Assembly: GCA_014871385.1 (NCBI GenBank)
Contig: CM026423.1
Coordinates: forward strand, 4,592,408 to 4,656,407
Length of the DNA: 64,000 nucleotides
Source of the DNA: Ceratodon purpureus
Lineage: Eukaryota; Streptophyta; Bryopsida; Pseudoditrichales; Ditrichaceae
Reading direction: 5' to 3'
Shown: piece after piece, positions 1 to 64,000 of the stretch
Layout of the letters: each line of letters starts with the position of its first letter
How positions within the stretch are numbered: position 1 is the stretch's first letter
Program-made: the position numbers and the translations under genes
Notes under the pieces: model-generated
Databases searched by the model: none
Told to the model about the DNA's origin: nothing
What the model saw: the letters and a program-made list of their open reading frames with translations, nothing else

Positions 1-2400
1 ATTCAAAGAAATGAAGAAAAAATAATTTTTTCAATGCCTATATTCATATGCACATGGATTATTTATAATGAAACTCCAAGAATTATTCAATGCTGAAATC
101 CAAACTTAAAAAATGTACAATTTATCAGAAAATTCATGTTTTGAAAGTGGTGGCTTTTAAAAAAAAATACACTTGTACAATCAAATTTTTGAATTACGCA
201 AACAAAATATGAATTTATTTACGGGACTTTTTTTTTCAGCATATAATTAAATAATATACTGTCAACTCGTTTCAAAATGTCATAAATAAATTTAAAACAT
301 ATGATTGTCAAACACTTAATTTTGCTTTTAAATAGTTCATAGCCACTTCCATTAACAATACATATTATTATCTAACACAAATCAAAAAATCTATAAATAT
401 TGTTAATATTAATGAAGAGATAATACAATCATCTCAAATAATTTTGAAAAATTATCATTTTATTGAATTATATATTTTTTAAAACTTGTTTATGACAACT
501 TGTTGATTATCATGGTTGTTATAAATGATATGTCACAACATTATCCTTTATATAAATGTGATTTTTTGCGTTGAGCCAATTGCGACAATGTTGTGTGAAA
601 GGATTACCAATTTTATTATAATTAATTTAGTTCATATCATCAGATCCTAAGTTATGAGATTTAAAAATATCAAGACCGTTGAATATGTTAGTAGTTAATA
701 TAATTCAGTATATACTATAAAAATATTTAAAAGTATTTTTATTGGCATTCTATATGTTTTGATTATACTTTTACGAAGTTATCATGAATTTAAAATATTT
801 ACATTTTATGATGGAAAATTTGTAATTTTCATAAGATTTCTTATTTAAATGCAACAAATGTCTTATAGAAGAAATGATAAAAAAAATCTTGGAATAATCC
901 AAATTTTTTTATCAATGTGTAGAATATTGTAAAAGAAAAGTAACATTCGGTATTATCTAATTTCAAGATTCCAAAGGATCTTTTCTATAAATGATACACA
1001 GTTCTCATCTTTGGGCCATGCATTAATGCAAATATTTATATAAGAGCTCAAATGAGGTCATAGATAGCAGTGTTATAAGAAAAAGTCATTATATTGGCAA
1101 ATTGATGGATTTATTTGTAATGTACTTTCTCACAAGATTATATGAATGTGAACCAGTTACATCTTTGATGTGAGATATTTGAAGAACCTAATTGTAAAAG
1201 GATATTTGTAGATATAAAAGATAAAGTTGAAAGATGTACTAACAATATACACTTATTGAAGATAAATCTAGTATAGACAATTACAGAAGTAAAGAATTAT
1301 GCCTACTAAATGATTGCTACTACAGCTGATGATCACATTGTGTATGATGCAAATAACTTATTATTTATGTGCATCCTTCTCTTGCTAGGATCTATGAATC
1401 TATGCTTGAATGAGCTTTGAACTTTTCTTACAAAATTTGAAAAAGTTTATCAAAGTAAAGCTAGTAGCTATCAAAAGATCAACAAATATGTATCATTGAA
1501 AGAATAGACATTGTTCTTAAAAAATAAATAAATTGGTGTGGAGTAATAATGATTTGATATATTGATTTGCTATAGTAATAATTTTGATTTATATAATCTA
1601 TAATAACATGCTTATTTACAATTCAGTGAATGGAATTAAAGTGTGTTTGAACCTCCTACTGCGCATAGAAATAATATGATATTGTAAAATAGTGATTAGA
1701 TTAGTCGTTCTCATCTAACAAAGCACACTCAATTCATGCTATAACAATGGCCTTCAATCCATGTTTACTAAATTAAGAAAATAGAGCACATAAAATTCAT
1801 GTTTTCATTCTAATTTGAATTTTGTGTAAGTCCTAAAATTAAATGTTTTACACCAATTTTAAGTTGGAGACCTACTATCACAAGGATATTTTTTTCCTCT
1901 CCTCCAAAAAAATTGATTTTCAAATACCATCATATTCTTCACTACAATTTGTCTTCACAGTGAAAATACTAAAAGCACTATTAAGTACTTTATAAATCAA
2001 TATAATTTTCCATTTTAATCACTTCCAAAAATCATAAAAATTTCAAAATCTTACCAAAATCAACAAAAAAATTCCTTAAGTCTACAATAAATACATACCC
2101 TCACTCCCTGAAAAAAATAAAAAAATAAAAAAATTCTCATGTCAATTATCGTACGTGGACAGCAGGTTTGTTCATCCTTGAACATATATTTATTTTTTTG
2201 GAAAAATAGGGGTTCATCTCCCTTAAATCAAAATATTCAATTTTATTTTCTTCCAATGAATACTAACAATATCTTTTATAGATAAAAAATAAAAAATATC
2301 ACGTAAAATAATTTCCCACATTTCCATTTTTCTCTATCCTTAAGATATTAATTTTTTAAATTTCCTTTTTTCGAATTATATATGAAATTATGAACCTGCT
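1..2400. other. AT-rich intergenic spacer
   Basis: Very AT-rich DNA with stop codons in all frames and no convincing coding exon, RNA gene or complete mobile element. Composition shifts sharply to GC-rich at about 2410, where the 5' region of the NAC alpha gene begins. Confidence 0.6.
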
Positions 2401-2766
2401 ATCGACATACAGTACCCAATGTGGAGCCTAATTCCGCGGTACTGTACCGGGCCAAGCATTTACGGGTCAGTTCACAGTGCCGGTTTCAGCGCGTCGCTGG
2501 AGATGCACCAGTGCTTACACCGGCAACTGCAGAGAGGATCGGACGGCGCAGCGCCGCGGCGAGGGCGGATAGGGCCCGTGATCGGGCGGCGGAGATGCTT
2601 CCAGAGGCAGGACGCAGAAGGGCAGAGACGGGGCAGGAGAAGGGCAGGGCGACGCTGCGAGCGCGGCCTCTTTCGCGAGTTGTTCCTCACGCCCCTCTGC
2701 CTCGCCCCCCGTCGCCGCCCGCCCTCGCCACGAGCCCCCAGTCCGCGGCGTCACGCATCGCCCATC

Positions 2767-4563
<1,797 letters not shown>

Positions 4564-5528
4564 GGTTATAAATCATGTCCTGGTCGCTGCTGTTAGAGAC
4601 CGAGTGTACACTGAATTTTACTGTCGCAATGGATGGTGACATGCTGGGTTGCATCTTGGTGTTCATAATGATCAAAGAAGTGAGTCTCCTGCTTCAAATC
4701 ATCTTTTTCTGCTCAACGCTACACGTATATGACCTGATGTCCCAGAGCGAACAACATCTAGACACTGTTTTCATTTAGTTTACATTTGCTTGTGCTTAAC
4801 AGAACTACGTCTGTTCCACGCGATAAGAGTCACACCTAATCAGTTAAATACGCGATATTCATCCTTGAGTTTTTTTATATCTCAGATGGCATTTATCTTT
4901 TTTTGGAACACGTAACAACCGATGCTGTTCATAATTATTACTGGTTTTCTGTGCTCACTCGTCAATGATCGTTCAGCACAACCCTGGTCATTACTGAAGA
5001 ATACCGCAATCGAATTCATGCACATACCTCCTGAGTCCTCACCCACTCTCCCGAAAAAAAAGCCATAAAATACATCAGAATAAATCTGTTGCCCAAAACC
5101 CCCCTCTTACGCTTCCCCAGATACGAGACAACTGAAATCAATCACAAATATCCCAGGCCGGAAACGCCCATTCGCCTCAAAGTTAAAAGTGAGTGAGAAA
5201 GGCGGAGGCAGGGCTTTTGCGAAGTGGGGAGCCTTTTTGCGGAGCCTAGCTTTGGATAACGTCGTGTGGAGTGCACATCGCTGCAGCGCAGCGCAGATTC
5301 TAGTTTTCGGAGACGACACAGAGAGTGTGTGAGAGACCACACCTGATCAGTTCTCTCACTCTCTGTCCATATCCGCTGCTGTGGTAGTTCTGGGCATCAG
5401 TTGTGTGCAATTCTGGGATTTTGTGGGTTTTTCCTGGGTTTTGGGTTTTGGGAGCTGGTGATGGATAAGGTTTGAGCATTCTTTCGGCGAGGTTTTGGGA
5501 TTCCTGGGTTGGGTTCGGAGGGGACACC
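4564..5528. other. NAC alpha 3' UTR and RNase J 5' region
   Basis: Intergenic. 4564 to about 4800 is probably the NAC alpha 3' UTR. From about 5170 the sequence becomes GC-richer and is probably RNase J 5' UTR. A short upstream ORF (ATG at 5461, stop at 5473-5475) precedes the RNase J start. No other gene seen. Confidence 0.5.
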
Positions 5529-8500
5529 ATGCAAAGCTTGCAGATACGGCCCGGTTTGCACTTGTTTCAGGGTCCGGGGGAGGCAGCTGGAGCGCAGGGT
5601 GGGGTGTTTAGGTCGGAATGGAAAGGGAGGGTGGGGCAGGTTTTGGGACCGAGCACTTTGCTGGCTCCCGTGACGCGCAGGACTGTGATGACCAGAGCTG
5701 GAGGTAAACTCATTTGATGTTCTTCTCACTTTTGTGGTAGTTGTATTTCGAGTTTGCAACAGCTGCTCGACTACACTAGCTTCATGTTGCCTCGCACATT
5801 AGAAACCAATTTGGATTCACTGGAAATGACAGCATTAGAGGTTTTGGTACCGGATAGATTTGAGTTTATCAGCGAGATGGAGGGATGTAAACCAGCTTTT
5901 ACAGTGAACCAGCTCTCAAATGTTTGTATCGTGGGTTTCACATTCACTTGAGGATTTCCAGTATTCAGTTCTTACAGTATAAGAATTGTGTGTTTTGGGG
6001 GATCAGCGCCTCCTGCAGCGCAGCGCCGGTCAAACCAGTCACGGCAGTATCGGTCGGGGCAGAGTGGGCATTACGAGGGACCGAAGCGCAGCAGAGATGA
6101 TGCAGTGACACGGAAGATGAAGTCCTTTCACGAGGGGTCAGATGGGCCTCCGTTGAGGGTTCTGCCGATAGGAGGACTGGGAGAAATTGGCATGAACTGT
6201 ATGCTTGTCGGCAATTACGATCGCTATATTATGATTGATGCTGGTCTTATGTTTCCTGAGTAAGTTTTCGTCACATTCCGCATTGGCGGCCATCTTTTTG
6301 TGGTTATCAGTGTCGAAGTCCGAGGAGTTTAACATTTAGGGTTTAGGGTTTAAGGGGCCGTAGGAACGACTTAATTGAGAAGTAGTTTTGTTGTTTTCAC
6401 AGCTATGATGACCTGGGGATCCAAAAAGTGTTACCGGATACTCAATTCATTCACCGGTGGAGGGATAAAATCGAGGCTGTTATTATTACTCATGGCCACG
6501 AGGATCATATTGGAGCTCTACCATGGGTAGGTCTTTTTCCCCATTCCTTCATAGTTGGTTTCATAGTTGCAGATTTGTGTGGACTTTGCATTGTCAATAT
6601 AAATATTATGTATTGTGTGTTTCGTGAATATTGGTTATGTTTTTAAAAAAAAAAGTGTATCTGTGAGGACAGTAATTAGAGGGGCAATCCACTATATTAA
6701 TATGGAAGTAGCAGAAACTATGTTCGGGTAAATTACGCAATATTAAACAATGTTGAAGTAGAGCTGCCTGACGTAATTTGGTTCTGTTTTTGTCGTTGCT
6801 TACAGGTTATTCCAGCTCTTGACCCTAAGACTCCCATTTACGCAACGGGCTTTACTATGCAGGTACTATATTACAATGACGATTTTTCGCCGACTGTTTC
6901 AGATTTCAAGCTTGTTCCAGCTTTCTATTTCTGTTTTCTTTACGGGATCGGAATATTTTTGTTCGAGTCGATCATTTTGGACCACTTACGTAGACTGATG
7001 TAGCAGCTGATTGTTTTGTCTTCTTAAAGTTGATCAAGAGGCGTCTTAAAGAGTATAACATACCAGCAGAAGGCAGACTACGTACCTTCAGCATGCGTGC
7101 CCGCTTTGATGCTGGCCCCTTCGAAATTGAGCCAATACGGGTTACACATTCCATTCCAGATTGCTGTGGGCTTGTTCTGAGATGTCAAGATGGAACTATT
7201 TTCCACACAGGTGACTGGAAGGTCAGTCACTAGCCATCAATATCAGTCTCCCTCTTTCAAACACATTTCTGTTGCCCTTATACTACTAATCCAGGATAAA
7301 TTTCATGACAACACGTTTAAGGATATTAAACAATCAAGACAGTGCAAGTTCTGGAGCTCATTATCTCGTAATCAATTAATTTGGTTAGGGGCTTCTATCG
7401 TCAATTGTCGGATGCCTCTGAAAGGTTTTTTTCTGATTCTAGCAGCCGATTTCTGCAGATTGATGAGTCCCCGGTAGACGGAAATGTTTTCGACCGTGTA
7501 GCACTTGAGCAGCTCCAGAAGGAAGGCGTGACTCTGGTAAGTTCCATCAAGCTCCTTCACGTACAAATCAATTCATTCTCAATCTCACCTATGTTGCCTA
7601 CACTGCAATTTCGGTGCATTGCTATGGAGCTCAAGTGGCCTTTTGTGGTTGAATTTACAGATGATGAGTGACTCCACAAATGTTCTATCGCCGGGCAGGA
7701 CTACAAGCGAGGCTGACGTTGCAGAGGCTTTAATGCGTAAAATTGTTGATGCGAAAGGTCACCGTGTCATTACGACTCAATTTGCATCAAATGTTCATCG
7801 CTTGGGCTGTGTGAAAGCAGCTGCTGAAGTGTCGGGTCGGAAACTGGTAAGCACTCTCTACTCCTTTTGTGATTTTAGCCTTGTGACCATATGAATACTA
7901 TTTACAATTTCAAGTTCTAGAACTTTTATTCATATGTGAACTCCATAGTAATTTTCCAAACTGCAATCTATGATGGATTTATTATAATTCTTCAAATCTA
8001 GGGAAAGATGTAAATCTTTTGGGCTTCCCTTATTGGCTTGTAGGTCTTTATTGGACTTTCACTGAAGACATATTTAGAAGCAGCTTGGAGGGACGGACAA
8101 GCGCCCTTTGACCCTTCTATCCTGGTATGTCCAACTCTATGGATGTCCTGTGTACCGTCACGCTGCCTCAAAGCTCTATACACTTGAGTTGATCTAACTT
8201 TGTATTGCAATTAGCTCTGCCCTTTACTGTAGAAAAAATGTTCCTATACAGCTTATGTTCATATGTCTTTCATTATTGACAGTTAATTGTACGTTATTCA
8301 GGTTAAAGCAGAAGATATGGATGCCTATGCCCCGAGTCAGCTTCTTATTGTGACCACCGGATCACAGGTTTAACTTCAATACTTCTTTTGTATTCTTAAT
8401 CTAAGTTTGATGTATGTTCTCATCATATTTTGTTGGCCGAAAAAAAGCGGAAGTGGTTATGAACCGTTCAAAGCCGAAATAGAACATTGTTGAATGTGAA

Positions 8501-11500
8501 AAATCTTGTTGGGCCAGGCAGAACCACGGGCAGCATTAAATTTGGCTTCTATGGGATCCAGTCGCCTACTCAAGCTCCACAAGGACGATGTCATCCTTTA
8601 TTCTGCTAAGGTGATTTTTTATACATCTCAGCACCTCAATGTTTGGGGATACTGATACATTTGTCATTTCTCCTATTTGTTAATTATGTGCTTATTGCTT
8701 GAATCAGTTTCGTGATACTAGTTCTGCAATTTTACGTAGTACTTAAGGAGTTTGGTAGTGCTTCAGGAGTTTAACATGTTCGTTTATACAGATGATCCCA
8801 GGAAATGAAACGCGAGTGATGAAGATGATGAATCGGATTGCAGAGTTGGGGCCCAACCTTGTTATGGGAAGGGGCGAGAACCTGCATACATCTGGCCATG
8901 CATATCGCGGTGAGCTGGTAAAGCTGTCTCAGCAGTGCATTCTCCCTTTCTATTACTCTCGGTCATGTCCCTCTTATCTAGTCTTTAGTTAGCATGAACG
9001 AGGGATGTTTTGTCTTGTCGATGATAATGCATCAGGCTCGAACTTATTTGGGTGCTTGAGCTCGTAAAGTTTTCAAGTTTTGAATGCTATGGAAGTCATT
9101 GCTATAGACCAGGATTTTACAATATGATACCTGACAAAGGGTATTGCCTTCGTTTGTTCGTGTTTGAAGGAGGAGGTCTTGAGACTTGTTAAACCACAAC
9201 ATTTCCTTCCTGTTCATGGGGAATTCGCCTTTCTCAAGGAACATGAGCTTCTTGGCAAAGCTCAAGGCATTAGACACACTGCAGTATGTCATTATTCATC
9301 AATTGCCGATTACGTTATTGCAGTTTTTTTGTTGTACTGTCAGTAATGCTGGATACTCCAGAGAGTTGTACTTGCGGTGTATTCGTTCGTGTGGCCTAGA
9401 GTAATCAATTATCATGTTACGTTGAGATTTTGACTTGCACATAAAGTTCTAAAAACTGTATTCTGTGGTGAATGACTATTCAGGTTATCAAGAATGGTGA
9501 GATGTTGGGAGTAGCTCCGTTAAGGAATGGTCGAGTGCTTTCTAGTGGATTCTCCCATCTTGGGAGAGAGAAGTTGAAGGTTAGTACTGGCTGTTGCTTC
9601 AGTTGTCTCGTTAAGATTCGCAATCTTAGGATCAAACTAGATAGCCTTAATACGTCCTAGGCTTGTAATGTTTGGATTTATTTCTCAAGTTTGTATGTAA
9701 GTGCTGGTAAGGTATTCTTTGACGCAAAGGTGCTGCTTCCTTGGAGAAATAGTAGTTTTTTTACATTTCATTTTAACAATCATTGCCAAATTGGGGTTTG
9801 GATCTTCAATCACTGAAGAAGCAACGTTTAATTAGGGGTGTTTCTATGTGCTGTCTTGCAGTTGATGTATAACGATGGAGATAAAGCGTTCGGAACAGCA
9901 GCCGACTTGTGTATCCAGGAACGAATGAATATCGCCTTAGAGGGCATTGTTATTGCTAGGTACGATTTTCAGGGTGTACTTCAGACGATTCACTGTATTT
10001 CTATCGACAAAATCTTTACTTATATTATTGAATACGTTGGCACAAGATTTGTGTTGCAAATCTCTTTCCTGAAATGAGTAATACTAATGGGCCGGTTTGT
10101 GCAGTGTGGAGGTCATAAGAGCTGAAGAGAAAACTCTTGATGAAGACGAAGTTGAAGAGGACAAACTTTTGAGGGACGATGATGATGAGGCGGACGAATA
10201 TGGATTGCAAGGACGGATCCGCATCACTACCCGGTGCTTGTGGACTGACAACAACAAACTTTTGGAGTCTTTACAGAGGGCCGCTGACGTGGCCCTCGCA
10301 AGCTGCCGGAAGGATGCAAGGCTGTCAACAATTGAGCGACATGTCAGTGTGGTCCTCCGTAAAGTTGTACAAAAGTACAGCAATAAACGACCTGATGTTA
10401 TTGTAATTGCTACGGACGCTTCTGAAGGGGTTACTCCTAATAGGTCTTCTCCCGAAACTATAAACAATTTTGACCAATCTCGTAACAAGCAGCAACCTTG
10501 GAAGAGAACTGACGACGCAAAAAGAACAGACGATGCAAAGTCGACCTTTTTTAGGGGCGCTGTAGGAGGAACTGTAGAACCTGTAGAGATGGTGGAGGAA
10601 AAGCAAGAGAAAAGGCAAGAGCCTACTTCGGCACGTGTACAAACGAGGACTTCAAAGGAAAGCGTAGATACAGTTCTCTCGGAAGACCAAACCATTCATA
10701 AGGACGAACTAATGGATAGTGGAGTAATAGGTGATTCTGTGGCTGCGTCACCAGAAGGTCTGCTGATGATTTTTTTATGGTTCATTCATGGTTTTAGATT
10801 TCATTTTATTTTTTCCAAAACAAAATTTTCTGCTTGCCGAGCGACTAAAATCGTGGAAACTTTCTTTTTTGATATACAGAAGTTCAAAGTGATGAAGAAA
10901 GTGGAGAATCAGATGCAGATGAGCCTGTCGCATCAGATGGTGCGGACTTAGTAGAGTCTAAAGATGGACTAGAGCCTCCTAAAAGGAAACGCCAAAAATG
11001 GAGGTACGGTTTTCATAATCCTAATAAATCACTGGCATGCATTTTCTTTTTTGATCATAAAAACATCATGGCAGTTCGTCATACCACTTTCCTAAGTTTT
11101 TTACTACTGCAGGCATGACGAAACGTTGAAGTTCATTGAAATTCGAAGTGCTATGATAGACCAGCTACGGAAAGAGGGCAAGGGAAGAAAGCCAAGTTGG
11201 AAAGACATCTCAGCATCTCTCACTGAAAACGGTTTTCAACGTAACCCAGAGCAATGCAGCTCCATGTGGTCATCTCTTGTGAAGAAATATGAGGTAGTCA
11301 CCGACTCTACTTCACTGCTCTTGCTCTGTACTTGGAAATCCACCTAATGTGCTTGTTGGAGACTCACTTAATCCACCATTTATCCAACCAATCAGTTTAG
11401 AATGATAAGGATTACACATTTTGTGGATTTTTTAATGTATCTTGTGGTTCTCTAACCGCTTGGAGCTCTTGTCCGACTGTATTAAGTAGTATTCTAATTT

Positions 11501-11735
11501 GTTAATCTGGTGCTTTTTATGGGCCCAGGCAGTGGTCGAGGAGAAAGCAACTAGGGACCCAAGTGCTGCGCCACCGAAGAAGGAGTGGAACTATTTCGAG
11601 GCTATGGACGTCGTCTTAAAAAAACAGGCCAGTTCCACAGTCTCTCAAGAAGTAAAGGACCGTGATAGACGGAGGACCAAGAGGACCAAAAAAGCCAATT
11701 CAAGCGAGCCACAACAACAGAGCCAGGCGCTATAG
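5529..11735 (+). CDS. RNJ: Ribonuclease J, organellar, with C-terminal trihelix/Myb-like domain
   Basis: RNase J is a metallo-beta-lactamase/beta-CASP ribonuclease with endonuclease and 5'-3' exonuclease activity; in plants it acts on chloroplast RNA. I join 18 exons in frame to 967 aa: 5529-5703, 6007-6259, 6403-6526, 6806-6862, 7030-7221, 7459-7536, 7661-7846, 8044-8124, 8302-8367, 8518-8610, 8792-8917, 9170-9283, 9484-9579, 9862-9959, 10105-10757, 10880-11003, 11113-11293 and 11529-11735. The N-terminal 60-80 residues are basic and acid-poor, as in a transit peptide. The zinc motif HGHEDH starts at His173; GDWK, SDSTN and [11 protein letters not shown] (beta-CASP) follow. The C-terminus is acidic, then has a KRKR stretch and, from about residue 839 to 899, a GT-1/Myb-like domain ([14 protein letters not shown]), the known plant-specific addition. 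An in-frame TTG upstream at 5472 is not the start. Intact host gene. Confidence 0.95.
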
Positions 11736-14654
11736 TCAGTACAACTTGAGCACTCCGTCACCAAGTCGCCCGGCAATCTCACGTGAGTTGAGAATCAATG
11801 TAACAATCATTCTTTCTCTTTTTAATGATCAATTGGGCGATTTAAGCCCTATTATATGGTCTTTTTAATTGATCTTCAGACACTGGGATTATTTTCTTGT
11901 GATTACTTGATTCCTACTTCATTCCTCTCCACATTCACTTTGGTTCCTCATTGCCCCTCTCTATGTTAGTTCCTGTGCATTCCTTCTTAGTTTTGCGTAA
12001 CTTGCTCAAATCTCTTCTCTTGTGTGGCTTGATGGGTTCAGGCTGCTTTGTTACGTTCAATTGAGGGTTTGGAAATGGGTTTCTAGTGTGGAGAGGCGGA
12101 GTCTACAGCTTGTCGCAAAATATATGATTGTAGCAAAAAAAAATAAAAAATGATGAGTGTTGGGCTTTACTTGGCGAAAAGAGGCCAGCTTGCTCTTTTG
12201 TGAATTGCAGAACTCTCTTGTATGTGCGAGAACAGGAAGTCAAGATCGTCTTAAATCAGGCTCGTTGTTGAGATCGATCAGGTTTCTTCTGTTGAAGATT
12301 GATTTGTGTTTTTATTTGTGTTTCCTTTTCTATCTCCTCGAAGGCAGATGGTTAGAGGGAATTAAATTAGGATTGATGATGGTCCTTCACATCTTTCACA
12401 GATTCAAATCTGGCGTTTGGATTGTGGCTTCTGGGTTCAGATACCTGCAAGATCAATGGAATTATTGTATGCTGGCATGCTGGATGTCAGAGTTTGGATC
12501 GTGCAAGTAGCAACATCAAACCTTTATTGCTGAATCCAGTTCATCAAGAATACTATAGGCTGGTGCTCCGCTTGCTCCTTGCTCCGAAACACCAAAGCAA
12601 CGCTCTGAATCTGAAATACACCAATGACTCCATGAATATTTGGTGGAGCATCAAATTTACAATCAACCTTCACAATCACCAAAGAATGTGCATCGACTCA
12701 GCGTCCCAAATATATCTTAGTGATCACCAACACTTGGACACCACTATCAATTGCGAAGAAAAATAAAGCTAGAATTGTGTAGGATTTGGATACAAACTGC
12801 TGCTTTTTGTTCCTTGGTAGAGAGAGAAACTACGATTTGCGGAGGAGACCCATGTGAATTAAGTGTCTGTTTTGTTCCTTCGTACTACTTCTACCAGGTA
12901 GTAAACCTCACCCTCAACTTCATTACGAGCCCCGAGAGCTGGGCACCCATTTAAAAAATTCTCATTTAAGAATTTAATATTTCTATAGAATTGTTTTAAA
13001 TATCTAAATTTAACTAAATGGGTCCCCTTGAATTGATTTGTAGTCTCTGATTCCATTAGAATTTTCAAAATTACTAAAAAGTAGCCGCAAGCCCCCTACA
13101 ATTAAAATTAGGGAGGGAAGGAGGAAAGGAAGGCCAACCGTGTCATTAAGACAAGGATGAGGTTTATCGTTAGGGCACAATACACTACTTTTAGCAACAC
13201 CCGCATTAATTATTTACTTAAGGTTGTACTTTTTTACTTGAATGGTTTTTACCAAGAGGAAAGATTCCATTTAAATGAAGTAACCATTATTAAACATAAA
13301 AAAATACAAATATATTTTTACGTGAAAAAGGTATATCATTTAAAAAGTAATTAATATAATTGATATTGTTAACCAAAATTAGTGGTGTTATTTACAAAGC
13401 AATTAATAAGTATTACTAAGCACTAACCACATAGTAAGCTATTATTTTAAAGGACAAGAGAGAGATGTTCATCATAGCATAGCGTACATTAGTAACCATA
13501 GTATTGGATAGATTAATTAGTATGAGAAGTGTAAAAGATAGTCTATTTGGAGCCTTCACCATTGGATTCACATATTTTCTATTGAAGCACACCCTTGTAT
13601 AAAATTATCTCTTTTCTTTAGCAAAAAACACCTTTTGGACAATCATTTATTGCTACATAGACCAACACAAATGAATTAAGAAATAATGATGTTATTTAAA
13701 ATTCTAGAGATTTTCACATCACTTTTGTGAGTTTAGACAAAGTTCTACCTGTATATAGAACAAAGGAATACAAAATACAATCCAAAGTCAATTTATAACT
13801 ATAGGTTTGAATAACATCAAAGAATATCATTGTAAAGAAAAGTTCCATGTTTTCATAATATTAGAAAGATTCATAGCTAAAGATATTGAATATACAATTA
13901 TAACGAAACAATGAACTTTAGAGGGAAATTTAATATTGTAGCTCCCCAAGACCAAAATGGTCTACAATACTATTTTGGATGATTTTAAAGTTGATTATCT
14001 ATTTATATGTGAAATAATGTGTAAAATTATTAATCTTTGTTCTACACCAATCATGGCTTAATCTTGTACCACCACTTTCTAGCCACTAATTGCAATTACA
14101 TATTTATAGCTATATATTTTGAAATAATATAGTGGTCAAAGAAAAAATAAACTTTTCTTCTTACCCTACCCAAACATGATAAGCATACAAACTTCTATTA
14201 GTGTCAAATTTTATTGTATACACGGCAAAAATACATTACTATTATGTTGTACATGATGTTGGTTCTTTGCACACCAAATTCTAAAGATAGAGAGGTGTGT
14301 AGCACTTCCAAAACATCCCATGCTTTATTCTGACCAATTTAGTAAAAAAAGTAATTAGCGTCTACTATGTCTAGAATAGGATTTTTATAAATTTATTGTT
14401 AAAAAGAAAATAATGATTTTTCTTCAAAGACCTTCTTTTCTATTAAAAATTACATCAATGTATCAATACAATTTTCAATTCTATTCAAATAAGACATATC
14501 ATTGTGAATTCAATTTTCTCTAGACATGAAAAAATAGTTATTTGGGTTAAATTTTATTTTGAAATGCAAACACATGAAAAAAAATTTCATGCATAAAATT
14601 TGTACTCTTTCCTAAAATCCTCTTATTCAACTACAATATGCTTACATATTTCAT
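11736..14654. other. RNase J 3' region and AT-rich spacer
   Basis: 11736 to about 12900 has moderate GC and is probably RNase J 3' UTR plus spacer; several short ORFs there show no recognisable protein. From about 12950 the DNA turns strongly AT-rich with no gene or RNA recognised. Confidence 0.5.
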
Positions 14655-14854
14655 ACTCCCTCCGTCTCACTAAAAGAGCATGGTTTTCTAATAATAGCAG
14701 ATTTAAGGGTAGTTCTAAATTTAGAAACAAGTTGGACAAATTTAGAAACAAGTTGCCAAATTTAGAAATAAGTAAGCCAAATTTAGAAACCACTTTTTTT
14801 TTTTGAAACAGATTATTTTATCAAACCATGCTCTTTTAGTGAGACGGAGGGAGT
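14655..14854. mobile_element. Stowaway-like MITE (Tc1/mariner group)
   Basis: A non-coding element of about 200 bp with near-perfect terminal inverted repeats. The left end begins CTCCCTCCGTCTCACTAAAA right after TA, and the right end is its reverse complement followed by TA. The TA target duplication and the CTCCCTCCGT terminus are the hallmarks of Stowaway MITEs, which Tc1/mariner transposases mobilise. The inverted arms run at least 30 bp. The interior holds four imperfect copies of a motif like AAATTTAGAAACAAGTT. Confidence 0.85.
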
Positions 14855-15146
14855 AGAATATAACTTATAGTTTTTCACACTAAACATAATATATAAAGTG
14901 TATCACATGTACTTAAAGTAAAAATATTTTTAAAAAATTGGTAATTCTTTTCTTTCATATTCAATGCCAAGATGTTTAATACAAGGTAAAGCTTGTGTAC
15001 ATTCAATACTAAAAACAAATCTAGCACCAAAAATTCAACCTCTTCAAAGTTCATTAAACAAAATAACATAATGAAAAAAATACACTTTCCTTACACACAA
15101 GAAGTTTGCAAAGGGATATAACCACTCTTTTTTATACAACTATTTT

Positions 15147-17109
15147 TTACTTTTTAGAATTAGCCATCTTATCTTGCTTATCCATTTTATCTTTCATAAG
15201 TTTTCCAAGGTGGTTGTAGAATTCAGTAATTTTTTTATTATGTTTATATTTCAGCATTGCATCTGGATTTCCTGCAATTTCTGATACAGCTTCCATAATC
15301 TCCGGGTCTTCAAGACAAGTTTTAACATCAGTGGTCTCCATAACATCTTTCACAAGTTCTTGTGTAGGTACAAGCATTTCTGAATGCCATGAAAACATTG
15401 ATTATTTTATTAAACAAAAAAATATGACTAATATTTTTCTGGGTTTAAAGGAATAAGTGGAATTTTTTTGGAAGTGGATGATAAAGAAATTTAATAAGAA
15501 ATGGAGTAATTGTTTAGACAATTTTTTTTTATATAATATTGCAAAAGTAGCTTGCGTAAATGTATAGTTTAAGTTTATATGTGATATTAAAAGTTGAATG
15601 GGTTTTGTTTTAGTGTTTACCGTGAACTTCTTTCTGAAGTGCTACCCTGTCTGGATCTTGCACTCGCATAAAATCTATCAAAAATATCAAAAATATATTA
15701 TTACATGATGATTTATTCAAATAAGTTCCAATTGTAAAATGTAACACATGGATGAGTTTCAATATTTATTTTTTCATTTTACTTTTCTTGCATTTTTAAA
15801 ACTATGTTGCTAACGTGACTAAATATACTTTATATGTATCCATTATAGATGTATGCATTTGAAGCTCAATGTATATTGCAGATAAAGTTTAAAACATATA
15901 AACATATGATGGAGGCCACTTTAATGTATTTTTTCCAACATAATAATCTTTTTACATGTTTATCAATGTTTAAGATTTTTTTCAGAAATTCGGACTTTTC
16001 AAGCTAAAAATAATCCCTCTATGATATTCACATTTGGGCCATATAACATTTTGATCCATGTATGAGTAATTTTAATGTGAAATTACTTTAAAAGAACTTT
16101 CTATGTATGAGACAAAATAACATCAAAGTCAATAGAATATTCCTTCTAAGCATATCTTTTAATATGAAATGAAATTAGTATACTAAAAGCATGGAGATTT
16201 TTTAGTATTTGACAAAAATATTAATTAGTCAAACTAGGATATATGTGAACTCTTATATGAATCAAAATGTTCTATGCTTTTAAAAAAATTGTACTTGCTC
16301 CGTGATACACATTATGTACAAAATACATAACTGATAGTTTTCAACATTTTTAGAAGTAAACAGAAAGGCTCTCCATGTTCATTTACTTGATGGTCATCTC
16401 TTTGTAATAAAATTTTACATGATTGAGGTACATTTAACTATAGAGGTTTAGAATTGTTAAAAGAAATATACCACTACATAAATAAATAAAATGAACTTGA
16501 ATTAATTGAATTTTTAGAACTCATGTATACCTGGAATGTTATCATTTTGTTCTTTTGACTTTGTTGGCCGAATGAAAGGAATCTCGTCTTTCACTATTGT
16601 CTTTGATTTTGATTTCGTTTGTTTTGATGTTGTATTCAAAAATCCTTTCTTAAAGGGCTCTAAAGACTTTGATGGAGAAGGTGATTCCACTTTAGGCGCA
16701 TCATTGTTGATTAAAATGGGATTAGTTGGTGTAATTGATATCAATGATGTTTTATCTTCTGTGCGCCTTAAACTTTTGGGGGGCACAATGTTTACATTTT
16801 CTTCAGGAAATTCTGGTTTTAATTTAGATTGCACATTTTCTGGCTATAAAGAAAACAAAGCCAAGATCAATTAGTACCATTAATACCATATATTAAAACG
16901 GTTAATGTTATTATGCATCATTTCAAAATTCATACAATTAAAGAATAAAATGGTTCCTTGATAGTAAAATATTATTTTATTTTACAAATAAAGAATTAAA
17001 CGTGATTAGTTCTGAAATTACCAAGAGATTGTTGACCAGTATCCAAATGCAGCTTTTCTATTATTTCTGTCATATCTTCTAGGGGCGGAGGTTCAATGTC
17101 TACAATCAT
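15147..17109 (-). CDS. Small STI1/DP-domain protein (Hip/TIC40/AKR2-like C-terminus), 5' end uncertain
   Basis: On the minus strand four exons join in one frame, all with phase-1 introns: 17099 (or ATG 17109) to 17022, 16839-16531, 15674-15621 and 15379-15147. The last exon encodes an STI1/DP-like helix repeat (LEDPEIMEAVSEIAGNPDAMLKY.HN), the arrangement that ends co-chaperones such as Hip, TIC40 and AKR2, where it contacts Hsp70/Hsp90 or clients. The middle exon is a Ser/Thr/Lys/Pro-rich linker. The first exon (IEPPPLEDMTEIIEKLHLD) can start at ATG 17109, or continue a 24-nt micro-exon at 17537-17514 that also keeps phase. More upstream exons may lie in the AT-rich DNA to about 18.4 kb. Very AT-rich codon use, unlike the neighbouring genes. 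Identity beyond the domain is unknown. Confidence 0.45.
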
Positions 17110-17539
17110 CACATTTTTGCAAAAACAAATTAAAAAAAATGGACAAAAATTAAAACCAACTTCATATTGTTCATAAGCACTACTTATGTTTAAATAATTT
17201 CAAAATATTTTCATGTCAAAATACATATATAAAGACGCATTTGTTGAAATTTTATTTAGAAAACGGTATTGAAATCATTTTATTATCAACCTAATTTTAA
17301 AGAAATTTTCCTAAAATTAAAAAAAAAAAATCAAAAATTGAACTAAGGCATTTAATAAAATCATGTTTACACATTTTTTAAATAAAATTTAATATGTGTG
17401 ACATTTGACATTTCACAATGTTTGATGTTGATGACATAATAAATATATATGAAAATTTTCTTTTCTTTTCCTTAAAGATAAAATTTTATAATAAAATTTT
17501 GAGTGGAATATACCCTTATCCATCAAGTCTTTACTTTCT

Positions 17540-19117
17540 TGTTGTTATTGCAAATTACGTTGTGGTATTCTATTCAAATATTACAATGTATGGAATACTT
17601 CATACATGTTGTTGCTCCTTCTTGCAGTTGCATTTGTTATCTTGTTTATGGGCTATAACATTTCAAAAAATTATTTACTCATTAATAGAATGTATATCTT
17701 TCTATTCATTACCACTACTATAAAATCATTTTAATCATGACTAATCAAAACATAAAATAATTCTTGTATGTTTCTTAAAGATTTTTAATGGTAATTTTCC
17801 ATATCAAAGAATATTTTAGTATAACAATATCTTTAAAGATTATTTAACAATATTTGATTACAAAAAAGAAATCTCCATTTCACAAAGTTCTTTCTAAGAA
17901 ATAACTTTGATTACTTTCATCTTACTTAGCTATTAATTCAACTTTTTGCAATATGATACCACTGATGCTTATCAAATTGGAGCAATTACATGTGTATCAG
18001 AAAGGGATTTAGTATGCTTTGTAAGAACCCTAATCTTTTTGGTCATTGCATTGTGTTTCAAAAACCTTGCAAGTAGGTTTAATTAGGTAGAAGACAATTT
18101 AAGCAAGTGCCAGTAGATATATAATTTTCAAAATTAGATTGTAAGAACATAATAGTATTGAAAAAGATATTATAATTCAAATTCAATATAACACTCACAA
18201 GTTTATCCATTAACGTTCTACTTTTTTTTTTCTCACTATATCTTATTCATTCCACATTTATAACATGTTCAAAATAACTATTGTTCATCTACTATTCATT
18301 TACCATTCAATTTAAAATAGAGATTAAATGACTATCACTTACTACTTAGATTCGAATTTATGGTCCAGTTTGGCACTTTCAACCTTGAATTGATCACTCA
18401 ACCTATTTTCTTTTATAAATGTGCCTTCATATATTAATAGAACATAATATAATATAATAATAATTAAAGGTCCGATGTTTTAATTTTAATTTTATCAATT
18501 AATAGCATTTTCTATAAAAAAAAATTATCCATGTGATTTAATTTAGTCATGCTTTAAGAAAGGAAGGGATTAAGCTAAGAAGTCCCTTGTTGTACATAGA
18601 CAAATTGGAATAATTTTTAATTATTCAAGATGGGTTATTTTCTTCAAAAGTGAATTTTGTAGAGGATCATAATTATAATAATCATAGAGTGACAATAGGT
18701 TCGTACAATATAGTTGTGATAATGTAGAACATATTAAGAAGAATCTATTTTAAAACTACATTGTCATATGGAAAATACAACAATGTATAGATTTACTTAT
18801 AAACCTTTTATTTTGGTGGTTTTCTTTTCAAGCTCTTTTTATTCCTAAAATCACTCTACAATCTTGTCTTACTTTTTGTATATTAGAAATAGAGCAAAAA
18901 GGAGAAATTGGGTACAAGAATATTGTTCTTGCAATCAAGACAATTGTCAATAAAGGAACATCATACATTGTTGCTTATAAAGTATTCAAAGTTTAAATGG
19001 AAGTAAGACATGAAATAATAACTGTATGATTTTTGTATTAGACTTGTTGGAGATGATGTGAATGAAATGTGGACTTATAAAATATCACAAAGCCTCATAG
19101 ATTGGAAATTATTGATG
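17540..19117. other. AT-rich spacer
   Basis: AT-rich DNA up to the left end of the large element. A stretch at about 18355-18410 reads on the minus strand as a short coding-like segment (LSDQFKVESAKLDHKFESK) beside a GT donor and could be an upstream exon of the STI1-domain gene. Nothing else is supported. Confidence 0.35.
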
Positions 19118-19124
19118 TTTCAGT

Positions 19125-19153
19125 ATATGCCACATTTAAGTAAATCTGGACTT
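19125..19153 (+). repeat. Left terminal inverted repeat
   Basis: Pairs with 37587-37615 in inverted orientation, 27 of 29 matches (differences at positions 2 and 23, both T/C). Core GCCACATTTAAGTAAATC. Confidence 0.8.
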
Positions 19154-19317
19154 TCAATAGTCCAGATTGGTCAAAGTCCAACTGAAATATGATGGGTAGG
19201 GTGAATCGTAGGATCATATAATCCCGCAAAGACCTAACCGTTTTATGAAATTGAGAGAGACGATAAAGGTTAGAAATGAAAAATACAGCAAAAATTGCTC
19301 AAGATTATGTGCGGATC

Positions 19318-19610
19318 TTATCAAGCATGTGGATATTAAAGATTGGCAACTTGTAAAACATCATAAGATCCTACTATCCATGGTAAGTAGGTATATATAA
19401 ACACTTCACGTTAGAACATTACATAAACAGTAAAGAAGACTCCAAGAGTATTCATACGAAAGTTATCAAACATGTGGGTATTGTAATATTGGCAAGTAGT
19501 AAGCAGGACCGTAAGATCCTACGATGTTTGCCAACCTAGGTGTAAAAACACATCACATTATTTGGATTCTGTGAAATGTAAAGAAAAATCCAAATCGGAG
19601 TACAGCGTCT
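19318..19610 (+). repeat. Two diverged subterminal direct repeats, about 145 bp each
   Basis: A block starting TTATCAAGCATGTGG at 19318 recurs as TTATCAAACATGTGG at 19463. Each copy carries a decayed form of the palindrome (near 19366 and 19507) and then a similar AAACACTTCAC-like or AAACACATCAC stretch. They lie just inside the left terminal repeat, where transposase-binding subterminal repeats usually sit. Confidence 0.55.
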
Positions 19611-20206
19611 TACAGGATCGTAGGAAACCAGCACAAAGCCGGAAAGTCACTGAACCAATCCAATGGATCGGAAAAAGAGGAAACAAAGGACCTGAAAAGA
19701 GGGAAAACCTCCGGGAACGAGACAAGCTCGGGAAAAGTCCTGAAACGACTCACAGTCACCACCTAGTCCAAAAGAGCAGAAAAAACTAATCAAAAGGAAC
19801 AAAGGGGCGTGAATGTGTCCAAAACTAAAAAGGACTAAAATGAAAGCTACCCTGAGCAACTAATGTACTATCTACTCAGGCTAACTAAAACTTCAACCCA
19901 TTTCAACTACATGAGACTAATCCGTGAATGGCAAAATTAAGGTGAACAATGTCGTATTGATTGACAGAGTCTTCAGATTCCCGTGTAGAAGAGAACCGTT
20001 GCCGCGGATGAAAAGTGAGCAGGTGGGTGAGGAACCCGCCAGTGCTCACACTTCCAACTTGTAAGCAGCTTCTAAATACTTACAAGCCAATAGTATGTTA
20101 CTAGACAAAAAAACCAAAAAGCTTGCCCCGAGATTAGAACCTCCGAGTATGTGCAGTAGTGAATGCCAACGAAGGCCGCTGATGGTGGATGGTGATACTT
20201 GAGAAC

Positions 20207-20998
20207 TTATTTTCGACCAGGAGGATACAGTTCCTTAAAAGATGGGGTCAGGAAATTCGGCCCTAAGTAGGGCATAGCTCTCCAGCAATCTCTGTATTCC
20301 TCCGACTCTGTAGTCAGCTCAAGACGGTCGGCTTCGTCCGCAGTGTGGTCTCGATCGCTAGAAGCCGCTGCCTCAGAAAGCTCGGGGTTGAAATTATCCG
20401 AATCGGAGGTGAGAGAGGTATCTGCTACCGGGGGATGTTGTCGCCTTGTTGCTGAAGTGCGTGTGGCGTTGACGAGTGAATTGTTATCCGGCTTGGAGGA
20501 CTTGGCTCGGACAGCACTACACCCAGTATCGACGGATGGATGCACGGATCCAAACGACGAATACGTGGACTGCGGGCTTGCGTTCCCTCCGCACCACTGA
20601 TCTTGGCCAGAGCACCGACTTCCAGCACCCTCCAAGATGTCGTATGCTTCGCCAACAATGCGGAGCCACCCTGCAGTTGACATGGTTTCCGTTGACACCT
20701 CCCCTGTGTGGCTGAAGTGAACGCTGCCAACACTCTCGGACTCCTCAGACTCCTCGGACTCCTCGAACGTCAGTGGAAAGGCGATGCCGGAAGCCTTAGA
20801 GATCTCCAGCAACTCTATTGTGTGAGCAATACTCCAATCCCACTCCGCACCTGGCTGAAGAACGCGTGTGATGTATTTGAAAGCAGGAATAGCTCTGTTG
20901 CGTGAACGGGCAACCACCGCCCTAAACCATGGCCGGAGCTCCTCGACGTCAGCCGGTGTCTCCTGTATAAACCAGTCATTGCTACCCCGCCTCCCCAT
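20207..20998 (-). CDS. Ser/Glu-rich ORF, probable 3' exon of the transposase gene or a separate protein
   Basis: An open frame of 263 codons from ATG 20998 to TGA/TAG at 20207, GC-balanced like the other element exons. A splice acceptor TTTATACAG just inside the ATG would start an exon at GAGACACCG in frame, so this may be a downstream exon of the transposase transcript, separated from it by the 92-bp tandem array. The N-terminal part is ordered (FRAVVARSRNRAIPAFKYITRVLQPGAEWDWSIAH cut here: Trp- and Arg-rich); the rest is Ser/Glu/Asp-rich and probably disordered. I do not recognise the family, and the linking splice donor was not found with certainty. Confidence 0.5.
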   Translation of the reverse strand: MGRRGSNDWFIQETPADVEELRPWFRAVVARSRNRAIPAFKYITRVLQPGAEWDWSIAHTIELLEISKASGIAFPLTFEESEESEESESVGSVHFSHTGEVSTETMSTAGWLRIVGEAYDILEGAGSRCSGQDQWCGGNASPQSTYSSFGSVHPSVDTGCSAVRAKSSKPDNNSLVNATRTSATRRQHPPVADTSLTSDSDNFNPELSEAAASSDRDHTADEADRLELTTESEEYRDCWRAMPYLGPNFLTPSFKELYPPGRK

Positions 20999-21375
20999 AA
21001 CGACAAAATATTTGACAATATGCGACTAACTTCTACAGTTTGTGACTAACTTCTACAGTATGCGACCTTCTTCTACAGTATCCGGCTGGAGTTCGTCTAC
21101 TAAACTGGTAAAAATTCTAGTAATCCACTTCTTCTAGGGTTTCTGGACGTCTACTAGCCAACGTTCACCAATCCTAGTAGCACCTAGGCTCCTACTCAGC
21201 GATAAGAAAACATTATTAGGACTAGGACTAGCTTAACTAGCTGACAGCTAAAGGAAAGAAGCACATCTAAAACTGAATAATCACTCAGCAACTAGGCAGA
21301 GGCAAAAGCAGCATAAACGAGTGCAGTTTGATTAAAAAAAGTAAAATCCGAACAGATGTAGCGAATGTTCAACAA

Positions 21376-21763
21376 GGTCGTAGGATCCTACGATCTCTTT
21401 ACGAGTACTCCTGGGCAAAACGAAGCACTTCTAAAACAAAATAATCTCATAGCAACCAGGTAGAGGAGATCGTAGGATCCTACGATCTCTTTACGAGTAC
21501 TCCTGGGCAAAAAGAAGCACTTCTAAAACTGAATAATCTCATAGCAACCAGGTAGAGAAGATCGTAGGATCCTACGATCTCTTTACGAGTACTCCTGGGC
21601 AAAACGAAGCACTTCTAAAACTGAATAATCTCATAGCAACCAGGTAGAGGAGATCGTAGGATCCTACGATCTCTTTACGAGTACTCCTGGGCAAAACGAA
21701 GCACTACTAAAACTGAATAATCTCATACCAACCAGGTAGAGGAGATCGTGGGATCCCACGATC
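21376..21763. repeat. 92-bp tandem array, each unit headed by the 20-bp palindrome
   Basis: Palindromes start at 21376, 21468, 21560, 21652 and 21744, exactly 92 bp apart. Four full units are nearly identical between palindromes. The last palindrome reads GATCGTGGGATCCCACGATC, changed symmetrically on both arms so that it remains perfect. The array lies between transposase-gene ORFs. Confidence 0.9.
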
Positions 21764-21977
21764 TAGCGACAAAACTCTGGATGGATATGGGGGATAAATT
21801 ATGCGACGGCTACGGATCCATAAGGTTAGCAGCATCAAGGTTAGCCAATGCGTTTACTCGATCTTGCTTTGGGATCTTCCGTGTCTTGGGGTTTTCTTTT
21901 GTTGTGGACTTTGCAAAGAGCACTGAAGTTACATGAACTTGTTCTGGTCGTCGATCTTCTCGTACCCAAGTAGCGTC

Positions 21978-22292
21978 CTAGCAATTCTCGTACTTCGTCT
22001 TCGGGTCGGTGTGGCGATTTCTGGGCTCCCAGAATTCGATAGTGAACTGGCCATAGTCCGCATTTCGTTCATCACGATTGACCGCTGAACATGCTCTCCC
22101 TAACCAGACGGGATAAATATCTGGGTCAGAGGGACGAAGTAGGACCCAAGCCCCTGGTAGGACATCTCGCCATGGGTTCAAGGCGGGCTTCGGTTGAGCG
22201 GACTTGGGGCCACAATAGGGCTCGGGTTCTTCATCCTCAGGTGTGACATCCGTCTCGGGGAGGAGGCATAGAGGTGCACTCTCCATACCTGA
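21978..22292 (-). CDS. C-terminal extension of the transposase, in frame behind a TAG stop
   Basis: 104 codons continue the reading frame of the DDE exon after one TAG at 22295-22293. An internal ATG sits at 22286. The segment PGAWVLLRPSDPDIYPVWLGRA followed by FTIEFWEP resembles the small beta-barrel-like tail (W..GR / WWEP) that I recall following the DDE region in DUF7869-type proteins. It is therefore probably part of the same protein, reached by read-through, by splicing I could not define, or cut off by a recent nonsense mutation. The intervening 9 nt (TAG TCA GGT) leave the frame intact. Confidence 0.55.
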   Translation of the reverse strand, partial: SGMESAPLCLLPETDVTPEDEEPEPYCGPKSAQPKPALNPWRDVLPGAWVLLRPSDPDIYPVWLGRACSAVNRDERNADYGQFTIEFWEPRNRHTDPKTKYENC

Positions 22293-25200
22293 CTAGTCAT
22301 GATTAGGCCAGAAACCCTCTACCAAGGTCGTCACGGTTGGAGGAAGAGGTTTCTCCAATTCTGCGAGAATGCCCTTCCAGTAATCAATATACGGAGGAAA
22401 ATCCTTGCGAAATCCGGAACATTCAAGCATCCCGCGTTCCCAAAATTCGATGTAACCTTGAATTCCACCCTTGAGGAATGACTTCTTAACGAGATTTTTG
22501 GAAACCTGTTCTCTTGCCTTGTCTTGGTTGCCAGTGGACGCAACAGTCTCATCACCCCACAAATTCTTGAAAGGGACTGGATTGGGGATGCCAGATGGTA
22601 TCTTCGGATTTCCATCAGCATCCGCCTTGAATAGACGGATAGCCGGCTTGTTCCTAGGTAGCCAGTGTTGGTCAACTGCAAACTCCTTGAACTGCATGAC
22701 GGGCCACCCGCTTTCGTCTACATAGAATTTGAAGAGGTGCATATTTCCCAAACCCACGAGAACATCCGCTCCGTCAATGAGATAGCCTTCCACGAACGAT
22801 TTGAAATCCGCAACCTCCTGAACAAACTCGGGCATGAAACTCAATTCCTGGGATTTCATGAAGGCCAACATCAAGTCCGCAACAATGTAAGTATTCTGAC
22901 TCTTCAAGGTCTTAGACAGATGGCTAAAGTAGGCATCAATATCCTCGTGCGTGTGCCCCACCAATAAGAAACCAGCCTGGATCTCTTTGAATACACTCCG
23001 ATAAGTAAGCATCGACAAGAACCCCATCAGGAATTGATTCTTGTTGTCCTTTGCGGAGTTATCCAACTGCAAATAAAGTTTCACTGGGAGCGGAACGCGT
23101 TCACTGGAGTTATTCGTTACCGGGGGTAGTACGTCAAAACATCTGGACTTTCCCTTGAGCATGGCTCGAAAGAAGGAGTTAGCGGGCTCATGAGGGAACA
23201 GTTTGCCAGATTGACGAATGGGTGGTTCCTTAAGACGCCGAAGCAGTCTCGCAAGCGAGGAGATAGTGTAGTTAGAGTCGCCTGGCCACAAGTCTGTCGA
23301 GAAGTGGGCGTAGGCACCGTCGCCGTGCCCATGCGTAACCATGCCCGTGACATTCATAGGAAACTGTCCCAACGGTGAAGTATGTTTCGTGGAAACGCGC
23401 ATTCGAGGAATAGCCGTCTTTGCGGTATCCATTTTGTCGTGGATAATACAAAGTATTTCGCCCTTCTGCCTCTTTGACTCCTCCCTCCAAGTGTGGTACA
23501 GACGCCTACAAGACGACTGAAGATTGCAATGGTCATGTTTCTGTTTCACAAACTTGAGGTATTCTGGCGACCCCTTCACTGATCGGTCAATGTACTGGAG
23601 AAGAGTGTCGCACTCTGTGCACTTCGCGAAGGAACTCCCAACGGGTTTGATTGCGACATTCTTAAAGTGCTGCTTCTTCAGCCTACTTATGGCTGATTGA
23701 GACACCGCTGGTAACCCAAATTCTAAGTTGGTCTGCATATCAATCCAAACAATCTGCTAGTCAGAGATGTACCCTACTTGTACTCTTCATAAGCATTAGC
23801 AATGTGGAAATGAAGCAGGAATGCAATATTAAAGATGTTTAATCTAGAGAGTTCGTAGGATCCTACGATCCCAAAATACACCATCAATTTTGTGTAAACA
23901 TTTCCTCCCAACTTAGAGATCGTAGGATCCTACGATCCCAGAGTAGATGGGAATTTTGTGTAAACATTTCTTTTCGACTTAGAGATTGTAGGATCCTACG
24001 ATCACGTAGGAGAGTAATTGGTAGCGGGTCACTATGGATCGCTAATAATAAAAGGTCAGTACAGTAATTTGTGAACCCCGTTAAAGATCGGGTGAACCGA
24101 TGTTCCAAGTCGTCGGATCGTAGGATCCTACGACCTCAGGATTATCAAGCAGATGTCCCATGAAAGATACACTGAATTGACAAGAGGGCGTGTTGTTCGT
24201 AGTTAGTACCTGGGTGGCGTCTTGTTGGATCATTTTCCAACTGTGACTAGAGGGTAGAAACTTCAGTGTGTCCATCCTGCCAGGTGCTATCATTCTCATC
24301 TGATTGGGCATAAGATCAGTTGTCTCATTGATGATGGCTGTGACTGTCCCAAGTGCTTGCACTGTTCCAAGGCGGGGCCGTTTGACATCCTTGTTCCCGT
24401 GCGTCGAAGATACGACACCTCTCTTGTACTCTTTCATGTATTCGTGAAATGTCGATTTTGGTATACCATGGATCTTGTACCATGCCGTAGCGCATACATC
24501 CATTCCATTCAACGTGACGTACTTCTGCTTCCTATTACTTCCCACATAGTGGAACTGGCCACCCACAGACCGTGCATAATCCCGGCGTGCGTCGAAGTCC
24601 TTCAACCAGTACTTTTGTCGAATGACAAGTGTATCCTGGGGCCTAAACAAGCGGACACATTCGCTGGAACAACACCGCTGAGAGCACAGAGCTTGAATTT
24701 CTACGGGAAGAGTCTTCTTGGCATAGAGTTCGAGTTTCTCGTCTATCCGCTTTTTGCGCCGAATAAATCGATAGGGGGCTTTTGGGCGGCCTCCGAGATG
24801 CCTCTGGGTGTCTACACCGTCAGGATGAAGAGTGTAATAGTCAACAGAATCGCTAAGCCTATGCCCACCCTCAAATACACATTCCGCTATCGGCCACCTA
24901 CGATGGCTCATGATTTCCCCTGGATCCCCGAGGAAGACGTCCAGCACTGTAACTCCAATGTATCCCACTCCCAAGGTGTGGTCCTCGAAAGGATCCTCTG
25001 GACGGACGCAGTTGATTCGTCCAGAGGCCAAGGTATCCCCATTGTCGTTTAACCGCTTCACGACCTTCGCAACCCACTCAGCCTGGGGGACATATGGTAG
25101 GGAACTTGTGGAGTCCGAGCATTCTCCATCGCGCGTATTTCGGATCACATTTCTTGTCTCCCAAAGTACCGTTCTACCAAGCGCATCGGCCAAGACGGAG

Positions 25201-25487
25201 ATGTCCGTCTGTAAAGGTTGCATAGGCAGGTAGAGCGCCATCGGAGTTATCTCAATGGGACGAAGGAGGGTCATCCCGGGGGTTGTGTTCTCAATATCGA
25301 CCCCAAGCCAAGACCCAATGGGGTTCGCTTCAATGACAACGGCATGACCAACAATGCCATGGCCAGGATAGCAGATGAATACATTCAACCCAGGTATGAA
25401 TGGGTCTTGCTGCTCTGCCGTGTCAGAGTCGTAGTTATTACACGTGGGATCCATAAAGTCATCGTCTTCTCCAACACTAGTTGACAT
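22293..25487 (-). CDS. DDE/RNase H-fold transposase, DUF7869-like
   Basis: Two exons join in phase 0: 25487-24210 (426 aa) and 23732-22293 (479 aa plus TAG), 905 aa in all. The intron, 24209-23733, holds four palindromes. The N-terminal exon has a Cys cluster (C268, C272, C273, C277) and then a helix-turn-helix-like stretch, CATAWYKIHGIPKSTFHEYMKEY (332-354), suited to DNA binding. The second exon carries HDKMDTAK..IPR (Asp525/Asp528), LQLDNSAKDNKN (Asp650) and VGHTHEDIDAYFS (Glu689/Asp692), in the order of an RNase H-type triad. This D-LDN-HEDID pattern is what I recall of DUF7869 proteins. Expected role: cutting and joining the element ends in the nucleus. A 5'-UTR intron is likely, since a splice acceptor sits just upstream of the ATG (25498-25490) and a good donor lies near 26255. 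Confidence 0.7.
23733..24209 (-). other. Transposase intron with four palindromes
   Basis: Donor after CCACCCAG (24210) and acceptor ATATGCAG (23733). Palindromes start at 23851, 23918, 23984 and 24116, spaced 67, 66 and 132 bp. The spacers around 23871-23983 are visibly related copies of each other (GTGTAAACATTTC in both), so the cluster grew by tandem duplication of a unit of about 66 bp. Confidence 0.7.
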
Positions 25488-25577
25488 ATTTGATCACCTG
25501 TAAGTATGAAAGAAATCAATTCTGTTAGAATAAATGATGCAGAAAATGGGATTTTTTGAGCGAAGAAGTGGTGATGA

Positions 25578-25952
25578 GATCGTAGGATCCTACGATCTTC
25601 CACGGACAGAGAAAACGTTGGGTATCACGGTTATCACCTTAGACCCTCTTTAAGATAGCAGATGAAGGTAAGGTTGACACCCCCAGGTTATGTTAGCGGA
25701 TGCCCTTGAGCAATGGATCGTAGGATCCTACGACCTGTGTCCTGGTACCATGGAAGACACTATAGCGCAGAGATCGTAGGATCCTACGATCTCGTAAAGC
25801 CTTTGGTGGATGCGAAACCAACAATGGTATCGTAGGATCCTACGATCTTCTCATGTTGATAACGGATGCAAAAAACATTCATTGGATCGTAGGATCCTAC
25901 GATCCCATCGGTGTTCTCTCAAAAGTTAGAATGATCGTAGGATCCTACGATC
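25578..25952. repeat. Palindrome cluster upstream of the transposase start
   Basis: Six copies of the 20-bp palindrome start at 25578, 25716, 25772, 25828, 25885 and 25933. Spacing in the middle is 56, 56 and 57 bp with unrelated or weakly related spacers of 36-37 bp. The cluster probably lies in the 5'-UTR intron or promoter of the minus-strand transposase gene. Confidence 0.85.
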
Positions 25953-25999
25953 CTGCAAGTGATCCGGAATCGTTTTGATGAATATTCGTCCGTACAGTG

Positions 26000-26860
26000 A
26001 GTAATTAGTGGACTCTTGAATTTTCGGGATTTCTATATTAACTGGCATGTTTGTTTTACGGCAGTTGATAGCGTCAAACGCAAGAACCACGAAAAAATAT
26101 GCATTAGAAATTGCTATTGAAATGATTCAGCGATAACACTTAACATGCGATACAGTATGTTATCTAGAGTCGCAAATATATCAACGTAATATTCTTACGG
26201 CTTATCAACGTAATTAAGCAAAGAATAAAGTGGCCAGGGAAACTATGTGTAATACCTGGGAATGACGTCAATTTGGGTCCGTATTTCCCGGTGTGGACGC
26301 CGCGGAGTCGATGATGCAACACGGCGGAAGCTGAACGTGTTAACTGTAGGAACCGCTTCTAAATTATATTAGAATATGCCATTGGAATGACTGTGATGCA
26401 CTTAACATTGCAATGCATGATTTCTACATTCGCAAAATTAATACAAGAATGCCTATCCAGACGCCCGGAACATTCGAGCGCATCAATAATTGCTGGAACA
26501 CATTAAGTGTGCAAGAACCTATGGTCTATAGGAAATCAGTCAGGAATCGAGGGAGCAAGTAAGACTACTCTTCTGTCCATGCAAGATTCGTCATTTAGCA
26601 GTTCTTACGAATTATCAAGTTGATCAAGCAAGCAATTTAAGGGAGAGGAAACTAACCGGACCTGTGTTGGAGATTGTCCTCGGTCCGTGTTGCCCGCAAT
26701 TGACGCCGCGGAATCAATGATCTCCTTCGCTGGAGCTTAAGGACAGTGTGTAGTTGCTGAATGTCCAGAGAACATGACGTCGATACATGAAAACAAATAA
26801 CGATATGTCTAAAATGGAGGCGACCTAAGTTTAATGCAAGTCTTGGCAACTTTCGTGCCT
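26000..26860. repeat. Diverged tandem duplication of about 420 bp
   Basis: The block around 26200-26340 (GACGCCGCGGAGTCGATGA) recurs around 26620-26750 (GACGCCGCGGAATCAATGA), with related flanks before each (TTCTTACG followed by AATTATCAAG or TTATCAACG, then GGGAAAC or GGAAAC). On the minus strand the first copy ends with a good splice donor (ATTCCCAG then gtatta), so it may contain a non-coding first exon of the transposase gene. Confidence 0.5.
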
Positions 26861-28880
26861 TTACTGAAGAGCAAAGCTACGCCATGAGTATGAATGTGCA
26901 CTAGTTCTAATAAACTGGCAGAAGAAACCAAGTCTAGGAAACGAAGTCGAACCACAGAGGAGAAATACCACAGATAATACTTCTTCATGCATATGAGGTC
27001 TGGATCAAGATCAAGAACTGGTATGCATACTGGGCTTGAGTAGGGACGAAATCATTCTCAAGGTGCTGAGGAAATGAACAACTCCCTTTGATTGAACAAG
27101 TAATCATTTGAAGGAGCGTAGTAACAATAGAGTAGTCGGAATTGTTACTAAGCCATGAGACCATTCAATGAGCATCCTGAACACAGGGTAATTCAGTACC
27201 AATCATGAAGTCGCAGCAAATTGTCCGTCTTGTAAAGTATCATGATAATTAGGTGTGCTCGGAAGGGTATCTAATTGACTAGACAAACCACCTTCAGTGA
27301 AACAGTGACTGGCATCCATGAACCCTGAACCCTGAACCCTGGAAACCCTAAACCCTAAACCCTGAAACCTTAAACTCTGAAGTGCCCTGAAGTATTTTTA
27401 ATTTCAAATTTAAGAAAAATAAAATACCAAAATGAATAGTCCTCTCTGAGAATAGAAATAAAATGATTAGCAATTAAATATTCGTCAAAAATTGGAAGTT
27501 CCAATCATTGTACATAAAAATCCCTTCTTATCTAGATAATAAACAGGATCGTGCCTCCATGGCCACAATTTTGTATCATATTTCTCCGCTCTTGTTCCCT
27601 ACCCTTTTTTATTCATTTTTTTAATCTTCGTAGTATATTCATTTCTCATTTTTAGTTACTAGCCATATATTTATTTTATCTAAATAATTATGTCTTATAC
27701 TTTTTCGAAGTTGTAGCATATTAAGTGTGCATATACAAAAACAAAGTAAACTACATTGTATAAATAAAAGTTTCAAACATTGGACACAAATCTCCTCTAG
27801 TATGCATTTACAAAACAGTAAACCACATAATTTGTAAAATTAATAGTTTCAAACATTCAACACAAATTTCTCGTCTCATGCTTGTAAACACATGTCTACG
27901 ACCAACTTGCTATTAATATCTTTCTAATACATATTATGAAGTCCTGTTTTAATTTACCAACCATATATTTATTTTATGTTAATAATTATGTCCATCACTT
28001 CGAACGAAGTTGTAGTATCACTATCAACATTGTGCACAATGTACAACTTAGAAAAAAAAAAAAAAAAAAAAAAAGATATATAGTTTTTTCATCTTTTATT
28101 TTTTTAGGTTTTTTTTTATGAAACCCTTCTTCTTCCCCGTTTTCCTTCACCATTCTTTTATTGTTTTATTAAAAAGCAACCCATGATATTAAAAATAGAT
28201 AGTAATACCGTTGTTAGATTCCCAACTCCCGTTAGATGCATCCTTTAGTAAAATGCGTAATTTTACGGAAAATAGTAGACCACATTGTATAATTCAATAA
28301 TTTCAATCATTCAACACAAATCCCTTTTTCATGCATTTAATAAAAATACATTGAACGGACCCATGTATACGAGGTAATTGTTTAGAAACGTACCAAGTTC
28401 GATGTTTTGATGTTTTTCCATCGTTTATTTATTAAATTATCTTTCTATGTAAAAGGTATAATTTTTTTTAATTTACTAGCTATAAATTAATATCTTCCTT
28501 ATTCTGTTAATCATGTATATTCATATTAACCTTCGTAGATATTTAGGTCCTTTAATTTGTGGAAGCTGGCTTTTGTAAACCATATACAGTGTAGTATTTA
28601 CCTTCATTAATTATTGGAATCTGTATATCAAACTTCTAGACAGCTCTCAAACTACTAGACAGCTCTCAAACTACTAGACAGGTCTTCATTCACATCAAAC
28701 TAGTAGACAGCACTCAATGAATAGCCGCCTTAGTTAGAATTCTAATTATTCCACAGCTTCTGACATTTCAAACGCGTTCATCTTCCCAAACCCGGTTTCT
28801 TGATTTCCCGCGACTCCTCGGAGACTTGCCTTTTGGTTTCATTCGCGTTCTCTACGCATTCACTGTTTCAGCCGTAGCGT
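26861..28880. other. Element interior between the two divergent genes, mostly AT-rich, no gene seen
   Basis: No coding exon supported. At 27323-27372 there is a degenerate telomere-like run of CCCTGAA and CCCTAAA units. At 28052-28074 there is an A-run. At 28633-28700 a 19-bp unit (CTACTAGACAGCTCTCAAA) is repeated about three times. From about 28760 GC content rises towards the plus-strand gene. Confidence 0.5.
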
Positions 28881-29540
28881 ATGTGTTTTGCTGCTGAATT
28901 TTCGCGATCGTCCCGTGCGTTGTCGCTTTTGGTGTTCCGCTATTTAAACCTTTGCTTTCGCCATCTCCTGCGCCTTTGTTGTCGCCATTTCTGCCATTTC
29001 TACATTTGCACGCAGGTAAGCAATGCTCTTACGATGTATTTGTTCCCCATCCAATCGGTGTTTTGTGGTCTCGAGACCTACGATCATTGTCTTAGTCTCC
29101 AATTTCTTGAGTTTCTTTCCTTATGTATTCCTGCATCCAGCTTACATTTACTTCCCAACCTCCCTGTACAGAGTTACTCGGTGTTCGAATCCGATTTGGT
29201 GCAAAATTTGAAGACCGTGGTCTAACATCGGTGGATGGTGTTGCGTCGGTACACAGCTGCATCCTTCGGGAAGAGTGCGACGCTTTGATTTCAGGTAAAG
29301 TACTTGATACGACACTATCCCGCAAAAGCTGCCCTTTCGTTCAATTCCATCCTTTCTATGTAGCTTAGCCTTCGCTGAAGGTTTCTTTATGGTAGTGAAT
29401 GGCGAGCAAATGGACCGACGTTGATGTTATTTTTGGTGCAGCACTATTGCAAAATTGACTTTGGGTTATCACAGTGGTTGCCTTAACGATCCTGCTTTCT
29501 ACTCTCATGTTTACAGAATTGGAAATTGAGCAACGTCAGT
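28760..29540 (+). promoter_or_regulatory. Probable promoter and 5' UTR of the 1540-aa fusion gene
   Basis: GC-richer block ahead of the coding start at 29541. A splice donor (CACGCAG then gtaagc at about 29014) and acceptors (near 29170 and TTTACAG at 29517) suggest non-coding or alternative 5' exons. The segment 29171-29294 has exon-like borders and an open frame, but no frame joins it cleanly to the ATG exon. Confidence 0.35.
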
Positions 29541-32500
29541 ATGTCTTCGCAAGTAAGAGCAACGCATAAGGCTCTTGACAAGTAAGTATTCACAGAATTT
29601 TCCAACTCTATGCATTAGAGGTTCGTGTTATGCGTTTGAATCCAATAAACCAGTGACACGATTCATTCAGAATTGGACACATTTTATTGTTATTGATGTG
29701 AAATGTTTCAAAAATCGCTCCATTTTGGAATTCCTTATATGTACGGCAGTAATGATTACATCATACAGAGAAAAACGATCCTTATTAGATGCCCCAATAA
29801 GTATTGGAGCTGAGAGAGATCGTAGGATCCTACGATCTTCGAGTTGAGCACCGTTTATTTCCGAAACGCATTCTGAGGGTCGTAGGATCCTACGATCTCT
29901 TCTCGAGCTCCATCTTCAATTTGGAACCCTTTGGGAGATCGTAGGATCCTACGATCTCTCAACGGTTACGGAAAGATGACCGTGGCTCATCGAAAGATCG
30001 TAGGATCCTACGATCTCAAAGGGGAGTGGTTTTCCGAGCGGCGCATTAGAATGATCGTAGGATCCTACGATCTAAGACAAACGTGTTGTAATTTCAAACG
30101 ACAATGGGGATTGTAGGATCCTACGATCTCAAATGAGTAATGAACGAGATCTAATAATTCTGTTCTGTTTGATGCAGGGATAACTTAGAAAATGTCGAGG
30201 ACGTTAACCCCGACTGGCAACCAATGGTTTTGGCGGATGCTGTTTCCCGTGCGCTGGTGATACCTCCCATGTATATCAACGTCGACCCTGAACCAACCGC
30301 GTGGTTTGTCGCTGATAAAATTGTCGAGTGGGGTCTTTATTGGCATCTCGAACCCGAGACGGAGCGAGTTCTGATTGCGCCAGTTACGGCAATCATGGAT
30401 GACACCGCACCTAGCGGAGACACTTTTAAGCTACCCACGAATAACTTGGAGGTACTGGAAATAGCCAAGTTCGACGATCGGTTTATTGTATTAGTAATTT
30501 CGGAGTATGTTGCAAGCGTAAACCTTAGTCGCACATACGCCCTGATTGTTATGAAGGACGCTCTGATGCCGAAGCTAACTGACTCTGTGAAAGACCATGG
30601 CTTCGTGATCCCGAAGATTCATTTACCAGTTCAGAGGATTCTGCAATGCTGGACAGAGCTGAAGGCAAATCGTGATAAATACAATAGGGAACGTAAGAAG
30701 AAAGTTTCGCCCTCGCCCTTGAAAAAGAAGAGGGGTAGTACTTCTCTTAGAGTAGTAGATGAGCCTCCAGCGAAGAAACCATCTCAGCGCAAGAAGTCTG
30801 ACCCTAAGGTAGAAGAGATGACCCTCGCGAAGGTGGTCAACATGACGAGCAAGACAGTGGCCGGGAAATCAGCAAAGGAGCTGCAGCAAGTGAGGGCTCT
30901 TTACGAGAAGGAGTTCACCAAGCTACACATCTTTGGGAAGCGGCCCATCAAAAAATCTGAACGAAGTCAGGACGACTTGCTAGTCGACATTGACAAGCTC
31001 CACCGAGCTCCAGCGGGTAGCATTGTGTATCGGAATTTGGAGCTTAAACGAGTGAATCAGCTGATGGACCAGAAACGGGCAATGCCGTTTCAGCCTTCAC
31101 TCCAGCACCTCTACGTGATGCCAGTTAAGGGGGAACCGCCAATTCGCAAGGAGGACTTCAAGGATGTGCCTACGGAGACTTACGAGTATTTTGATCACAA
31201 ACCGACCTGGAGTGACATTAATGAGAGAACGCACTTCATCATTATAGGCGGGCAACACTGTGTTGCCGCACACAGAGCCCTCATCACCGAGGGTGGACTA
31301 AGTGAGGAGGATAGGAGAGATGCACGAAGTTTTATCGTCACTGTGGTCTGGGCCAAAAAAGAGGAGTGGAATCTACTCATTTATTATTCCCGGGTCCTAA
31401 ATCAAGACCTTGCCGGTGTGCGATCAGAGGGGAACTATCTTACTCTTCTGGGACTTGCCCGCAGAAGTTGGAGAGAGGCTGGATCGCCAGCACCATCATT
31501 AACGGGTCTTGCGCACTCACACGCATTCAAGGTATGCCAACATTGCATTACAGTTTTGTTAATGATTCCGAGATGTTAAATGTATCGTCCACGTTCTTCC
31601 GGATCGTAAGATCCTACGATCTCTGATTTCAGCAGTGTTTGTTTCCAACAAGCATTCCGAGGATCGTAGGATCCTACGATCTCGTGCAGAGCTCCACTCT
31701 TCGATTCCTGGCTCTGTGAAGGATCGTAGGATCCTACGATCTTCGGAATGCTGATATATGAAGCGCCACTGAACTTGGAGATCGTAGGATCCTACGACCT
31801 CAACTACACATTTAACATCAATCTGTGCATTCGATGTTCTGAATGATTATTTGGATGCAACGCAGAGTTGGTCTGACAAACTGCCCGCTCTGTTCTCCAA
31901 CTCCGACTCCAAGTCTATTGAAGATGGCAACACTGGCATACCGAAATATCCGCTGCTCTTTGTAGATGAGCAGATTTACAGAAAGTGGTGTGGTATTCAA
32001 GACAATTGGGTAAATGGTTTGCTTCCTGATGCGTTTGGACAGTATTCCACCTTCGTCGCAGGTGTGGATGAGGACGATAACAACGACGGGGACGGAGGGA
32101 TAGGAAGTAGTAAGAAGGAGCGTCTGAAGCAGAAGAGATACCAGGTGCGAGCACTGAAGCAGACTGACTTAATGCCGCTTTATTCCATGCGAGATATTGA
32201 CATCACGAAGGTTACGGAGCTGGTGTTACAGAAGAAGGTGTCTGTGAAGTCCACAAAGTCCACCAAGAAACAACCCGTTCTTCCGGGCCTGAATGAGGCG
32301 TGTCATTTGGAGAAGAAGCGCAGGCTCATCAAGAATGAGTTCATGCACTACTTCGAAAACAAGGAACTAAGGTGTAAGACAATGCGAGCAGACTCGTACA
32401 CCGATGCAGAGTATGATACCACGGCGCTGAAGTACAATGTAACCGAGGCCACCATAGACACGTGGTACGAGAAGCTAAGCAAGGATGTTAATGGAGAGCG

Positions 32501-35500
32501 TTTTTTTAGGATGCGGTCTTTGGCATTGTGTCCATCCAACAAGGAATCAGATTTTCCGACTCTTCTCGGTATGTTATTTGAGTACCAGAGAAAGAACAAA
32601 GGCGACCGGGTTGAGGACGTGGCTGCAACGTCAGGACCGTCCGTGGCATCGATGTACAAGTGCCTCAGAATGAGCAGGAAAAACGGGGATCTCGCTACAA
32701 TTCTTGATCCAAAAAATGGCGATATTGTTTCCTGGATGAAGGCGAATGCACGGATTACCATAGTCTTCTGCTTCTTGAACCGAATGGAGAAGGGGGCGCC
32801 TGACTTCTCAAGCATGGATCAGGTGGTGCGTTCTCTTCGGGCGATGGAGATCCACGATAAAGCGCAGTTCAGGAGGGCAAATTATTCGGGGGTCTTCATC
32901 ACCGATCGGGCAGGACTGGTTGACGTTGCCAACGCTACAGAGGAGAGAGGCTCCCGGGTCAATCAAATTCGGCCGTGGCTCCATACCCCGACTCTTTATA
33001 TTACACAGGGAAAGGAGGGATTTATCACTCCGACGACCCCTGAACCTACACTCCCCCTGTACTTCAATTTTGTTTATGGAAACGACTTCGATCAGAGGAC
33101 GCCTGATTCGATTTGCTTCCAACAAGCTTACGGTACAGACATGCCCTTCTACCAGGTTGTATCTGCAGCTGATTTCAAGGATCCCCCGACACAATGGGCA
33201 CAAGATGGTTATGCTAACTTCAACATCGATGCAGTTACACACATTCTTGGCACCCTGGGAGCACCTAACAACATTCTGGTCAACATTGGAGGCGGTCCTT
33301 CGATCACTTGGATTGGCCTGGTAAGAGGATCGTAGGATCCTACGATCTCATCCCCTGCAACCCGTTCTGCTTGTCATAGGACTCTCTTTTTATTATAGTT
33401 ACATCATCCCGTACCTAGTTGGGATCGTAGGATCCCACGACGATAACTACATTCAGTGATTCAAGCAAATTAGAAATTCAAGTTAGCGTTCGAATGATCG
33501 TAGGATCCTACGATCTCTGAATGAGTTTCGTCCTTCAACGATCATGCTTTGGGAGATCGTAGGATCCTACGATCTCCAAGTTCCGTGCCGTTTCACATTG
33601 AGCAGTATGAGGATCGTAGGATCCTACGATCTCGTTCCCTAAATCCTTTCTGCTTTCAATGTCTTATTCCATTTATTGTCGTAATTTTATCAACTACGGG
33701 CTTCTCGTATTCACTCTTCCACCTTACTTTCTGTTGTTACAGACAAGAGGCGCGCAAGTCCTCGAAATCGTGTTCAACGAGAATGAAGTGGAGAAAGCGA
33801 CGAAAACGGCGAGTGATATTCTCGAAAGTGCGAAAACGCTCGCCATAACTGTACCTGCTATGGAGGCTCTGACAATGAGGGAGAAATCGAAGAGGGGTGC
33901 CACTTCCCGGGAAAAACGTCCGATTGAGCTTTCCGACGATGAGGAGGAAGAAGAGCGAGAGGAGGTAGAAGAGGAAGAAGAGGATGAGCATGATGAACGG
34001 CGAGGAGAAGAGGAGGGTTTGCACCTCCGTGGAGGAGGTGCTCGCAAGAGACTGAACATGGAAGGATCTTCTGAACATGAGTATGGCTCACACAGTCTCG
34101 GCGGACGTCGGACCGACGATGCCGATGAAGAGATTTATGATGATCTTTACCAAGTATGATGCAGTTCCCGACTTCTGTACTAGTAATCAGTTGTGGTGTT
34201 TGACACATGGTACAGAACTAACTAGATGAATGTCACTATTGTGGAACGAACCATGCAATGTGTCATTGTTTAACATTTCGTGTATTTATTTCCGTTACTG
34301 ATCGCTTTGCAGGTTAACCATCCCGACCACCCGCCACCTCCAGGTGGATGCTTTCCGAGATCCGCTTTCACGCCGGAGTCCACCCTTCCGAATCCGCTTT
34401 CCCGAAGTGAACGCGGGATTTACTCTTCGACTAGTCCTGATCAAGAAAAATTCCAGGGGGGTACTAGTTCAAGTGCAGAGAAACGTTTCCATGGCGATTC
34501 TGGCCCTCCTGGACAAGATGCTGAAATGCAGTCAGCGGTAGAGGCTGCGCTGACTACACCTCCCTTTAGCATTACATCTTCTTCGCCAGTTCATGATCAA
34601 TGGGCTGAACCGTCTCCAATGCATATCGATACCGTTTTATTTCCGTCCGGAAGTCAGGCCCAAGGGTCCGAGGGTGATTTGCAGCAGCAAAATGTCGCGG
34701 ATACGCTGGCGCAAATGCAGGACGATCCGGATCCATACGCTCTTCCATCTGTGCCTAGCGACTTAGCAAAGGACAAAGAGGTACTTACTGGTGTCTTTGC
34801 AGATGCCCACAAAGCGGGGTTGCGGCCTTTCAGCCCTCCTGGATCGGACCCCTTCACAGTTTCCCAGGAAATTTACCGCTCGGAGTCTCGCTCCCGTGAT
34901 GTGCCGCCTGCGAATAAGAGAGCTCCCACAGAAGGTATTTCCCACCACTTTTCTTGGCGGAATCAGAGTAATCCTTTTTTGGGCATTTTCTATGGACTCT
35001 AGGATCGTAGGATCTTACGATCCAGAAGGGTCAAAATTTCATCCTTATATCATCTCCTTGCACATCGTAGGATCCTACGATCTCTCAAATGGATCGTAGG
35101 ATCCTACGATCTCTATTTTGGTTTGTCGAAATGTGACCTCCTCTTTCAGGATCGTAGGATCCTACGATCTCTTTTTTGGTTTGTCGAAATGTGACGTCCT
35201 CTTTCAGGATCGTAGGATCCTACGATCCATACGCTCGTCTCAGTGTTCTAACAGAAATGTCTTCTTTTGATCTCAAGGGTTAAAGTCTTCGACGTCTACG
35301 CAAAGCAAGAAAAATGTACCAGTTGTACCAATGAAAAAGGGATCTGCATCGTCTAGAGAAGGTAATTCTCGCCACACTATTTGATTTTACATGACATGTG
35401 TTCTGCAAGGATGATTCTTATTATCGATTTGGCTGTCTTTTGCAGGCAAACAAACTGCCCCCGCGAAGTCAACCGGGACTAGTGGCAAGAAGGTAAGGCA

Positions 35501-36101
35501 ACCTCGGTACACTATTGTGGTGGACTTGAATGGTTTCCTTGTATTGCGAGGCGGCAGTAAGAGTCAAGAAACCAAAGTTAGGCCTGACGCGGGAAAGTTC
35601 ATGGAGCTATTAGCAGAGAAGGCTAATGTCGTGGTATGGAGTTGTATGATCAGAAAGAATGTGGATAGGATTCTAGCGAAGGTTTTAGAAGGGTCAAAAC
35701 TTAAGCCGGAGCACCTAACGGTGCTAACGCAGACCGAAGCTACCAAGTCCAGTTACCGAAACGAGGAAAACCCAGACAAGCAAATCATGCTTAAGGACCT
35801 TAAGGTTGTCCAGGAAAAGCTTGAGCATGTTGACCTAAGCCGAACATTGCTCATTGACGACACCTGGTACAAGAATCTTCTCAACGATTACCATGATGCA
35901 ATCTTTCCCATTCCGTGGACGGGGTTGCCTGGGGACAAGTTCCTCATGTCCACTCTGCATCCATGGCTCGAAAGTATGTTCAAATCTGGCCAGACTGTTC
36001 AGAAATATGTCCGTAACAATATCCCTGAGCCCGGATTCATGGACTGTAGGAAGGACTTCACTAGTAAACTGGCTACGGAAATTCTGGATGGATGTAAATA
36101 G
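29541..36101 (+). CDS. ParB-like / methyltransferase-like / HAD (NIF-type) fusion protein of the element
   Basis: Seven exons join without a break to 1540 aa: 29541-29581, 30178-31531, 31866-33320, 33743-34153, 34313-34934, 35278-35361 and 35446-36101. Residues about 180-240 are Lys-rich. At 371-381, after FIII, lies GGQHCVAAHRA, resembling the GERR/GGQHR box of ParB/sulfiredoxin-fold proteins. At the exon 3/4 junction (about 925-955) NILVNIGGGPSITWIGL then TRGAQVLEIVFNENEVEKA resembles the SAM-binding FxGxGTT...IGIE motif of beta-class DNA methylases, preceded by a PPTQ like HPTQKP, but degenerate. Exons 4-5 are acidic, then Pro/Ser-rich. The C-terminus is a NIF/FCP-type HAD domain: DLNG at 1349-1352 (the plant DLNG form, Asn for the second Asp), VVWSCMIRKNVDRI, and LIDDTWYK at Asp1460/1461. 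Palindromes crowd introns 1, 2, 3 and 5. The function is unknown; a DNA-binding or maintenance role is inference. Confidence 0.7.
29818..30128. repeat. Palindrome array in intron 1 of the fusion gene
   Basis: Six copies start at 29818, 29878, 29937, 29996, 30053 and 30109, with steps of 60, 59, 59, 57 and 56 bp and spacers of 36-40 bp. Four are perfect; 29878 and 30109 have one change each. All lie inside the intron 29582-30177. Confidence 0.9.
31602..31799. repeat. Palindrome array in intron 2 of the fusion gene
   Basis: Four copies start at 31602, 31662, 31722 and 31780, with steps of 60, 60 and 58 bp. The first two spacers are homologous, in the same order, to the first two spacers of the intron 1 array. 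The array lies inside intron 31532-31865. Confidence 0.9.
33328..33631. repeat. Palindrome array in intron 3 of the fusion gene
   Basis: Five copies start at 33328, 33423 (three changes), 33496, 33555 and 33612; the last two steps are 59 and 57 bp. The first copy begins only 7 bp after the splice donor at 33321. All lie inside intron 33321-33742. Confidence 0.88.
35003..35227. repeat. Palindrome array in intron 5 of the fusion gene
   Basis: Five copies start at 35003, 35063, 35092, 35150 and 35208. The last three are 58 bp apart with nearly identical spacers (GTTTGTCGAAATGTGAC in both), a recent tandem duplication of a palindrome-plus-spacer unit. All lie inside intron 34935-35277. Confidence 0.9.
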
Positions 36102-36689
36102 GACAGTCATCATCTTGGATAATTACCCCACAAATTTAGTGTTAGGCGCGTCGTGTATACTTTGTAAAGTTTTGATTCATTCCTTTCAAGGACGCACATA
36201 GTAATGAGGATATAGTTCTCGTAGTGAAGGGTAAATACCGGTGAACAAGGTGGGTTTCAGTTTTTGAAGCACTTAACTATGAGTGATTCACTAGCTACTT
36301 CAATATTTGTATTGAGTTGCACACTTGTAAAATTTCTTATCTACATAAACTTCTAGGATATACCTCAACTTTTTGAATCCAGGTGTAACAACATTCTATC
36401 CAAGGTTGTGTGAACAGTATTTTGTTCACTACGAGGAGAGTGCAAATTGTAATATGATTGTAGGATTAGACCACGCACATTGAGTAGGGTTGTGTTGTAA
36501 CCCCCACTTTTACAGTAGTTCTGCGGTCAGGGAGTGATGTATAGGAGCTATGGTCTAGACGTGAATTAGGGACCTTCCGGATATGGATAAATCCAATTTT
36601 CCACATCGTAGGATCCAGTGATGCCCATGTACAAAATAGCCCATCCGATTATGGTTTCCATGCTTTTGCGATCATTGTTTTTATTTCGG

Positions 36690-36709
36690 AATCGTAGGAT
36701 CCTACGATC
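36690..36709. repeat. Single palindrome ahead of the second HAD-like ORF
   Basis: AATCGTAGGATCCTACGATC, one change from the consensus. It sits 4 bp before the ATG at 36714. A half copy lies at about 36604 and a decayed copy at 37380. Confidence 0.85.
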
Positions 36710-36713
36710 CATT

Positions 36714-37337
36714 ATGTTGGTTATAATATCTGGCCGTGCTTCATGTTCACAGCGACGAGACGTTTCGAGGAAGGTTATAGTGCTATCTGTTAACGGGATG
36801 CTTTGTTTTGAGCAATATATCAAGTGCACCCCCCGTCGCTTCAATCCGAGGAACATTATGGCTCGTCCCGGTCTTCTGGAATTCTTCAGGATACTTCTCA
36901 ACAACTTCGAAGTTGGAATATGGTCCTCCATGGCCCCTGCAAGACTAAGTAAGGTTATTCGATATCTCCTACCTCAGGAGATTAGATTGAGGTTGCTCTT
37001 CTGTTATGGACGAAACAAGTGTTCCAGGCCGCATTTGTATCCTTTTTGCGACAAGGAGCTATCCAGACTCGTAACGGACGAGAAGACGAAGCACTTCTGT
37101 CGTCCAGACAAAATTCTGATGGTTGATGACCAGCCAATGAGGCATGTTTTCAATGGAGACCTGGCGTGCTACTTTCCAACTCCGTGGAGTGGTGAAATGA
37201 CGTTACCCAATGCAGCAAACGTAATTCCTGACGTAGCAACAGCGTTGCTTCCGTTCATTCTGCCGCTAAAGTATTCCGCCTCGGTAAAGGAGTACCTGCG
37301 TAGAAATCAGAAGGATGGAAAGTTAAGCGTAGACTGA
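36714..37337 (+). CDS. Second NIF/FCP HAD-like protein, nucleophile lost
   Basis: 207 codons from ATG 36714 (an in-frame ATG also exists at 36618 but would translate the palindrome). It aligns by motif with the HAD end of the 1540-aa protein: VLSVNGML replaces DLNG, NFEVGIWSSM matches VVWSCM, ILMVDDQPMRH matches LLIDDTWYK, and FPTPWSG matches FPIPWTG. The HAD nucleophile Asp is Ser here, so phosphatase activity is not expected. A splice acceptor at 36751-36752 would keep the frame, so the ORF could also be a 3' exon of an undetected upstream exon. It lies close to the right end of the element. It is probably a diverged duplicate of the HAD domain or a separate capture of a host gene. Confidence 0.55.
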   Translation: MLVIISGRASCSQRRDVSRKVIVLSVNGMLCFEQYIKCTPRRFNPRNIMARPGLLEFFRILLNNFEVGIWSSMAPARLSKVIRYLLPQEIRLRLLFCYGRNKCSRPHLYPFCDKELSRLVTDEKTKHFCRPDKILMVDDQPMRHVFNGDLACYFPTPWSGEMTLPNAANVIPDVATALLPFILPLKYSASVKEYLRRNQKDGKLSVD

Positions 37338-37586
37338 TTGAGAGGTGGCACATTGAAAGAGTGCTACGTAGTGATGGTGGATCGTAGGATCCCACTGCAT
37401 CGTCTGTAAACAAACATAACCTTGTCAATAAATATATATTAAGCTCAATTTGTGCAACATTGTCTGAACTTCGGCTGAAAGTCGAAAAAATAGTGCATTT
37501 TTGTGATACTGCCCACGACATCATGGTGTGATCCCACGGTCTTATAATCATGCAAAAAGTGTACTCAAGGTCCGGTTTTTACCTTT

Positions 37587-37615
37587 AAGTCCGGATTTAC
37601 TTAAATGTGGCATGT
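37587..37615 (-). repeat. Right terminal inverted repeat
   Basis: Inverted partner of 19125-19153, 27 of 29 matches. Just inside it, 37508-37545 holds decayed palindrome pieces (GTGATCCCAC). Confidence 0.8.
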
Positions 37616-37629
37616 ATCAAACTTTGATG

Positions 37630-40200
37630 AATTTTGGTTGTTTGACATTTTGGAATTGAAATTCTACTATTACATATTTCTAATGAAACAACCTTCAACT
37701 ATAAAGTTGATTTATATCATTTTAAAGATACATTGATATCATAAATTATAAAACATATTAATGTGTTCAAAATTGGCCTTGCAATGTCAAAAAATGATAA
37801 ACAAAATTCAAAGCAAGAAGAGTCCAAAATTGGACCCGTCACCCTTGCACTAAAATGATTGCCAAACCTTTAGAAAATTTTGAATGGATATGGGATATTT
37901 AGTTCATGAATTAGACTCACACTATAATCAAACCTCTCAATTTCTCTTAATAAAATTAAGTTTTAGATAAACAAAAAATCATTGTTCATGATTTCAATCA
38001 TCCAATATTCTCCATTCTTTTAGATAGTTGTTGTACTGTAATCTACTTGTACTAGGTGTACAATACCTACCAAAAAAGATAAGTTCTGGTCCACAAATAA
38101 ACAAATATCAACTGACTAATTTCTTTAGCATAAAACGCAAAGTATCCAAAGTATGAAACGCAAAGTATGATTCAAAGATAACATATTTTACTTTAAGGCT
38201 ATGTAAAATTTGCACCTTGAAATCTTTAGAAAATGTGTACATCAATTGAGATTTTCATTCTACATTGTGCTATTCCTATAAACAAAAATTATAATCATCC
38301 TAAAAAATGACATACTAGAACAAAAATTTCTAGAGACTCTATAGTTATGCAATCATAAATCCACTTAATGGTTTTCATGGACTTTTTGATCTTAATTTAC
38401 TTGATTTCGTTGTTATTTAGCTTCTAATTTACTTGTTGCTTGCACATATACTTGTAGAACCATAGAATAAGATTAATCCTAGCAATATTCACTAATCAAA
38501 TAATAAGAAGTCATAATACAACAATACAAGGTGAAGGGTGAATTTTGTTAACATATTTTTTGATCCAATAAATGTAAATTTTTGCAACAACATTAAAAAA
38601 TCAAGTTTGTATCGAGGAAAATAAAGCTAATTAAAATAAGATAAAGAATTAGTTAAAACTATTTGGAGTGAAAAACTATAAATCAATAAAACAAAATCTA
38701 TGAAAAACAATAATTCAAGGTGGCTTTAAAGACTACTCTAATGAATGTTTTTGGCCATAAGATTAGTGCTCAGAATGAACAAACACGATATTTGAACGTC
38801 GGCCCTTTTGGGGCCCGAGTACTTCTTTCTTCTCACTCTAATGCATCATTAGAATCTCAATTGATGTCTTTTATTCAAAGAAATTTGGTATAAATTTTGT
38901 ATTGCATAGAATAGACTCAATTATCTTTTCAATGCACTGAACATTTCACAATCTGGAACACTAATGAGCCTGTAGTAGTTGACATGTACGCTCATAAATG
39001 TTTCTGTATTGATGTATCTTTTCTGGTTGGTACCGTACATGTAATGCCAGTAAGGCGTACTTGGAGAGTTTGGTAGATCAAAAAGACATGCTGATAATTA
39101 CAGTAAAAGAAAAAACAACAATCTCATAATCTAAACCTTTGGCTTTAATTCGGATATGAGCTCTGATCAAAAGTTGTGGTCGATTTCAAGACATCAGACA
39201 CCACATTGTGATATCAGTTGATTACCAAATTTTGGCTACTTGGGCACTAGAAGGTCCATTTCACCTCACCCTTATATCCTAAACCACTTACTCCTTTCTC
39301 CCTGTCGTTTATCATGCCAGTATTAATCATGCTGCTTTGAAAATAGTGAAACATACTGGTACAATATTCACTGCAAAGTGGTTACTTGAACAACTTTCAG
39401 TTTTGTTTCCGGGTAGGGATGAGATGAGATATGGTTCCTCTACTGTACAGTATTCTCTCCACAACACGTTCGCAAGTGTCAGAATGCCCAAACTTTCATG
39501 TCAGCGTATATGCTAATTAGTAAGTCAGGAACATGGAAAGATTCATACACATCCCCAGGTCATCGGAGAAAAATAATGTCATTTGTCTGTGCGGAACTAC
39601 AAATCTATACAAAACTTCGGAGTCACTGAATGGTATCATAGACACTGAATTTTAAGTTCCAGTACAGAAGAGGGAAAGAGTGACATAGTAGGAATACAAA
39701 GCCTGTGCAAAATGAATCACTGGAGAATGTTTCAAATGGCGAATTACGATCCAATGGAATAGGTCACAAGACCGCCTTATAATTACAGAGCACGCAAGAA
39801 GCATACCGTCGCGTGCACACAGAGTCACTCCCATGAACTCTAGAAAAATTTAATTCTTTTCCCTCATGTACCATCTATTATGAAGGTTTTCATCTCAAAA
39901 CCCATCTCCACTCTCAAGGATGTCATGAATCCTTCTTATGCAATTAGCATAATGGGCTAGATCATCAAAGTCCCTAGTTAGCTTACACACCATTCTGGAC
40001 TCCAAACCTCAACGCGCCTCCCACCTCGACCACGATTCAAATAATCAATCTAAAAATTTAGTCTCACATAAATTTCTGCACTGAATTTGCATCAGTCAGG
40101 ATTGGAAAGATGATTTAAGTCATCGAGGTTAGTAAGTAGATATCTAATCTTCTTCGGAGGACTTCACAGAAACACAGGATGCTGGATTCATGTTGTCTGA
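37630..40200. other. AT-rich spacer right of the element, no gene seen
   Basis: AT-rich to about 39000, then mixed composition, probably including the 3' UTR of the minus-strand rhomboid gene from about 39600. No exon, RNA gene or complete repeat recognised. Confidence 0.5.
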
Positions 40201-40203
40201 GCT

Positions 40204-41376
40204 TCAAGGATTTGCGTAAATTCCCGGGCACTCCCACTTGAGATTCGGCACACAAGCGGCGTAATGGCACCACGAGCAGCCCTTGTTCACTCTGAACTTG
40301 TCGAGGAGGAGGATGACGGTACCTGCAGTGAGAAGTCCGAGGACGACAATGAACGCAATCCAGGAAACAACTCGCTGAGAGACTTTGTACATCTTCACTG
40401 GTGGAAGGTCAGGGTCTTCGTTGTTGACGATGAAAGCCTCGAGCTGTGAGAGATGACGAGTGTCCTTGAAGCCCTTCTGGGGGCGTTTCAAGAGGACGAG
40501 GCCGAGGAGGAAGCCTGTGGCGAGGCCTCCAACGTTGGCGAAGTTGTCGACCTGCGGCATGAGGCCGAATCCGAGGCTGATGAGGAGGAAGAGGATTAGG
40601 TCAATGAGTTTAAAGATCTTGCGTTCTGTGACAGGCCAGTTCATGAACATGTCGGCGAGGCCAGCTCCGATGAGCCCACAAATCGCGCCGCCAGCGCCTG
40701 CGAACACTTGGTTCTGGATGAAGAGCGCGGACAGTACGCTGCCGCCGAATCCCGAGATGATGTACACGAGTGATACTTTTGAAAACCAGAAAGTGAACTC
40801 CATGCGCGTTCCGACAATGAGGAGCACTATGAGGTTGAAACATAGCTGGAGTACGCCGCCGTTGAGCGCGATGGTTGAAGCGAGGCGCCAGCCCTCGCCG
40901 TGCTTCGTGACTAGGTTGCTCTCGAGCCCGCCCCATTTCAGAATTGCCGCGGAGCGAGGTCCGAGCATCGGATTCTCGTCCCAGGGCTGGAATGACAACG
41001 GCTTCAGCCAGTCGCCAACGCATTTCCGCCCGGCGGTGATGTTGTTCGGACAGTTGTTGTAGTACATCATGAGGATGAAGACAACGATGTTGCCGACCAT
41101 GATGACGGGCACAGCGATCGGCAGGTACCTATGCTTCTTGGGGTTGAATGGCTGCGGCTTCGTTGGCACAGCCGGCGATGGCTCGAAGATGTGGTCGTCA
41201 TGGTCGTGCACGCGCACACGAAACTCGCCCTTCGGGTCCGGAGAGTCCACAGCGCGCGCAGACGCGCCGTCCTTGGGTGGCGTAGTAGATCGTGTGAAGC
41301 CTGGTGCACTCTTGTCCATCGCTACACGCCGGCCTCCCGCTTCTCTAACTCCCTTACTCGTGAGAGTGATGCTCAA
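40204..41376 (-). CDS. Rhomboid-family membrane protein lacking catalytic residues (pseudoprotease)
   Basis: Single-exon gene, 390 aa, ATG at 41376. Residues 1-80 are basic and polar, on the cytosolic side; several membrane helices follow from about residue 85. Rhomboids cut substrates inside membranes with a Ser-His dyad. The fold is recognisable: NGGVLQLCFN in helix 2, the IISGFGGSVLSALF block, GAGGAICGLIGA in helix 4, and NFANVGGLATGFLLG in helix 6. The catalytic Ser of GxSG is Gly229, the dyad His of the usual AHxGG is Asn281, and the helix-2 His is Gln177; Asn181 is kept. It should therefore be a proteolytically dead member, possibly binding or trafficking membrane clients as iRhoms do in animals (inference). 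The gene is intact and GC-rich, so it is probably under selection. Confidence 0.88.
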   Translation of the reverse strand: MSITLTSKGVREAGGRRVAMDKSAPGFTRSTTPPKDGASARAVDSPDPKGEFRVRVHDHDDHIFEPSPAVPTKPQPFNPKKHRYLPIAVPVIMVGNIVVFILMMYYNNCPNNITAGRKCVGDWLKPLSFQPWDENPMLGPRSAAILKWGGLESNLVTKHGEGWRLASTIALNGGVLQLCFNLIVLLIVGTRMEFTFWFSKVSLVYIISGFGGSVLSALFIQNQVFAGAGGAICGLIGAGLADMFMNWPVTERKIFKLIDLILFLLISLGFGLMPQVDNFANVGGLATGFLLGLVLLKRPQKGFKDTRHLSQLEAFIVNNEDPDLPPVKMYKVSQRVVSWIAFIVVLGLLTAGTVILLLDKFRVNKGCSWCHYAACVPNLKWECPGIYANP

Positions 41377-43714
41377 CTTCTTACGAGTCAGAGCAATCCT
41401 TTCGATTGCATTATCGTCGCTTGAACCTCTGATGATCCAGTGCGTACGGTAATGCAGGCTGTGTCATATTTTGAAAAGCTATTAGATTGCGGAACCATAA
41501 ATCAGAGTCACATTCACATTCACTGACATTCACCTAAAAGAACTAATTGAGCTCACAGTATCTCCACTGAACTTCCAGAAATTTCATTGCTACGCGAAAC
41601 AGCTGAAGTATGAATTCAGAAAACGCTAGTTATTGAAGAAAATAAGATGATGAAGAAACGACCAAGATTGATAACATAACTCAGACCCCATGACATAGTC
41701 CAAGACAAGCTTGAGTTCACCCCTCTCAACTTATCTAGTAGGTTTAAGTCTTAATATTCATGCAACTTATACAAAAATTTCCAGAAAACTAGAGACTTTC
41801 AATGTCGGTAAACAAAACCAATCCAGATCCAGTCTGATACTTCCATTCAAGAGCATACAACGTATATCCATGTAAAGAGAGCACTCTTCTAGACAATACG
41901 CTGCAGTCCTCGACTACTACAAAGCCCACGCCAGAAGCCTACCCATCAAACTCGTATTAAACTCCACCTACCCAGCTGAATCCTCAACAAATGTGGCTGC
42001 CAGGACAGTGGCAGGACCCAAGTGACTGAAAAAAAGCTGCGCAACAGACGAACCTCACCTGGTGTGGAGAAGGGTCAGGACAATGTCAGATCACCACGCA
42101 AAACCTTCCCGGTATGATTGCAGCCAGCTTCCAGATCTGTACTAAGTTCCACTAAACCCAAGCCAGGTCGAGAGAGGAGGAGGCGAAGGAGAGAGGGAGG
42201 AAGACGAGGTCACAGTCAGGTGGTAGAGTGAGGGCCCCTCGTTCATCAGTCTCATGAATTATTGCCCTCCGAATCTTGACTAAAATGGCGGAGTGGGATG
42301 TTCGCTGTTCACGCATTTTCAACACCCGCGGCTTTACCATGTCCATGATTCCATTATTGGCCCTGTCCTTTAATTTTCTCATCACTGGTAATGATATAAT
42401 ATACTGGTTAATGACAAGGCGTTGTTTTGCACTCCGAGCCATGCTAGGGTGTAATATTTAGCCGGTTCTGAGTTGTCACCGGGTTGTCAAGTCATAGGAA
42501 GGACGGTAGTCTTCCTATTTCAAGCTCAAGTTAACATCCAGCAAAGTAACTCCCGTCGGTGCCATAATGCTCTATCTCCATTCTTTTTCCTATCAACCAA
42601 GTTTTTCTAAAAACTGGAAACAAACTTAAGTTACCTTCATCACTTCAGAACCATTGTCTGCTCATTCCACTTCCATCGCTGTAAACTGTAATCTTCGAGG
42701 CTCTACCTAGATCTTTACCATGAGATAAACAGATGAACTTAATCAGGATTATGCGGAACAGACAGACGTTGATCTCACCTGAAGAGACGCTTTCAACTGT
42801 CGGAAAGGGGGATTCCGATCATAACGGCGATGTCACAAGCAAGTCCTGACATGAGATAGAAAACGAAAGGAACAAAACAACAATACAGTAGTGCATGGGA
42901 CCACCAATTCGGGACGTGGTGGTGCTGGGCCCAGTTTGGAGAACCGAATTTCATGACTCTGCTTTTCATCGGCTGCTACAGGATTTGAGCTCTCTGATTA
43001 GCAAATAAACGCTTGAATAATACCGTTAACATTATTGTATGTGCAGTGTTCTCATTTTGGGGCTTGTGGGACCTACTGTCTTGTCACTGGACTGTATATT
43101 TTATGCGTAGGGTCCAGGAAGTTTAGATTATTTCAGTGTTGGATCCGTTGTTGAGTGTCAACGGCAATTGTATAATTTGGAATGGAGGATGAAACGTTGG
43201 TGCAGTGAGATGTGTTTTGGATACAATTTATCTTTACTTTAACTTACGCAAAGTATGATACAAGTTTGACTGTTGTGGCGAACACAATGGTCACTCACTT
43301 ATTTCCCATTCCTTTGCTACTCAGTTCAGTTTTGTTTTGTTTGTATGTGGGAACAATTGAAAATTGGAGTAATGAGGATTTACTAGAGTTATTTGTAAAG
43401 GCATCCGGTATTTGACTTAGATATCATGAGTTTTGCTTTATTGTATTATTATTTTTTTGCTTCAAATAGTTGGGAGGCATGGAGAAACTTGGTGGTCTCG
43501 CTATGGAGAAACCACCTATAAGCGAAGGGTCTTTTAGTTTGAAATAATCAAACTTCATTTAAAATTTACTTAAGGTTTTTAATGTCTTCTTACGTCCATA
43601 GTAGGTGTGGATATCATTTGAAAATATAACTACCTCATTTATTTATAATGATAGTAGAATTAAAGAAATATCTATTCTTTCCTTTATAGATGGTTTTTAA
43701 TAGATAAACTAATA
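41377..43714. other. 5' region of the rhomboid gene and spacer
   Basis: 41377 to about 42500 is probably promoter and 5' UTR of the minus-strand rhomboid gene. Short ORFs here show no recognisable protein. From about 43000 the DNA becomes AT-rich. Confidence 0.4.
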
Positions 43715-43888
43715 GATTTTAATTGGTATTGAGAACCTATAGTCATTCAGCTTTGATAACTTATTGTAAACAAGGTAATTTAAGTAAAATTAATTTAAAT
43801 TGATTTTAATTGGTATTGTGAACCTATAGTCATTCAGCTTTTATAACTTATTGTAAACAAGGTAATTTAAGTAAAATTAATTTAAATT
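43715..43888. repeat. 87-bp tandem duplication
   Basis: Copies at 43715-43801 and 43802-43888, starting GATTTTAATTGGTATTG, differ at only a few bases; a partial third start follows. AT-rich spacer DNA with no coding role seen. Confidence 0.85.
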
Positions 43889-43959
43889 GATTTTAATTTA
43901 ATAGGTTGCATGCATTATTAAAATAAAAGAAAATCACAGCAATATTAAAATTAAATAAA

Positions 43960-44130
43960 ATTAAAATTAAAATTAAATTAAAATTAAAATTAAAATTAAA
44001 ATTAAAATTAAAATTAAAATTAAAATTAAATTAAAATTAAAGCAATATTAAAATTAAAGCAATATTAAAATTAAAGCAATAGGAAAATTAAAGCAATAGG
44101 AAAATTAAAGCAATAGGAAAATTAAAGCAA
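43960..44130. repeat. AAAATT microsatellite grading into an AGCAATA-type minisatellite
   Basis: Runs of TAAAAT units at 43960-44040, then repeats of AGCAATATTAAAATTAA and AGCAATAGGAAAATTAA to about 44130. Confidence 0.9.
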
Positions 44131-45657
44131 ATTATTGTTTATTGATTATATTTTTAATTATAACAAGTCAACATATTCTTTGAACTTTAAAGAATTTCTA
44201 ATGTTTAGTCACCATGATTCTTGAATATCATCATTTCCTCTTCATTAAAGTTTAATGAATAATTTAAATACTAATTGTGTCGTTGGTCTCTTATGCTTGC
44301 CTTAACGTTATCCAATATGTTTTCCTCATAAGTTTTCTTGTACTAATCAATGCTTAACACAAATTACCTTCTCATGTTCATTATTATGTAAAAGCTTTTC
44401 GATCCGTGACGTGACCGTGACAATCATCTCTTCATCATTTTAATGATACCAGATGTAGAAGATACTTTACTTTGGATACACAAGTTCAACGAGAATATAG
44501 AATTCATTACAATTGAGAATATTGTGCATCCAAAGTTGGTGAATATTATGCGTCCAAAGTTGCCACCAAATGGCTATTCCTTTAGCTTCCTCGAGCCACG
44601 TTTCACTTCGCAGATTCTATTGTCTTTAGTAGCGTTATCAATAGTATACAAAGTAGATTCTCTGGACTTCATATGTTTCCTTTCGATTCTCAAATGAAGA
44701 TCCTACAGCGCATACTTTCATAATTGAAGTATTATCAATCCTCTGTTTCTCATAATTTCTAATAACATGTGATTTTTTTCAACGCTGAATGCATCCATTG
44801 AATCATTGATGTTTGGATTTGTTGTCGAAAAAAAAAACTCATAGAAAGTTGGTTTAGTTTTAAGATTTAAAATGATGAAATGTCAAAATTTGGTTACAAA
44901 AACCTTTAAAGGTTAACAAAATCAACTAATCTAAAATCTTATTGCGATACAATTAAACTTATTAAATCAATGAATGCTTAATTAAATCAATCCATGTTTT
45001 TAAAAAATAAAAAAATAAAAAATTGAAAAAACAAATTAAACTATTTAAACTAATTCAAATAATTTATCAATAGATTTTAAAAAGAATGCATTTTTAATAA
45101 TTTATTTTTGTATAATTAAGTTACTAAAAATTAAAAAGTAGAAAGTAAAAAGTGATCATACATTGTCATTTAAGTTTCCATAATCAAAAGTGTTATATTA
45201 ATTTCATTACATTGTGATTTCCTTAACCACCAACTTGATTTAAATATTTAATTCTTTGTCGCAATTCCAAATACATTGTTTTTCTTTGCGATTAAATGCT
45301 ATTGATTTTCTTAAATAAGGAAATGCTATAATTAATGATTTTTATGTGAAAACTATAAAAAAAAATTGTAAGTTTCATGGACAATAAATAATTATCTTTT
45401 AAATTTTTAGAAAAATTACAATGTTTATAAAATATCTTATAGAATATAGATTTTGTATTATGGTGTTAGTATAAATTTTAGTATCTTTACCAATTTAATA
45501 AATAGGCTTCAAATTGTTTTTAAAACTTTATTATAAATCTTGTAGCTAAGGAAAACTAATGATAAATGTTTTAAATAATGTAATAATTTATACATAATTA
45601 TTCCTTTATTTTTAATGGACAAGTTGTCAACTAGATCGCCAAATATCACGTATGTAG
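44131..45657. other. AT-rich spacer, no gene seen
   Basis: One ORF of 84 codons at 44443-44697 resembles nothing recognised and has the local AT-rich composition. No RNA gene or element ends found. Confidence 0.45.
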
Positions 45658-46015
45658 TTAAATATCATGTGCAATGTACTCTGATGCATGCACAAAACTT
45701 ACATAGTATTGGAAGCCTATAACGTAAATCAAACCATGATCAAGCGCCATCTTTGGCCTTATATGTCCAGGTCCACAATGCAAGGGAATTGCAGCTTCTT
45801 CAAACTGATCAACCATGATTTGACCATTGTAGCGGATGGTGGCAGTAATCATCATGGCAAACTTGATCGCCGCTGAGCTCTAATATGGATGAGTTCCTTT
45901 TAGGAGCGAGCGCTGTTAGACCACTTATATGCGGGCACGACATGGACGTTCTAAAGATGATATTGAAATTCATTCTCCTTGTGTCAAATTTCAAATTCCA
46001 AAGTCCAAATTGCAA
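45658..46015 (-). pseudogene. Subtilisin-like protease (SBT) fragment, frameshifted
   Basis: On the minus strand one frame reads FNIIFRTSMSCPHISGL, the conserved block around the catalytic Ser of plant subtilases (GTSMSCPH). After a shift near 45860 the next frame continues with AIKFAMMITAT and then GPGHIRPKMALDHGLIYVIG, matching the GAGHVxPxxALDPGLVYD block that follows in SBTs. The order and distance are right, but the Gly before TSMS is changed, the frame is broken and both flanks are missing. It is a decayed fragment in AT-rich DNA and makes no protease. Confidence 0.75.
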
Positions 46016-48336
46016 AGATGTTGACTCTCGATGTTATATTGTCACGTTTTAAAACTTATACTTAAACTCATTGAATTTACATGACTTATTGAATTTTTTA
46101 CATGAAGTCATGTAAACAACTCTTAAAGCAATATAAAAAACATGACAATACATAAACAATATCAAACTTATTGAATTACTCTAAGCAATATCAAACTTAT
46201 TGAGCTGTTTTCTTTTAAAGTTATGATTTAAATATGTACTTTTTTGACTTTTGAAATTAGTAAACATAAAACATTGATATTTTAATTGATTAATGATAAT
46301 ACTTATTTATTTGATTAGTTATATAAATGACATTTAAAATTACATTTAAAAAATGTTTAAAGTTTAAAAAAAAATTAAATTTAATGTTTAGAGTTTAAAA
46401 GAATATCATGAAAATAAAATTAAAGTTTAAAGTTTAAAAATAAAATTATAAAAATAAAATAAAATATTGAAAATCTTAAAAAAATTATTATAAATTTTAT
46501 TTTTTTAAATGTATGTATATTTATATAAAGAATAATATTTTAAAAAATAAATTGATATAAATTATCCAAGTTTAGATAATAATTTCAAAGGGCTGAAATT
46601 TTAGGTGTAAAGTGACATTTGGTGGTCCTCTTAATTTCTAGGCATGTCATTGGCTGAAAATTCTCTTCTCACGTCTAGTGTAAAGGGGGCTGAGTCCCAA
46701 ATTACAAATGAATCAACTGTTCCTCTCTTTATACACCACGTGGCAGGGCATGGTTGGCAGCAACCTGTCACTCTGTGCTTGAGATTGTAAGCACGTCGAC
46801 CGTCACTGAGACGTCACGATGCCCAAGTCGAATTTGTGACCAATTGGAATTCGCATCTGCCAATCGCAACATGCCAGCTCAACGTAAGAAACTCCCGAAA
46901 CGCCACCGTGGCATACAATTCTTTAGTTGATGCACTGATGCACTCGTACCGGCCAAAGCACTACCTGAGAACAAGCAATTACTCCCACTTTCGTCTCGAC
47001 TTACCTATGATACCCTCTAAATATCCATCTAACACTAATGCGATACCCGCTAGTCACTCGCCCAGGTCGAAACCGAGAATTGCTCATACCCGGGTGATCT
47101 CAACCCGATGAGTGGCAAGTAGCCGACACTTGTTAAGGGACAGAAAACCATCACTTCAACAAGACATCTACAAATTCAACAGTTTGGCCTCGTAATTCTA
47201 CACAAACTCAAGACAATGACGCATTTACGTTCAGTAACAGTTTTGCGAATGCATCCCTGAACCAAAACACGCTGCAGTGCCGACCACCGCGCTGGGACCA
47301 ATCCTTTCCACTTGTCGAGATAATCCATCCAATGTATGGATTTCAGACACCCAAGTGTACGCAGCATGTACATAAGCTCACGTTTTAGTATGGTGTCCTG
47401 AGTTCATGACAAGGTCCAAGACAAAATCGGCACTTGTCTATCGATTTGCACTCGTCAAGGAAACCTTGAGTTGTGTCGATCGGAACTTACCAGTTGAGTT
47501 GTTCCGAACTTATCAGTTCTAGAGTTGATCGGAGCTTATCAGTTGACTCGATTGGAGCTTATCTTAAAACTGGGAGTTGATTCGGGGACTCCAGTTGAAG
47601 TGGGTCGGTCTGTGGCAACAGTAGTTGAATTGGTTTTCCAGATTAGGTGTGTTGGATCCGGATTTGGATCTCGGAGGTGAAGGTGGTAGAATTGGAGCAG
47701 CGGAAGTCTGAGCCGTGAGAGTTTGATATCGATCATTCAGGTGAGACCTTGTAGCTTACTAGCGTCTGATCAGGCTATGATGAGGGATGTTAGGAATGAT
47801 TTTTATGAGATGTTTGTCATGGTGGTCGATTCTTCAGGAGTTTGTTGTATGTTTCTGATTAAGTCCCTGGAGTTAAATTGCCATTTTGCCTAATATGGTG
47901 TTCATTGTGTTACCCAGTGTTTTGTTTTCCGTTTGCTGATTTGGAGATGTCACCATGTTTCTGATCCGAATAGTGCGTTGATACCATGGGAGCCTTAATT
48001 CGATGAAATGTCTTTTCTTGCAATTACAATTTGCAGGAGAGCTACGGACGGTCTTTATCAGGTTTGTAGGTTTGGGTAGAATGGGCAAGGCGTTCTCCGA
48101 ATTCGGTTTCGGGAGATAATGAGTTGAAGTGCTAAGGATAGGAACATTTTTTTCATGATTTAGGGTTTAGAGAAGGTTGCTGGAAGGCCGGGATGAGCGA
48201 AAGTGGGTGTGAGGAAACGATTGAGTGAAGCCGGTTAATACGTATGCAGTATGGTAACTGAGATTGCGAAGAGCTGAATTTGCGACCGACCATGCATTGA
48301 TGGGTTGCTTGTGCTGGGTGTTTTCAGAAATCTGCG
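46016..48336. other. AT-rich spacer, then promoter and 5' UTR of the RING gene
   Basis: AT-rich to about 46600. A G-box palindrome CCACGTGG at 46736-46743 follows a TTTATACA stretch and may mark a promoter, though it is 1.6 kb from the coding start. 46800-48336 has moderate GC and short unrelated ORFs; 47740-48300 is probably 5' UTR. Confidence 0.35.
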
Positions 48337-51300
48337 ATGCGTGAAAGGAATAGGAGTGGCATGGGAAGGACTAGTAGTGGAACTTTTGATGCAAATGTGA
48401 CATCTGCCTACAGTTCAAGTGGCAGGGCAGAGGCATTTGCTGCAGATGTAAGTGAATACCCTCGTCGAACGCGGGCGGACGACCTTCAAAATTATGATAA
48501 CTCATTTCAGAGGACGTGGAGTAGTGGACGGGACCAGTGGAGGAGCTCATACTCTAATCATCAGCGGTCGCGGAGCTTTGGACAAGGGCGGGGAACGGAA
48601 GCCGGCTATGGCTTCTTTGTCGTCTTTTCGTTTTTCGCATTTTTCTGTAAGCTTCATTCTTCGCTGAGGAAAGTGGACTAGGTCTTAATTTGGGTTCTTA
48701 GATTTTCCAGTACAGAAGATGTTTGGCATGCAGGGCCTTTTACTATCGTCGTTTCCCATTGTTTGATTTTACTTGCTGCATTATCAAATGATTTTTAACT
48801 AGCGGAGGTTATCTGGTTCTAATGTTGCATTGTGCCCGTTGATGGTGAATCAGTGTCGCTGTGGATGCTGCTTGGCCTTTACGGAAATCAAGAGGTGGAG
48901 ATGGGTGTGTTCTACTCACGGGTGATGCATGCTAATTCCTTCTTTGTGAAGGAAATCAAGGTAAGAGCCTTAATTTTCTATGTGTCAATTATAATCTATT
49001 CCTCGGAAGGAAGTTAGTGTCAGTGGCTACCAGAAGCAAGACAAAAAAGTAGGGTGAAGCATTGTAATCTCCACTATCATGTATGAACCGCATTTAAACT
49101 TGCACCTTCTGCTCCATAAGGTGTAGAGGGAGCTTTCAGGAATGCTTTTCTACACTGATGGCAGAAAGATATAGATGCTTGATTCGTAGAATTACCAGTT
49201 TGCATCAGGTGCGCAGTAGATATTGACGGCCTTATTTCATGTAATACATAAATAACGGCCTTATGCAAATTTGGTCTTAATTCAGGTACAAAATGTCAGG
49301 GACAAAGGTCCAGTTGCTTATTCGTTTTCGACACGACCCGAACTTGCTCCTCCAGTTTCTGATAAAAGAACTCAAGATATCCTCATTGACCGCAGGAATC
49401 ATCAGGTATGTTTCTGGCTCTTTTGTCAAGAGCATGTTCCATTTATTGCTGTCTTTTACTATTTCTTCTTTGTTTGTTAGCTTCTTGAAGGCAGATCTTG
49501 TTATCAGGCTCTTGAAGGGACTGATTAGGATGCTTTTTGTATTTTTCTCCAGCGACACATATATTGGTTAAATAAGGGCTCGCATTTGGAGATATCATGC
49601 ACGTTGAAGGATTCTGAGTCTGGAACAGACAGCTTGATTGTAGCTGTTGTAAAAGGTGTGATCCAGTGCCATTTTCTGTTTGTCAATGATTTTTGAGGCT
49701 CTTACATCATCGTAAGGTGCACATCGTTTTCCTGGAGTATCGCTTTGTGAACTGTTTTGCTTGACATAATGTTCCAACCATCAAAATTTCTTAGCCCCAT
49801 TGTTTCGCTTGACAATCTGCTGTAAGGATTCGGGTTGTTGAGTTTTAAGTTACCGAATTTGGTTTAACCACCAGTCGGTTTGCTGGCACTTCCGTTCGTT
49901 AGCATTGGTTCCAATGAAAGGGTTAATCTTTCTTTTGTTATGATCATTCGATTTAAAAGAATTGTTTGCAATTTGTTATGCAGGTGAAGATGGTTTTCAG
50001 GAATGGAAAGTCGATCCTGCAAATCCGGATCTGGCATTGAGGTGGACACGTATACGTGGTATGTATGTCCGGAAGTAAATGCAAAGACTCTTAGTGGTTT
50101 AGCTTGGAGTGTCTTTAGATTTGACCATGAGTCCCGGTGGTCCAAATCTCGCGTTATTGGTTTTACTTCAGATGTTAAGGCATTGTCGTTCTGCGTTACT
50201 TTTTGATTCAACTGCACAAGCTTATGAATGTTCCAGGTTTAGTAATGCTTCCAAGGTGTTCATTATGTTGGTATGCAGACAAAGGATCATTGAGTTTGAC
50301 GGTGAAAGAAGATGACGATTACAGCATAGTCTTTGGCAATTTGAACAATCGCAAGATGACTGTGAGTCATATGTTCCCTCTTCTCTCCTTGCTTAAAATG
50401 CTTTGGGTGTTCCATTGAGGTAGTCAACAGGGAATGTGTTTATTGTCAGGTACTGCTACGAGTGTTTCTTTGCTTATGCCCTCAAAATATGTTTTACTCA
50501 TCATGTTTAAGGTTTTAATGATCAGAGCTGACGATTTAATTGGAATGGACCGGAGTCATATAGAATTACAGTATTCAGGAGCATCAAGTTATCATTCCGA
50601 ATCAACCAGCTATTGAAATTGTGATAATTCTAAAATTAATTACGACTTTCAACTATTAAATATTTTCAATAGAAGACTTGCTTGGTTTTTGCTTGGTTTT
50701 CTCCGCATAATCCTACCTTTTTCTTGACGTGTTGCAGCTCTCGATTAATCTGGAATTTCGCCATGTACTGCATTCCGGGAAGAATGCGGATCTTCAGTGC
50801 TCACCTCAAACAGACACTTGCAAGTTTCCTGTAGCACTCGGAAAGTCTACCTATATCTTGTTAAAATCTCCAGTGGCTATTCAGGTATTTAGTTGGTACT
50901 TCTTTGTCTAGTGATTCAACCATTATTATTCTGGTTCTTTAATCCCCAATTTTGTACCAAAATACAATTTTATTTCAGTGATCTTGAACTTAAATGTTTG
51001 TTCTATACTTTACTACTTGGAAGCAAAGCCTTTTGATGCTCAAATTAAATATTGTGGCACCACTAAACTGGAAGTGTTGTAAACTTGAATTCTATTCCAG
51101 AAATTGCTTTAGAAGTTGAAATTGCTGATACATTCATGGATCTAACTGTATTTTGTGGCTGTTGTATACTCGCAGCATGGAGTAGATGTTTGGAAGATCA
51201 AAATCTTATACGTACCCCGTTGGATCACGTACATCTTTCTTTGGGGTAATTTCTTATCATATTCTCCTGCAAATGAAGCTGAGTTCTACTTGATTATAAC

Positions 51301-51997
51301 CCTTGGCATATGTCGCTTTAGAATGCCTTTTGGAAAGTGTATCCTTTTAAACTGTTTTCTTGTTAGTTGGAGAATTGGTTTTCGAAAATTCTTACCATAC
51401 TTTTGCATCATGTAGGTCTGGTTGCTGCGGGATTGCTCTCTACAAAGGCTTCTCAATTAAGACAGACCCGCTCACAAGCTCCCACGACTCAGGAGCATGC
51501 TCCTCTTTTCACAGATGATGCTGCTCAACATCCTGGATCATCGACAGCTGTCCCGGTTGACCCTTTCATGCAAGCTGATGACGCCAATGACGAGAGAGCT
51601 AATCAATCTGAGCATCGGCTTTGCACTATATGCTTGGATGCACCGAAGGACAGTTTCTTTGATCCTTGCGGCCATCGATGCACCTGTTACTCTTGTGGAA
51701 TGAAGTAAGTATTTTTCTTCGACAAATCCTGTTTTCCTTCTAGTGGCTTAAAGTGCATGCTTTTAAATGTTTACTCTGTACATGGCAGTTTCTTTCTCAT
51801 TCTGACTTTCACTCGGTAGCTAGCAGGTATTCTGTACCGTCTAGTGTGTTGTACGCAATGGCTTTTATTTTACATTCTTTTCTTTAGGCTAAAGTTGAGT
51901 GGTTGGTTGCGATTGCAGGATTCAAGGAGGCAACTCTAACAGGTGCCCAATGTGTCGGCAAACTATCCGTACTGTGCGAAGGATTTACGATGCTTAG
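48337..51997 (+). CDS. APD-like membrane RING-type E3 ubiquitin ligase
   Basis: Ten exons join in frame to 460 aa: 48337-48646, 48854-48960, 49286-49405, 49553-49655, 49984-50058, 50279-50361, 50738-50884, 51176-51245, 51416-51704 and 51919-51997. The N-terminus is Ser/Arg-rich. A first membrane helix spans the exon 1/2 junction (about residues 92-118). A lumenal or extracellular beta-rich domain follows (YWLNKGSHLEISC, GEDGFQEWKVDP), with Cys residues in exon 7. A second helix is near 331-346, and the C-terminus has a C3HC4 RING: C408, C411, C423, H425, C429, C432, then CPMC close to the end. This order matches Arabidopsis APD1-4, endomembrane E3 ligases needed in pollen development. Such a protein would ubiquitinate targets at endosomal or vacuolar membranes (family knowledge). 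Intact. Confidence 0.85.
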
Positions 51998-53420
51998 CTT
52001 TAATAGGTCATTATCATCACATATTTGGTTTTGTCTGACGTCATTTCTTCCGGGAGGTGGTGATGGCAGCTTGAATATATATAATGTTCATGCCTCATGT
52101 GCATCCACGTGTATTTCGCTGACAATCCACATATTTAGACCCAACATACAGAGGACAGTTTCGTTAACCCTTTAGTGCCCAGGGAACCATAATGTGGTTG
52201 CGAAACTCGGTTGGAGATGAATAACTCAAAATCCAAAATGAATTTGATCTCGATTATACCTGTTCAGATTTACGTTCTTCTGAGGGGCTCACAATGCAAC
52301 AATCAGATCTCAATTCGGAGTAGTGTAGAGGCTTCAAATCGACAAGAATACGTCACTGTAGCAATATACGGAGACAATCTGTGAGCAAAAGATAAGCAGA
52401 ATAGAAGAGAATACAGAGAAAAGCGTACAAAAGAGAGTGGCCTCGGTGGGATGAACTTCTGTCACGCAGCAAATTTCCGGGATCTGGGAAGCCCGTTCCC
52501 CTCGTGATTCGAACTTGTTCCCTGTTCGTTCCCAGAAAAGTTCTCGATAACGGTCACTAATGATGATCATCGTGCTCGTGAAGCTGCTCCTCGAGAGAGG
52601 TCGATGTTTGTGCGAGCAGCGTCTCTGCCTTGGTTTCCCTCGCCCACAGATATTTGTTATTGTTCCTGTATGAGCCTGTGCATGTAGATCCAAGGATTTT
52701 TCTTGTGCTACCAACTGTTTCTGAGGTGCTGTAGGTGGCTCCAGGGGATTAGTCACGGATCACGATGGAGGGTTTGGAGGTTTGATGTCGTCGTGGAGGT
52801 TGGAATCTGAGCTGTGCATTGAGTTCTCTCTCTCGTTTGACGGCTGTGGTTTATGAAGGAGCGCCATGTTTAGAGAACTTGTGTTGGGCATGTGGGGGAT
52901 TGAAGGGGTTTCAGAATCTTGATTACCATGTTGATGTTGGTGAATGAAGCATGTGTGTGCATTGTTTAGGGTTCTAATCTACGAGTTTTTGCATGGTTAG
53001 GGTAATCGATTATGAGTCTGTGCATTGTTTATGTTTCAGATCTATGATTCTACGGTGTCAATGAGCATGTGTCGATCCTGCATTGCATAAGAGTTTACAG
53101 GGATGGCATTTAGAAATTCATGTGCTAATTCGGGGGGATAATGGTGTCCCCTGGCTAACTAGCTTTATTCTCTCTGGACGCAGATAACGATGCCGTGACA
53201 GGGCAAAGGGAGTTGCCCCTGCTCTTACCTCCAACATACAACGACATGGCTCGGGGGATGGAGAGGATCAGCAGAGGAGACGCTTATCTTCACATTCAGA
53301 GACAGGGGGTGGGATAGCAAGGGGGTTAGGGATTTATGGGGTTTCAGGATTTTAGGGTTTACAGGTTCTGTTTGTCCACATGCGAGTGATTGACTGACTG
53401 GCATTCAAGCTAGAGATTCG
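51998..53420. other. Spacer between the RING gene and the piggyBac-type gene
   Basis: Begins with the RING gene 3' UTR. At 52164 the sequence TTAACCCTTTAGTGCC resembles a piggyBac left end (TTAA target plus CCC terminus). 53200-53420 is probably 5' UTR of the next gene. No coding exon supported. Confidence 0.4.
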
Positions 53421-56400
53421 ATGGAGCCAGTTGAAGGTGCCGCGAATGTAGACATGTCGCAGACGTTTGATGGAGATCCAGGGGAAGGGCAGGTCACGCA
53501 GGCCGGGAATCATGGCGAAGGATCAAACAAGTTCGAAAGGTAAGCACTGGTTTCATGTGAATCTTGTTTTGGTTTCATGTGAATCTTGTTTTGGTTTCAT
53601 GTGAATCTTGTTTTTGTTGGTTGTATACGTTTGAGATGGTAGTCATACATTTTGGTTATCATTTGTCTTCGTTGGTTTTGCAATAGGCACAGGGTTTTTG
53701 GTTTTCATAAACCATTCCAATTTCCAATTGTTGTAGAGGTCTCGCAGGATGTCTTCTTTTGCTCAGATTCTGCTGGGCTTATGTAATTTTTGAACCATAG
53801 AAAACGAGGTTTTGTTATTGAAATTCTTTTGACAAACTGGCTGTTTTCATTTGAGGCACGAAAGTTTTACTGGTGAATGCTGTAATCACATTGCATGTAT
53901 ATGGTGTTGTATTTTGATTAATTGCTAACGCGATTCTGGCTCTGCAAATCGCTGTGCTCCATCTCATCGGGGACACAGGCGAGGCATTTCAAATGTAGGA
54001 ATTCCTGAGCATGCGGAAGCCACGCCATCGAAGGCTGCACACGCAGATGATGCCACCGTGAGTGCATCCTGCAGAAGAGGTCAGCATATACTAAACGTAA
54101 AGATCGAGAAAGGGGAAGTAGGTGCAGGAGGTGGCTCAGTTCGAATGAGTGCCATCACCAACAAGCCTGTTAGAAAATATACTCGGAAGAGTAGTTGCGC
54201 AGCAGAGAAGAAAGGTGCAGTGCTCGGACGGGGCAAGGAGACTGTGCCCGCACAGAGGAAGTCTAAGTCAAGGAAGACAAGTGCGGTGCTGGGTCGGGGC
54301 ATGGGGAATGTGGTTACTCAGAGCTTGGCAATGACGGGCTCTACGGAAGGGACTCCAGTGTCTACGTCGTTGGTGGACTATGTCACAGGTAAAGTGTTGC
54401 TTCTCAGATTCTGCCTGCAAGTTGTTGTTGCTGAATTGTTTGCAATTTCACTGAATGATGTAATGTGAGTATTAGGGCTTGATTGTTGGATTCTGTCGCA
54501 GGTTTGATTGATAGGCTTGTGCAGCCGCGGACGCATGCCAATTCGGCTGTGGGTGAGAACACCGGCCCTTGCTTACCAGCAGCGAAGCAACGTGACGGAC
54601 AGCATGGGAAAGGAGATAAGAGCAAGGACAAAGGAGAGGTTGACGAGTGCAAGGGAGAGATTGACAAGGGGAAAGGAGGATTTGTTGGCGAGAACAGTAC
54701 ACCTCACCTCCCAGCAGTGAAGAACTGTGACAAAGAGCAGGAGAAAGGCGAGGTCGACAAGGGAAAAGGTGCAGCTGTTCGTGAGGACATGGCTCATTGG
54801 TATGCAAAGGTAATCAACCTTGACGATGAGCAGGGGAAAGGAGACGTCGAGGAGGGGAAAACAACACTGGATAAGGGGAAGCACATTGTCGACGATGCAC
54901 TGCCTAATGTGCCAGCCAAGCCCAACACCATTTGCAAGGGGGTGTGGTTCATCGCTCCAGATGGGATCAAACGCTGGGTTCATAGTTCAGGGTGTAAGTA
55001 TGCTGCCCAGGTGTTTATTAGTTGTCAATTGATATGCATTGTGCGGGCTCTTTGACGTGACTCTCATTTGCTGTAGCTTGTACCAGTGATTTGAAGGGGA
55101 ACTTTAGAGATTGAGAACCCTTTTGTAAAATTTACAGTGTTAAAAACAAGGGGCATTGTTTCAGTGTACTTATGTGCATGTGTTCTCTTTTGGCAGGTTG
55201 TCCTTATGCATGGCTGTCAACTCTGGAGCAATTCGACCTCGGTTTGCTCACAGGTACATCGTCAGCCCATGTACTCTGTATGTTTGGGTCGATTTGTTTT
55301 AAGGAAATTGTTTGCATTCATTTAATCTGACTTGCAGATTACCAACTTGCAGATTACGCGTTGTCTTCAGATAGAGAGAATGAACCCCATGATTACCGAG
55401 ATGATGATGAAGTGTACCCTCCATGTGCCATCAGCACCAACATGAAGGACATTCAATCTGCAGGTAAATATGTGAAATTCCCGGGAGTTAGTTCTATGTG
55501 AATATGGTTAACCCTTTGAACCTGCTGGTATGCTCTATGCATGTGAGGCCGTTGCTAACCGTTTAGCATTGTGTGTGTCAGATGCCGAGCCTGATGTACT
55601 TGCTGCACCGGCCGCAGTGAGACCAAGCTCTACGCCAAAAAAACCAACTGAGAAAAGGGCCAGGACTGATGCAGGTGAGCGTGTGCACATTCCACTGTCC
55701 CCTATAGTTTTGTTTGCTATTTTGCATGTTCCTTATCTTTATTGCTATTTGGAATGTCACGTGTGAGTGGGTTCTTATTTTGTAGAGACAAGAACGAAGA
55801 CACCAGCTAAGCCGAGAGTTTCAAAGAACTCGAAGAAGTCACCGGAGTTGAAGGAGGTAGGAGAATGCTCCAAGGGTCAGCCATCGAAGCCAGGTACTTT
55901 TACTTTCCACTACTTCCTAAAGCAATTGGTTTTGTTCATGTACCGGTAGTTCGAAATGAGTTCAATGTGGCCTTCATCGGTTCAGAATGGAGTATGGTGG
56001 TTTTCCAATTATTTTGAGGGACTATTGCTTGGGGAGAAGTCATACTCTGTAGTTTGTAGCTGCTTCGAGTTGTAATGATCTGCAGTTGTATTTTGTGCAG
56101 TTAAAAAAAAAACAGAAGCACCTAAGAAGACAAGGGCCCCCCGGATGCCTCGGCAGAGAGCTACTCGACGTGTTGCTGTTGGCTATGATGGCCAGCCCAT
56201 TCTTGAAGACCCTGCCATAAGAGTCGCAGCAGCAAAAAAACGAGCTCTGGTTTCTAATTCGGGGCACATGAGAAAACGTCCGGCACGTAAAAAGATGCCC
56301 ACCGTGATTGAGGAGGAGGTGTGCTCTGATGCTGAACTCCGGGATCCAAAGGATTTCACCCCACCGCAGCGGAGGTCGTACGTATTGTGCATGAAGACCC

Positions 56401-59400
56401 CTGGTAAACGGCTGAGAAGAAGCCTGTTCTCGCTGGGATTGCAGTCACGGGAGCCACAAGAGGATAACAGTTCGGGGGGTGTAACAATCCCAGTCGAGCA
56501 ACCTGTCTCTGGTACGCCACTTGAGCAAGGTGTGTTCATCTCATCCATGGCCTTCTTAGATTAGTCTCACTTGTTTAGGCAGTTTGGATTCATGTTGTTA
56601 CATTTTAAGAATGAGTTAGCTACGGCATATGTCAATGCAAGTTTTAGATTCACTTGTGACTGCAAACTGCTAAACACCATTGAAATAAAAAGAACCAATT
56701 TTGTTCTACTCTAACATCGTCCACCATTTTCAACTGTTTCTGTGGTTCTCTTCATGTATACACGGTTGTTGATTGATCTCCTGAGCCAAATGTTTATAGA
56801 CGTGGTGTGCAAGATGGAGTCTTCATGTGTGGTTCAGTGATGAGTAACTCATGGTTGTGGGATTGTAACTGCAGATTTTTGGCCAAACTTTAGCCCACAA
56901 CGCATGGTACCTGTAAGTCGTAGTGTTGGATTTGATGGCACAGAGTTGCTTGTCTCGGAAAGAGAGTTGTATTACAGGGCGGAGGAGTTTGGAGAAGTAA
57001 ACTTGGACGACGATTCAGGGGTTGGGCTTGCGGAGGGTCAGAGTGATGGGCGAACTCAGGTGCGGCCACCGGAAGTGTCTGAGTCTGTTGGTCTGGGCAC
57101 TTTCAACGACAAAGGAATGTCCCCCTCGCAAGAAGATGGATCAGTTGGAGGGTGGGCAGATTGTAACGCAGACATGCCCGACATCTGCGAAGGGGATTCC
57201 ACAGACAGTCTTAGCGACCTCGGCCAGGAAGGTAGGAACCACCTACGCCGCATTCAAGTGCAAGCTCTCTGCTTAGAGTGGGGCGGGGAGTACATTTCAA
57301 ACCCAAGTCAGTTTGTCTTCGGTATTGTTAGGGAGATGGTTCTAGATGGTCCGGATGGTAGGGTATGCTTTGAGGTTGAGTTTGGGAGACATCTTGGAGT
57401 ACAGCTCGTTCCTGTCAACCACTGCATTCCTTGGGTGCCTCCACTGTCAACGGAGTTGGAGCTGATTGCAATTGAGAACGTCCTTGTGGATGCCTTTGCT
57501 GATCCGTTCTGTCTTGGAGATTTGCTGGGGCAACGGACTTTCACCATGGATTGCTCTACTCCAAGCCTCGGTGTGCAAGCTGGGACCTCACAGGTGCGAT
57601 TTGGATTCCATCTGGGAATGGCGGATGGAGCAGTGTTGGAAGCCGATGCTGTAGAAGTTGAGGGGTCGCACCTAAGGAGTCCCAATGAGGAATCTGACCC
57701 TGAGTGGGTCCCAGACCCGACAATGCCACATGGTGCCGCCGCAGATGGATGTACCCGCCTTGGAATGTCGACAGGGGAGTCTGACCCTGACCCTGATGAG
57801 TCCATCTACACCATACTTGGAGAGCTTGGCGATTACAGGATGCATGGACCCCGAACATTGGAGGAATCGACATTTGACGCCCACTATGCTGATTGCAACT
57901 GGCATGCTCGAACATGGAGTATGCTGCCCAGGGATGGCTTCATAGGCCATACACCTGGCTGCACGTGGTGGAGTGGAGAAGATGTGCCCTCGCCAGTTCA
58001 CTGCTTTTTACAGCTCTGGGACGACAAGATTCAGCAGAAGCTTGCAAAGGAGGCAAACAATTATGCCATCTTCAAGGCTACTGCACCGAGCTCCTCAGCA
58101 GGCAATCAGAGGGAGAAGCCCATCACCCGAAGAGAGTTTCGGCAGTTCACAGGTATCTGTGCATTCATGGCCGTGAGAGACGAGCCCACTTTGCGAGATT
58201 ACTGGAGCGTTCAGGCTGAAGCACTCCATTGCAGTGAGGTTGCGAACACCATGACAAGGAATCGATTCCTTCACATACTGCGTCATGTGCATGTGGTGCC
58301 AAAGTCAACCCTGGTGCATAACAAACAGGATCCCAGGTACGACCCTATCGGACAGGTGCGGTGGCTCATTGAGAATCTCATTGTCAATTATCAGAAGAGT
58401 TGGAATGCATCCGAGTATCTCTGTGTGGACGAGTGCATGGTGGGATACAATGGTCGTTACTGCAGCTTCAAACAGTTCATGCCTGCGAAGCCCGTGACAC
58501 ATGGTATAAAACTTTGGTGCATGGCTTGTTCTGTTACCAAGTACGTTTTAAACCTTGAGGTGTATGTCGGTGCCTCAAACGAAGCCATCCTCGGGTTGCC
58601 TGTGCATGCATGTGGGAGCGGTGCAGGGGTCGTCACTCGACTAACATCAGGATGGGAGAACCGTCATCACACTGTGGTGATGGATAATTTTTTTTCGAGT
58701 CCCATGTTGTTTGATGACCTCCTGTCCCGTGGTTTCTACGCTGTTGGAACAATCCGTGAGGGGCGGGTGGGGTACCCCTCTAGCCTCCACATGATTGGCT
58801 CGAAAGGAGTGAGGGGGTCGCTACAGATCCGGATGCACAAGGACTTGAAGATGTCTGCCATCCACTGGCACGATACTAAGGGGGTTCACTTCCTATCAAC
58901 TGCAGCTGATCCTGTGAAGAGGTACGGGATGTTTGTGACAAGGAATTCCGGTGGTGCTGAGAGAAGAATACCAACTTCACCGATCCAGCTGATGTATTCG
59001 AAATACATGCGGGGAGTCGACACTCAGGACCAGTTGCGGGGGAGTTTCTCTACCCAAATCTACACCAAGAAGTGGTGGCACCGGGTTTACTTCTTCTGCC
59101 TAGATACCACACTCACGAATGCTTTCATCATGCATAAGCATTTGTGCCTAGCACGCGGCTTGAGGCCCATGGTACATCGGGATTTCCAGCTTGAAGTTGC
59201 CCATGCTTTAATGGAGATACCACTCCCAGCTGATTTTGGCAAGAAGGGGTTCGTTTCTCCAAGTGACGGCCATGCTCCATCCATGTCTTCCCCTTCAGGG
59301 CGTGTGTCCACTGGAGATTTGCCGCAATCTGCACTCACTGCAGATTTTATTCTATCGCAAGAATCAGTTGCATCCATGGCGCCTGGATGTGGGATCCCCA

Positions 59401-59711
59401 ACCCACCTGCTGAGACATTTGTCACCCCTGATGACATGCATCCTCCCCCTGTCAACCTGAACGCATCTCCTGAGGACCCTCTCTCCACACCACCACTCCG
59501 AAGACGCCGTCCAAATCATTTACCTACAGCTATTACACCGGGAGTTGCAGCTCTTCACACCTGGAACGCTCACTACAGTTCCCGCAGTGGCAAACGGAGG
59601 CTCTGTATCATCTGCAGGCGTAGAACGGTGTGGGCGTGTAAACGGTGCAGGGGAAAAGCAGTTTGTCCAGATGTTTGTTTTCTGGCTGCCCATGAGGGCC
59701 TCCGAATTTGA
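53421..59711 (+). CDS. piggyBac-type transposase (PGBD/DDE_Tnp_1_7) with long N-terminal extension
   Basis: Nine exons join in frame to 1556 aa: 53421-53539, 53979-54388, 54502-54993, 55197-55253, 55338-55463, 55582-55674, 55786-55893, 56101-56529 and 56875-59711. The first 600 residues are basic, low-complexity and Lys/Gly-rich in exon 3, probably disordered. The piggyBac core lies at about 980-1390: CVDECMVGYNGR (Asp1130), VVMDNFFSS (Asp1215) and GVDTQDQ (Asp1327), the expected DDD triad, all present. A C-terminal Cys-rich finger (LCIICRR, CKRCRGKAVCPDVC) matches the DNA-binding CRD of the family. It would cut at TTAA sites in the nucleus if active. Splice sites are clean and the frame is open throughout, so it is a live transposon gene or a domesticated one. 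A 3'-UTR intron may run from about 59786 to 59892. Confidence 0.85.
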
Positions 59712-60690
59712 CACCACTGCGGTTTTGCAGAGTGGGACAAACTGTGGACGCTGAAGTTCTTCCCGAAAATGCTGAAAAGGTGGAGGTGAGCCATGTTGAT
59801 TCGTCACTTCAAACATGTTTAGTTGATGCCTAACCCAATTGTGAATCCACTTTCATGTTCTGACATGTGTTTGTATATGTTGCTATCTCAGATTGAAACT
59901 GAGAGCGGTGACTCGGTGAAGGGAGCCCGAGACTTCCCCGACTTCAATGCAATCAGTCCGCACTTGTGCTTGTAAACTCGGATAGTGTAATCTCTGTATA
60001 GTGTAATGTCACATGGTTTAGATGTATGTGCCAATTTCTTTTTTGCTTGCATGGCAGTGATAGTGCTCATCTAGTTGAGTTCCGGAAAAATACGTGATTT
60101 CTTGCAGCTATGGGGAGTTCATTTTGCTTTGTACAAACCCCCTGTTCTCCCCCATAAAATCAGTGAAGCGTGGGCTTGGTTCTACTGATGACAAGTGCAT
60201 CCCGAAGTTAGTGTGTTGTCTCGTTTTGCAAGGATCCATTCTGTACTGTGATGGCATCAGAATTTATGTGTTTTGTAAGTACCCACATGGCTAGGAAGAT
60301 TTGTGTTTTCGGTCGATGTAGGTGTTGTTTCAAAGTAGAGATTGGCATATGATGTGGTTTTATGCTAACCATGCTTCTGTGCATCGACACCTGGGATGTG
60401 TTTTTTTGGTTGCATTTGTTTAGTATGAAATAGCTTGAGGAGGCCATGTAAGAGCAATCTATCCGCGCTGCTGAGGTACATTTCATTGTCTTCATGTTTG
60501 TCTTCAGATTACCATCTTTTCCATTCTGTAACACAATGTTGGAATTACTTTAGAGTGTGCAAGTAATGTATCGTTTATATTCTAAACAAGCCGTGTTTAT
60601 CTTGCAGATGGAAGCCGAAACCATGTCACAAACGCAAGAATCTGTAAGAATGAAAGAACTTGTTAAGGAGGAGTGTGAGAACGCAATTGC
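59712..60690. other. 3' region of the piggyBac-type gene
   Basis: Probably 3' UTR and spacer. I searched for a right piggyBac end (GGGTTAA) and saw none. No gene recognised. Confidence 0.4.
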
Positions 60691-60711
60691 CACTTCACAC
60701 ACACGTACCAC

Positions 60712-62650
60712 ATGGAGCGGATGCTCCCGGAGCTCGAGGATTTGGAGAAGCGGGGGCTGTTCAGCAAGCAGGAGCTCAAGGAGATTGTGCGCCAGTGACG
60801 GGATTTTGAGTATTTGCTGAAGCGTCATTCCGCGCTCAAGCAGGACTTTCTGCGTTACGTGGATTATGAGACGCAACTGAAGTCTGCTCGCAAGGAGCGC
60901 CAGGAGGTTGGTTTCTGTGATGGTTTGGAGATGCAAGCATTGGCGGTTGAATTATGAGGTTTGGGAGGTCATGGCATTGCGGTTGTTTAGTGCTGAGTAT
61001 TTTTGTTATGGGTTGGAATTGGGGTTCGGTTATATGTAGAGATCTTCGGACCAAGGGAGAGGGCTGGAAGTCGTCGATTTGCGATCGGAGTAGTGCTATG
61101 CGCATTATGTTGATATATGAGCGCACTGTGACGAAATTCAAAGGGCACTGTGACGAAATTCAAAGGTGAGTTTGGATGTTGACGTCCTGAAGTTTATTGC
61201 CTGTATTGTTAGGGTCTACTTTTGATTGGTTATTAATCTTTTGGTTTGCTATCACGTGCTGGCCTTGTTGCATTTTTTTGACCGGTTGTATGTGCGTGAG
61301 GTAGATGGTGATTGCTTAGAAATGCACTTACTTTGTTAGAAGTGACCACGTGTTGTGTGATTGGAGTGGGATATTGACTATTGGCTCCTTTGCTCTTGTA
61401 GGTGTTACTGAAGGCAATTCAATTGCATCCAGCTGTGCCAGGATTGTGGATTTATGCAGCAGTATTGGAGGCTGAACAGAACTCAAATGTTACTGCAGCC
61501 ACGGCGCTTATGCAACAGGGACTCCGAGCGTGTCCGAAGTCTGATTTTATGGCTCGAGTATTTTCGCATGGAGTTCATTTTTGCAGAAAAAGTGAAGGCT
61601 AGAAGGTTGGTTTTAGTCATTAGTACACCAGAAATCCTGCAATTACAGAGGCAGGCGAGGATGGTGATGACGGTGATATGTCGAAGTCAGAAACGGATGG
61701 AGATGAAGTGAAAGGGAAAGCCACTGTATCTCATGTTGCAGTGAGTTGTAAGATTGCCCAAGTCATATATAGGAAAGCAATCTCTGAGATACTAGACAAC
61801 CTTAGGTTTCGACAAAGGTTTCTAGAGATTCTTGAAAGCATTGATGTGGAGAAGTTGATGGTACTGGAAGGTGAAATATATGACGGTATCAGAGAGCGCT
61901 TTGTCACAGATGAAGATAGTTGGGCTTGGCTTGCAAGACGTCAATTTGTCAAAGCCGAAAGCAAGGGCATGGATATTATTGAGTGTAGGAAGGATGCTAC
62001 CAAGGTAGAACATGTTTTTCTACTCCTTTCCAGTTCGTTTGTCTCATTCTAATATCACTAGATTGCCACAATAGTTAAGGTATGACCTGTCATCCCTGTA
62101 ATATGTTATGGAACCTGGACGTTTATACATAGTATATCAATTTGTGTTCCTGGTTTGGATAGGGCCTCAGGAGTTCCTGTAATTGACTAATGATTTGATG
62201 GTTTGTACAGGTATACGATGAAGCCCTTCAATCTGTCAACTCAGCACGCATGTACGAACTGTATGCTGAATTTTTGATAGGGAACTTAGAATGTGACGAT
62301 CAACACTTGGAAGCTGATGATCTCGCAAGTGAAAATGGTCAAACGAGTACTTTGGATCAATCTGCCAAAACTTTGCTTAAATTATACATACGCGCCAAAG
62401 CATCCGGTGTCAAGAGTGAGACACTCGCACAAGGTCAAGCAGGCCTTCTGTCGCGGCTGGGGAACATCGATTTGGCTAGAGAAGCTGTAGAAGTCTCTTG
62501 CAATGAGAGTGATTCAACGTGTAGATCAGCAAGAATCTCGACGCTTCTTCTTTCCTTGGAGACTAAACGTGGACCAGTGAGAAGAAACTCGACAGTTCTG
62601 AGCAGCAGCTTGCTAAGCTTCGAAAGGCATCGTTAAAGTCTATTTGTAAT
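60712..62650 (+). pseudogene. UTP6: UTP6 (U3 snoRNP-associated HAT-repeat protein) pseudogene
   Basis: UTP6 belongs to the nucleolar small-subunit processome for 18S rRNA maturation. The start MERMLPELEDLEKRGLFSKQELKEIVRQ (ATG 60712) is typical, but the next codon, normally Arg, is TGA at 60796-60798, after which DFEYLLKRHSALKQDF continues in frame. The next exon has a 22-bp tandem duplication (61123-61165). The exon from 61402 (VLLKAIQLHPAVPGLWIYAAVLEAEQN) shifts frame near 61545; LEYFRMEFIFAEKVKARR continues in another frame. Exons at 61660-62005 and 62212-62570 carry the C-terminal HAT region (AQVIYRKAISEI, YDEALQSV...YELYAEFL), followed by another frame change at about 62575. Four lesions make a functional product very unlikely. 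Introns are kept, so the copy arose from genomic DNA, not from mRNA. Confidence 0.82.
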
Positions 62651-62780
62651 AAAGTCTTCACATCAGTTGGTATTGTAGTAGAACTGTCCTTGAATCGTTT
62701 GGTAACTTTATCCATAGGTTTAGAGCCTTTCAGTTTCCTTTTACCGCTATGATCTAATTCGTGGTGTTTATCGTTTGCAG

Positions 62781-63727
62781 ATTGCTTCTTTGACATTGAT
62801 GAAGGATCATGAGCGTCTTGATCTGCTCAAGGAGATTGGAGGCACTCGTGTATACGAAGAGCGCAGGAAGGAGAGCTTGAAGATCATGGTGGATACAGGC
62901 ACGGAACAATTTGTCGATTTGATGTGATGAGTCTTGTTTTTTAGACGATCATTTCTGGAGTATCTGCGCTGTTTCATCCCATATATATATTTTGTCTCAT
63001 GGCAGACTGAATTTTAATATACGCTTTTGACTCCTCAAAGTCTTGGCCCATCAAAGCTGACACTCTCAATGTGTAACTCTACAGAAAATAGAAGAAAGCA
63101 AATTATTGAGGTGGTCCAGTACATTGAGGAGAGGCTGAAAGAGCTTGATGAGGAGAAGGAAGAGCTCAAAAAGTATCAGCAGCTGGACAAGCAACGGAGA
63201 TCTTTACAGTACACTATCTTCGAAAAAGAACTTCTCGACACTAGGCAAAAACTTGAGGAGGTTTGTCCATGCCGTCTTTCCATCCATATCTGTGTTATAA
63301 GCCCTCGCCTAGTCTGTTGCTGGGAGTTCGCCGCACGTGGAATATTCATATGCCCTTAGGACAGTTCCTTCTTGCCTGCAAAGTTTCGGTTTTATATTTA
63401 GAATGAATTATGTCATGTATGGACAGTATGTTCTTGTGGCTACCTTTGAATCTAGGTTACAACTTTGGTGATCACGTACAGATTGAGGAGTCTCGAGCAA
63501 GGGTCTCTGAGAAGTCGACTGAAATGCACAACACTGTGGTTGAGGCTCATGAAAAGTCCAAGAATTTGGAGAAGGAGCTGAAAGCTTTGAATAAAGAGCT
63601 GCAGCCTTTGTTGAAAGAGAAAGAAGCTGCAGAACGTCAGAAAACAGAGGCTTCGAGTTTTTATGCAAAGAAGGAACTGGATGTGAGAGATGTTGAAGAT
63701 CGAATGCGAGCAGAAGGACGAACACAG
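62781..63727 (+). pseudogene. SMC3: SMC3 (cohesin ATPase) internal fragment, 5'-truncated
   Basis: SMC3 is a cohesin ring subunit. Three exons encode the stretch after the N-terminal ATPase lobe and the start of the coiled coil: 62781-62898 ([21 protein letters not shown]), 63085-63260 (RRKQIIEVVQYIEERLKELDEEKEE) and 63482-63727 (SEKSTEMHN, then a long coiled coil). The Walker A part that should precede this is absent; upstream is the UTP6 pseudogene. The frame between the first two exons is kept only if the first uses a GC donor (ACAG then gcacgg); otherwise it runs into TGA at about 62926. The fragment may continue beyond the window. Best read as a captured or duplicated gene piece; a live gene whose 5' exons lie elsewhere is not possible in this orientation. 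Confidence 0.7.
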
Positions 63728-64000
63728 GTGATTCCAAACACTTCTAATACGCCACAACTAATGATCAGTGAATCTCCATTGTTTCAATTTGACTTCGCAT
63801 GAATCATCATGTAACATGCTGTAGATTGAGGGAATACTGTGTATGTTCGTGGAACACTGTGTATGTTACATTGTCGGTACTCACTGCTGTGTTGTGATTT
63901 GGTGATTTTTGTGATTGTCACTTCTCATATATTAGATTGTCACATCTCATGATGAGTTATTAATGGCGATGTGATGCACTGATCCTCAATTGTGATCTCG
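63728..64000. other. Non-coding end of the window
   Basis: Follows the donor after the third SMC3-like exon. Probably intron or spacer. A short near-repeat of ATGTTCGTGGAACACTGTGT occurs at about 63840-63870. No exon seen. Confidence 0.4.

Follow-up and report, generated by a model that had tools for sequence, protein, structure and literature searches.

En/Spm (CACTA) transposons have CACTA ends, generate 3-bp target duplications and contain many binding sites for an accessory protein. Target duplications of CACTA, hAT, MULE and Helitron elements measure 2-3, 8, 9-11 or 0 bp, respectively, and piggyBac duplicates the target TTAA. In ParB-parS partition systems, arrays of palindromic sites lie beside the ParB gene. 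The Ceratodon genome study of Carey et al. 2021 reportedly noted that the sex chromosomes carry cut-and-paste transposons of an undescribed superfamily. No mention of such a superfamily was found in the available parts of two reviews (PMC11062472, PMC8000587). Sola2-type elements, in the available part of their description, make 4-bp AT-rich duplications and have short inverted ends (PMC3627910), and Physcomitrella Sola1 is entered in a review table seen in excerpt (PMC9033089).

Here we describe an element of Ceratodon purpureus within the window, the whole 64-kb stretch of DNA that was analysed. The interval 19127-37613 is strongly supported as a recently mobile giant DNA transposon by its many copies and their 4-bp target duplications, by two empty sites in related sequence and by a second, related family, in line with the preliminary description of this DNA, which had called it a DNA transposon. 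Like En/Spm (CACTA) it is large, combines a transposase gene (T) with a second protein (P) and carries many copies of one short motif; unlike En/Spm it lacks CACTA ends and 3-bp duplications, and its motif is palindromic and mostly intronic. CACTA, hAT, MULE and Helitron were ruled out by the 4-bp duplications and by finding none of their transposase or helicase Pfam domains in the searched ORFs of the element. PiggyBac was ruled out as well, as the targets vary instead of being TTAA and T matches only DUF7869 and not DDE_Tnp_1_7. The unrecognised type proposed earlier may instead be Sola, to judge from the 4-bp duplications and the moss host. By analogy only, the element resembles ParB-parS in that its arrays of palindromes neighbour a gene whose product shows, by eye, a GGQH motif like that of ParB; ParB-parS is however bacterial and no profile supported homology between P and ParB.

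Borders, copies and a second family

The element and its ends in the window are as follows.

19127..37613, whole transposon (family 1, window copy), 18,487 bp, borders set by genome copies
19123..19126, left target site duplication, GTAT
19127..19153, + strand, left terminal inverted repeat, ATGCCACATTTAAGTAAATCTGGACTT, 26/27 match to the right end
37587..37613, - strand, right terminal inverted repeat, 26/27 match to the left end
37614..37617, right target site duplication, GTAT

The best inverted 29-mer match between the ends (1 kb against 1 kb) had 27 identical positions compared to 19-21 in 30 shuffles, reproducing the 27/29 inverted ends reported earlier at the same coordinates. The element proposed from those ends stood while its coordinates proved 2 bp too wide, the true borders being 19127 and 37613 and the repeat then 26/27. 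At the left border most genome matches started at query base 1-3 and at the right border most ended at base 99. The first 20 bases of the left inverted repeat, allowing up to 2 mismatches, were found at 246 places genome-wide and the reversed control at 0. Left-end candidates outnumbered right-end ones at first look (153 vs 51); the left-end count may be inflated, since a degenerate palindrome falls partly within the query used for it.

Family 1 yielded 30 further copies with paired ends in the same genome (31 including the window copy); the preliminary description would have been contradicted had no second copy with these ends existed. Perfect 4-bp target duplications flanked 24 of the 31, as had been anticipated for copies sharing these ends, and no matching 4-bp duplication was present at the other 7. 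The duplicated target sequences varied among copies and were mostly AT-rich in both families. Identity to the window copy was 98.3-99.2% in nine of the ten full copies fetched and 93.2% in the tenth; the near-identity of the nine implies that movement was recent. Two clean empty sites, each in a related repeat-paralogue and each with a single copy of the target, were recovered; another candidate did not give a clean site. The sequences compared contained no empty site matching the insertion of the window copy itself. Sharp repeated borders with inverted repeats, a duplication of fixed length and empty sites with a single target copy all fit a cut-and-paste TIR transposon, a class that also encodes a DDE/D transposase, here probably T.

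A second family of about 22.5 kb had related ends and the same gene order, with 4-bp target duplications in 10 of 12 copies. T was 66% identical between the families, and the first large exon of P only about 30%; the exon of P with the FCP1/NIF-like domain had a family-2 homologue at about 42%. By reading, family 2 also contained an ORF similar to the small ORF S and a frame homologous to the first coding exon of T, and the end of its 671-aa frame resembled the C-terminal part of T exon 2. Copies were concentrated on one 110.5-Mb contig, which held 22 of the 31 family-1 copies and 79 of 100 family-2-level matches. We infer that this crowded contig is a Ceratodon purpureus sex chromosome. Both sex chromosomes are repeat-rich according to the available part of PMC11062472.

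Genes of the element

Two large divergent genes were modelled around an AT-rich middle, with a small ORF to the left of T and a second FCP1-like ORF to the right of P.

20207..20998, - strand, small ORF S, no Pfam family
21835..22295, - strand, C-terminal extension of T exon 2 as read in other copies (open in 8/11), broken by stops in the window copy
22296..23753, - strand, T coding exon 2, carrying DUF7869 as the probable DDE core, PF25273 E=2e-43; in-frame stop truncates the window copy
24210..25487, - strand, T first coding exon, ATG at 25487, open in 8/11 copies
27001..29000, AT-rich middle between divergent T and P, AACCCT-like repeats at 27319-27381
29541..29581, + strand, P exon 1 (predicted)
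30178..31531, + strand, P exon 2, ParB/sulfiredoxin-like IIGGQH motif by eye only
31866..33320, + strand, P exon 3, no known family; insignificant matches only (PHROG dUTPase E=0.038, NCBIfam E=0.2)
33743..34153, + strand, P exon 4
34313..34934, + strand, P exon 5
35278..35361, + strand, P exon 6, small; skipping it and joining exon 5 straight to exon 7 also keeps the frame
35446..36101, + strand, P exon 7, FCP1/NIF-like phosphatase domain, PF03031 E=1.4e-12, ends with a stop codon
36754..37340, + strand, second FCP1/NIF-like ORF, PF03031 E=3e-9, start at a guessed splice acceptor

T of both families matched Pfam PF25273 (DUF7869) far above the curated cut-off (E=2e-43 and 3e-44), and four residues (D107, D110, D232 and E271) were invariant between families, with Asp, Asp and Glu spaced like a DDE core. 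This match and the conserved D/D/E positions suggest that T is probably a DDE-type transposase. The transposase gene named in the preliminary description was recovered, its DDE identity being probable. The pN/pS of T was 0.29, with synonymous sites saturated. DUF7869 was the only Pfam match and NCBIfam gave none, PDB sequences gave chance-level matches only (E 0.46 or worse) and no relatives of T were confirmed in viral and prokaryote collections. DUF7869 is a family without an assigned function that no paper in the searched literature collection names, so no mechanism could be borrowed for T. In the first T exon of family 2 a helix-turn-helix profile, HTH_psq, matched weakly at E=0.27, short of its cut-off, and was set aside. 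Two in-frame stops cut the transposase exon of the window copy in a stretch that was open in 8 of the 11 copies compared.

P was predicted to have 7 exons separated by GT-AG introns and joined in frame into 4623 nt, encoding 1540 aa plus a stop. This agrees with the 1540-aa fusion gene seen earlier, though frame was itself a selection criterion of the script that joined the exons and some junctions had alternatives. P exon 2, with its ParB-like reading, had no match in Pfam, NCBIfam, PHROGs or PDB sequences. The second FCP1-like ORF was 1 nt shorter in the window copy than in most of the 11 copies. The little decay claimed earlier applies to the fusion gene and not to the window-copy transposase with its two stops. 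The divergent arrangement described before was borne out by the sequence models, the middle between T and P having about 36% GC overall and 33-34% at 27-29 kb.

A palindrome frame shared by both families

Both families shared a palindrome frame, ATCG-nn-RGATCY-nn-CGAT (ATCGNNRGATCYNNCGAT), which occurred at 3,288 places genome-wide compared to 1 for the reversed control. The nn positions were family-specific, TA..TA in one and GG/AG..CC/CT in the other. In the whole window 43 matches (up to 4 mismatches to the 18-mer, two of them overlapping a neighbouring site) were found and all 43 lay within the element, confirming that the inverted ends bracket all palindromes.

19205..19525, three degenerate sites close to the left end
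21377..21762, 5-site array between T and S, with a 92-bp tandem unit
23852..24134, 4-site array in the T intron, partly a 66-bp tandem repeat
25579..25951, 6-site array in the T leader
29819..30127, 6-site array in P intron 1
31603..31798, 4-site array in P intron 2
33329..33630, 5-site array in P intron 3
35004..35226, 5-site array in P intron 5, partly a 58-bp tandem repeat
36691..36708, one isolated site ahead of the second FCP1-like domain, within stop-to-stop frame 36612-37337
37381..37398, one degenerate site close to the right end

No palindrome fell within a modelled exon of the window copy, a result that depends on the splice models; the sites at 24117, 33329 and 36691 fall within stop-to-stop frames, or on their margins, and the models cut these frames at predicted splice sites. 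In family 1 and family 2 alike, palindromes occur after one shared P splice donor. In four of seven clusters the spacers were roughly as alike as shuffled sequence (0.36-0.49 vs 0.36-0.45) while the palindromes were 94-98% alike, and in the other three recent tandem duplication accounts for all or part of the likeness. Palindromes diverged only slightly less than their flanks, 1.04% vs 1.31% in nine near copies and 5.5% vs 7.8% in the 93% copy; among the near copies their rate of change was not below that of the remaining noncoding DNA (1.06%). We rejected the idea that the repeat-spacer arrays are CRISPR-like, as copies were 98-99% alike overall. Family-2 sites were imperfect palindromes with an asymmetry that followed gene direction, which counts against a plain dimer site as such a site would not need asymmetry.

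It is unlikely, in our estimate, that the palindromes act in RNA as intron hairpins joining splice sites or feeding small-RNA production. P intron 2 folded far better than shuffles (z -12.2) and P introns 1 and 2 kept pairing beyond the palindromes against spacer-shuffled controls (z -4.5 and -6.1), but the antisense strand of the same introns also kept extra pairing (z -4.0 and -4.3), and four of six tested family-1 stretches and the family-2 leader had no pairing beyond the palindromes themselves. The orientation of family-2 sites with transcription would suit an RNA role, yet one fixed pair of positions in the site is an A.C mismatch in the sense RNA (14 of 17 sites in L089), and folding of the family-2 leader was weaker for the sense strand (z -3.3) than for the antisense strand (z -7.9). 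A search of RNA families returned none at gathering threshold. We likewise assign a low probability to a functionless, neutral micro-repeat spread inside the element by duplication and conversion. The differing unit numbers between copies, the simple tandem duplications in three arrays, the paralogy of the P intron 1 and intron 2 arrays and the low purifying signal among young copies speak for such a repeat. It accounts poorly for palindromes that are uniform inside each family and yet changed on both arms between families, for sites that stay alike between randomised spacers, and for the lack of palindromes in the modelled window-copy exons, although one family-2 site does lie within a T coding exon.

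Classification, proposed mechanism and meaning

An appreciable possibility, somewhat short of an even chance, is that the element is not a new superfamily but a giant member of Sola (Sola1 or Sola2) enlarged by the second gene. Both families show the 4-bp target duplication by which Sola2 is defined in the available part of PMC3627910, and the AT-rich character of the duplications, the short inverted ends and, for Sola1, a moss host are further likenesses. Compared by description, the element differs in its size of 18-23 kb, its second gene with an FCP1-like end and its family-specific intron palindromes, none of which the available parts of the Sola descriptions mention (PMC3627910, PMC9033089). 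That T matched only DUF7869 in Pfam also speaks against Sola, which was compared here by its published description. More doubtful, and put forward only tentatively, is the view that these giant plant elements, with a DUF7869 transposase and a second fast-evolving protein, make up a new superfamily of DNA transposons, in which the palindromes would form an address code rewritten on both arms at the family split, leaving each family able to recognise its own DNA alone.

The whole explanation that we favour, and consider probable, is a giant cut-and-paste transposon moved by T, with the palindromes as DNA sites of a dimeric element protein. T would bind the inverted ends, excise the element and reinsert it where the target is cut with a 4-bp stagger. 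The palindromes, 18-20 bp long and located in the T leader, the long introns and, in degenerate form, near the ends, would be putative sites for an element-encoded dimer, for which T or the fast-evolving P is the candidate, and they may serve transcriptional self-regulation, end assembly or both. The FCP1-like domain of P may contact the host transcription machinery; other roles for P would be a guess.

If the superfamily of Carey et al. 2021 is the present element, its existence is already in print and its anatomy is not. At 18-23 kb, with genes open over long stretches, copies that are nearly identical and a palindrome code of their own, these elements would to our knowledge rank among the largest plant DNA transposons, and would give DUF7869 a mechanism. 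The two families would form a natural pair whose protein and DNA site seem to have evolved in step, and their crowding on the presumed sex chromosome bears on how such chromosomes grow.

Borders, copies and transposition of the element

To locate the element, we searched 101 bp of each end against the Ceratodon purpureus assembly (362.5 Mb, 151 contigs) and scored 40 matches for each end from 153 (left) and 51 (right) first-look candidates. The 29-bp inverted ends reported in the preliminary description were present, with 27/29 matches at its coordinates as compared to a best of 21 in 30 shuffles. Among the matches listed, left-end matches mostly started at query base 1-3 and right-end matches mostly ended at base 99, which places the element at 19127-37613 (18,487 bp); the limits originally proposed (19125..37615) were 2 bp too wide at each end. 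The main coordinates are:

G000:C3:4592408-4656407, position of the window in the assembly
25487-24210, minus strand, first coding exon of the left gene T, joining in frame to the second
From 23753, minus strand, second coding exon of T, matching DUF7869 (E=2e-43)

The first 20 bases of the element, allowing 2 mismatches, occurred at 246 genome places and the reversed control at 0. Among the matches listed, 30 left/right end pairs on the same strand and 17.8 to 95 kb apart were matched by eye, excluding unpaired ends. These 30 further copies with the same ends, as the preliminary description had anticipated, bring this family (family 1) to at least 31 copies including that of the window, with 22/31 on contig C6, which makes up 30% of the genome. 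C6 is 110.5 Mb, and we infer that it is the sex chromosome; the C. purpureus genome is described as ~360 Mb, with sex chromosomes of >100 Mb, ~30% of the genome (PMC8000587). One copy (G000:C6:110505124-110524267) stops 41 bp short of the end of this contig. When 10 full copies were compared with the window copy, nine were 98.3-99.2% identical and one 93.2%, and the differences were palindrome units gained or lost and a few blocks.

Transposition involves the element as a whole and leaves a 4-bp target duplication. A perfect 4-bp direct repeat of no fixed sequence lay directly at the borders in 24/31 copies, one of them ambiguous as it lies inside an AT repeat, confirming the short target duplications expected. 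No such repeat was found at C6:110505124, C6:107096859, C6:30438753, C6:15326534, C2:26533737, C6:71221158 (a copy with damaged ends) and C6:22156186. Empty sites, also expected, were sought by joining flanks minus 4 bp and comparing them with fetched sequences. Two clean related sites had a single target copy and a gapless junction, one lying in another tandem-repeat unit (96.3% over 488 bp), the other in or beside a gag-like frame of the fetched stretch L093 (93.9% over 901 bp). A third candidate did not give a clean empty site, and none for the window's own insertion was found among the sequences compared.

Genes of the element and a second family

The right gene, P (plus strand), was reproduced as described, with 7 exons joinable in frame into a 1540-aa fusion protein; T and P splice sites are predictions selected to preserve the reading frame. 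The suggestion of little decay held for the fusion gene but not for the window T second exon, which is broken by in-frame stops. Openness varied among copies: P exon 2 was open in 6/11, and T exon 1 and the C-terminal stretch of T exon 2 were each open in 8/11. The P C-terminal end is FCP1/NIF-like (E=1.4e-12), and the remaining content is a further small FCP1-like ORF and the small ORF S. Active FCP1-like members carry DxD at the motif. By eye, the first FCP1-like domain has DLNG at this position and the second also lacks the first Asp, so both may be catalytically dead. P also contains a ParB-like motif, IIGGQH, a lead only, as all profile searches for it were negative. Outside the element, a 955-aa ORF (56844-59711, plus strand) with a piggyBac-type domain (DDE_Tnp_1_7, E=1e-74) is a second DNA transposon gene, unrelated to the giant element, and a 419-aa rhomboid protease ORF (40204-41463, minus strand, E=9e-28), 2.6 kb to the right of the giant element, is probably a host gene.

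Used as a protein query, T had 90 matches, of which 58 were at 62-66% identity and the rest were family-1 copies or fragments. In L089, a fetched copy of this second family, the first exon of T and an ORF resembling S read as homologous to family 1, and the left end, ATGCCATATTTAACTATTTCTGGACT, is clearly related to that of family 1, ATGCCACATTTAAGTAAATCTGGACT. The family-2 end pattern (up to 3 mismatches) occurred at 149 forward and 156 reverse places (control 21 and 27). Of 12 copies paired from these places, 10 were 21.2-22.8 kb (the others 26.2 and 38.9 kb) and 10 had 4-bp duplications; of the two without, one has an N gap and in the other the 4 bp do not match. Copies compared by eye carry a P exon 2 homologue (~30% identity) on the opposite strand, ~7-9 kb from T, and an FCP1-like homologue (~42%) lies close to the right end. 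Among the 150 FCP1-like matches listed, 100 fell at the identity level of family 2 (37-43%), and C6 carried 79 of these 100. Between-family pN/pS was 0.29 for T, which is conserved, and 0.64 for P exon 2, which is much less so; synonymous sites were saturated in both. P-gene fragments at 46-76% identity (G000:C6:74355121-74356377, 76843495-76844837 and 93697301-93698419) point to older, intermediate families there. In both families telomere-like AACCCT/AGGGTT repeats (window 27319-27381; around 10.3 kb in the joined L089-L093 sequence) lie in or adjoining the AT-rich middle that separates the divergent genes.

Palindromes as a candidate DNA site

The window holds 43 matches to ATCGTAGGATCCTACGAT within 4 mismatches, two of them overlapping neighbours, and all 43 lie within the element, in agreement with the claim that its ends bracket every palindrome. 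None fall in modelled exons, which make up 9,202 of 18,487 bp, and a few fall within longer stop-to-stop frames. The exact family-1 20-mer occurred 609 times in the genome (control 0), and all places among the matches listed (~100 rows, 50 sites) were in three element copies. The family-2 form, ATCGRGGGATCTCYCGAT, has 17 sites in L089, one of which (6669) is within a T coding exon; two more, in another copy, lie after the P intron 2 donor, and this intron carries an array in family 1 as well. The frame common to both families, ATCGNNRGATCYNNCGAT, occurred 3,288 times (control 1). In 4/7 family-1 clusters sites were 94-98% alike with spacers near the shuffled level, and the other three (at 21377, 23852 and 35004) include units recently duplicated in tandem. 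Palindromes varied slightly less than flanks among copies, a weak signal. From these observations combined, we take the site itself to be under selection or homogenisation. Five family-2-type palindromes also occur at G000:C1:128916-129332, ~129 kb from the contig start.

The palindromes make the intron RNAs fold very well, and they could act in RNA. When only spacers were shuffled, extra pairing persisted in P introns 1 and 2, as an RNA role would predict, but it did so on both strands, and the other 4 family-1 stretches and the family-2 leader showed no pairing beyond the palindromes in this test. In addition, a fixed position pair of family 2 reads A.C in the sense RNA. The restriction of extra pairing to two introns, its presence on both strands and the A.C pair favor a DNA site, with a function in RNA the less likely alternative. 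The arrays of P introns 1 and 2 are paralogous (29818-29912 and 31602-31696, 82% over 95 nt) and may thus have been copied between introns.

Proposed mechanism and classification

D107, D110, D232 and E271 of the window T exon are invariant between families, with D232 and E271 spaced 39 positions apart. T would be a DDE enzyme that cuts the element ends, and the palindromes are putative sites for T or P. No mention of DUF7869 was found in the literature searched. Sola2-type elements are described with 4-bp AT-rich duplications (PMC3627910), and Sola1 is recorded for Physcomitrella in a table (PMC9033089); this element shares the 4-bp duplications and may belong to Sola. We regard it as a giant TIR transposon that carries a second gene and a palindrome code particular to each family, and it possibly represents a new superfamily.
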